DNA of 40,140 nucleotides from Arcobacter sp. (GTDB lineage: Bacteria; Campylobacterota; Campylobacteria; Campylobacterales; Arcobacteraceae). The position numbers and the translations under genes were made by a program. Shown here piece by piece: positions 1 to 40,140 of this stretch (the first letter of the stretch is position 1; every line of letters begins with the position of its first letter). The notes under the pieces were generated by a model that saw only the letters and a program-made list of their open reading frames with translations, was not told where the DNA came from and ran no database searches. The stretch spans positions 1 through 40,140 of the forward strand of contig PKUJ01000039.1 of the NCBI GenBank assembly GCA_002869565.1, written 5' to 3'.

Positions 1-132
1 TGCAGATTCACTCTCTTCTTTTTCATATGCCTCAACCATTCCTTTTACGAAATCTTCTGGATGATAATACGAAATATATTGTATTGCATCTGCTACACTC
101 TGTTTTATATCTTCTTCTGTGATTTTTCCCAT
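1..132 (-). CDS. Class I fumarate hydratase, N-terminal fragment (runs off the window)
   Basis: The gene starts at the ATG at 132-130, with AAAGGA a few bases upstream, and leaves the window after 44 codons. The visible protein begins MGKITEEDIKQSVADAIQYI and continues SYYHPEDFVKGMVEAYEKEE. This matches my recollection of the start of single-chain class I (4Fe-4S) fumarate hydratases, which carry a similar 'ISYYHPxDF' stretch. The family interconverts fumarate and malate in the TCA cycle in the cytoplasm. The catalytic and cluster-binding cysteines lie beyond the window, so the call rests on the N-terminal signature only. Confidence 0.6.
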   Translation of the reverse strand, partial: MGKITEEDIKQSVADAIQYISYYHPEDFVKGMVEAYEKEESESA

Positions 133-167
133 TCTTGCAATCCTTTCTTGTAAATTGAAATTAGGTG

Positions 168-173
168 ATTATA
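168..173 (-). promoter_or_regulatory. -10 box for the fumarate hydratase gene
   Basis: The minus strand reads AGATATAATCACC, a perfect TATAAT about 35 bases before the start codon at 132. No -35 box is evident, as is usual for Campylobacterota vegetative promoters. Confidence 0.5.
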
Positions 174-222
174 TCTAATATGAGTTTATGAAAAGTAGAA
201 AAATTAGAATTGTATGATAGTA

Positions 223-248
223 AGCACAACCAAAGTTACGGTTCTGCT
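223..248. other. Hairpin after the histidine kinase stop codon
   Basis: AGCA-c-AACC, an 8-nt loop, then GGTT-c-TGCT form an imperfect stem just downstream of the histidine kinase stop. No T-run follows on the minus strand, so termination there is only a guess. Confidence 0.3.
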
Positions 249-254
249 CAAAAA

Positions 255-2171
255 TTAATTGACTAATTCAAATGTAAGATTAATTTTAACACCTTTATAG
301 TTGATTTTTTCATATTCAAATTCACAATTTTCCATTGTAATAGATCCATCAAAATGTTTTAAAATAATCTCTCTTGACATATAAAGACCTATTCCTGTTC
401 CTTGACTTTTGTGTTTTGTTGTAAAATATGGTTCAAATACATGTTCAAGTGTTTCTTGAGGAATTCCTCCTGCATTATCTCTTATAGATATAGTAACCGA
501 ATCATTTTCCTCTTTACTATCAATTAAAATGATTCTATCTTGTTTTTCTTTTTTTAACAGTTCATCCCTAGCATTGTTTAAAATATTAATCAAAACTTGA
601 ACTAATTCAGATTCAATACCATAAATGATGGAATCACCAATATTATTATTAATATGAATATCATGGTTTTGGAATTGAGCACTAGTTAAATTTATAGTCT
701 TTTTTAGGGCTTCACTAATTTTAAAATCTTCTTTTTCTTTATTAGAAGCAAAAAAATTTCTGAAATCATCTATTGTTTTAGATAGATATTGTGTAGAATT
801 ATTTATTTGGTCTAATGTATCATAAAATTCGTCATCATCTAAACTTCCAAGTTCTTTTTTTAGTTGCATTCCAGTAGCAGCAGTTGATATTAAAGATAAA
901 GGTTGTCTCCATTGATGTGCAATGTTTCCTATCATATTTCCTAATGCTGCCACTTTAGTCTGTTGAGCTAATATAGATTGTTGTTTGGTTATTTTTTCAA
1001 GATTTTTTTCTATTTCTTTTTGATAATCTTCAAATTTATTTTGTAATATTTTTGAAATTTTTATTGATATAAAAAGAAGTATAAATGTTAAAACTAAACT
1101 TGTAATAATAATATTATTTAAGCTGTTTTGAAACTTTTTGTCAAGTATTTCTTTTTGTTGTAAAATTCTATTATTAATATCATCTTCATAAAAACCTTTG
1201 CCAATAAAAAAATTCCACTTTTCAAAGCCTTTTATATAACTTGTTTTTATTGTTGGTAAGTCACTACCAGGTTTTCTATTATGAACATAAGTTATAAAAC
1301 CACCTTTATTGTTTTTTGAAACATTGATTGCATTAGATATGATTTCTTGATTTGAAACATCTTTCACTTCTAAAGCATTTTTTCCTATAATCTCATCTCT
1401 AATATGGTTTAAATATTTTCCTTCAAAGTCTACTACAAATATATATTCATTATTTGGAAAAGAGAGGTTATGTATATAATCTAAAACTTCTTTTTTTAAA
1501 TCATTTTCAAAATCTTCGACATACTCTCCTGTACCAATAAACCAGTTATATGGTTCAAAATGCTTATTAAATCCAATTTTTTTATGTTGCTTTCCATTTA
1601 TCTCTGATGGTTTAGGAAACCACCAATTCATAAAACCTTCTTTCTCTTTTTTTACTTGACCTATAATATCTCTTGCTAAATAATTACCTTTGCCTTCTTT
1701 ATAATTGTAAAAATTGTCGCCTTCAACATTTTTATTAGGAGGGAACAATATGCATTCATAATCAAAAGAATATATAAAAATATATCCTCTATCATTGTTA
1801 AATCGTAACTTTCTAAGAGCATCTTTTATCATTTTTGTAACTACAATTTTGTCTAAATGCTTATTTTCATTATAAATATTTATGGCAATGTTATAAGCTT
1901 CGTTAACACGTTCTTTTAAAAGTTTTTTTAGTTTATTTTCGGTATCTGCTTGCTTTTTTATTATATAAGAATAAACACTTTCTACTTGACTTTTTAAAAG
2001 TATTTTATTTCTTTGTATATGTTCATTTTCGATTAGTTTTTTATCCGCATTAAAAACGGATTGATTGTTAAGATATAAAGAAAAAGAAAGTATTATTGAT
2101 AAAAAAATTATAAGAATTGGCGGTCCAAATTTTATAATTTTAAAGATAATATTTACATTTTTGCTGTACAT
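255..2171 (-). CDS. Membrane sensor histidine kinase with two Cache-type sensing domains
   Basis: The 638-residue protein has an N-terminal membrane helix (about 13-33). Two Cache-like extracellular modules follow: about 60-225, with the WWFPKP and YNWFIGTGEYVEDF stretches, and about 240-335, with WNFFIGKGFYEDD. A second membrane helix lies at about 352-373, then a short coiled linker. The H-box is GNIAHQWRQPL with phospho-acceptor His419. The ATPase domain shows the N-box NILNNARDEL, the G1 box DNAGGIP (about 565-571) and the GTGIGLYMSREI box. It should autophosphorylate on sensing a small extracytoplasmic ligand and pass phosphate to a response regulator. No partner regulator is adjacent, so it is an orphan here. 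The ligand cannot be told from sequence. Confidence 0.93.
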   Translation of the reverse strand: MYSKNVNIIFKIIKFGPPILIIFLSIILSFSLYLNNQSVFNADKKLIENEHIQRNKILLKSQVESVYSYIIKKQADTENKLKKLLKERVNEAYNIAINIYNENKHLDKIVVTKMIKDALRKLRFNNDRGYIFIYSFDYECILFPPNKNVEGDNFYNYKEGKGNYLARDIIGQVKKEKEGFMNWWFPKPSEINGKQHKKIGFNKHFEPYNWFIGTGEYVEDFENDLKKEVLDYIHNLSFPNNEYIFVVDFEGKYLNHIRDEIIGKNALEVKDVSNQEIISNAINVSKNNKGGFITYVHNRKPGSDLPTIKTSYIKGFEKWNFFIGKGFYEDDINNRILQQKEILDKKFQNSLNNIIITSLVLTFILLFISIKISKILQNKFEDYQKEIEKNLEKITKQQSILAQQTKVAALGNMIGNIAHQWRQPLSLISTAATGMQLKKELGSLDDDEFYDTLDQINNSTQYLSKTIDDFRNFFASNKEKEDFKISEALKKTINLTSAQFQNHDIHINNNIGDSIIYGIESELVQVLINILNNARDELLKKEKQDRIILIDSKEENDSVTISIRDNAGGIPQETLEHVFEPYFTTKHKSQGTGIGLYMSREIILKHFDGSITMENCEFEYEKINYKGVKINLTFELVN

Positions 2172-2238
2172 AAATTTCCTTTAAAAAATTATTATAGCTA
2201 AAAATTACAAATATTTAAGAATAAAATACCAGTATGTC

Positions 2239-2829
2239 TTATTTAAGAGCATTTTGAATAAAATTATTTAAATCTTTTAAATAATCACTCATTAATAAAT
2301 TTAATGAGTCTACAGCTCCTTTTGCATTATTTTTATCAACTTGTTTATTATATGTAAAACTTTTGAAATATACTTTATCTGTTTTATTATTAATAAAATA
2401 TACTCTTATTGAAAAATCTGCATAAGATTTTGCTTTTGTAAAAGTATGTTTAAATGAAGTTAATTCACTAACAAGATTATAATCAGCATCAATTTTTATA
2501 TTAGAAGTAGTAATATATTTATATGAGTTTTGTTTAGTTAAATAGTTAGCTGTCAGTTCTTGAATTATTTTTGTTGGTTTATCACTCCACTTACTTAAAA
2601 CATATTTTTCTTGTTCAAAATCTTTTGAATATGTGATTGCTTTTGTATTAATACTAGATAATGCTTTTGGTTCGTAAACACGAATAGTTTTGTCAAAATA
2701 TTTTGATTTAACATTATCTTCTTTAACTGATAAAGTGTATGTTTTTTGAGCTGGAAGTTCTTTTGTAATACTAATACATCCACCTAAAATAAATGTTGCA
2801 AGTGTTGAAATAAATAGTGTTTTTATCAT
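2239..2829 (-). CDS. Auxiliary lipoprotein of an Mla/MCE-type ABC transporter
   Basis: The 196-residue protein has a lipoprotein signal ending in the lipobox LGGC (Cys18). The body resembles the ABC-type transport auxiliary lipoprotein family (PqiC-like): a YTL segment near the start, a conserved middle ending in the 'ADFSIRVYFIN' stretch, and a C-terminal helix. Such lipoproteins work with MCE proteins in moving lipids between the inner and outer membranes. It is the last gene of the operon and overlaps mlaD by 4 bases (ATGA type), so the two are translationally coupled. The family call rests on context and general pattern more than on a diagnostic motif. Confidence 0.75.
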   Translation of the reverse strand: MIKTLFISTLATFILGGCISITKELPAQKTYTLSVKEDNVKSKYFDKTIRVYEPKALSSINTKAITYSKDFEQEKYVLSKWSDKPTKIIQELTANYLTKQNSYKYITTSNIKIDADYNLVSELTSFKHTFTKAKSYADFSIRVYFINNKTDKVYFKSFTYNKQVDKNNAKGAVDSLNLLMSDYLKDLNNFIQNALK

Positions 2830-3773
2830 TGTTTTGCTTCTCCTGGCCCATAATTTACTTTTCTAGTTTTAAATATCATGTCTCCACCATTTTGACTAAA
2901 GTCTTCAACGGTAGTATCAATTTTTTGTAAGGTATTTTCAAGTTCATCTAAAACTTTATCGATATTTTGAGTTGAATTAACAGTCTTTCTTAAATCTTTT
3001 ATTAAATTTTTTACATCGCTAGTAATAATAGTATGAATATCTTCACTTAAAAAATTGAAGTTTTGAGATAAAGTATCTATTTTTTTAATCGTTTTAGTAA
3101 TATCTTCTTTCACAACTACATCAATACTATTTGTCATACTATCAATATTTTTTAATGTTTTTACAAGGGAATTACCAACAATATCATTTACTTTCAACAT
3201 AGTTTCTTCTAAGTTTTTTGTTGAAGAATTTGTATTTATTAAAATCTGGTCTATATTCTCTATGTTTTTATCACTTAATAGTATTTCAAATCTTTTTAGC
3301 ACAGTTTCAATTTGAGAAGAGATATTTCCTGCACTTGAAGTTAATTTATCTAAAAATGATTTTTTGAGTGGAATTATTGAAAATGAACCTTTCTTTGGCT
3401 CTAAAAGTTTTGCTTCTTGTGTTCCACCTTCTATTTCTATAGTTTTATTTCCTGTTACACCTTGTGATTGTATGATGGCATAACTATTAGTTTTAATTAT
3501 ATTAGGTTTTGTGATTTTAAGTATAATTTCTATTTGTTCTAAATTTTTTGGGTCAATTTCAATTGAATTAACAGTCCCAATATCTAAACCCTTGTATTCA
3601 ACGATTGAGTTTTTATTTAATCCAGCAATAGAACTTTTACTATAAAGTCTAAACTCTTTTGCATTTATTTCATTTGCATCATATCTTGCTAACCAAAGTA
3701 TAAATGCAACCATAGCTATAGTAAAAACTAAAACAAACAAACCAACAATGGTATATCTAGCTTTATTTTCCAA
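2826..3773 (-). CDS. mlaD: MlaD-family MCE-domain protein
   Basis: This 315-residue protein has one N-terminal membrane anchor (about 8-28). It is followed by an MCE domain (about 38-115) with the typical VEYKGLDIGTVNSIEI and GVTGNKTIEIEGG stretches, then a long helical tail (about 140-290) rich in N/I/L/T heptads. MCE proteins form periplasmic rings that carry phospholipids between an MlaFE ABC transporter and the outer membrane. Its start overlaps the end of mlaF by 11 bases. The helical tail is longer than in E. coli MlaD and may form the needle-like barrel seen in some MCE proteins; that last point is inference. Confidence 0.9.
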   Translation of the reverse strand: MENKARYTIVGLFVLVFTIAMVAFILWLARYDANEINAKEFRLYSKSSIAGLNKNSIVEYKGLDIGTVNSIEIDPKNLEQIEIILKITKPNIIKTNSYAIIQSQGVTGNKTIEIEGGTQEAKLLEPKKGSFSIIPLKKSFLDKLTSSAGNISSQIETVLKRFEILLSDKNIENIDQILINTNSSTKNLEETMLKVNDIVGNSLVKTLKNIDSMTNSIDVVVKEDITKTIKKIDTLSQNFNFLSEDIHTIITSDVKNLIKDLRKTVNSTQNIDKVLDELENTLQKIDTTVEDFSQNGGDMIFKTRKVNYGPGEAKQ

Positions 3774-4506
3774 AATCTTCCTTTTGTAGTTTTAAAAACT
3801 TATTTATTGTAACATTATTTGCTTTTAATGCATCCTCATAGGTACCAATCATTGCAAGCTTAGAATTTGATAGAATTAAAAATCTATCTAAAACATTTTT
3901 TATAGTATTTAATTCATGGGTTATCATCACAACAGTAATCCCTAGCATATCTTTTAACTCTAAAATTAAGGTATCAAAAGCCTTTGCACTTGCTGGGTCT
4001 AAACCTGAAGTTGGTTCATCTAAAAAGAGTATATCAGGATCTAATGCTAGGCTTCTTGCAAGAGCAACTCTTTTTTTCATTCCTCCACTTAGTTCTTGAG
4101 GATAAAGTTTACCAACTCTTGCATCTAAGCCAACCATTTTAAGTTTTGTATAGGCAATATCTTCTATTAAATCTTGAGGAAGTTTTGTATTTTCTTTTAA
4201 CATAATACCAATATTTTAAACAACATTTAAAGAAGAGAATAGGGCACCAAACTGAAATAAAACTCCCCAGTTCTTCTTTATATATTCTCTTTGTTTTTGT
4301 TTTAGAGTTTTTATATTATGACCTAAGATATCTATTTCACCTTTTTGAATTGCATCAAGCATAATAATCTGTCTTAAAAGTACGGTTTTACCACTACCAC
4401 TACCTCCAAGTATTCCAAATATTTCACCTTTTTTAATATCAAAAGATATATTATCATGAACAACTTTGTCTTCAAAAGAGGTTGATAGATTTTTTACTTT
4501 TATCAT
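3763..4506 (-). pseudogene. mlaF: MlaF-type ABC transporter ATPase interrupted by an in-frame stop
   Basis: Read through, this is a 247-residue ATPase of normal MlaF length. The first 96 codons give the Walker A motif GGSGSGKT and the Q-loop LFQFGALFSS. Codon 97 is TAA (4218-4216). Reading then continues in the same frame as NIGIMLKENT, with the signature LSGGMKKR, Walker B ILFLDEPTSGLDP and the switch His in MITHEL. No base is gained or lost; GAA to TAA would explain it, since MlaF proteins commonly have a Glu-Asn pair there. Neither half alone can be an ATPase, because Walker A and the signature are separated. The second half could start at the ATG at 4203. It lies one base after mlaE and overlaps mlaD. 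A sequencing error is possible. Confidence 0.9.
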
Positions 4507-4507
4507 T

Positions 4508-5593
4508 TTAAAATCCTAATTGAATTGATAGTAGTGAAATAATTGCATTTATAATTATCAGCCAAAAAATAGAGTCTACAACTGCTTTTGTAGTATATTT
4601 ACCAATATCTGTACCACTTCTTACTTGTAGTCCTCTATAGCATCCTATAATAGCTATAAGTATACCAAATAGTGGCGCTTTAAAAACTCCTAGTAAGATA
4701 TGTCTTATTTCAACATATTCATAAATTCTATCTATAAATTGAGTATATGAAACACCTAAATGATATTTTGCTATAACCATCTCACCTAAAAGTGAAGCCA
4801 TATCTGCAAAGAAAACAATTAATGGAAGAACAATTATAAGTGCAATAATTCTAGGAATGATTAGAAAAATGTCTATATCTAAACCCATAGTTCTCATAGC
4901 ACTAATCTCTTCGGTTATTTTCATAGTTCCTATTTGAGCAGTAAAAGATGAAGCACTACGACCTGCAACAATAACAGCAGCTAAAAATGGCGCAATCTCT
5001 CTAAACATCGACATAGTAGACATTTCTATTACAATAATTGCTGCACCAAATTGATTAAGTTGTTCTGCTCCTTGATAGGCAGTTACAAATCCAACTAGAA
5101 AAAGAGCAAGTCCTACAATTGGAAGAATAGGGATCGCAGCTATTTCTATTTGGTTTATGGTAGCTTTAAAACGTATTTTTGAAGGGTGAAGAAAAAGATA
5201 GAAAAAATATGAAAATAATCTTCCCATAAAGTATAAAAAGTTTTTAAAGTTAGTGGAAGTATCAAAAGCTTCTTTTCCTATTTTTTCAAGAAAGAAAGGC
5301 TCTTTCTCTAGTGAAACTTCTTTATGAACATAATTGTCTTTATATAAGTCAAGCATTTTTTTGTGATTAGAGCTTATATTTTCTATTTTAGTATTTATAC
5401 CTTCTCTTTGGAAAATAGTAAGGTATTTAATAATAAGAATAATCCCAGAAGAGTCAATTTCTTTTAAAGCTGAAAAATAAAAAACTAATTCTTTGTTTTT
5501 TTGATTATCTTTATAAAACTTCTCTAAAGATTTAATTTTATCTGTTAAACAATGATATTCCCACGTTCCTGAAACCTTAAATATATTCATCAT
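4508..5593 (-). CDS. mlaE: STAS-MlaE fusion: lipid-transport ABC permease
   Basis: The 361-residue protein has an N-terminal STAS-like domain (about 1-95, containing 'LKEIDSSGIILIIKYL') joined to an MlaE permease (about 130-361) with several membrane helices. Conserved MlaE stretches are visible, such as EMSTMSMFREIAPFLAAVIVAGR and GTMKITEEISAMRTMG. In E. coli the STAS partner MlaB is a separate protein; here it is fused to the permease. It should form the membrane core that MlaF energises and MlaD docks onto. It begins 5 bases after the peptidase gene and ends one base before mlaF, so all belong to one operon. Confidence 0.92.
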   Translation of the reverse strand: MMNIFKVSGTWEYHCLTDKIKSLEKFYKDNQKNKELVFYFSALKEIDSSGIILIIKYLTIFQREGINTKIENISSNHKKMLDLYKDNYVHKEVSLEKEPFFLEKIGKEAFDTSTNFKNFLYFMGRLFSYFFYLFLHPSKIRFKATINQIEIAAIPILPIVGLALFLVGFVTAYQGAEQLNQFGAAIIVIEMSTMSMFREIAPFLAAVIVAGRSASSFTAQIGTMKITEEISAMRTMGLDIDIFLIIPRIIALIIVLPLIVFFADMASLLGEMVIAKYHLGVSYTQFIDRIYEYVEIRHILLGVFKAPLFGILIAIIGCYRGLQVRSGTDIGKYTTKAVVDSIFWLIIINAIISLLSIQLGF

Positions 5594-5598
5594 AATCT

Positions 5599-6888
5599 TT
5601 AAAATGTATCCACAATTTCTTTTACTATTTTAGATAAAGTTTCTACAGATTTTATCTCTACTCTTTCTCTATTTGAATGGGGATTAAAAATGTTTGGACC
5701 CACTGAATCTATCTTCATATTTGGAAATTTCTTTTTAAATATTGCACATTCAAGACCTGCATGAATTGCTTCAAGTGAAGCAGTTTTATCATACTTTTTA
5801 TAAATCTCTAAAATATTATTTGTGAATTCATTTATATCAGGTTTCCAAGCTGAATATTTTCCATTTGATTCAACTGTAAATCCAAAATGTTCAAGTAGGG
5901 TAGTCGTCTCTTTTTTGATTAAATCAAGTTCTTTGTTATCCATAGACCTAGCACTTAATTCAATATCTATTGAATCAATATTTGTTTTGATTTTTGCAAG
6001 ATTTATCGAGTTTAGTACAACATTTAATTCTTTATCAAAAGCTCGAACACCATTTGCAAATGTATAAATAAAATCTACTATATCACTACTCCAAATATTA
6101 AGATGTTCACTCTTAGTCTCTATTTTATTTATACATATGTTTTCATGTGATATCTTAGTTGGATAAGACTTAGAGGCTATTATTGCTTTTACATTTACTG
6201 GTATTGAATTTATTCTCTCTCCACCATTTATATCCAAAAGTAAGGCATCATTTTCTTTGATTGTTTGGGCAATTAGTTTGATACCATTTGGTACATTTAA
6301 ATGTATATCTACTCCACTATGACCACCTGGAAGCTTTGATATTTCTATCTCATAAAGTTCATAATTTTCATTGTTCTCTATGATTGATTTTGAATTATTT
6401 TTTCCAAAAATATCAACTCCTCCTGCACAACCAATACAAATTTCACCTTCTTCTTCACTGTCAATATTTAGCATATATTCTGATTGTAATTCAAGTTCTA
6501 AATTGTTTGCACCAATAAGTCCAATCTCTTCATCACTAGTAAATAAGTATTCTAAATCATAACCTTGTGATATAAGACTTAACATATAAGAACAACCAAT
6601 TCCATTGTCTGCACCTAAAGTTGAGTTTTCTGCTCTTAAGAAGCCATCTTCTTCAACAATTTTAGGAATACAATTATCAATTAAACAAACTATATCATAA
6701 TGATTTTGCAAACATAAATTTGCTTTTGAGTTAGATTTTTTACATAAAATATTGTTAAAGTTGTCAACATAACATTCATAATCATATTTTGAAGAGAACT
6801 CTCTAACAAAGTCAATAAAAGGTTGATACGTTCCGCTACATCTTGGAATTGAAGTTATCTTCTTGAAAATTTCTAGTACATTATCCAC
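5599..6888 (-). CDS. pepD: M20-family aminoacyl-histidine dipeptidase (PepD-like)
   Basis: This 429-residue metallopeptidase has the metal-binding pattern of family M20: His63 and Asp65 in LQNHYDIV, Asp94 in TLGADNGIG, Glu120/Glu121 in FTSDEEIGLIGA, Asp143 in LNIDSEEEGEI, and a late HAGLECAIF and NPHSNRERVE. The dimerisation segment carries LPGGHSGVDIHLNVPN. PepD enzymes hydrolyse dipeptides such as Xaa-His in the cytosol. It is shorter than the roughly 485 residues of E. coli PepD and has HYD where E. coli has HxD with different flanks, but the catalytic set looks complete. It is first in the operon with mlaEFD, an association without an obvious functional reason. Confidence 0.88.
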   Translation of the reverse strand: MDNVLEIFKKITSIPRCSGTYQPFIDFVREFSSKYDYECYVDNFNNILCKKSNSKANLCLQNHYDIVCLIDNCIPKIVEEDGFLRAENSTLGADNGIGCSYMLSLISQGYDLEYLFTSDEEIGLIGANNLELELQSEYMLNIDSEEEGEICIGCAGGVDIFGKNNSKSIIENNENYELYEIEISKLPGGHSGVDIHLNVPNGIKLIAQTIKENDALLLDINGGERINSIPVNVKAIIASKSYPTKISHENICINKIETKSEHLNIWSSDIVDFIYTFANGVRAFDKELNVVLNSINLAKIKTNIDSIDIELSARSMDNKELDLIKKETTTLLEHFGFTVESNGKYSAWKPDINEFTNNILEIYKKYDKTASLEAIHAGLECAIFKKKFPNMKIDSVGPNIFNPHSNRERVEIKSVETLSKIVKEIVDTF

Positions 6889-6982
6889 TAATTACCCTCT
6901 ATAGGCATATTTACCCATTTTTACAATGATTATAACTAATTATATTTAAAATTAGCGATAAGTTAGTGACTTCTTTTTAAGC

Positions 6983-7011
6983 TTGATATAAACTGTTTTC
7001 AATATTATAAA
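6983..7011 (+). promoter_or_regulatory. Promoter for the flavin-reductase-like gene
   Basis: TTGATA at 6983-6988 is followed after 17 bases by TATAAA at 7006-7011, and the start codon lies 26 bases further on. This is one of few places in the window with both boxes. Confidence 0.45.
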
Positions 7012-7036
7012 TAATATAAAAAATAGGGGAATTTAG

Positions 7037-7600
7037 ATGATTATAGATTATAAAGATGTAAATGATTTAAATAGATACAAAATAATGTCAGATACTGTTG
7101 TTCCAAGACCAATAGCATGGATTGTTACAGAAGATGAAGGAGTTATTAATGCTGCGCCATTTTCTTACTTCGTGCCACTATCTTCAAACCCAGCAGTGGT
7201 TGTTGTTTCAATCGGTCAAAAAGAGAAAGATGTTCCAAAAGATAGCTTACACAATATATTAAAACATAAAAAAGCAACAATATGTTTTGTAAACAAAGAT
7301 AATGCAGAACAAGTAAAACTTAGCGCAACTATGCTTGATAAGAGTGAGAGTGAAATAGAAAAGTACGAAATAGAGGTACAAAGACCTTTAGAAGATTTTC
7401 CTCCAATGATTAGTTCAACACAAACAGCACTTTTTTGTGAGTTCTATTCACAAGTTGATATACCAGGTAAAACTACACCTATTATATTAGAAGTAAAAAA
7501 ACAGTATATCGAAGATGGAAGATTAGATGAAAGGTCACATGTTCATGTAGACAATGTAGGAAGAAGTGGAGCTTTCTTCAAAGCGATGGTAGATTTATAG
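7037..7600 (+). CDS. Flavin reductase-like (FMN-binding split-barrel) protein
   Basis: The 187-residue protein carries the pattern of flavin-reductase-like proteins: VPRPIAWIVTEDEGVINAAP near residues 22-41, then FSYFVPLSSNPAVVVVSIG, and a late SHVHVDNVGRSG. Family members bind FMN in a split barrel and reduce flavin or act as small flavoproteins in the cytoplasm; the substrate is not predictable. The start is preceded by AGGGGA. It stands alone, divergent from the peptidase operon, with its own promoter and a strong terminator. Confidence 0.85.
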   Translation: MIIDYKDVNDLNRYKIMSDTVVPRPIAWIVTEDEGVINAAPFSYFVPLSSNPAVVVVSIGQKEKDVPKDSLHNILKHKKATICFVNKDNAEQVKLSATMLDKSESEIEKYEIEVQRPLEDFPPMISSTQTALFCEFYSQVDIPGKTTPIILEVKKQYIEDGRLDERSHVHVDNVGRSGAFFKAMVDL

Positions 7601-7623
7601 TATTTATCACACTTTAAAATGAT

Positions 7624-7656
7624 AAAAAGCCTTACTTTTTAGTAGGGCTTTTTTTT
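7624..7656 (+). terminator. Rho-independent terminator after the flavin-reductase-like gene
   Basis: AAAAGCCTTAC, loop TTTTTA, then GTAGGGCTT form a stem with one T-G pair, followed by a run of T. Confidence 0.85.
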
Positions 7657-7673
7657 ATGCAAATTTATTTCAG

Positions 7674-7687
7674 ATTGTTATAACAAT
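7674..7687. promoter_or_regulatory. Perfect 14-bp palindrome upstream of the small HTH gene
   Basis: ATTGTTATAACAAT is its own reverse complement and lies about 27 bases before the -10 box of the next gene, where a repressor or activator would bind. Part of it, TATAACAAT, recurs in the downstream repeat at 8208-8226. Confidence 0.45.
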
Positions 7688-7713
7688 TTGAACTAATTTT
7701 AAGCTTCTTTTTG

Positions 7714-7719
7714 TATAAT
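7714..7719 (+). promoter_or_regulatory. -10 box for the small HTH gene
   Basis: TATAAT in TTTTTGTATAATTTC lies 30 bases before the start codon at 7749. TTGAAC at 7688-7693 is 20 bases upstream, too far for a normal -35 box. Confidence 0.55.
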
Positions 7720-7748
7720 TTCAACCCAAAAAATTACATAGGAGAAAA

Positions 7749-8057
7749 ATGAGAATTACAATCACAAACCATGAGTTTGAGTCAATACAAAAGATATTAG
7801 TTCAAAATGATATGTCTTTATATAATAGAATAAATGAAGAGTTCAAAAAATCAGTTTTATCTTGTACCCCAAAGAAAATAAAAGCTACAACTAAAGCTAA
7901 TAAAATGAAAAGAAAAAAGAGTAGAGACTCTATAACAAATGCAGTCAATCTATTAAGGTTTGAAAATAAAAAAGTAACAATATATAGTGTGGCAAAAACT
8001 GCTGAGATAAGCTATAACACTGCTAAACAATACAAAGATTTTATACTAGCTCAATAA
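7749..8057 (+). CDS. Small basic protein with a C-terminal helix-turn-helix
   Basis: I do not recognise this 102-residue protein as a named family. The first 40 residues look like a short helical or dimerising region. Residues 41-60 are very basic (PKKIKATTKANKMKRKKSRD). The C-terminal part, KVTIYSVAKTAEISYNTAKQ, matches a helix-turn-helix of the kind found in small regulators and in DNA-binding ends of recombinases. AGGAGA lies just before the ATG, giving a convincing start. DNA binding is therefore likely. The palindrome in its promoter and the repeats downstream of it could be its targets; that is inference. Confidence 0.7.
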   Translation: MRITITNHEFESIQKILVQNDMSLYNRINEEFKKSVLSCTPKKIKATTKANKMKRKKSRDSITNAVNLLRFENKKVTIYSVAKTAEISYNTAKQYKDFILAQ

Positions 8058-8137
8058 AACTACAAATAAATAATTATAAATAAAAATATGAAATAAACTT
8101 CTAACTTTCTTTAAGAAGTTTGTTTCAAATCCTTCAG

Positions 8138-8410
8138 TTTTCAAAATGATATGACAAAATGAAACATCAATTTTTTTTCTTATAAAATCATATAAATATA
8201 CTTATATTTCAAAATGATATAACAATCACGAAATCAGATTATTGAAGTGATTTATTTTGTAATTGCCTTGTTTATAGGGTTTTTCATTGAATGATTTTAT
8301 TTTTGTTCAAAATGATATATCAAAGTGAAAGTATTTTATTTTTAGTTTATTATCTTTTTTTGTTAGATTTACTTGATATACAAAGTGTAATATTTCAAAA
8401 TGTTATGATA
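8138..8410. repeat. Four-copy repeat, consensus TTCAAAATGATAT
   Basis: Copies start near 8139 (TTCAAAATGATATGACAAAA), 8208 (TTCAAAATGATATAACAATC), 8306 (TTCAAAATGATATATCAAAG) and 8394 (TTCAAAATGTTATGATATTT). Spacing is 68-98 bases. Two copies end in a TGAAA that mirrors the leading TTTCA or TTCA, giving a loose dyad. The same core TTCAAAATGATATG also occurs inside the HTH gene at 7802-7815. Confidence 0.75.
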
Positions 8411-8435
8411 TTTTTAATGAAAGTTTAGTTTTTCT

Positions 8436-8470
8436 TGAAGAACAGAAGTTCTTCACTTTTTTCTTTTTTA
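8436..8470 (+). terminator. Terminator-like hairpin in the non-coding stretch
   Basis: TGAAGAAC, loop AGAA, GTTCTTCA is a perfect 8-bp stem followed by CTTTTTTCTTTTTT. It could end a transcript from the HTH gene or from an unannotated RNA in 8058-8436. Confidence 0.6.
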
Positions 8471-8911
8471 GTGTTAAAAAAGAAACAAAAAAGCCACCCA
8501 CGAGTTTCGAAGGCCTTCTGCTACCCTCATATTATTTATCTTTTTTCTGTGTTTAAAAACTCACTAAAATGTGACATTTAGTCACATTTATTAACATTCA
8601 GACAGATTAAACACGGGTTTCGAAAAGAGACAAATAATGCTTCGGCTTCTGCAAATGTGGGGAGTGTTATTGTTCAAACATTTAAAATAAAAAAAGTCAG
8701 CGGAAACCTTTAGGTTTAGAAGAGAAAGATAAGTCCACATTACTTGAATATCTAGATATTGTTATAGCCCTGAGCTGTTAGCAGTCATTTGAGCCTTGTT
8801 TTTAATAAAAAAACTATATAATGGTACTAGTTATAAAAAAGTGGAGATTCAACCTCAGGTGTAATTTTCAAAGCTTCAGCTGCTTGCAGCGTTATATCGT
8901 AAAGGAGATTA

Positions 8912-9331
8912 ATGACACAATTCATAAACAATGACGTTGAAGAGAAATTTAATAGTTACCCTGATGATATGAAAGAAAAACTTTTAGAGTTGAGAGAAAT
9001 AATATATGACGTAGTTAAAAATGAAGATATTATTGATAATGTTGAAGAGGCATTAAAATGGAATGAACCAAGTTTTATAACTAAGAATGGAAGTACAATA
9101 AGAATAGATTGGAAAAAATCAAAACCTAATCAATACTCAATATATTTTAATTGTAAAACAAAGTTGGTTGAGACTTTTAGAGAATTATTTAGTGATAGAT
9201 TTTCATTTGAGGGAAATAGAGAAATAGTTTTTCAAAAAAATGAAGTCATTGATTTTGATGCTTTGAAATACTGTATATTATTGTCTCTGACCTATCATAA
9301 GAGAAAACATTTGCATATGTTAGATGAATAG
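8912..9331 (+). CDS. DUF1801 (YdhG-like) protein
   Basis: The 139-residue protein fits the DUF1801/YdhG-like fold: a first helix YPDDMKEKLLELREIIYDVV, a central EALKWNEPSFITKNGSTIRI stretch with the family's W-x-x-P-s/t-f pattern, and FNCKTKLVETFRELFSDRF. Function of the family is not established. AAAGGAG lies 10 bases before the ATG. It stands downstream of the large non-coding stretch and about 40 bases before an acetyltransferase gene, in a run of unrelated single genes typical of an accessory region. A TATAAT at 8817-8822 could be its promoter. Confidence 0.75.
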   Translation: MTQFINNDVEEKFNSYPDDMKEKLLELREIIYDVVKNEDIIDNVEEALKWNEPSFITKNGSTIRIDWKKSKPNQYSIYFNCKTKLVETFRELFSDRFSFEGNREIVFQKNEVIDFDALKYCILLSLTYHKRKHLHMLDE

Positions 9332-9370
9332 CAAATTATTTTAAAATTATGAGAGAGGAAATAAAGTTGA

Positions 9371-9874
9371 ATGAATATTGAAATAATTAAAGCAACAGAA
9401 AATGACTCATTAGATTTATCACTAATGACAGGAGAATTACTCCAAGAGATTATGGATAAAATAAATATTAAAGCTTTTAATTTTAATCAAGAGGAGACAC
9501 AAAAAAGGGCAGAGGATTTAATTTCAAAAAATCTTTATTTTGTTTTTATTGCTAAAGATAAAAATCAACCCGTAGGATTTATTTCAATGTATGAAAGCTA
9601 TGCTTTATATTCAGAAGGTGCATATGGAACAATACCAGAATTATATGTTAGACCAAAGTATCGTTCTCTAAATATTGGTAAGTTATTATTAGAAAAAGCA
9701 AAAGAGTTTGCTGTCTCAAAAAATTGGAAAAGAGTTGAAGTAACAACTCCACCTTTACCACAATTTAATAGAACATTATCATTTTATGAAAATAATAGTT
9801 TTGAAATATCTGGCGGAAAAAAACTTAAAACTCATATTGAACTTGATGGAACACAGAAGAATCATAAGAGTTAA
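9371..9874 (+). CDS. GNAT-family N-acetyltransferase
   Basis: The 167-residue protein shows a GNAT core: an N-terminal strand NIEIIKATENDSLDLSLM, a beta hairpin YFVFIAKDKNQPVGFISMYE (about 54-73), then LYVRPKYRSLNIGKLLLEKA (about 94-113), where RSLNIG is the acetyl-CoA pyrophosphate-binding loop. A late FYENNSFEISG is also typical. The acceptor is unknown; small-molecule amines, including drugs, and protein N-termini are both common in the family. GAGAGGAAA precedes the ATG. Confidence 0.85.
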   Translation: MNIEIIKATENDSLDLSLMTGELLQEIMDKINIKAFNFNQEETQKRAEDLISKNLYFVFIAKDKNQPVGFISMYESYALYSEGAYGTIPELYVRPKYRSLNIGKLLLEKAKEFAVSKNWKRVEVTTPPLPQFNRTLSFYENNSFEISGGKKLKTHIELDGTQKNHKS

Positions 9875-9906
9875 TATGTAAATTTTTATATTATTCATAT
9901 ATAATG

Positions 9907-9915
9907 TGCTATAAA
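9907..9915 (+). promoter_or_regulatory. Extended -10 element before the NTase-hydrolase gene
   Basis: TGCTATAAA lies 31 bases before the start at 9947. A second TATAAT at 9900-9905 is an alternative. Confidence 0.4.
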
Positions 9916-9946
9916 TAGTTATTTATAAAATTATATTAGGAAGAGC

Positions 9947-11080
9947 ATGAATTCAATACCATCATTTGAGGAACACTATTTACCAAAAGGAATACATGAA
10001 TGTTCTGGAAAAGAATTCATATCTAGATTTTGTGATGTTAATGAGTACAGAAAAGAATTTGAAAATCCAATAATTAATATTTTTGATTTTGCTAAAGAAA
10101 GAGATTCAAAATTTCTACTTGTAGGTGGTTCGTTCATCTCTGAAAAAGAGAAGCCATCTGATTTTGACATAGTTATTGTTTTTCCAAAAGCGGAAGATAT
10201 TCCAAGAAAAACGGAACGTTTACTTATCGATGGAAATAAAATAGATATTATGTTTTGTTCTGAAGATAAACCTGAAATTATTGATTCTTTTGTTAGTCTT
10301 TTAAGTTCTGATTTAGATAATAGAGAACTTGGTATAGTGCAAGTTAATATAAATCAATCAAAATGGGAAGTTCAAGATACTAATGACTATGATGAAACTT
10401 TTGAGATTGTAAAAAGAGAATATCCACATAAACAGATTATTGATTTAAATGAGCCACAAGGAATATTAGTAACAATTCATGGTTTACTATCAAATGCAAG
10501 CTGGAATAGTGATATCGTTCCAATTGCAAGTAGCCAAGGTTGGATTGTTGCACCATTTTATTATGGATTTGAAACACCTGATATTTTAGTACGTGAAGAC
10601 AAGCGAAAAGAAATTGTTGAAAAATTTAGTGAATGGATTTTAAATATTCAAAAAACATATAATGGTCGAATCTCAATTATTGCTCATTCTTTTGGAACAT
10701 ATGTTATAGCATCATATATTAATAGTTTAAATGATTCTGCGCCTGTTTCATTTAACACTATTATTTTAACAGGAAGTATTGTCTGTATAGATTTTGACTG
10801 GGAATCTTGCCGTGGTAATAAAGTTTCAAGAGTAAGAAATGAAATTGCACCTAATGACCAATGGGTTAAATGGATGCCAGAGAACAATTGGATGCCAACA
10901 GATAGCTTATTTGGTAAATCTGGTACTGAAGGTTTTTCTACTGAATCAGAGATTTTAACGCAAGTTACTAGTACAATTTTTGATCATAATAATGTTATAA
11001 AAAAAGATGTGATATCTCAAATATGGATGCCTTATTTAAATGCGAATAAAAATGCTTATATAAAAGAAGAACGAAGATAA
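9947..11080 (+). CDS. Fusion of a DUF6932-like nucleotidyltransferase and an alpha/beta hydrolase
   Basis: Residues 1-145 look like a DNA-polymerase-beta-type nucleotidyltransferase of the DUF6932 kind. They start with LPKGIHECSGKEF (12-24), then LVGGSFISEKEKPSDFDIVI with the GGS motif (60-62) and metal ligands Asp72 and Asp74. A likely third ligand is Asp100 in NKIDIMF. Residues about 165-370 are an alpha/beta hydrolase: oxyanion-loop HGLLSNASW (178-186), nucleophile elbow IIAHSFG with Ser248, a candidate acid Asp304 in APNDQW, and His347 in FDHNNVI. Both active sites look intact. The pairing in one chain is unusual and recalls toxin or defence proteins built on nucleotidyltransferases. No antitoxin-like partner is adjacent. 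GGAAGAGC precedes the ATG. Confidence 0.75.
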   Translation: MNSIPSFEEHYLPKGIHECSGKEFISRFCDVNEYRKEFENPIINIFDFAKERDSKFLLVGGSFISEKEKPSDFDIVIVFPKAEDIPRKTERLLIDGNKIDIMFCSEDKPEIIDSFVSLLSSDLDNRELGIVQVNINQSKWEVQDTNDYDETFEIVKREYPHKQIIDLNEPQGILVTIHGLLSNASWNSDIVPIASSQGWIVAPFYYGFETPDILVREDKRKEIVEKFSEWILNIQKTYNGRISIIAHSFGTYVIASYINSLNDSAPVSFNTIILTGSIVCIDFDWESCRGNKVSRVRNEIAPNDQWVKWMPENNWMPTDSLFGKSGTEGFSTESEILTQVTSTIFDHNNVIKKDVISQIWMPYLNANKNAYIKEERR

Positions 11081-11175
11081 ATATTCGACTTAAGCTGAGA
11101 TATATGGTAGTTGTTTTAAGTTTTTTCTTAATTTAATATGTTATCTTTTAATAATCCTCCTAAAAAGGACAAATT

Positions 11176-11631
11176 ATGAAAAAGATGTTTGAAACATTAA
11201 CAACAGTTACATATCTTATGTTTGCAATTATTCTTACATGTATGTCTTTCTCAATTCTTTGGTGGTCGACAACTGAAGTTATTCATGCGATGGACGATTT
11301 TACAAATAAAAAAGAGTTTATAATTGTTATGCTTCAATCTGTAGGTACAGTTATTATATCTATGGCTATTTTAGATATATCAAAGTATATGATAGAGGAA
11401 GAGGTTTTAAGAAGCAAAGAATTAAGAGAAGCAAAAGAAGCTAGAAGAACCTTGACTAAAATAATGACTATTATTGCAATTGCTGTAAGTGTTGAAGGTT
11501 TAGTTTATATTTTTAAAGCAGGAACAGAAGATATAAAACTTCTAATATATCCAGCTATATTGATTATTACTAGTGTTATTGTAATTATTGGACTTGGTAT
11601 ATATCAAAAATTAAGTTATTCAGTAGAGTAG
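11176..11631 (+). CDS. Membrane protein with four predicted helices, function unknown
   Basis: The 151-residue protein has four hydrophobic segments at about 8-29, 50-68, 94-113 and 120-142. A charged stretch between helices 2 and 3 (MIEEEVLRSKELREAKEARR) is probably cytoplasmic and helical. I recognise no family. AAAAAGGAC precedes the ATG. It is alone in its transcription unit, converging on the chemotaxis receptor gene across a shared terminator. Confidence 0.75.
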   Translation: MKKMFETLTTVTYLMFAIILTCMSFSILWWSTTEVIHAMDDFTNKKEFIIVMLQSVGTVIISMAILDISKYMIEEEVLRSKELREAKEARRTLTKIMTIIAIAVSVEGLVYIFKAGTEDIKLLIYPAILIITSVIVIIGLGIYQKLSYSVE

Positions 11632-11633
11632 GT

Positions 11634-11670
11634 ATAAAAAAGGGAAGAATCTAAAATTCTTCCTTTTTTT
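11634..11670. terminator. Bidirectional terminator between convergent genes
   Basis: GGAAGAAT, loop CTAAA, ATTCTTCC, flanked by A-run on the left and T-run on the right, serves both the membrane-protein gene (+) and the chemotaxis receptor gene (-). Confidence 0.9.
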
Positions 11671-11672
11671 GA

Positions 11673-13943
11673 TTAGAGGTTTTTCCCATCAAATTCATTT
11701 ATCTCAACATTTTTTACAACATCTGAAGCAATATTATTTGTTTCTTTTGCAATATCATTTGTTTGATCTGCAATAGCAGCATTTTCTTGTGTAAATTTAT
11801 CTAATTGGTTCATTGCATCTGCAATTTGAGTCATACCTAAATTTTGCTCTTTTGCTGCATTTGATACATCATCAATTAGATTATTAGTATGTGAAATTTT
11901 CTCTTCTAGGCTACTAAATCCTTCAATCATTTTAGTACTAATAACTTTACCATTATTTGCTCTCGTAGTTGCATTTTCAACTAAGTCTTTAATCTCTTTT
12001 GCGGCTTCAGCACTTCTAGCAGCTAGATTTCTTACTTCTTGTGCAACAACAGCAAATCCTTTTCCAGCTTCACCCGCAGTAGCTGCTTCAACAGCGGCAT
12101 TAAGTGATAAAATATTTGTTTGGAATGCAATTTGATCAATTACTGAGATTGCTTCGTTGATATTTATTACTGTTTCGTTTATCTCATCCATCGCTTTAAC
12201 TGTATCATTTGCTAAGTTTTTACCTGTTTGTGCAGATTCTTTTGTTTCATTTGAAATGTTTAACATCTCTTGTGCTTTAACACTTGTTTGTTGAATATTT
12301 CCTGTAATTTCATCAATTGAAGCAGCTGTTTCTTCTAATGATGCAGCTTGTGAAGTTGCATTGCTACTTAATGTTTGAACATTTTGAGTTAACTCATTAG
12401 AACTTCTTTGAAGATTGTTTCCATCTCTTTGGCTATCTTGAAGCATTTGAGTCATCATTTTATTCATTTCAATTAATTCTGCACCAATTTTACCAGATGT
12501 CTCTCCATCAAGTTTAGCTTTGAAATTTCTTTGAGTGTATTTACTAAGAACTTCACTTATTTTGTTAATATCTTTGCCAACTAAAGATTCTAAGTTATTT
12601 AGCATATTATTTAATAAGTTTTTCAATTCATTTAATGAGTCTGTAGAAGTATTTTTATTAATCCTATTTTCTAAGTGTCCATCACTTACTTGATTAACAA
12701 TTCTTTTTACATCTTCAATTAAAATATTATCATCATTTATACTTTTAGATATTTTTATTATATTATCATTAATATTTTTTGCCATTTGACCAAACTCATC
12801 ATTTGAAATTAATTGAATTTGTTCCGTAGTACTTGATTCTTTGTTTAAGTATTGGAAAAATGATTTTAAACCATTTGTAATCAAATTAAGATTTGATTTT
12901 AATTGTCTAACACTTAAGAAAATTATTGCACCTATAATAATAATTCCAAAAAAAGCAGCTAAGATAGATAAGTTTCTTACAAAGTTGGCTAAAGAAAGAT
13001 ATTCTTCAATTGGGGCATTAACAAAAATTGCCCAATTTACATCAGCATTTTTAATAGTAAATGGTTTTGAATAGTATAAAGATTCTAAATTGTGTTCAAA
13101 TGATTTCTTTATAAAACTATGATCTTTATTTTTAGAAATATTATTAAGTGCAGTTTTATAGTCAATATCATTTTTTGTAACATCTAGTAAACTTTTTGAT
13201 ACAAGGTCTTGTTTTGGGTGCCCTAAAATAACACCATAACTATCAACAATAAAAGCATATCCATTATCATATACTTTAACAGATTTTGCTAATGTAGAAA
13301 ATGTATCAAGAGCTATTTCAGCACCTATTACCCCTGCATATTTTCCATCTTTATAAAGAGGAATTGCAACAGTTGTCATAAGTGTATCAACACCAGCAAT
13401 AGGGTAAATATAAGGCTTAGTAATAAACTCTTTATTTGCTTCTTTAGGACCTTTTATCCAAGCATTTTCTTCGTTATAATCAGCACCTTTTTGAACAATA
13501 ATTCCCTCTTTACCTCTGGTTATATAAGGAGAAAATTCTCCATTATTTGCATACCAATTATCAGGAAAGTTCTTCCCTTCAGATTTAACATCATATAAAA
13601 GAGCAGGATCTTGTAATCCCCACCAAAGACCTAATAACTGATCATTATCTTTTAATATGGACTTTAACATTGAAATAGTTTCTTTTTCATCAAGCTTCTT
13701 TTTATGATTTATAGATTCTTGAAATTTAGAACGTAAAGTCTTAACAATTGTTACTGAAAGGTTAATATCACCTCTTATTTGCGATGCATAATTACTAGCC
13801 ATCTCTTTTACATAGGCCTGTGCTCCTGACTCTGCAGTTTCATAGGAATATTTTGAGATAAAAAAGATAGTAACAATAAATACTACCGTAGTTGCACCTA
13901 GTATTCTTATTAATAATTTGTTGCCAAAACTTGAACTTTTCAT
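11673..13943 (-). CDS. Methyl-accepting chemotaxis protein with a dCache sensor
   Basis: This 756-residue receptor has a first membrane helix (about 8-30). The large periplasmic dCache-type domain (about 35-315) contains the ligand-pocket-type stretches [36 protein letters not shown] and [15 protein letters not shown] second helix follows (about 325-347), then linker helices and the signalling domain. The signalling hairpin tip is [20 protein letters not shown] followed by [21 protein letters not shown], with methylation-type Glu/Gln helices on both sides. It would sense a small molecule and control CheA. There is no CheR-tethering pentapeptide at the C-terminus. The ligand cannot be read from sequence. 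Confidence 0.97.
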
Positions 13944-13973
13944 TTTTTCCCTTTCTTGGATAATTCTTATATG

Positions 13974-13982
13974 ATTATAGCA
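13974..13982 (-). promoter_or_regulatory. Extended -10 element of the chemotaxis receptor gene
   Basis: The minus strand reads TGCTATAAT about 31 bases before the start at 13943. This looks like a sigma-70 promoter; I see no sigma-28 or sigma-54 box. Confidence 0.6.
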
Positions 13983-14035
13983 ATAAATTGTAACTAAAAA
14001 GGTTCAAGTATAAATTTTTTATATTTTAATAACTT

Positions 14036-14884
14036 TTATTCAACAATTTGATGCAATTTTGAACATCTACTTAAAAAAGTATCGATACCACACATATCAT
14101 TATACATATCATCAAATGAGTGGAAGTGAGCATCGTATATATATACAAAAATCTCATCACCTTTTTCTAAGAAATGCTTTTTACCAAACTCTGCATAAGC
14201 AGTAGCACCGGCTGCTATTACTAGACCTTTTGCATTTTTTGCATATTTAGTAAATTGTGTTAATTCTTCTAATGGTCCTAAGTCTTCTTGAGAATTTAGT
14301 TTTTCAATCATCCAATTTTTTAATTGCTCAAAAAAGTAACTATATGAATTTACTGCTGATGTAGTGCCATAATCATGTACAATACCATCTCTTTTTATAA
14401 ATGAAGCAATATGATATCTATTTAATATTCCATCTTTTGTAAAATTATCAATTTTTATTGCATCTCTTGAAATACCTTTTGTTTTTTCTCCCCAGTTTTT
14501 CTTAGTACTTAGTTTATTTCCATCTTGTACTCTTATTGAAAAATCATTAAATGCAGAAAAATATTTTGGTATAAGATCTATAATTTTACCATTTTCATAT
14601 ACAAAGTCACAGATTAAAGCTACTTCTGCTTCAACTTGTAAGTTATCTGCTTCTCTTCCATGAGTTTTAATTATTTCATCACAAATAGGAAATGTTCCTA
14701 AAAATGAGTCGTGTCCTGGAACATAGAAAGGGAACATGCCTTTTGGAGCATCTTTCTCTTTTGTTTGGATTACTGAAAATTCATCAGCTTCTCCTGCTTC
14801 TCCTAAATGGTTTGCAAAGTTTCCTGCAACACCAAATCCTAAATAATCTTTTAATTCATTTAAGTTTATAGTATTTTTATTCAT
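14036..14884 (-). CDS. DUF5718 family protein with a fumarylacetoacetase-like fold
   Basis: The 282-residue protein starts with GFGVAGNFANHLGEAGEA and carries metal-site-like VEAEVALICDFVYENGKI and FNDFSIRV followed by KNWGEKTKGIS. This layout is reminiscent of the fumarylacetoacetate hydrolase superfamily, where E-x-E and a later D coordinate Mg. I assign it to DUF5718 from general appearance. The reaction is unknown; FAH-fold enzymes act on beta-diketo or oxaloacetate-like acids. It is not in the CoA-ester operon that lies upstream: 260 bases of non-coding DNA separate them. Confidence 0.7.
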   Translation of the reverse strand: MNKNTINLNELKDYLGFGVAGNFANHLGEAGEADEFSVIQTKEKDAPKGMFPFYVPGHDSFLGTFPICDEIIKTHGREADNLQVEAEVALICDFVYENGKIIDLIPKYFSAFNDFSIRVQDGNKLSTKKNWGEKTKGISRDAIKIDNFTKDGILNRYHIASFIKRDGIVHDYGTTSAVNSYSYFFEQLKNWMIEKLNSQEDLGPLEELTQFTKYAKNAKGLVIAAGATAYAEFGKKHFLEKGDEIFVYIYDAHFHSFDDMYNDMCGIDTFLSRCSKLHQIVE

Positions 14885-15003
14885 TTTTTTACCTTCAAAT
14901 TTTTATATTTGACAATAAGTTTTTTGTTTTGGGTGATTATTTATTTGAGTGAGAATTTTTTAATTAAAGTTTAAGAGGTAGTTAAATTGTATTGTCTAAA
15001 AAT

Positions 15004-15063
15004 CTACCTGGGGCATAAACTCTTCTCACTGTCGTTGGCGACCTTGACGAGTTGCTTCTTCAT
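15004..15063 (-). CDS. Possible 19-residue peptide in a GC-rich patch
   Basis: AAAGGATAAATT is followed by an ATG and 19 codons (MKKQLVKVANDSEKSLCPR) ending in TAG. The ribosome site is good, but the frame is very short. The patch is clearly richer in G and C than its surroundings, so it may instead be part of an RNA gene or the remnant of a longer gene. It begins just after a strong inverted repeat at 15081-15115, on the same strand as the CoA-ester operon. Confidence 0.3.
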   Translation of the reverse strand: MKKQLVKVANDSEKSLCPR

Positions 15064-15080
15064 AATTTATCCTTTATAAT

Positions 15081-15115
15081 TTTTTAGATAAGAAGAATAT
15101 CTTCTTATCTAAAAA
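15081..15115. other. 16-bp perfect inverted repeat after the CitE-like lyase gene
   Basis: TTTTTAGATAAGAAGA, loop ATA, TCTTCTTATCTAAAAA. It lies 33 bases after the stop codon of the lyase gene. On the minus strand the second arm ends in A rather than T, so it is not a classic intrinsic terminator; it could protect the 3' end of the operon mRNA. Confidence 0.65.
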
Positions 15116-15147
15116 TATTTTTTAAATTTTTAATTTAATTGTTCAAA

Positions 15148-16131
15148 TTAAGAGAAAAATCTTTTTTGTACTTCATCTTGTAGTTTTGTTCCAGAGAAGT
15201 TTGCTCTTTGAACTAATTCCCAGAAATATCTATATGTAGCTCTATCATGTAACTCCCCATCATACTGAATTGGTCCCCACTCAGCATCTTGAGCAGCTAA
15301 AAGAATATTTTGTGCAGCTTCAAGTTCTGTAAAGTCTGGTTTCATTGCATCTACAATAGCTGTTACTTGTGTTGGATAAATTGACCACATTCTTAAGAAT
15401 CCAAATTCATTTCTAGCTTTTTCAGCATCTTTGTAAGTTTGGTATGGATTTTTTAAGTCTAATGTTACATTGTGACAAGGAATAATATGGTTTTCTAAAG
15501 CAGCTTGCACAACTTTAGCTTTAGCAGCAGCAATTATTCTATGGTCAAATTGTCCTGGGCTTCTCATGTTAGATGCTGGAATTGCTCCTTGGTAACCTGA
15601 AACAAAGTCCATTAATCCAAAGTCAAGTACTTGTACCCATGGTAAAGTAGCTGTTTTTTCTACATCTCTTAAAGCTCCATGAGTTTCAATTAAAACGTGA
15701 ATTGGGATTTCTCTTGAAATTCCAGCTTCTTTACATTTATTTTGAATATACTCAACTTGAGTTTTTGCATCTTCATATGAAGTTGATTTTGGAATAGTAA
15801 TATATGCTAATTTTTCTCCAGCACCTGGTACTAAGATATCAATATCTTGTCTCCAATCTGGATGATCAAAATCGTGAATTCTTGTTCCCGCCATACCATA
15901 TGGGTTTGCATCAGAGTTAACAACTCTTACGATCATTTCAGCATGTTCAACTTCTTTACCAGTTTCAGCTCCATCTTCACAATCACAAGTAATATCAAAA
16001 ACAGGTCCTAGTTTTTTTTGCATCTCAAAACCTTTTAGGATTAGCTTCTCGCTACCTGCAAAGTGCTCACAAGATGGGATAATTGGTAAATTGTTTCCTG
16101 AACCAAATAGTGCTTCGTTTGGGTGTGTCAT
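15148..16131 (-). CDS. CitE/HpcH-type acyl-CoA lyase (malyl-CoA / beta-methylmalyl-CoA lyase-like)
   Basis: This 327-residue protein belongs to the HpcH/HpaI aldolase/citrate lyase beta family. FDITCDCEDGAETGKEVEH carries the conserved acid pair after the first strands, AYITIPKSTS follows, HVLIETHGALRDV gives the catalytic Glu, and LDFGLMDFVSGYQGAIP the substrate loop. The C-terminal WSIYPTQVTAIVDAM and ending DGELHDRATYRYFWEL resemble the proteobacterial subgroup found beside mesaconyl-CoA hydratases. The likely reaction is Mg-dependent cleavage of beta-methylmalyl-CoA to glyoxylate and propionyl-CoA, or of a related hydroxyacyl-CoA. AAAAGGAATTATATT precedes the ATG. It is last in the operon, 190 bases after the hydratase gene. 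Confidence 0.8.
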   Translation of the reverse strand: MTHPNEALFGSGNNLPIIPSCEHFAGSEKLILKGFEMQKKLGPVFDITCDCEDGAETGKEVEHAEMIVRVVNSDANPYGMAGTRIHDFDHPDWRQDIDILVPGAGEKLAYITIPKSTSYEDAKTQVEYIQNKCKEAGISREIPIHVLIETHGALRDVEKTATLPWVQVLDFGLMDFVSGYQGAIPASNMRSPGQFDHRIIAAAKAKVVQAALENHIIPCHNVTLDLKNPYQTYKDAEKARNEFGFLRMWSIYPTQVTAIVDAMKPDFTELEAAQNILLAAQDAEWGPIQYDGELHDRATYRYFWELVQRANFSGTKLQDEVQKRFFS

Positions 16132-16155
16132 AATATAATTCCTTTTTTTAAATTT

Positions 16156-16284
16156 GTTCCCAATTTAAACAAGGGAACCTTTTCATTTATGTCTTCTTTT
16201 TAGCGTAGGAAATAAATTCCTATTAAAAGAAGCTTGTTGTTAAACTCTATTTGAGAAAACCTAAAGGAGACAACGAGTTGCCTC
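16156..16284 (-). other. Structured intergenic region with three hairpins
   Basis: Between the hydratase and lyase genes lie three stems. The first is GTTCCC/GGGAAC (16156-16178). The second is two-tiered, with CTTCTTTT/AAAAGAAG outside TAGGAA/TTCCTA (16193-16232). The third is GAG-a-CAA[CGAG]TTG-c-CTC (16267-16284). On the operon mRNA this would form a leader for the lyase gene, perhaps a processing or stability element. Confidence 0.5.
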
Positions 16285-16322
16285 TACATATTTCTAAAAT
16301 TTATTTTTGTATTTTTTGTCTA

Positions 16323-17381
16323 TTATTTAGCTGTTTTTCTTTTTGGAATAACAACTGTATAATCTAAATCAAGTACTACATTTTTTAAGTACTTACCATC
16401 TTCGTCTTTTGGATTAGAAATTTCGTCAGATTTTTGATTCTTAACTGCTATAGTTCTTAATCTTAATAATCCAATGTCCTCTCTTTTATGATCAATTGTC
16501 TCTAAAACTTCAGTATATGCATAGATTGTATCTCCTGCATAAGTAGGGTTCGCATGAGCCCCTGAGTTTATAGCATACATCCATTGAGCATTTTGTAATC
16601 CATTAAATGAAATAGCTCTTGCCATTGAAATTACAATTCCACCATACATTAATCTCTCACCCATTGGTGTAGATTTCATCATATGGTCATTGAAATGAAC
16701 TTTAGCATTGTTTTGGTATAACTTTGTAGCTAAAGTATGGTCACTATTATCAATAGTAATACCTTCTGGATGATTTAATCTTTCACCTTTTTCATAATCT
16801 TCAAAGAAATATTTTCCACCAGTCGCATCTGTATCTACAGTTTGCACTTTAGGTATATTTATTTCACCTAAAATTGGAGTTGATTCAGCAAAAGTTGGAA
16901 TCTCTTTTATTCCAGATAAACTCTCTTTATCTTTTTTGTGAACCATAACCCACCTTTTGAAGTTTAATACTTCATCACCATTTTGATTTACACCAATAGA
17001 GTGTACATATACAACTCCACTTTTTCAATTTGAATTCTCTTTTAATCCAATAACTGTTGAAGCCATTGAAACTGTATCCCCAATGAAAACTGGGAAAGGA
17101 AATGCAATTTCTGCATAACCTAAGTTTGCAATTGCATTTAAAGATATATCTTGTACAGATTTACCAAATGTTAGATGAAACATCAATGTATCATCTATAG
17201 GTCTATTTTTATATCCCATTTCTTTTGCAACTATATCCGAAGAGTGTAATGCAAACCTAGAGCCAGTGAAAGCAATGTATAAAGATACATCACCTTCACT
17301 TATTGTTCTAGGAAGAGGGTGAACAATTTTTTGACCTATTGAAAAATCTTCAAAAAAATTTCCCATATTGATTTTAGACAT
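16323..17381 (-). pseudogene. mch: Mesaconyl-CoA hydratase (two MaoC domains) interrupted by an in-frame TGA
   Basis: The start is the ATG at 17381, placed after AAGGAG; a GTG at 17387 is less well placed. The first 118 codons give MSKINMGNFFEDFSIGQKIV and TEGDVSLYIAFTGSRFAL-like residues of the first hotdog domain, ending VIGLKENSN. Codon 119 is TGA (17027-17025). The same frame then continues KSGVVYVHSIGVNQNGDEVL and RWVMVHKKD, followed by the second MaoC domain with FFEDYEKGERLNHPEG and AKVHFNDHM. Together they make 352 codons, the usual length of Mch. Relatives have ENSNRK here, so CGA or AGA became TGA. Mch hydrates mesaconyl-CoA to beta-methylmalyl-CoA. The fragment 16323-16946 (start ATG 16946) could be made separately. 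Confidence 0.88.
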
Positions 17382-17390
17382 TATCACTCC

Positions 17391-19910
17391 TTACTTATTA
17401 AATAGGTTTTGACCTAAAGATTTATATGTTTCATATAATGTAATCATTTTTTTAGCCCAAACAATTCTACATTTATCAACAAGTTTATCTTTATATTGGA
17501 TAACCTCTTTACCATCTTTAGCCGCTTCTTCGTATTGATTAATCATCTCTTCATACTCTTCAACTTCTTTTTGTTTTGGAGTAAAAATATCATTGATATA
17601 TTCAACTTGAACAGGGTGAATCAATGCTTTCCCATCAAATCCTAAGTTAAATGCATCTTTAGTTGAAGCTTCACAAGCAAATTCATCGTGAACATCATTA
17701 TGTGGTCCATCAATAACTGTTTTACCGTATGCTTTTGCTGATAATGCAATTCTTGCAAGGTAGTTAAACATTGCTTTTGAACCTTTTTTGATATCAATTT
17801 GAAGTCTATTTGCTAAATTATTTGAACCAACAACAATAACTTCAACTTTTGCACTTGCTGCACAAATATCAGGAGAATTAAGTATTGCCAGAGGTGTTTC
17901 AATCATAATCATCATTGTAAGATTTGGATTAACCTCATTTAACGCTTTTTCTGCTTCTAAAACTTGCTCCGCAGTTTCAATTTGAGCAAATAAAATTGCA
18001 TCAAATTCAATCTCACGTGCCAATTGCATATCTTTTTTAAAGTCTTCAGTTCCTAAGAAGTTAACTCTTAAAACTCTTTCAGAATCTCCAAATCTCGAAC
18101 CTTCTTTATTGTAGATATCTTTAATTAGATTTCTAGCTGGTTCTCTTTGTTCTTGTAAAATTGCTTCTAAATCGAATACTACCGAATCTGCAAGCACTGT
18201 TTTTGCTTTTCTAACAAATTTTTCATTGTATGCAGGAATAAATAACATAGATCTTCTAGCTTTGTATTCTATAATCTCTTCACCAGTCTCTTTAGAGTGA
18301 TATTGCTCATGTAACTGTTTTACTAATTGTTTTCTAAGAACTTTTCCATTTTTAGTTCTTGGATAATCACTCATTCCAAATATTGTTTTTGGTGCTTTAT
18401 ATTTAGCTAAGTTATCTTGAGCAAATTTTAAAATTTCTTGCTCTTTTTCTTCACTTAATTTTTCATGTCCAATAACTGCTATTGCAACAATAGTCTTGTC
18501 TTTTTCAATATCTAAACCAAAAGCAACACAATCAGCAACTGCATCATTAGTTTTTACAACTCTTTCAATTTCGTGTGGAGATACTCTAAATCCAAAAGTA
18601 TTGATAATATCATCTTTTCTACCAACAAACCAGATATAACCATCTTTGTCTTTTCTAGCGTAATCACCTGTAAAGAAGTAGCCATCGTGTTTTGCTTTAG
18701 CTGTTTCTTCATCTAATTGCCAGTACTCTAAGAACAGTCCTGGATCATCCATACCAATACAAATCATTCCTTCTTCACCATCTGCTACTTCTTCTAAAGT
18801 ATCAGGATCTATAAGGCTAACAGTATGTCCTGGTTGAACAAACCCAGCCGATCCTGGTCTAATTGGATTGTTTATAGAGTGTGAAATATAGTATGAACAT
18901 TCTGACATACCAATTGCTTCAAAGATATCTTGATTAAATCTATCTTTCCATAAACCAATCATCTCATCAGATAAATGTTCTCCTGCACTCATACAATATC
19001 TTAAGCTTGGACAATCTTCTATTGTAAACTCAGTTTTTTGAATAATCTGTCTATAAATTGTTGGAACACCTATAAATATAGTACATTTATGTTTTTTAAT
19101 TAAATCAATCCAAGTTCCAGCGTCATTTGCACCTTCATAAGCAATTACCGTATGACCATTATATAATGGATCCATAAGTGCTGAACCTAATACATATGTC
19201 CAGTTAAACTTACCAGAGTGCATTATTCTATCATTCTCTTTAAAATTAAACCAATATTCAGTTGCAGGTGTTCTTCCTACTAGTGATCGGTGAGAGTGCA
19301 AAACACCCTTTGGATAACCTGTTGTTCCTGATGTATAAACTAAATATGCAGGTTCTCCTGATTTAGAATTATAATGATTAGCTGATTTATCAGTTTTTTC
19401 TAAAATTTCAGAAAAACTGTATATATTTATACCTTTTGGAGCTTTTAATCCCTTTGTTGTACTAATTCCTGCAATAATTATTGTTTTTAAATTATCTACA
19501 TTTTCTAAGTATGGAACTAAGTTCTCATACATAGAAGCTGATAATACAATTGCACTAGCTTGTGAATCTTCTGCAAGATACTTAACTTCTGAACCACTTA
19601 AAAGTGTAGAAGTTGGTACTGCTGTTATTCCTGCTTTAATAGCTCCAAAGAATGAAATAGGGTATGCAAGTGAGTTTTTTAAACAAACTAATACTCTATC
19701 TCTAGGCTTAATGCCAATTCCTGTTAGGAAGTTACATACTTGATCAGATTTTTCTGATAAATCTTTGTATGAAATTTCATCAGTACCAAGTTTATCATCT
19801 TCAATGATCATTGCGGTACTATTTTCTTTCGCTGTTCCTAAATGTTTTGATGTACATGCTACACCAATATTTAAAAATTCAGGTACTTCAATTTTTACGT
19901 TTGAACTCAT
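17391..19910 (-). CDS. Acyl-CoA synthetase fused to a CitE-like acyl-CoA lyase
   Basis: I choose the ATG at 19910, nine bases after GGGAG; a TTG at 19919 would sit too close to it. Of 839 residues, about 1-535 are an AMP-forming acyl-CoA synthetase: LVYTSGTTGYPKGVLHSHRS (P-loop), DGYFFTGDYARKDKDGYIWF, GRKDDIINTFGFRVSPHEIE and the catalytic Lys in PRTKNGKVLRKQL. From about 555 to the end it is an HpcH/CitE lyase: RRSMLFIPAYNEKFVRKA, VFDLEAILQEQREPAR, the catalytic MIMIETPLAILN, and KALIHPVQVEYINDIF. The synthetase half resembles benzoate-type ligases. One chain could thus make a CoA ester and cleave its hydrated form. The gene lies 9 bases before mch and 17 after the next lyase gene. Confidence 0.88.
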   Translation of the reverse strand: MSSNVKIEVPEFLNIGVACTSKHLGTAKENSTAMIIEDDKLGTDEISYKDLSEKSDQVCNFLTGIGIKPRDRVLVCLKNSLAYPISFFGAIKAGITAVPTSTLLSGSEVKYLAEDSQASAIVLSASMYENLVPYLENVDNLKTIIIAGISTTKGLKAPKGINIYSFSEILEKTDKSANHYNSKSGEPAYLVYTSGTTGYPKGVLHSHRSLVGRTPATEYWFNFKENDRIMHSGKFNWTYVLGSALMDPLYNGHTVIAYEGANDAGTWIDLIKKHKCTIFIGVPTIYRQIIQKTEFTIEDCPSLRYCMSAGEHLSDEMIGLWKDRFNQDIFEAIGMSECSYYISHSINNPIRPGSAGFVQPGHTVSLIDPDTLEEVADGEEGMICIGMDDPGLFLEYWQLDEETAKAKHDGYFFTGDYARKDKDGYIWFVGRKDDIINTFGFRVSPHEIERVVKTNDAVADCVAFGLDIEKDKTIVAIAVIGHEKLSEEKEQEILKFAQDNLAKYKAPKTIFGMSDYPRTKNGKVLRKQLVKQLHEQYHSKETGEEIIEYKARRSMLFIPAYNEKFVRKAKTVLADSVVFDLEAILQEQREPARNLIKDIYNKEGSRFGDSERVLRVNFLGTEDFKKDMQLAREIEFDAILFAQIETAEQVLEAEKALNEVNPNLTMMIMIETPLAILNSPDICAASAKVEVIVVGSNNLANRLQIDIKKGSKAMFNYLARIALSAKAYGKTVIDGPHNDVHDEFACEASTKDAFNLGFDGKALIHPVQVEYINDIFTPKQKEVEEYEEMINQYEEAAKDGKEVIQYKDKLVDKCRIVWAKKMITLYETYKSLGQNLFNK

Positions 19911-19927
19911 AATTCTCAACTCCCTAG

Positions 19928-21061
19928 TTAGATTTGACCGTAAGGCCAGTTTTCTTTAAATGTATGTAAAGGCATTCTATTTAATACAGTAATTGCAAAT
20001 TGGTAATCCTCTTTACTTAAACTATTAAGTGCATCAGCTCTTAATATATTTTGTAATGATTTACCAAACATTGGCGGATCAAGCATTTCACCTTCGTATC
20101 TTATTGCTCCAGATAATAGTGCATCAGTTTTAATAGCTTCTTTTAAGATAGATACATCTTTTGCAATTTCATTTGGAGATGGGGTAAATGCAACTTTACA
20201 AACATTGATATGATTTGGAGTAATAACTTGCTTACCTGTAAGACCCATTGCATATTCTCTTTGAGCATGTGCATAAACGTGTCTTGAAGCGTCATCACCA
20301 TGTAAATCTAACCATCTTCTAATATCTTTTTTCTCAACACATGAATCTGGAAGTGAATTTGGAGTTAGTAGAACTTCAACTCCACCAATAACACCTTTAC
20401 CTTTGATTCTAGCTTCCATAGTAAGCATGTTAAAGAAAGTCTCTAACTCATCAATCCAACCCTCAGGAGTAATTTTATAAGACATTGCTTTTGAAAAATC
20501 GTGAATACCAAATACAACGTGTTGTACAGTCGAATGACTCATTAATTGATCAGCAATTTTAAGTGACTTTGGATGCTCAATAATTGGTTGAATTTGTAAA
20601 TTACTTCCAATTGATACTAACCAAGAAGATAAATCTCTAATCTCAGCATCTCCATAAACTTCTCCAGCTTTTGCTAAAACAATTGCATCAACATATTTGT
20701 GAACTTGTTTTAACATTTTTAAATCTTCTTCATACTCTTCAGTTCTAAATGGATTAATTCTGATTGCTATTTGAAAATCTCTTTCTGGGAACTTTGGAAG
20801 TTCTTGGATTAAAAGTTCTCTTGACATAGCTTTTTGTCTACAACCATCTTCTAAGTCAAAAAGTACAGTATGAGCTTTTGTTTTATAAGCATGTTTTTGT
20901 AATCTTAACTTAGCTTGTTCCATACTTTCGTATGTACCATCTAATGGATTAAACTTAATTGGCGGATAGTAAATTTGAATACCAGGCCACTTTCCACCAA
21001 GTACTGGTGCTAAATCATCATTAGCTGTTAGTTTTGATAAATCTACAAAAGATGAAGTCAT
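19928..21061 (-). CDS. CitE/HpcH-type acyl-CoA lyase, first gene of the operon
   Basis: The 377-residue protein is a longer member of the HpcH/HpaI aldolase/citrate lyase family. It has IQIYYPPIKFNPLDG, TVLFDLEDGCRQKAMSRELL with the E-D pair, AIRINPFRTEEYEEDL, IQPIIEHPKSLKIAD in the catalytic-Glu position, and HVVFGIHDFSKAMSYK. AFTPSPNEI near residue 310 takes the place of the usual IHPxQ. It should act on a hydroxyacyl-CoA, for example citramalyl-CoA or malyl-CoA; three such enzymes in one operon suggest different substrates. AAAAGGTAAACATT precedes the ATG. It faces the divergent IclR gene. Confidence 0.82.
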   Translation of the reverse strand: MTSSFVDLSKLTANDDLAPVLGGKWPGIQIYYPPIKFNPLDGTYESMEQAKLRLQKHAYKTKAHTVLFDLEDGCRQKAMSRELLIQELPKFPERDFQIAIRINPFRTEEYEEDLKMLKQVHKYVDAIVLAKAGEVYGDAEIRDLSSWLVSIGSNLQIQPIIEHPKSLKIADQLMSHSTVQHVVFGIHDFSKAMSYKITPEGWIDELETFFNMLTMEARIKGKGVIGGVEVLLTPNSLPDSCVEKKDIRRWLDLHGDDASRHVYAHAQREYAMGLTGKQVITPNHINVCKVAFTPSPNEIAKDVSILKEAIKTDALLSGAIRYEGEMLDPPMFGKSLQNILRADALNSLSKEDYQFAITVLNRMPLHTFKENWPYGQI

Positions 21062-21428
21062 AATGTTTACCTTTTTATTATATTTTTATTATATTAATTT
21101 TCAGATAGTTTTTTCTGATGGAGTAATTAATCCATAGTTAGTATAAGTTGAAATAGAATTTTTATAACTAATATTTATTTTAAGAATAGATTTATAAAGT
21201 CTGTAGAGCCCAATATATAGGCTATAACTAATATAAGCATATGATAGTTTCATATTATGAGAAAAAATTATTTAAAACTCTTATTATACAAAATATTTTT
21301 TTTTAAAATTTTCAAAATTTAGTCACTAAAATTAACTTTTGTTACGTTTTTTTACATCTATTTACAATTCTTATTTATATAAAAGATGATAATATACAAA
21401 TAAAATTAGTTATATAGAGAGAAAATAA
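21062..21428. promoter_or_regulatory. Divergent control region of the CoA-ester operon and its IclR regulator
   Basis: TATAACTAATAT occurs at 21163-21174 and again at 21223-21234. Its inverse ATTAGTTATAT occurs at 21405-21415, just before the regulator's start. A looser inverse, ATAGTTAGTATA, lies at 21134-21145. Repeated copies between divergent genes are what an IclR operator would look like. No longer gene fits in this 367-base region. Confidence 0.5.
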
Positions 21429-22157
21429 GTGCATAGACAAAATAAATCTTTTTCAAAAGGCTTACAAGTTTTAAAAGAAATTATGCGTTCTACTAAACCA
21501 CTTACTGCAAATGTATTATGTCAAAGACTTACAATTGATAAGAGTACAATGTCTAGATTGGTTACAACACTAATGAGCGAAGGTTTTATTGAATACAAAG
21601 ATGATTCAAAAGAGATAATAGTAAGTGATATTGTTAGAAAAATCATAAATAAAGATGATAGAGAAAAAATTGTTGAAAAAACAAGTGCTTTATTAGATGA
21701 AATTTTTTATTTAACAAATGAAGCCTCTTATCTTGGAATTTTAGATAATAATGCAACTTTATATTTAAATCAAGTAGATAAATCAGATAGAGTTATAAAA
21801 ACTAGGGATTCTATAGGACTTAATGCTCCTCTTCATTCAGGAGCCTTTGGAAAAATTTTAATAGCATTTGGAAATGTAAATATTGAAAAGTTAGAACTTA
21901 CAAAATTTACTAGTAATACAATAACAAGTGTCACGAAACTTAAAAAAGAGATAGAATTAGTAAAAGAAAGAGGTTATGCAATAGGGGACGAAGAACATGA
22001 ATTTGGTTTAAAGTCTGTTGCAGTTCCATATTTCAATAAACAAAATCAATTTGTAGGAACTATTGGAATATCAGGCTTATCTGTTAGACTAGATGAAGGA
22101 ACTCTTCATTTATATGGTCAGAAAATCTTTCAATTGGTAAGTAGTAGTAATTTATAA
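21429..22157 (+). CDS. IclR-family transcriptional regulator
   Basis: The 242-residue protein starts at a GTG preceded by AGAGAGAAAATAA. Residues about 8-60 are the winged helix: SKGLQVLKEIMRSTKPLTAN, then LTIDKSTMSRLVTTLMSEGF as recognition helix. Residues about 75-240 are the IclR effector domain, with LNAPLHSGAFGKILIAFG, ERGYAIGDEEHEFGLKSVAV and FVGTIGISGLSVRL. Family members sense a metabolite and regulate the neighbouring catabolic operon. It is divergent from the CoA-ester operon and most likely controls it, by repression or activation. Confidence 0.92.
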   Translation: MHRQNKSFSKGLQVLKEIMRSTKPLTANVLCQRLTIDKSTMSRLVTTLMSEGFIEYKDDSKEIIVSDIVRKIINKDDREKIVEKTSALLDEIFYLTNEASYLGILDNNATLYLNQVDKSDRVIKTRDSIGLNAPLHSGAFGKILIAFGNVNIEKLELTKFTSNTITSVTKLKKEIELVKERGYAIGDEEHEFGLKSVAVPYFNKQNQFVGTIGISGLSVRLDEGTLHLYGQKIFQLVSSSNL

Positions 22158-22166
22158 ATTAATATG

Positions 22167-22205
22167 AAAGCCTAACTATATTTAATAGTTAGGCTTTTAT
22201 TTTTC
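22167..22205. terminator. Bidirectional terminator between the IclR gene and lipA
   Basis: AAAGCCTAACTAT, loop ATTTA, ATAGTTAGGCTTT is a perfect 13-bp stem followed by T-rich DNA, between convergent genes. Confidence 0.88.
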
Positions 22206-23092
22206 TATTTTTGATTTGCTAAATATTCGTGAGCCATATACGAGCTTCTTGCATATGGTGTAGAGTGTACAAATTCAAAACCTAAATCTAAGGCAAGTTG
22301 TTTATATCTCTCAAATTGTTCAGGTTTCACAAACTCTTTTACTTTTTCATAATCCCCTGATGGTGCTAGATATTGACCAATACTTAAAAATTTACAACCA
22401 ACTTCAATTAAATCCTTAAAAACTTGAACCATCTCTTCTTCAGTTTCACCTAAACCTACCATAAGTGCAGATTTTGTTTTGATCTTATCTCCACCAAGTT
22501 CTTTTAATCTTTTTAAAACTTCTATTGATCTTTCATAAGTTGCATTTTTTCTAATTTTATATAATGAAGGAACAGTTTCTACATTGTGTCCTATAATTAC
22601 AGCACCACTATCAACAGCTCTTTGTAAAGATTCTTCTTTTGCTTTAAAATCAGGTATTAAAATCTCAACTTGAGTTCCTGGTGATTCTTTTAAAATATTT
22701 TGAGTTACTCTATAAAACTGCTCAGCTCCACCATCTTTTAAATCATCTCTTGCAGGACTTGTAATAACAACAAATTTTAGACCTAATCTTTTAACAGAGT
22801 CAGTTACTTTTTCAACTTCTGTTAAATCAACTTCCGTTGGAAGTCCTGTAAGTACATTACAGTATGAACATCTTCTTGTACAGATATTTCCTAAAATTAA
22901 AAATGTAGCATTTTTCTTTGCGTAACATTCGCTTATATTTGGGCATTTTGCCTCTTGACAGATTGTATGTAGTCCATGCTCACCTAAAAGAGCTTCCATC
23001 TCTTTTTGTGCAGTAGGGACTAATTTTTTTCTTAACCATTCAGGTTTTTTAAAATCAACTTTCTTGAAAACTTTAGTTTCGGGAATAGTCAT
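22205..23092 (-). CDS. lipA: Lipoyl synthase
   Basis: The 295-residue radical-SAM enzyme has both 4Fe-4S sites: the auxiliary cluster Cys45, Cys50 and Cys56 (CQEAKCPNISEC) and the radical-SAM triad Cys71, Cys75 and Cys78 (CTRRCSYC). The C-terminal RSSYMAHEYL supplies the conserved R-S-S-Y. It inserts two sulfurs into octanoyl chains on the lipoyl domains of 2-oxoacid dehydrogenases. Its start overlaps the end of the lipoate ligase gene by 20 bases, so the two are co-transcribed. The cofactor serves the pyruvate dehydrogenase genes next door, whose three lipoyl domains are all candidates for modification. Confidence 0.97.
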   Translation of the reverse strand: MTIPETKVFKKVDFKKPEWLRKKLVPTAQKEMEALLGEHGLHTICQEAKCPNISECYAKKNATFLILGNICTRRCSYCNVLTGLPTEVDLTEVEKVTDSVKRLGLKFVVITSPARDDLKDGGAEQFYRVTQNILKESPGTQVEILIPDFKAKEESLQRAVDSGAVIIGHNVETVPSLYKIRKNATYERSIEVLKRLKELGGDKIKTKSALMVGLGETEEEMVQVFKDLIEVGCKFLSIGQYLAPSGDYEKVKEFVKPEQFERYKQLALDLGFEFVHSTPYARSSYMAHEYLANQK

Positions 23093-23818
23093 ATTTATCC
23101 TTTAATAATTTATTCTTTTTTTCAATTTCTTTTTGTGTTAAAGTTGAATATTCTAATTCAACATTAAACGATTCTTCAAATGATTCAATTAATTTAACTT
23201 TTGCTTCTTCAAAATCTATTTTTAAATTAAGGTCTTCTAACGTGAATCCAATTTTTTCGTTAACTTTTTTTGAGTCATCTAGACTTTTTATTGGTATTGA
23301 ACCATGTTGGAAAATTGCTTTTTTTGTTCTTCTTTGTGCATTCCCACCAATTTTTTTACCATTTACTAAAATATCATATGCTTCAAAACCAACTTGGCAG
23401 TATTCATTTTTTGATAATTCTATCTTTTCATTATCTTTTGCATATTTGGCATCAAGACCTAATTTTCTATAAAAGTTTAATATAAATGTACATATACATT
23501 CATAAGATTCTTTTATATTTAAACCTTCAAGATAAGAAGTAGGAATTACCAAGGAATATGATAAGTCATGACCATGAAATAATACACCACCACCTGTAAT
23601 TCTTTTTGCATAATTACCATTGTAATCATCACAAATTACATAATTGGAAAAATCCTGTGATACACCAATAGTAAATGATTTTTCCCAAGTATATAATCTT
23701 AAGATTGCATGATTTTTTTCTTCATATGAAGATAAAAGTGCATCATCTGTTGACATGTTTTCTTTCGCACTATTTTCTCACTTTGTATTACTCTAAAAGT
23801 ACTTTTATAATTTATCAT
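23073..23818 (-). pseudogene. lplA: Lipoate-protein ligase/octanoyltransferase with a probable 1-base frameshift near its start
   Basis: From the ATG at 23756 the frame gives 227 residues of the LplA/LipM family: KRITGGGVLFHGHDLSYSLV, VNGKKIGGNAQRRTKKAIFQ with the catalytic Lys, then HGSIPI. The family's start is missing from this frame. A well-placed ATG at 23818 after AGAAAGGAAATA encodes MINYKSTFRVIQSEK, which fits the family's N-terminus. Joined to NSAKENMSTDDALL in the main frame it makes a normal family start. The switch happens at a run of four T (23773-23776; A on the coding strand), and one more base would restore one frame. Either a real frameshift or a homopolymer miscall. A TATAAT at 23859-23854 (minus) is its likely promoter. 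Confidence 0.82.
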
Positions 23819-24121
23819 TATTTCCTTTCTAAAATGATATAATATTAGGTAAAATTATAATTGGTTTCAAAAAATTAAGAATTAATTGTATATAAATTGA
23901 CCTTTTTTTCATTATAATTTCATTTGTATACAAGTTAACTTAAGAAAATAAACTAGTTATTTTGCCTTAAAAATTATTTAAGTCAATTAAAGTATCATAT
24001 GCTCACAATTCGGCTCAATGGTGCGAATAGCTACATAATTTATACATAATGAACATATGTTCACTCATTATCGTCTAAATAATTAGCAAAAAATAACGAA
24101 AATCTTTACAAGGAATTATAA
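23819..24121. promoter_or_regulatory. Divergent control region of lplA-lipA and the pyruvate dehydrogenase operon
   Basis: TATAAT at 23913-23918 after a T-run is a likely -10 box for aceE, giving a leader near 200 bases. TGAACATATGTTCA at 24050-24063 is a perfect 14-bp palindrome. ATTCG (24009-24013) and CGAAT (24024-24028) bracket a GC-richer patch that could form a hairpin in the leader. Confidence 0.5.
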
Positions 24122-26794
24122 ATGTCAGATTTAAACTTAAATGACATCGACCCAATCGAAACTCAAGAATGGATGGATGCTTTAGAAGTTGTAATTAAAG
24201 AAGAGGGTAGTGAAAGAGCTCATTATTTGTTGGAGCAATTAATTGATAATGCAAGACGAAATGGGTCAGATATTCCTCATCGTGCAAACACTGCATATCT
24301 TAATACTATTCCAGTTGATCAAGAACCTAAAATGCCAGGTAGCCGTGATTTAGAAAGAAAAATTAAATCAATAGTTAGATGGAATGCTCAAACAATGGTT
24401 TTAAGAGCATCTAAGAAAAATTTAGAGCTTGGTGGGCATATTGCATCTTTCCAATCTTCTGCTACATTATATGATGTTGCATTTAATCACTTTTTTAAAG
24501 CACCTAATGAAAAAGATGGTGGAGATTTAGTATTTTTTCAAGGGCACATTTCTCCAGGTATCTATGCAAGATCATTTGTTGAAGGAAGATTATCTGCTGA
24601 GCAAATGGATAATTTTAGACAAGAAGCTTTTGCTGATGGATTATCTTCTTATCCTCATCCAAAACTTATGCCTTCATATTGGCAGTTTCCAACAGTTTCA
24701 ATGGGACTTGGACCAATCCAAGCAATTTATCAAGCTAGATTTTTAAAATACTTAACTGATAGAGGTATTAAAGATTGTTCTTCTCAAAAAGTATATTGTT
24801 ATATGGGTGATGGTGAGTGTGATGAGCCAGAATCACTTGGAGCAATAGGTCTTGCAGGACGAGAAGGTTTAGATAACTTAGTATTTGTTATTAACTGTAA
24901 CTTACAAAGACTAGATGGTCCAGTGCGTGGAAATGGTAAAATCATCCAAGAACTTGAAAGCAATTTTAGAGGAAATGGATGGGAAGTTATTAAAGTTGTA
25001 TGGGGTAGATACTGGGATGCTTTATTAGACAAAGATAAATCAGGAAAACTAAAACAACTTATGGAAGAGACTGTTGATGGTGAGTACCAAAACTTTAAAC
25101 AAAAAGGTGGAGCTTACACGAGAGAACACTTTTTTAATAAACACCCTGAAACGGCTAAATTAGTTGAAAATATGTCTGATGATGAAATCTGGAGATTAAA
25201 TAGAGGTGGACATGACCCTATAAAAGTTTATGCTGCTTATAAAAAAGCATCAGAAGTTAAAGGTAAACCATCTGTAATTTTAGCTAAAACAGTTAAAGGT
25301 TATGGAATGGGTGCTGCTGCTGAAGGTAAAAATATTGCTCATGGTGTTAAAAAAGTTGATACAACTGTTTTAAGACAATTTAGAGATAGATTTGATATTC
25401 CAGTTTCTGATGAAGATATTGAAAACCTATCATATTATAGACCAGCAGAAGATTCTCCTGAAATGAAATATATGAAAGAAAGAAGAGCTGAGTTAGGTGG
25501 TTCTGTTCCACAAAGAAGACAAAAGTTTTCAACTCCTTTAAATATTCCTGCTTTAGATAAATTTGAAGCAGTATTACAAGGAAGTGGAGATAGAGAAATA
25601 TCTACTACTATGGCATTTGTAAGAGTATTAAATATCTTAGTAAAAGATAAAGAAATTGGTAAAAAGATTGTTCCAATTGTTCCTGATGAAGCAAGAACAT
25701 TTGGTATGGAAGGTATGTTTAGACAATTAGGTATTTATTCATCAGAAGGTCAAAAATATATTCCACAAGATAAAGATCAAGTTGCATATTATAAAGAAGA
25801 TAAAAAAGGACAAGTACTTCAAGAAGGTATTAATGAGCTTGGAGCAATGGGTTCTTGGGTTGCAGCAGCAACTTCTTACTCAATAAATGATTGTCCAATG
25901 ATTCCTTTCTATATTTTTTATTCAATGTTTGGATTCCAAAGAACTGGTGATATTTGTTGGGCAGCTGGTGATCAAATGGCTAGAGGTTTCTTAGTTGGAG
26001 GAACTTCAGGAAGAACTACGCTAAATGGTGAAGGTTTACAACATGAAGATGGACATTCTCATGTAATAGCAAATACAATTCCAAATTGTGTTACTTATGA
26101 CCCAACATATGGTTATGAAGTTGCAGTTATTGTTCAAAATGGTGTTGATAGAATGTATGGTGAAAAACAAGAAGACGTATTCTTCTATTTAACTACATTA
26201 AATGAAAACTATAAACAACCTGCAATGCCTGAAGGTGCTGAAGAAGGTATCTTAAAAGGTATCTATAAATTAAGAGATGTAGAAGCTAAAAATGATTTTA
26301 AAGTTAAATTACTAGGTTCTGGTTCAATTTTAGAGCAAGTTAGAGTTGCCGCTGAAGTTTTAGCTAGTGAATATGGAATTGCTTCTGAGCTTTACTCTGT
26401 TACTTCTTATAATGAATTAGCAAGAGAAGCACAAGATGTTGAAAGATATAACTTATTACATATTGATGAAGAAGATAAAGTACCATATATTGATCAAGTT
26501 CTTGGACAAGATGAAGAGAATATTATTGTATCTACAACTGATTATATTAAATCTTACTCTGAACAATTAGCTCCATTTGTAAGCGGTACTTTTAAAGCAT
26601 TAGGAACTGATGGTTTTGGTAGATCTGATTCAAGAGCAAATTTAAGATCTTTCTTTGAAGTTGATACTGACTTTGTAATCTTTACTACATTAGCACAATT
26701 AGCTAAAAAAGGTAAGATTGAAAAATCTGTATTAGTTGATGCAATGAAAAAATACAACATTGATCCAGAAAAAATCAATCCAATAAAAGCCTAA
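24122..26794 (+). CDS. aceE: Pyruvate dehydrogenase E1 component, homodimeric type
   Basis: The 890-residue protein matches the length and layout of the single-chain E1 of Gram-negative bacteria. The start region has the family's DPIETQEWMDALE. The thiamine diphosphate site is MGDGECDEPES (about 228-238) with NCNLQRLDGPVRGNGK downstream. The middle domain has YYKEDKKGQVLQEGINELGA and the C-terminal domain DGFGRSDSRANLRSFFEVD. It decarboxylates pyruvate and transfers the acetyl group to the lipoyl arm of E2. AAGGAATTATAA precedes the ATG. It is the first gene of aceE-aceF-lpd, with gaps of only 7 and 9 bases. Confidence 0.97.
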   Translation: MSDLNLNDIDPIETQEWMDALEVVIKEEGSERAHYLLEQLIDNARRNGSDIPHRANTAYLNTIPVDQEPKMPGSRDLERKIKSIVRWNAQTMVLRASKKNLELGGHIASFQSSATLYDVAFNHFFKAPNEKDGGDLVFFQGHISPGIYARSFVEGRLSAEQMDNFRQEAFADGLSSYPHPKLMPSYWQFPTVSMGLGPIQAIYQARFLKYLTDRGIKDCSSQKVYCYMGDGECDEPESLGAIGLAGREGLDNLVFVINCNLQRLDGPVRGNGKIIQELESNFRGNGWEVIKVVWGRYWDALLDKDKSGKLKQLMEETVDGEYQNFKQKGGAYTREHFFNKHPETAKLVENMSDDEIWRLNRGGHDPIKVYAAYKKASEVKGKPSVILAKTVKGYGMGAAAEGKNIAHGVKKVDTTVLRQFRDRFDIPVSDEDIENLSYYRPAEDSPEMKYMKERRAELGGSVPQRRQKFSTPLNIPALDKFEAVLQGSGDREISTTMAFVRVLNILVKDKEIGKKIVPIVPDEARTFGMEGMFRQLGIYSSEGQKYIPQDKDQVAYYKEDKKGQVLQEGINELGAMGSWVAAATSYSINDCPMIPFYIFYSMFGFQRTGDICWAAGDQMARGFLVGGTSGRTTLNGEGLQHEDGHSHVIANTIPNCVTYDPTYGYEVAVIVQNGVDRMYGEKQEDVFFYLTTLNENYKQPAMPEGAEEGILKGIYKLRDVEAKNDFKVKLLGSGSILEQVRVAAEVLASEYGIASELYSVTSYNELAREAQDVERYNLLHIDEEDKVPYIDQVLGQDEENIIVSTTDYIKSYSEQLAPFVSGTFKALGTDGFGRSDSRANLRSFFEVDTDFVIFTTLAQLAKKGKIEKSVLVDAMKKYNIDPEKINPIKA

Positions 26795-26801
26795 GGAGTA
26801 A

Positions 26802-28529
26802 ATGATGAGTACAATTCAAGATATTTTTATTCCTGATTTAGGGGGAGACACAGACGTTGATTTAATTGAAATCATGGTTAGTGTTGGTGATGTTGTTGAA
26901 GTTGAAGATGGTTTAATTACTTTAGAAACAGAAAAAGCATCTATGGATGTTCCTACAACACATGCTGGTGTAGTAAAAGAGATTTTATTAGAAGTTGGAG
27001 CAAAGGTTAATTCTGGTGATTTAATTGCAAGAATTGAGATTGAAGATGACTCTTCTTCTAAAGTTGAAGAAGTAGTTGAAACAGTAGCTCCTGCAGTTGT
27101 TAAAGAATCATCTGCTGTGGAAGAAGCTGTTAGTACTTCAGGAGTTGGAGCTCCAATGGATCTAAAATCTGCTGAAGCAGAACTTCAAGCAATATCTGCT
27201 TCAAATGCAGAAATTTCTTGTCAGTTTGTAAATGAACAAACTATTTGTTCTGTTATTGAGGAAGTATTTATTCCTGATTTAGGTGCAGATAAAGATGTAG
27301 ACTTAATTGATGTAATGGTTTCAGTTGGTGATGTTGTTGAATTTGATGAAGGTTTAGTTACCTTAGAAACAGAAAAGGCATCTATGGATGTACCTGCTCC
27401 ATTTGCCGGTGAAATTTTAGAAATACTTGTTGAGCCAGGTGTAAAAGTAAATTCTGGTGATTTAATTGCAAAAATGGTTAAAACAGTAGTAATGGAAAAT
27501 AAACTTCCAACTCCTGCAAAAAAAGTTGTTGAGGAAAAACCAGTTGAAAAAGCACCAATAACAGTTCAAGCTGTTGCCGCAATTTCAGCACCAGAAACAA
27601 CATCTGTTTTAAATGAAAAGTCAGCAAAAGTTTATGCTTCTCCTTCTGTAAGAAAATTAGCAAGAGAGTTTGGTGTTGATTTAGGTTTTGTAAAAGGAAC
27701 TGGTAGAAAAAATAGAATTATTAAACAAGATGTTAGAGATTATGTTAAAGAACAATTAAATAAACCTGCAGTTGCTGCAAGTGGAACTGGATTAGGATTT
27801 AACTTCCCTGAACTTAAAGAAATAGATTTCTCACAATTTGGAGAAACAGAAACTATTGAATTAAGTAGAATCCAAAAAATTTCTGGACCATCATTACATA
27901 GAAACTGGGTTGCAATGCCTCATGTTACTCAATTTGATGAAGCTGATATTACAGAAATGGAAAGTTTTAGAAAAGCTCAAAATGCAATTGCAGATGGATT
28001 TAAACTGTCTCCATTAGTATTTGTTGTAAAAGCTGTTGCAAAAGCATTAGCTTTACATCCAAAATTCAATGCATCTTTAACTCCAGATGGGCAAAGTATT
28101 GTTATGAAAAAATACTTCAATATTGCAATTGCTGTTGATACTCCAAATGGATTAGTTGTTCCTGTGATTAAAGATGTGGATAAAAAAGGTTTTAAAGAAA
28201 TTGCTATTGAAATGGCAGAAATTTCTCAAAGAGCTAGAGACGGTAAACTTAAATCTGCTGATATGCAAGGTGCTTCATTTACTATTTCTTCTTTAGGTGG
28301 AATCGGTGGAACTTATTTCACTCCTATTATTAATGCTCCTGAAGTTGCAATTTTAGGTCTATCTAAATCAGAAATGAAACCAGTATGGGATGGAGAAAAC
28401 TTTGTTCCAAGACTTACTTTACCATTATCATTATCTTATGATCATAAAGTTATCGATGGTGCAGATGGTGCAAGATTTACAACAACATTATCTAAGCTTT
28501 TAAGCGATATTAGATTGTTAAGCTTATAA
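26802..28529 (+). CDS. aceF: Pyruvate dehydrogenase E2, dihydrolipoyl acetyltransferase with two lipoyl domains
   Basis: This 575-residue E2 has a first lipoyl domain (about 5-80) with Lys45 in ETEKASMD, and an Ala/Glu/Val linker. A second lipoyl domain (about 152-228) follows, with Lys192 in the same motif. The E1/E3-binding domain (about 268-310) reads YASPSVRKLAREFGVDL. The acetyltransferase core ends in LSLSYDHKVIDGADGARF, with His548 and Asp552. It forms the structural core of the complex and moves acetyl groups to CoA. GGAG precedes the first of two consecutive ATG codons. The two lipoyl domains are near copies of each other and of the one in Lpd. Confidence 0.96.
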   Translation: MMSTIQDIFIPDLGGDTDVDLIEIMVSVGDVVEVEDGLITLETEKASMDVPTTHAGVVKEILLEVGAKVNSGDLIARIEIEDDSSSKVEEVVETVAPAVVKESSAVEEAVSTSGVGAPMDLKSAEAELQAISASNAEISCQFVNEQTICSVIEEVFIPDLGADKDVDLIDVMVSVGDVVEFDEGLVTLETEKASMDVPAPFAGEILEILVEPGVKVNSGDLIAKMVKTVVMENKLPTPAKKVVEEKPVEKAPITVQAVAAISAPETTSVLNEKSAKVYASPSVRKLAREFGVDLGFVKGTGRKNRIIKQDVRDYVKEQLNKPAVAASGTGLGFNFPELKEIDFSQFGETETIELSRIQKISGPSLHRNWVAMPHVTQFDEADITEMESFRKAQNAIADGFKLSPLVFVVKAVAKALALHPKFNASLTPDGQSIVMKKYFNIAIAVDTPNGLVVPVIKDVDKKGFKEIAIEMAEISQRARDGKLKSADMQGASFTISSLGGIGGTYFTPIINAPEVAILGLSKSEMKPVWDGENFVPRLTLPLSLSYDHKVIDGADGARFTTTLSKLLSDIRLLSL

Positions 28530-28538
28530 GGATTAAAA

Positions 28539-30302
28539 ATGAGTACATTAGTAGATATTGTTATTCCTGATTTAGGTGCGGATAAAGATGTAGATTTAAT
28601 TGAAGTTATGGTTTCTGTTGGTGATGAAATTGAAGTAGAAGATGGTTTAATCACACTTGAAACAGAAAAAGCATCAATGGATGTGCCAACAACACATGCT
28701 GGTATTGTAAAAGAAATTCTTTTAAATGTTGGAGATAAAGTAAACTCTGGTGATTTAATTGCTAGGGTTGAAGTTCAAGATGCTGTTTCTGAAGCACCAA
28801 AAGAATCAGTAGTTCAAGCTGTTTCTTCACCAGTTTCAAGCTCTGAAAAAGTTACAGTTAGTTCTGATGCAAAAGAAGTAAAAGGACAAGTACTAGTAAT
28901 AGGTGCTGGTCCTGGTGGATATTCTGCTGCTTTTAGAGCTGCAGACTTAGGATTAGATGTTGTTTTAGTTGAAAGACATGATACTTTAGGTGGAGTTTGT
29001 TTAAATGTTGGATGTATTCCATCAAAAGCTCTTCTTCATGTAGCAAAAGTTATTGAAGAGTCTGAGCACATTGCACATGCTGGTATAAAATTTGCTAAAC
29101 CAGAAGTAGATATTGCTGGTGTTGCTGCTTATAAATCAGGGGTCGTAAAAAAACTTACTGATGGTTTAAGTGCTATGGCTAAGATGAGAAAAGTAACTGT
29201 TGTTCAAGGGACTGCAAAATTTCTTGATGCAAATTCTGTTATTGTAAATCATACAAAAGATGATGGACAAACTATAGTTAAATTTGATAACTGTATTATT
29301 GCTGCAGGATCACAGAGTTCAAAAATGGGATTTATTCCTCATGAAGATCCAAGAATTTGGGATTCTACAAACGCACTTGAGATGAAAGAAGTGCCAAAAA
29401 GATTACTTGTTATGGGTGGTGGTATTATTGGACTTGAGATGGGTACAGTATATCAAAAGCTTGGAAGCCAAGTAGATGTAGTTGTTCGTGGACCACAAGT
29501 TATGACTGGTACGGATAAAGATATTGTAAAAATTTATACAAAATCAAATGAGAAGAGATTTAACTTTATGTTCAAGACTCAAACTCAAGCGATTATTCCT
29601 AAAGAAGAGGGTATTTATGTTGAGTTTAAAGGTGATAATGCACCTGATGAACCTCAAATGTATGATGCTGTTCTTGTTGCTATGGGAAGAACTCCAAATG
29701 GACTAAACCTTGCCTTAGATAAGGCTGGTGTTAATGTAAATGAAAAAGGTATGATTGCTACAGATAATCAACTTAGAACAAATGTACCTAATATTTTTGC
29801 AATTGGTGATATTATTGCTGGACCTATGCTTGCACATAAGGCTGTACATGAAGGTCATGTAGCAGCTGAAGTAATTGCTGGTCATAAAGTTTATTTTGAG
29901 CCAAAACAAATTCCAGGTATTGCATATACATTCCCAGAAATTGCAACAGCAGGTATGAGTGAAATTGAAGCAAAAGAAGCAGGTATCAATTATGAAGTTG
30001 CTACTTTCCCTTGGTCTGCTTCATGTCGAGCTTTAGCTGCTGATGTTTCAAAAGATGGTATGACTAAACTTATTTTTGATAAAGATACACACCAATTAAT
30101 TGGTGGTGCTTTAGTTGGAGATAATGCAGGTGAACTTCTTGGTGAAATTTCATTAGCCTTAGAAATGGATTGTGATGCTGAAGATATTGGTCTTACTATT
30201 CATGCCCATCCAACATTACACGAATCAGTAGGTATGGCTGCGGAAATTTTCCATGGTTCTATCACTGACTTACCAAATGCAAAAGCTGTAAAGAGAAAAT
30301 AA
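28539..30302 (+). CDS. lpd: Dihydrolipoyl dehydrogenase with an N-terminal lipoyl domain
   Basis: The 587-residue E3 carries a lipoyl domain (about 4-80, Lys44) and a linker before the flavoprotein. The FAD site is VIGAGPGGYSAAFRA (about 120-134), and the redox disulfide is Cys154 and Cys159 in GGVCLNVGCIPSK. The NAD site is GGGIIGLEMG, and the active-site base pair lies in HAHPTLHESV. It reoxidises the lipoyl arm with FAD and NAD+. The extra lipoyl domain is a known variant of E3 in some bacteria and explains the length (ordinary E3 is about 470 residues). It closes the operon. Confidence 0.96.
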   Translation: MSTLVDIVIPDLGADKDVDLIEVMVSVGDEIEVEDGLITLETEKASMDVPTTHAGIVKEILLNVGDKVNSGDLIARVEVQDAVSEAPKESVVQAVSSPVSSSEKVTVSSDAKEVKGQVLVIGAGPGGYSAAFRAADLGLDVVLVERHDTLGGVCLNVGCIPSKALLHVAKVIEESEHIAHAGIKFAKPEVDIAGVAAYKSGVVKKLTDGLSAMAKMRKVTVVQGTAKFLDANSVIVNHTKDDGQTIVKFDNCIIAAGSQSSKMGFIPHEDPRIWDSTNALEMKEVPKRLLVMGGGIIGLEMGTVYQKLGSQVDVVVRGPQVMTGTDKDIVKIYTKSNEKRFNFMFKTQTQAIIPKEEGIYVEFKGDNAPDEPQMYDAVLVAMGRTPNGLNLALDKAGVNVNEKGMIATDNQLRTNVPNIFAIGDIIAGPMLAHKAVHEGHVAAEVIAGHKVYFEPKQIPGIAYTFPEIATAGMSEIEAKEAGINYEVATFPWSASCRALAADVSKDGMTKLIFDKDTHQLIGGALVGDNAGELLGEISLALEMDCDAEDIGLTIHAHPTLHESVGMAAEIFHGSITDLPNAKAVKRK

Positions 30303-30315
30303 TTTCTCTTTACAG
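30286..30315 (+). other. 13-bp inverted repeat spanning the lpd stop codon
   Basis: CTGTAAAGAGAAA, loop ATAA, TTTCTCTTTACAG. The loop contains part of the stop codon. No T-run follows, so it may stabilise the mRNA end or act as a weak terminator. Confidence 0.6.
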
Positions 30316-30342
30316 TAAAATCTATTTATAAAGTTTTTTATA

Positions 30343-30732
30343 ATGAGTTTTTTTACTGATGTATACCAAAAAACGGGTTTTTTTTATTCTCTTTTTTTGT
30401 CTTTTTTGTATTTACCCTTAATATTAGGTATTTTATACTCAAATCAATTTATTGAATATCAAATAATGAATTTAATTGTTTTTATTTCATTTACAATTAC
30501 TTTTATAACTGCACTTAACTACAAAATAATTCTTTCAACAAGAAATTCTAATGCAAAGTATATAAATAAGTATATTTTGGTTCCCATAAATATAATTATT
30601 ATAATAACAATATTTTTTTTATTACCATTTAATATTGATGAAAACATTTTTTTATTTAGCTCCTTATTTATAATTATCCCCTGGATCATATTCTTTTTGC
30701 CTTTATGGAGAAGACACAACAATTCATATTAA
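30343..30732 (+). CDS. Small membrane protein of unknown function
   Basis: This 129-residue protein is almost entirely hydrophobic, with about four membrane helices (about 14-32, 39-60, 76-96, 100-119) and a basic C-terminus PLWRRHNNSY. I recognise no family. It lies 40 bases after lpd and has no clear ribosome-binding site before its ATG, so the start is uncertain and its expression may depend on the upstream operon. Confidence 0.55.
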   Translation: MSFFTDVYQKTGFFYSLFLSFLYLPLILGILYSNQFIEYQIMNLIVFISFTITFITALNYKIILSTRNSNAKYINKYILVPINIIIIITIFFLLPFNIDENIFLFSSLFIIIPWIIFFLPLWRRHNNSY

Positions 30733-30765
30733 AATAATTTTTTATTTAACTTTTTTATAAAATAG

Positions 30766-30774
30766 TGATATAAT
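30766..30774 (+). promoter_or_regulatory. Extended -10 element before the tandem SpoIIAA-like gene
   Basis: TGATATAAT lies 38 bases before the start at 30813. Confidence 0.55.
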
Positions 30775-30812
30775 TGTAATATAGAAACTATCCAGAAAAG
30801 AAGGAGAATATT

Positions 30813-31553
30813 ATGTTAAAAGTTAATTTTAATGAAAATCACTCTATAGCTATTTTAGAACCAGATGGAGAGCTATCTGAAAGTGATTTTATAACCGCAG
30901 CTAGAATAATAGATCCCTATATCAAAAAATCAGGTAATCTAACAGGATTAATTATATATACAAAAGACTTTCCTGGTTGGGATTCCTTTTCTGCTTTATT
31001 AAAACATATGAGCTTTGTAAAAGAACATCATAAAAAAATTGCTCATGTAGCTTTTGTAACTGATTCTTTTTTAGGAGAAATTGCTGAACATGTTGCAAGT
31101 CATTTTATAAAAGCAAAAATTAAAAATTATGATTTTAATGATTTAGAAAATGCTAAAAAGTGGATAGCAAATGATAGTTATATTACTCATGGCTTATTGT
31201 TTGGAGTAGAAAGAATCAATGAAAGTCTGTTTTTAAAGTTTAAAGCAATAGGAACTTTAACCCATGAAGATTATGAAAGAATAAATCCTATAATTGATTT
31301 GGCATTAACTGGAATAAAAGAACCAAAAATAGATGTCTTAGTTGATATTTCTGAATTAGATGGCTGGGATTTAGAAGCTGCATGGGATGACTTAAAATTA
31401 GGATTAAAATATGGAAACTCTTTTAATAAAATTGCTATATATGGGGAGAAAAGTTGGGTAAAATTTGCTACTAAAATATCTTCTTGGTTTATTAATGGAG
31501 AAGTTAAACAATTTAAAACTTTAGGTGAAGCGATTAGTTGGATAAAGCCTTAA
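30813..31553 (+). CDS. Tandem SpoIIAA-like (DUF3478/STAS-fold) protein
   Basis: The 246-residue protein is an internal duplication. Residues 1-120 and about 125-246 each have the SpoIIAA-like pattern: a strand, a 'LTHEDYERINPIID'/'LSESDFITAARIIDPYI' helix, a strand, then GWDSFSALLKHM or GWDLEAAWDDLK, then KIAHVAFVTD or NKIAIYGEKSW, and a last helix with AKKWI or AISWIKP. Single-domain relatives are small cytoplasmic proteins of unclear function, perhaps membrane- or lipid-associated. The second repeat keeps the fold-defining residues, so both may be active. AAGGAG precedes the ATG. Confidence 0.82.
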   Translation: MLKVNFNENHSIAILEPDGELSESDFITAARIIDPYIKKSGNLTGLIIYTKDFPGWDSFSALLKHMSFVKEHHKKIAHVAFVTDSFLGEIAEHVASHFIKAKIKNYDFNDLENAKKWIANDSYITHGLLFGVERINESLFLKFKAIGTLTHEDYERINPIIDLALTGIKEPKIDVLVDISELDGWDLEAAWDDLKLGLKYGNSFNKIAIYGEKSWVKFATKISSWFINGEVKQFKTLGEAISWIKP

Positions 31554-31633
31554 TTTTACGAATGTATAATTGAGCTATAACCCATATTATCATATAATCC
31601 TTTTTAAAAATCATTAATAATACAAAGAGAGAT

Positions 31634-33463
31634 ATGATACAGTTATCAAATATATCAAAACATTTTGGGGAAAAAGAACTTTTTTCAAACTTAGATTTTA
31701 GAATGAACTCAGGAAATAGAGTAGGGTTAGTTGGAAGAAATGGTAGTGGAAAGTCAACTTTATTTAAATTGATTTTAGGAGAAGATACGCCAGATGAAGG
31801 TGAGATTTCTATTCCTAAAGGCTATAAAATTGGGGCTTTAAAACAACATTTAGAATTCAGTGAAAAAACTTTAAGAGATGAAACAGCTTTGGCTTTAGCA
31901 GAAGATGATAAATTTTCTATTTATAAAGTTGAAAAAATACTTTTTGGACTTGGCTTTACTGAAAATGATTTAGATAAAGACCCTCTGTCTTTTTCTGGTG
32001 GATATCAAATTAGAATTAATCTTGCAAAACTTCTTATAACTGAACCAAATCTCTTACTTCTTGATGAGCCTACAAATTACCTTGATATTTTGTCTTTGAG
32101 ATGGTTAAAAGTCTTTCTTAAATCTTTTGATGGAGAAGTTATACTTATTACCCATGATAGGAATTTTATGGATGATATAACAACTCACACTATGGGTATT
32201 ATTAGAAGGGGACTTTTTCTTATTCAAGGAAATACTCATAAATTCTATCAGCAACTTGAATTAAATGATGAACACTATCAAAAGCAAAAAATTGCGCAAG
32301 ATAAAAAAAGAAAAGAACTAGAAGAATTTATCGCAAAAAATAAAGCTAGGGCATCAACTGCTGCACAAGCTCAATCAAAAGTAAAACTACTTGAAAAAAT
32401 GGATGAAATGGATTCTATTGTGGATGATCCTACTTTAGAATTTAATTTTAATTTTAAAGATACTCCAACAAAAGTATTGTTAGACGTTAAAGATTTATCT
32501 TTTGGCTATAGCCCTGATAATATCCTATTTAAGGATATTTCATTTACTTTAAAAAAAGGCGAAACTCTTGGAATTATTGGAAAAAATGGTAAAGGTAAAT
32601 CGACTTTATTAAATACTATTGCAGGTGAATTAAAAGAAATAACAGGACATTCTGATTTTCATGGTACTACTACTTTTGCACACTTTGGACAAACAAATAT
32701 AGCTCACTTAAATCCTAATAATAATATTATGGATGAAATCTATGTATCAAATCCAAAGCTTTCAGAAGCTACGGTAAGAGGAATTTGTGGAGGTATGATG
32801 TTTTCTGGCGATGATGCTAAGAAAAAAATATCTTTACTTTCTGGTGGAGAAAAAAGCCGTGTAATGCTAGGTCAGATTTTAGCAAAAGATGTAAACTTGT
32901 TATTCCTTGATGAGCCAACAAACCATCTTGATATGCAATCAATTGATGCTTTAACTAAAGCTATTAAGAAATTTGATGGTTCATGTATTATTGTAACCCA
33001 TAGTGAAGAACTATTAAGACAAGTTTGTGATAGATTAATTGTTTTTGCAAAAGAGGGTGCACAATATTTTGATGGAAAATATGATGAATTTTTAGAAAAA
33101 ATTGGTTGGGATGAAGAAGAAGCAGAAGAAAAGGTTAAACCTGCCCCAAAAGTAAATAAAAAAGAGAATAAAAAAATGAGGACTGCTTTAATCACTGAAA
33201 GAAATAAATTAGCAAGTCCATTGAAAAAAGCTGTTGAAAAATTAGAAAATTCTATAATGGAAATTGAAGATTTGATTGAAAAAGAGCAAGCTGAGCTTAT
33301 TCAAGCTTCAAATCAAGGGAATAATAGCAAAATTATTGAGATATCTCAAATAGTTACAAAGGATGAAAAAAATGTAGAAGAAAAATTTGAAAAATTAGAA
33401 GAAGTTCAATTGCAATTAGATGAACTAATGGAAGAATATGAAAAAAAGCTAGAAGAGATTTAA
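31634..33463 (+). CDS. ABC-F family ATPase (ribosome-associated)
   Basis: This 609-residue protein has two ABC domains without membrane segments. The first has Walker A GRNGSGKST, signature FSGGYQIR and Walker B LLLLDEPTNYLD. The second has GKNGKGKST, LLSGGEKSR and LLFLDEPTNHLD. The linker (about 210-260) is charged and helical (KKRKELEEFIAKNKARAST), as in the interdomain arm of ABC-F proteins that reach the ribosomal P-site. The C-terminal 110 residues are a Lys/Glu-rich coiled coil, as in Uup/YheS-type members. It probably rescues or regulates stalled ribosomes; whether it gives antibiotic resistance cannot be told. Confidence 0.93.
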   Translation: MIQLSNISKHFGEKELFSNLDFRMNSGNRVGLVGRNGSGKSTLFKLILGEDTPDEGEISIPKGYKIGALKQHLEFSEKTLRDETALALAEDDKFSIYKVEKILFGLGFTENDLDKDPLSFSGGYQIRINLAKLLITEPNLLLLDEPTNYLDILSLRWLKVFLKSFDGEVILITHDRNFMDDITTHTMGIIRRGLFLIQGNTHKFYQQLELNDEHYQKQKIAQDKKRKELEEFIAKNKARASTAAQAQSKVKLLEKMDEMDSIVDDPTLEFNFNFKDTPTKVLLDVKDLSFGYSPDNILFKDISFTLKKGETLGIIGKNGKGKSTLLNTIAGELKEITGHSDFHGTTTFAHFGQTNIAHLNPNNNIMDEIYVSNPKLSEATVRGICGGMMFSGDDAKKKISLLSGGEKSRVMLGQILAKDVNLLFLDEPTNHLDMQSIDALTKAIKKFDGSCIIVTHSEELLRQVCDRLIVFAKEGAQYFDGKYDEFLEKIGWDEEEAEEKVKPAPKVNKKENKKMRTALITERNKLASPLKKAVEKLENSIMEIEDLIEKEQAELIQASNQGNNSKIIEISQIVTKDEKNVEEKFEKLEEVQLQLDELMEEYEKKLEEI

Positions 33464-33481
33464 TTCTAATTAGCTTTTTTT
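33441..33481. terminator. Bidirectional terminator shared by two converging coding ends
   Basis: AAAAAAAGCTA at 33441-33451 and TAGCTTTTTTT at 33471-33481 are exact inverse copies. They lie inside the last codons of the ABC-F gene and of the opposing gene, whose stops are only two bases apart. Confidence 0.6.
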
Positions 33482-33813
33482 ATGCATCTAACTCCATATT
33501 TATCTGCTTTATAATACCAAGTATCTCTGCCTTGTACAAAATAAAATGGATAAGCTGCATATTTCTTATTATCAAGAACTTCATCTCTTGTCCAATATGA
33601 AACGGATAAATCAAATCCTTCTACATCAGAAGCTCTGTTATTTTTATACCAGATTTCTTGAAAAACTTTTTTTGAAGGTAGTATTGCTCCTTTGTCTTCA
33701 CAATATTTCATTGCTTTATCCCAGTTCATTCTCATAGGGGCTTCTTCTAACCATATGACATCTGCAACTAATGAAGTAGATATCAGTATACTTGCTATAA
33801 TTAATTTATTCAT
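33466..33813 (-). CDS. Secreted Lcl-type (DUF1566-like) small protein
   Basis: The 115-residue protein has a cleavable signal peptide (about 1-17, ending SLVADV). The mature part resembles the Lcl C-terminal domain (DUF1566): MNWDKAMKYCEDKGAILPSK, then VSYWTRDEV, YPFYFVQGRDTWY and a final YGVRCIKK. Two cysteines could form a disulfide. The domain occurs in surface or periplasmic proteins with no fixed biochemical role. It follows the FccB-like gene by 12 bases and is the last gene of that operon. Confidence 0.75.
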   Translation of the reverse strand: MNKLIIASILISTSLVADVIWLEEAPMRMNWDKAMKYCEDKGAILPSKKVFQEIWYKNNRASDVEGFDLSVSYWTRDEVLDNKKYAAYPFYFVQGRDTWYYKADKYGVRCIKKAN

Positions 33814-33825
33814 TTTAATCCTTAT

Positions 33826-35121
33826 TTAAAATAATTCTTTAGTAAAACTGCTATACCAGTCTTTTGCAGCAATAAAATTATTTTTAGATAGATTTGATGT
33901 TTTTGAAAAGGTAATCATTTTATCCTCATATTTATAATTGTGACTTACCCATGCCCCTTTATTTTCACTAATTATTGAATAACAAACATTACCCGGTAAG
34001 TTTCTCTTATAATCAAAAACTTGATTTCTAATTCTTGCATCAATATCTTTTGCAAGAACTAAAGCACAGGAGTTTGCCATTTGAGCTGATTTTGGAAAGG
34101 GGTATTCTCCTTGTGCGTCACCTATTACATATATATCACTATCTGTTATAGTTTGATATGTTGGCTTTCTTAGTTTTACCCAACCTTGTGTATACATTTC
34201 TATATTTGCTTTTTTATAAAGTCTATTTGCTCTATTTGGTGGGATTATTGATGCTTCATTAAAATCAATTTCATTTTTCATATATTTATTGAGTTTTTCA
34301 TTAAAGTGCTTTGTATAAATCTTTTTTCTTCTAAAATCTATATCTTTGAAGTTAGTAAGTGGTTTGTACTCTATAAACTCTTTGTACTCATTATTGAAAG
34401 CCTCTAAGTATATATTTGCTTTAGAAGCGGGTTTAGCTCTCGGGTCTATTAAAATTACTTTCCCATTAATTTTATTTTTTTTAAAATAATTTGCAATCAT
34501 GCAAGCTCTTTCATATGGAGCAGGAGGACATTTATAAGAAGATCTTGGAAGAGTTATTACAAAATTTCCACCTTTGAAATCTGTAATCATTTTTTTTAAC
34601 TTTATTAATTCACTTCCTGGTTTAAGTGCAGCAGGCGCTTTTAAAGAAACTTCTTTAATTTTTTCTTTACTTTTTTTTAATATTTTTTTATAATTATAAT
34701 CAATTCCTAATGTCATAACTAAAAAATCATATTCAAGTATAGATTTATGAGTTGTTACAATTTTTTCTTTTTTATTTATATCTATAATTGTTTCATTAAT
34801 AAAATTATATTTATGTTTTAAAATTGAAGAGTTGTAGTCAAAGCAGAGGGATTCGTATGTAATACCTTCAATTTCTCCTATCCAAGCATTGCTAAAGGGG
34901 CAAGAAATAAAAGTATTATTTTTTTCAACAAGAGTTACGTTTAAATTTGGGTTTAATTGTTTTAGGTATTTTGCTGTACTTATTCCCGCAAAACCACCAC
35001 CTAAAATTAATATGTTTGATTTTTTTGTATTATTTTGTATTTTTGAAGAAGCTGTAATTTTAGTATTAGTTAAAATTGTTGACGTAATAAGAGAAAGTTT
35101 TATAAAAGTTCTTCTTTTCAT
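33826..35121 (-). CDS. FccB-like FAD-dependent sulfide dehydrogenase subunit, Tat-exported
   Basis: This 431-residue flavoprotein begins MKRRTFIKLS, a twin-arginine signal, so it should be folded before export to the periplasm. The FAD site is ILILGGGFAGISTAKYL (about 37-53). Cys74 in ISCPFSN and Cys198 in SYKCPPAPYERAC match the conserved cysteine regions of flavocytochrome c sulfide dehydrogenase. YVIGDAQGEYPFPKSAQMAN is the second FAD-binding stretch, and the C-terminal part fits the flavin-binding C-terminal domain. The usual cytochrome partner FccA is not adjacent. It abuts the thioredoxin gene with no gap. Sulfide or polysulfide as substrate is likely, not proven. Confidence 0.83.
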   Translation of the reverse strand: MKRRTFIKLSLITSTILTNTKITASSKIQNNTKKSNILILGGGFAGISTAKYLKQLNPNLNVTLVEKNNTFISCPFSNAWIGEIEGITYESLCFDYNSSILKHKYNFINETIIDINKKEKIVTTHKSILEYDFLVMTLGIDYNYKKILKKSKEKIKEVSLKAPAALKPGSELIKLKKMITDFKGGNFVITLPRSSYKCPPAPYERACMIANYFKKNKINGKVILIDPRAKPASKANIYLEAFNNEYKEFIEYKPLTNFKDIDFRRKKIYTKHFNEKLNKYMKNEIDFNEASIIPPNRANRLYKKANIEMYTQGWVKLRKPTYQTITDSDIYVIGDAQGEYPFPKSAQMANSCALVLAKDIDARIRNQVFDYKRNLPGNVCYSIISENKGAWVSHNYKYEDKMITFSKTSNLSKNNFIAAKDWYSSFTKELF

Positions 35122-35595
35122 TTATGAAACACCATTATCTTTTAAAAACTTTTTCCACTCTGTTGTATTGTATCTTCCATCATGTAATCCTTTTACAAAT
35201 TTCATAAAAGTAATCATTTGAGCAGGATGGGCATATCCTGGCACTTGAAAAATTCTGTTCCAATGTTTATCAAAAATAACAATATTTGGAGTTGATTTAG
35301 CTGCAAATGCCATTCTTAATGTTGTAGTAGTTTCTTTTTTCTTTTTTTCACCAACAAGATAATCAACTTCTCTTTCTCTATTAATTAGATAGATATTGAA
35401 TTCTTTAGCTAATTCATTCATTTCTTTATTTTCTTTAAAATCTTTTTTTAAAAGATCACAATAAGAACAAGTATTACTTTCAAAGATAAACATAACACCT
35501 TTTCCATTCGCTACAAGTTCATTTTCACTTTTAAATAAATCACTTGCAAATATTGAACTTATAAGTAATAAGATAGTAAATAATAACTTCATCAT
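35122..35595 (-). CDS. Periplasmic thioredoxin-fold protein (SoxW-like)
   Basis: The 157-residue protein has a signal peptide ending about IFASD (about 1-18). A thioredoxin fold follows, with active site NTCSYCDLL (Cys43 and Cys46) and a cis-Pro loop KSTPNIVIFD. The ending VPGYAHPAQMITFMKFVKGL closely parallels its upstream neighbour. SoxW-type thioredoxins keep periplasmic sulfur-oxidation proteins reduced. The gene abuts the FccB-like gene downstream and touches the lipoprotein gene upstream, so all three are one transcript. Confidence 0.85.
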   Translation of the reverse strand: MMKLLFTILLLISSIFASDLFKSENELVANGKGVMFIFESNTCSYCDLLKKDFKENKEMNELAKEFNIYLINREREVDYLVGEKKKKETTTTLRMAFAAKSTPNIVIFDKHWNRIFQVPGYAHPAQMITFMKFVKGLHDGRYNTTEWKKFLKDNGVS

Positions 35596-36284
35596 TATTC
35601 AGCCTTTTTTTTGATTACATCAATTCCATTTTCAATATAAAAAGTTCTTAGTGCTTCGTATATCTCTCCATTTTTTCTATTTTTGCCTTTCCATTTACCT
35701 TCAGACATAAAGTCCATGGTTACTAGGAATTGTTTAGCAGGAATATACCCTGGTACTACAAGTACAGCCTTTCCATTGTCATCTGTAAAAATAATAGTTG
35801 GAGTAGATTCAATACCGTAAACTACAATCATAGTTTTAGTATCTACATCCATTAGTTCACCTTCATGATATTGCTTATGTCTTAGGTTTTCATGAGCTCT
35901 TAAATAGTAAGAAGAGAACTCCTCTTTTAATCTTTTTTGTAAATCAGCTGAATCTTTAATATCAGCCTTTAATCTATCAGAATAGGGATCAGTATTAGTT
36001 CCAAATACAATTATCATCTGTTTTCCATCAGGAGCAATTTTTGCTACATCTTTAAATACATTTTGAACTACCGAATCATATTTAGTATAAATAGGTGCAT
36101 CTATTTTTTTAACTTCTTCTTTTTTTTCACTAGGAACAGAAGCAACTTTTTCATTTTTAATAATTGTTGGTTTATTTTCAATTACTTTTGCTTTTGATGT
36201 TGTCTTATCTCCACATCCTGTAAAAATAATAGAAGCCGTAATAATTGAAGCTACTGTGATTTTTGATAAAAATTTCTTATTCAT
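35595..36284 (-). CDS. Thioredoxin-fold lipoprotein lacking the CxxC active site
   Basis: The 229-residue protein has a lipoprotein signal with FTGC (Cys24). A linker rich in Lys, Glu and Pro (about 30-70) leads to a thioredoxin-like domain (about 80-205). Where the active site should be it reads FGTNTDPYSDRL, with no cysteine, while the cis-Pro loop ESTPTIIFTD is kept. VPGYIPAKQFLVTMDFMSEG parallels the next gene. It therefore cannot do dithiol chemistry by that site and may be a membrane-anchored partner or scaffold. It is first in the operon, after GGAAAGAA, with a perfect palindrome directly upstream. Confidence 0.8.
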   Translation of the reverse strand: MNKKFLSKITVASIITASIIFTGCGDKTTSKAKVIENKPTIIKNEKVASVPSEKKEEVKKIDAPIYTKYDSVVQNVFKDVAKIAPDGKQMIIVFGTNTDPYSDRLKADIKDSADLQKRLKEEFSSYYLRAHENLRHKQYHEGELMDVDTKTMIVVYGIESTPTIIFTDDNGKAVLVVPGYIPAKQFLVTMDFMSEGKWKGKNRKNGEIYEALRTFYIENGIDVIKKKAE

Positions 36285-36300
36285 TTCTTTCCTTTTGAAT

Positions 36301-36347
36301 TATTTTTAATTAGATTAATATTTTAAATATTAATCTAATTAAAAATA
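36301..36347. repeat. Perfect 23-bp inverted repeat with a one-base centre
   Basis: The arm TATTTTTAATTAGATTAATA plus TTT is mirrored exactly after a single T. The 47 bases sit between the terminator of the cytochrome gene and the start of the lipoprotein gene (17 bases before the ATG). The element could be an operator or form a hairpin in the mRNA leader. Confidence 0.8.
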
Positions 36348-36356
36348 GTATAGAGT

Positions 36357-36385
36357 AAAAAGAGGAACAAGTTGTTCCTCTTTTT
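36357..36385 (-). terminator. Terminator after the multihaem cytochrome gene
   Basis: AAAAAGAGGAACAA, centre G, TTGTTCCTCTTTTT is a perfect stem ending in T-runs on both strands. It separates the cytochrome gene from the lipoprotein-thioredoxin-FccB operon. Confidence 0.8.
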
Positions 36386-36404
36386 ATTCATAAAATAATC
36401 TAAA

Positions 36405-38777
36405 CTACTTAGCAGCTTTATTAATTATTTCATGCATTTTATTGATATGCTCTGTAGCATTCAATTTTTTGTTTGTATTTAGTTTATTCCATAGTTCGTC
36501 ATTTTTCATATTTTGATGACATCCCATACATAAACCAGTTTTTTCCATTCTTTCTCTTTGGTCTTGATCAAGAGGTCTTGATGCAGGCCAGTGAGTACCA
36601 ACAGTTTGAAGTTGTTTACCATCTCTAGTTACAACTTGTGACCAATCGTAATCCATACCTGGAATACCTTTCATTTGAACTGTTTTATTTTTAGGAACAA
36701 ATTCGCCTGTTGCAAGGTTTTGTAGATCCATATATTTGTCTTTACCTTGGGCTTTCATAAATTGTCCATCCTGAATACCATATCCTAATGTTTTAGGATT
36801 AGAGTGACAAGATTCACAAGATCTAGCTTTTCTACCTGATGTATGAGGCTGAACAGGAGACATATCTGTACCCGCTACTAGTGAACCATTAGGTCCATCC
36901 GGAACTTGAGCTTGTTTGTTTAGAACTAATGTTTTACCATCAGGTCCAATTACAGTAAATGTAACTTGACAACCAGGCATGATTGGAGTTACAAGTCCTT
37001 CACCATTGATTCCTAAGATTGGGTCTTCCCATCTTAAGTAAGATCTAGTTTCACTAGCTTTACCAAATAGTTTTTTCCCTTTTGTTCCTAATACAGACTC
37101 AGAAGTTTCACCATTTTTAAAGTTTGTTGAACCAGATGCAATCCAGTCAGTTTTTGATTTACCTGGAGTATAATCAACTTTGATGTGGCAACCATAACAT
37201 TGTGGAGCCCAATCTGAGTGACAAGAATAACACTCTAAGTTATCCATGTGTGCTTGAATTTTACCCATAGCAACGTCAGCATCTTTTGATTTCCATGCAG
37301 CATTGTCAGCTTTGTATCTTAGTAAAGGAACTTCTAAATCTTTTCCTGAAGCTAAGTGAGCGATGGCTTTATTTACACCTTTAACTTTTACAACATTTCC
37401 AAGTGGATTACCTCTTGTAGATAGCAAGTACCCATCTTCTTTATCATATACTGTACCTTGAGTCATGAAGTATGGTAAATCTTGAGCCATTCCTCTTGGA
37501 CCTTCAGGAGTATCGATACCGAATTTTTCACCATAACCAATTGCTAATTCCCATGGATATTTGTCATTTGTACAATGACAATCTGAACACTCAATTTCAA
37601 CTTGTCCTAGTGTAGTACCAAATAATGTACCATCACCATGCATATCAACTGATGTATGACAATCTTGACAAGTCATTCCAGCTTCAAAGTGTAAGTCTTC
37701 TTTTATGTGTTTATATCTTTTACCATGATGTTTAGATTGTGATTTACCACCTTCTTGTAATGGTGAACCATAAGGTTGTTCCATTAAACCAACATAAGAA
37801 ACACCGATTCTTTTTCCTCTATTGTGACAAGAGTTACAAGTTTCTGGGTGAATACCAGAAAATTCCATACCAGATGGTGTTTTAACTTTTGCTTCTCTCG
37901 TACCTTGAATCATGTGAACTAACATATGTCCATGTTCAGATTTATCAATAGTAGGATCGTTACCTTCGTAAATACCTTCATTACCATATGGCATATGACA
38001 TGCTGAACATCCCATACCTCTCCAGTCACCTCTACCTTTTCTACCTCTTACCCCAATATGACACCTTTGACAGTCAGATCTTTGGTAAGTAATAGAAGCC
38101 ATATATCCAATTTCATCAATTGATTTATCTTTGAAATCTTCTGGCCCAGTTGGTGGTAATGGAAGTTGTTTTAACTCAGTTGGAAACTGGTCAGGATATT
38201 TATCGATCATTTTAACCATATAATCTTTATATACTTTTGTTCCCCAAGCTGGAGTTTTACCATCTTCATCTTTTACATCATAGTTTGCAAACTTAGATTT
38301 TTTGGTTGGCTCTGAACCCCATGAATGTAAGTTACCTTGAATCTTACCAGCTTCAGTAGCCATTAAAGATTTCTTAGTATTTGCAACTGTATCTGCGTGA
38401 CAGATACCACAAGTTTTGTCTGCAATCCAAATTGAACCTGGATCTCTAACAAATTCTGATAAACCACCAGCATGAGCTGCAGGTGCACCTTTATGTGCTC
38501 CAGCTACAGTTCCATCTTCTGGATTACCTCCATGACATACTACACAGCCAGCAGTATCTCCAAGACCTTGTCCCATTGCAAGTATTTGTTGCATCATATT
38601 AGATTTTTCATCTCTGATAGACTCAATACCTTTATGACACTTAATACATGAATCGCCACCTTCAACTGCAGCCATTTCAACTTTTCCTTTTGAATGCTCA
38701 ACAGCACCAAAAGAAAGAGTTGAGAGTATAGCAGTGAAAAAAGCAATTTTAGCAATTCTAAACATCGAGCTTTTCAT
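36405..38777 (-). CDS. Periplasmic dodecahaem c-type cytochrome
   Basis: I choose the ATG at 38777, which follows AAGGAGAAGA; an upstream ATG at 38831 adds 18 residues without signal-like character. The 790-residue protein has a signal peptide (about 1-24, ending LSFGA) and twelve CxxCH motifs: CIKCH, CVVCH, CGICH, CQRCH, CSACH, CNSCH, CQDCH, CSDCH, CYSCH, CYGCH, CESCH and CMGCH. I see no CxxCK or long-spaced haem site, so it is not an NrfA or MccA type. A 200-residue region between motifs 10 and 11 has no haem and looks beta-rich (PIMPGCQVTFTVIGPDGK). Position next to FccB and thioredoxin genes suggests sulfur redox chemistry; the substrate is not known. Confidence 0.88.
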   Translation of the reverse strand: MKSSMFRIAKIAFFTAILSTLSFGAVEHSKGKVEMAAVEGGDSCIKCHKGIESIRDEKSNMMQQILAMGQGLGDTAGCVVCHGGNPEDGTVAGAHKGAPAAHAGGLSEFVRDPGSIWIADKTCGICHADTVANTKKSLMATEAGKIQGNLHSWGSEPTKKSKFANYDVKDEDGKTPAWGTKVYKDYMVKMIDKYPDQFPTELKQLPLPPTGPEDFKDKSIDEIGYMASITYQRSDCQRCHIGVRGRKGRGDWRGMGCSACHMPYGNEGIYEGNDPTIDKSEHGHMLVHMIQGTREAKVKTPSGMEFSGIHPETCNSCHNRGKRIGVSYVGLMEQPYGSPLQEGGKSQSKHHGKRYKHIKEDLHFEAGMTCQDCHTSVDMHGDGTLFGTTLGQVEIECSDCHCTNDKYPWELAIGYGEKFGIDTPEGPRGMAQDLPYFMTQGTVYDKEDGYLLSTRGNPLGNVVKVKGVNKAIAHLASGKDLEVPLLRYKADNAAWKSKDADVAMGKIQAHMDNLECYSCHSDWAPQCYGCHIKVDYTPGKSKTDWIASGSTNFKNGETSESVLGTKGKKLFGKASETRSYLRWEDPILGINGEGLVTPIMPGCQVTFTVIGPDGKTLVLNKQAQVPDGPNGSLVAGTDMSPVQPHTSGRKARSCESCHSNPKTLGYGIQDGQFMKAQGKDKYMDLQNLATGEFVPKNKTVQMKGIPGMDYDWSQVVTRDGKQLQTVGTHWPASRPLDQDQRERMEKTGLCMGCHQNMKNDELWNKLNTNKKLNATEHINKMHEIINKAAK

Positions 38778-38977
38778 CTTCTTCTCCTTATATTGTTGGG
38801 AACACACCCAACCATTTATGAATAGTAACAAATAAAAGTGCTTGGAAAGTGCCTAATCTAATTTTTAGAATCTATTTAAATAAATTAAGTTAAATTTAAT
38901 TAAATTAGATTGATTTTGGTCAATTTATATTAATTTTCAATTGGTTAGAATAAAGGGAAAATTAAGAGGAAGTCTCT

Positions 38978-39460
38978 ATGAAAAAGAATTTGTTAATATG
39001 TATATTCCTTATAACATCCGCAATTTGTGAGGACTTTTCTTGGCAAAAAGGTTTAGATTGGCAAGCTGACTTAAATGAAGCAAAACAATTAGCAAAGTAT
39101 CATGATAAGATGATTTTTTTATTTTTAGAGTCTAGAACTTGTTTTTATTGCCCAAAATTAAAAGAACAAATTTTTAATCAACCTGAATTTCAAAAAAAAA
39201 TAAAAGAGAATTTTATTCCTCTTATTTTAGATAATTCTTTAGATGCTGACTCAGATGTTGCAAATACTGGACAATGTCCCCCAAGACTTACAGTATCAAT
39301 GACTCCTGCGATTTATTTTATGGGAGCAAATGAAGAAATGTTATCAAGACGAGGAAAAAAACATATGATAATATATGGTATGTGGAATTTAAAACAGATG
39401 TTAGAGTGGATGGATGATGCAATTAGAAAACATAAAAAGCAAAAAGTAAAAGGAATTTAA
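38978..39460 (+). CDS. Periplasmic thioredoxin-fold protein
   Basis: The 160-residue protein has a signal peptide (about 1-17, ending SAICE). Its thioredoxin-like domain carries ESRTCFYCPKLKEQI (Cys55 and Cys58) and a cis-Pro loop VSMTPAIYFMG. The N-terminal 'DWQADLNEAKQLAKYHDK' preceding the first strand is typical of the thioredoxin_7/SoxW-like group. AGAGGAAG precedes the ATG. It is divergent from the 12-haem cytochrome gene and followed one base later by a monohaem cytochrome gene, pointing to a thiol-to-cytochrome role in the periplasm. Confidence 0.83.
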   Translation: MKKNLLICIFLITSAICEDFSWQKGLDWQADLNEAKQLAKYHDKMIFLFLESRTCFYCPKLKEQIFNQPEFQKKIKENFIPLILDNSLDADSDVANTGQCPPRLTVSMTPAIYFMGANEEMLSRRGKKHMIIYGMWNLKQMLEWMDDAIRKHKKQKVKGI

Positions 39461-39461
39461 T

Positions 39462-39830
39462 ATGAAATTTTTTAATAAAATTAATGTATATTTCCTAGTT
39501 ATCGTAATTTTAAGTTTAAATCTAAATGCTGCTAAAAATAGAGGTGAATATGCTACAAAAAACTTTGAAGGTCAAAATTCTTATCTGAAAAATTGTTCAT
39601 CGTGTCATGGAGAAGGAAGTCGGGGTGGAAATATGGCTTCAATAAGAGAATGGAAAAATATTTTTTCTAATAATGCTATTGAACTATTATACTTTCATGA
39701 AGAAGATGATGAATCAAAAAAATTAAATATTTATATAAAAAGTGATACATTTAAAAAGCAAAGTAAAGAAATGCTAAAATTTTTGCAAGAGTTTGCTTAT
39801 GACTCAGAACATATCCCAACATGTAATTAG
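39462..39830 (+). CDS. Small monohaem cytochrome c
   Basis: The 122-residue protein has a signal peptide (about 1-23, ending LNAAK) and one haem motif, NCSSCHGEGSRGG (Cys45, Cys48, His49). The usual distal Met is not obvious; MASIREW and EMLKFLQEF offer candidates. It starts one base after the thioredoxin gene stop and is surely co-transcribed with it. It would be a periplasmic electron carrier. Confidence 0.82.
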   Translation: MKFFNKINVYFLVIVILSLNLNAAKNRGEYATKNFEGQNSYLKNCSSCHGEGSRGGNMASIREWKNIFSNNAIELLYFHEEDDESKKLNIYIKSDTFKKQSKEMLKFLQEFAYDSEHIPTCN

Positions 39831-39856
39831 GATAATTAAGAAAGGTTAGTTTATTT

Positions 39857-40087
39857 ATGAAAATTCTTTTACTAGAAGACGATGATTTTATTTGTGAACA
39901 GGTCAAGAATTATTTTGAACTAGATAGTCATAAGGTAGATTTTTATAATGATGGTCAAAGTTTATTAGATAATGCAGATTTAAATATATATGATATTTAT
40001 CTACTAGATATTAATACACCAATTAAAAATGGAATAGAGACTGATGTGACTACACTTATTCAGACAAAGAATACAAAGCTATTCTAA
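39857..40087 (+). pseudogene. Response regulator truncated after its phospho-acceptor site
   Basis: The frame gives 76 residues. MKILLLEDDDFICEQVKNYF has the acidic pocket, and YDIYLLDINTPIKNGIE carries the phospho-acceptor Asp51. After GIET the sequence loses the receiver pattern and stops, so the T and K motifs and any output domain are missing. The break coincides with a TGATGTGAC that looks like an insertion-sequence end. It follows the cytochrome gene by about 26 bases and would have been the regulator of this cluster. Confidence 0.7.
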
Positions 40088-40140
40088 GTTAAAATAAAAG
40101 AATAAGTGGAGAAAAAATGAGAAATAGTAAATACACTAAA
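40042..40140 (+). mobile_element. Left end of a probable IS3-type insertion sequence (partial)
   Basis: TGATGTGACTACACTTATTC begins where the response regulator stops making sense. After about 75 bases comes an ATG with a GTGGAGA ribosome site, opening a frame whose first residues look like an IS3-family OrfA. The rest lies outside the window, so terminal repeats cannot be checked. Confidence 0.45.
40117..40140 (+). CDS. Possible IS3-family transposase OrfA, first 8 codons
   Basis: MRNSKYTK follows a good ribosome site. IS3 OrfA proteins often begin with a similar basic stretch followed by EEQI. Only eight codons are visible, so this is suggestive only. Confidence 0.4.

Follow-up and report, generated by a model that had tools for sequence, protein, structure and literature searches.

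A conserved fusion of an AMP-forming CoA ligase with a CitE-like domain whose metal site is incomplete

In Arcobacter butzleri, AB1918 (within ab1917-ab1921) was described by Miller in 2007 as a protein with a CaiC-like domain at residues 50-550 and a CitE domain at residues 550-825 (PMC2147049). In the accessible part of that report, a role as mesaconyl-CoA synthetase was proposed for the protein, its CitE domain was counted as a possible malyl-CoA lyase, and the pathway was drawn from propionyl-CoA and glyoxylate to acetyl-CoA and pyruvate; A. butzleri was stated to grow on neither acetate nor propionate (PMC2147049). The fusion and the pathway idea have thus been known since 2007. In the malyl-CoA lyase of R. 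sphaeroides, Glu141 and Asp168 coordinate Mg, and the available text of that study describes both residues, together with Glu44 and Asp45, as absolutely conserved across CitE-like enzymes and malate synthases, and the replacement of the lid aspartate by glutamate as confined to the malyl-CoA thioesterase clade (PMC3832036).

The window analyzed here, a stretch of 40,140 nucleotides from an Arcobacter sp. genome (contig PKUJ01000039.1), carries a gene of the same architecture as AB1918 on the minus strand at positions 17391-19910 (stop codon included), where a single unbroken frame encodes 839 residues; all features of the fusion given below lie on this strand. As far as the A. butzleri locus is described in the accessible text, the flanking genes are also of the same kinds (CitE-like and hydratase). 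In contrast to that locus, the window has no fumarase gene directly after its last lyase gene (lyase C, below), and the pathway direction that we propose is the opposite one. The N-terminal half of the fusion contains an AMP-binding domain (PF00501, E 1.6e-71) at residues 33-397 (18720-19814, calculated from the residue numbers) and the Pfam domain AMP-binding_C (PF13193) at residues 447-523. The P-loop, YTSGTTGYPKG (residues 192-202; 19305-19337), did not vary among 62 distinct fused sequences save for Y or F at residue 199. Lys523 (18342-18344), which we take to be the A10 lysine of the synthetase, was kept in all 62, in a PRTKNGK context that was invariant apart from R or K at residue 518. 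The original prediction that the synthetase keeps its P-loop and catalytic lysine is therefore borne out, and with both domains, the P-loop and the A10 lysine in place, this half has the features of an AMP-forming acyl-CoA synthetase. Among solved structures, it is most closely related to benzoate, anthranilate and 4-hydroxybutyrate ligases; the substrate is most likely mesaconate or a similar C5 dicarboxylic acid, an assignment drawn from gene context and not from the ligase sequence. A variable linker at residues 531-550 or thereabouts (18261-18320; pLDDT below 50 at 541-551) leads to a CitE-like (HpcH_HpaI) barrel at residues 553-766 (17613-18254; PF03328, E 2.7e-32), whose predicted fold resembles that of malyl-CoA lyases.

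A join of this kind could result from the loss of a stop codon or from misassembly, and the adjoining hydratase gene does hold a stop in the same assembly. However, matches to the fusion at E ≤ 1e-100 were present in 79 of 104 Arcobacteraceae genomes, all without internal stops, nearly full length and in a single frame, with the exception of one genome in which the match was divided between two contigs. The family sample of 104 genomes includes Arcobacter, Aliarcobacter and Poseidonibacter. A sample of 397 genomes from the phylum gave 39 matches at E ≤ 1e-60, 34 of them from the same family, four from a second family that includes Sulfurospirillum (S. arcachonense), and one partial, covering the synthetase only. 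With the lyase half as the query, we also scanned one genome for each of 84,980 species and kept the best 80 of at least 568 confirmed stretches (at least 593 stretches in all); 26 of these best 80 were fused (L095-L120) and 54 were stand-alone (L121-L174). The fused members of this best-80 set included three gammaproteobacterial MAGs and one Thermodesulfovibrionales MAG. A search of plasmid proteins with the fusion matched 3646 records, and in 7 of them one place spanned at least 80% of the query, a figure that describes match coverage only. No support was found for an artefactual join, and the recurrence of the fusion across the family (79 of 104 genomes) and in other phyla refutes that explanation, which we regard as virtually impossible. 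The fusion is widespread and already described; the functions given for it in the accessible part of PMC2147049 are proposals.

Trees of the two halves were rooted on 22 of the 54 stand-alone loci, those in which both genes were complete. The same 72 distinct fused sequences formed one clade in each tree, with a support of 0.996 for the ligase half and 0.929 for the lyase half, and the stand-alone sequences did not form one clade.

We next consider the metal site, for which residues were counted in 70 distinct fused and 53 distinct stand-alone sequences, after identical fused sequences had been dropped and one stand-alone locus (L130) had been left out. The equivalent of Glu141, the first Mg ligand, is Glu671 in the window (17898-17900); it was E in 62, D in 7 and A in 1 of the fused sequences, the copy of a Chromatiales MAG being among those that have lost the glutamate, and E in 53/53 stand-alone sequences. 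The position of the second ligand, Asp168, is occupied by Asn698 (17817-17819), and was never Asp in the fused sequences (K48, N10, T6, S2, R2, A1, Q1), compared to D51, N1 and E1 in the stand-alone set. The DLED motif, whose Glu44 and Asp45 hold Mg-bound waters, reads DLEA in the window (18162-18173) and falls one residue short in each of the 70 fused sequences. Stand-alone relatives also depart from it, with G39, Q12, H1 and E1 at the Glu44 position and D36, E13 and A4 at the Asp45 position, so that the deviation at the DLED glutamate is not special to the fusion. The equivalent of Arg76, Arg615 in the window, was R in 63 and K in 7 fused sequences and R in all 53 stand-alone ones. The lid residue equivalent to Asp299, Asp812 (17475-17477), was D in 70/70 fused sequences, as compared to E in 52 and Q in 1 of the stand-alone ones, and Asn697, which adjoins the lost aspartate, was kept in 69 of the 70.

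The claim that the lyase half keeps its acidic metal-site residues therefore fails: Glu671 is there, but the second ligand is replaced and DLED is shortened throughout. Measured against the CitE-like Mg-dependent CoA-ester lyases, the fused domain departs at the Glu141/Asp168 ligand pair and at DLED and agrees at the equivalents of Arg76 and Asp299; with its invariant lid aspartate, it also departs from the malyl-CoA thioesterase (Mcl2) clade, which has a lid glutamate. Judged by these residues, it is probably no longer a Mg-dependent lyase. We found no literature on metal-site loss in the fusion in a search outside which most subscription journals lay.

For the lyase half, a malyl-CoA lyase fold is nevertheless predicted. 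Predicted alone with 70 sequences, it reached a pLDDT of 90.4 and a pTM of 0.86, lid hairpin included; the model aligned to the malyl-CoA lyase 5ugr with a Z score of 33.5 over 285 residues (rmsd 3.0), its top Foldseek match was 4l9z, and it shows the TIM barrel and C-terminal lid of CitE-like lyases. In comparison with Mcl1 of R. sphaeroides (4l9y/4l9z) and M. extorquens (5ugr), the whole predicted fold is alike and most fused sequences retain the Glu, Arg and lid Asp, whereas the fused domain lacks the second Mg ligand, has a DLED that is one residue short and is joined to a CoA ligase. A predicted fold in common with malyl-CoA lyases does not show function. The AlphaFold model of the whole fusion (pLDDT 72.1, pTM 0.50) was too poor to define the packing of the halves. 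The fused domain is under purifying selection, with a median dN/dS of 0.184 for the lyase half and 0.135 for the ligase half over 687 pairs, from a gapless comparison of 38 equal-length sequences, a few of which occur twice under different names. Constraint is weaker on the lyase half than on the ligase half: where ligase distances were 0.20-0.30, lyase distances had a median of 0.435 in fused pairs (n=1078) and 0.304 in stand-alone pairs (n=46).

Asparagine is able to coordinate Mg, and since Asn697 is almost invariant, the domain may have a metal or water site of altered form. In addition, the retention of Glu671, Arg615 and the lid aspartate in most sequences exceeds what an inert scaffold needs, which argues against a non-catalytic domain. 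Together with the strong purifying selection and the complete predicted fold with its lid hairpin, the high conservation of these four residues speaks for a domain that is active with a changed chemistry: a thioesterase, hydratase or lyase that works without metal or with other ligands, and whose substrate is malyl-CoA or the product of the ligase. However, position 698 varies freely among K, N, T, S, R, A and Q, which is odd for a catalytic residue, and the Chromatiales copy lacks the glutamate too. We consider such an activity unlikely, though it has to be taken seriously.

The genes surrounding the fusion bear on the same issue. The minus-strand cluster consists of lyase A, the fusion, a gene of the mesaconyl-CoA hydratase (Mch) family and lyase C. 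Lyase A (19928-21061, 377 aa) is a separate CitE-like lyase, and lyase C (15148-16131, 327 aa) is a CitE-like lyase of the 3qqw/3r4i type; both have a complete metal site. Downstream on the same strand lies a gene for a DUF5718 protein (14036-14884, profile match), which follows the operon in many loci of the Arcobacteraceae. An IclR-type regulator is encoded divergently on the plus strand (21429-22157); its nearest NCBIfam model is BhcR, with a score of 117.6 bits, under the cut-off of 350. Genome-wide, HpcH_HpaI matches were limited to the fusion, lyase A and lyase C. In distinct aligned stretches of lyase A (109) and lyase C (136, of which 88-90 span the later positions), the six canonical residues were kept wherever covered, the sole exception being one lyase C with a stop codon.

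The fused domain thus lacks metal residues that are described as absolutely conserved in its superfamily (PMC3832036), and two complete lyases are encoded in the same operon, which makes it unlikely to be the last-step lyase. In the accessible part of the 2007 report, a lyase role is considered for the fused CitE domain (PMC2147049); its residues speak against this and in favor of lyases A and C. The logic of the operon would also suit a bifunctional enzyme, with active sites for the first and last steps and channelling between them, as the original prediction proposed for the single chain. With the second Mg ligand lost and DLED shortened in 70/70 sequences, and with two complete lyases alongside, channelling within one chain is unsupported, and we regard such an enzyme as very unlikely.

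The reading that we favor, with moderate confidence, is that the protein is an ATP-dependent, AMP-forming CoA ligase of mesaconate or C5 type, and that the CitE-like barrel and lid joined to it have ceased to act as a Mg-dependent lyase. The fused domain would serve as an oligomerization, tethering or CoA-ester-sensing module, and it is possible that the ligase is tethered to other enzymes through it. Malyl-CoA lyases offer a precedent for contact between subunits, in that the lid of one shuts the active site of its neighbor (PMC3832036). The lid aspartate of the fused domain is kept in every fused sequence while its own metal site is lost; the dead barrel might join oligomers of lyase A or C and lend its lid aspartate in trans, so that the ligase would be attached to the active lyases, with channelling via a pseudoenzyme, an arrangement that we consider quite unlikely.

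The picture that emerges is of a conserved ligase whose lyase-like domain has lost the metal site of its superfamily, and of a gene set that crosses phyla and is often linked to the methylcitrate cycle. In the pathway that we propose, the ligase half would convert mesaconate to mesaconyl-CoA, the Mch-family hydratase would convert this to beta-methylmalyl-CoA, and lyase C, possibly with lyase A, would cleave the latter to propionyl-CoA and glyoxylate; the propionyl-CoA would then enter the methylcitrate cycle. A sequence of ligase, hydratase and lyase, as originally predicted, fits the operon and resembles the A. butzleri proposal, except that the last step would probably fall to a lyase other than the fused domain. 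The opposite direction proposed in the accessible part of PMC2147049, and the lack of growth on acetate or propionate stated there, count against the pathway that we propose.

The hydratase had been predicted to be encoded next door, and an Mch-family gene (profile and structure match) does adjoin the fusion on the minus strand (16323-17387), but in the window its frame is interrupted by a TGA at 17025-17027, and a second copy of Mch was not found in the genome assembly. An intact relative (L068) aligned over its full length with its closest solved structures, 4e3e (E 2e-109) and 8hgn, a beta-methylmalyl-CoA dehydratase (E 5.6e-100), whereas the copy in the window is cut by the TGA. Among 67 aligned stretches covering the TGA site, 65 had the same sense residue and one had another, the stop being confined to the window genome; a MAG of another genus (L014/L112) carries an early TAA in Mch. 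The stop in the window is either a recent loss or a sequence error, and with Mch interrupted the pathway may be off in this genome. Elsewhere, Mch adjoins lyase C on plasmids of Cupriavidus oxalaticus and Sphingobium, and on a Marinobacter plasmid it lies near a CoA transferase, with no annotated lyase C within the stretch viewed. Among the 26 fused loci of the best-80 set, 11 have a gene for a class I fumarase within 2.5 kb after lyase C, whereas the window has none at this place; mesaconase activity is reported for this family in the accessible part of PMC4682846.

The stand-alone loci suggest how the fusion arose. In Kangiella, Thalassotalea, Aliikangiella and related bacteria (L121-L134), lyase A, a separate ligase, a stand-alone lyase-like protein (lyase B) and Mch are encoded in this order, with lyase C divergent. 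The Kangiella-type ligase is 55-61% identical to the N-terminal half of the fusion, and lyase B of these loci is 33-40% identical to the fused domain; for the stand-alone lyase B proteins at large, identity to the window was 32-40%. Among the best 80 of at least 568 matches, lyase B proteins (Kangiella, Thalassotalea, Methylophilales and others) are the closest unfused relatives and have the same neighbor families; unlike the fused domain, they are encoded by a separate gene, with the metal aspartate in 51/53 and the lid glutamate in 52/53. Since the ligase and lyase B genes lie side by side in Kangiella-type loci, the fusion probably joined two adjoining genes, and the fused domain probably descends from a stand-alone lyase B protein. 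The lid glutamate is a trait of the thioesterase clade, and lyase B may therefore be a malyl-CoA thioesterase; a Ruegeria CoA ester lyase encoded near Mch has a lid glutamate too.

This kinship raises the question of whether the fused domain is a relic that lost its thioesterase job as malate synthase G came to remove glyoxylate. In the window genome, one gene does resemble malate synthase G, as scored over 242 residues of its product. However, malate synthase matches were found in only 14 of the 104 family genomes, 13 of them with the fusion, compared to 79 genomes with the fusion, which rules out the replacement of lyase B by malate synthase as a general cause; the fused domain is, moreover, under purifying selection. 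A relic is thus highly improbable.

Other routes involving these intermediates were also considered. The methylaspartate cycle was ruled out: no methylaspartate ammonia-lyase scored over the cut-off in any of the 104 family genomes (one genome had a weak match below it), and the glutamate mutase of the window genome, an enzyme matched in 60/104, sits with a GlmL-like protein and an adenylating ligase. The ethylmalonyl-CoA pathway was rejected for the window genome, as crotonyl-CoA carboxylase/reductase exceeded the cut-off in only two other genomes of the 104 (G032 and G033). PF00463 matches occurred in 82/104 genomes, each over about 85-111 of 526 positions, and the single frame that was checked was a methylisocitrate lyase; the glyoxylate cycle was rejected for the window genome, where a full-length isocitrate lyase was not found.

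The methylcitrate (prp) genes provide the broadest context. They lie in the fetched flank of 29 of the 40 loci L135-L174, with prpB, prpC and prpD clusters in 24 of the 40; prp genes were present in the flanks of none of the 14 Kangiella-type loci and of one among the 14 fused loci covered. Among the 104 family genomes, 77 had both the fusion and a prpB-like gene, 2 the fusion alone, 5 prpB alone and 20 neither, in a table that is uncorrected for kinship and in which five fusion and two prpB genomes were assigned by elimination (one prpB was checked). From the prp and fumarase context, propionyl-CoA would be either made or consumed and mesaconate would be an intermediate; this context fixes neither direction nor substrate. 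Many of the loci L135-L174 are from Methylotenera or other Methylophilaceae. The methylcitrate cluster of Methylotenera was found to be highly expressed in situ, its role and the processed metabolite being called unknown in the accessible part of that study (PMC3728764). The gene set of these loci bears on this question, and predicts that a C5 dicarboxylic acid, such as mesaconate, would be a source of propionyl-CoA and glyoxylate. One of these loci (L155) has prpB, prpC, prpD and sdhA as annotated neighbors, along with a gene resembling malic enzyme and one for a GntR regulator. Downstream of the fused operon, the Thermodesulfovibrionales MAG (L120) carries genes for a protein like propionate-CoA ligase and for a fumarase, then a prpB-prpC fusion and prpD.

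The mesaconyl-CoA hydratase (Mch) family gene of the window (16323-17387, minus strand) carries an in-frame TGA at positions 17025-17027, and it is the sole Mch copy that was found in the genome. Among the hydratase matches compared, an early stop was otherwise present only in L014 and L112, which belong to a single MAG. An internal TAG was observed in the gene for lyase C, the separate CitE-like lyase, of the Kangiella-type locus L134.

Close to the fused ligase operon, and retained there in many Arcobacteraceae loci, is a DUF5718 gene (14036-14884). Judged by eye, the sequence of its protein recalls fumarylacetoacetate hydrolases; comparison with PDB sequences gave no clear match. At the contig edge, positions 1-132 (minus strand) hold the start of a gene resembling class I fumarase; its N-terminal 44 residues are included, with 68% to the fumarase of L104, another locus with the fusion. 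In a Thermodesulfovibrionales MAG (L120), prpB and prpC are fused in a single 668-aa frame (12084-14090) close to the fused ligase operon.

Outside the window but in its own genome (locus L080), a glutamate mutase operon (10107-14660) encodes subunits S and E and a GlmL-like protein, together with an AMP-forming ligase whose nearest type is exosortase-associated. Methylaspartate ammonia-lyase is absent from this operon, which perhaps supplies methylaspartate for a special metabolite. Glutamate mutase E had matches in 60 of the 104 Arcobacteraceae genomes. L080 also contains a TsoY family (seleno)protein gene (7437-8600; 512.7 bits).

By eye, numerous CxxCH motifs were seen in an 808-aa frame of the window (36405-38831), the product of which is probably a multihaem cytochrome. 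Near this frame lie several thioredoxin-like genes, as well as a gene at 33826-35121 whose product resembles a flavoprotein. Similar inspection of the frame at 9947-11080 showed a nucleotidyltransferase-like N-terminal half (GGS...DFD) joined to an alpha/beta-hydrolase-like half.
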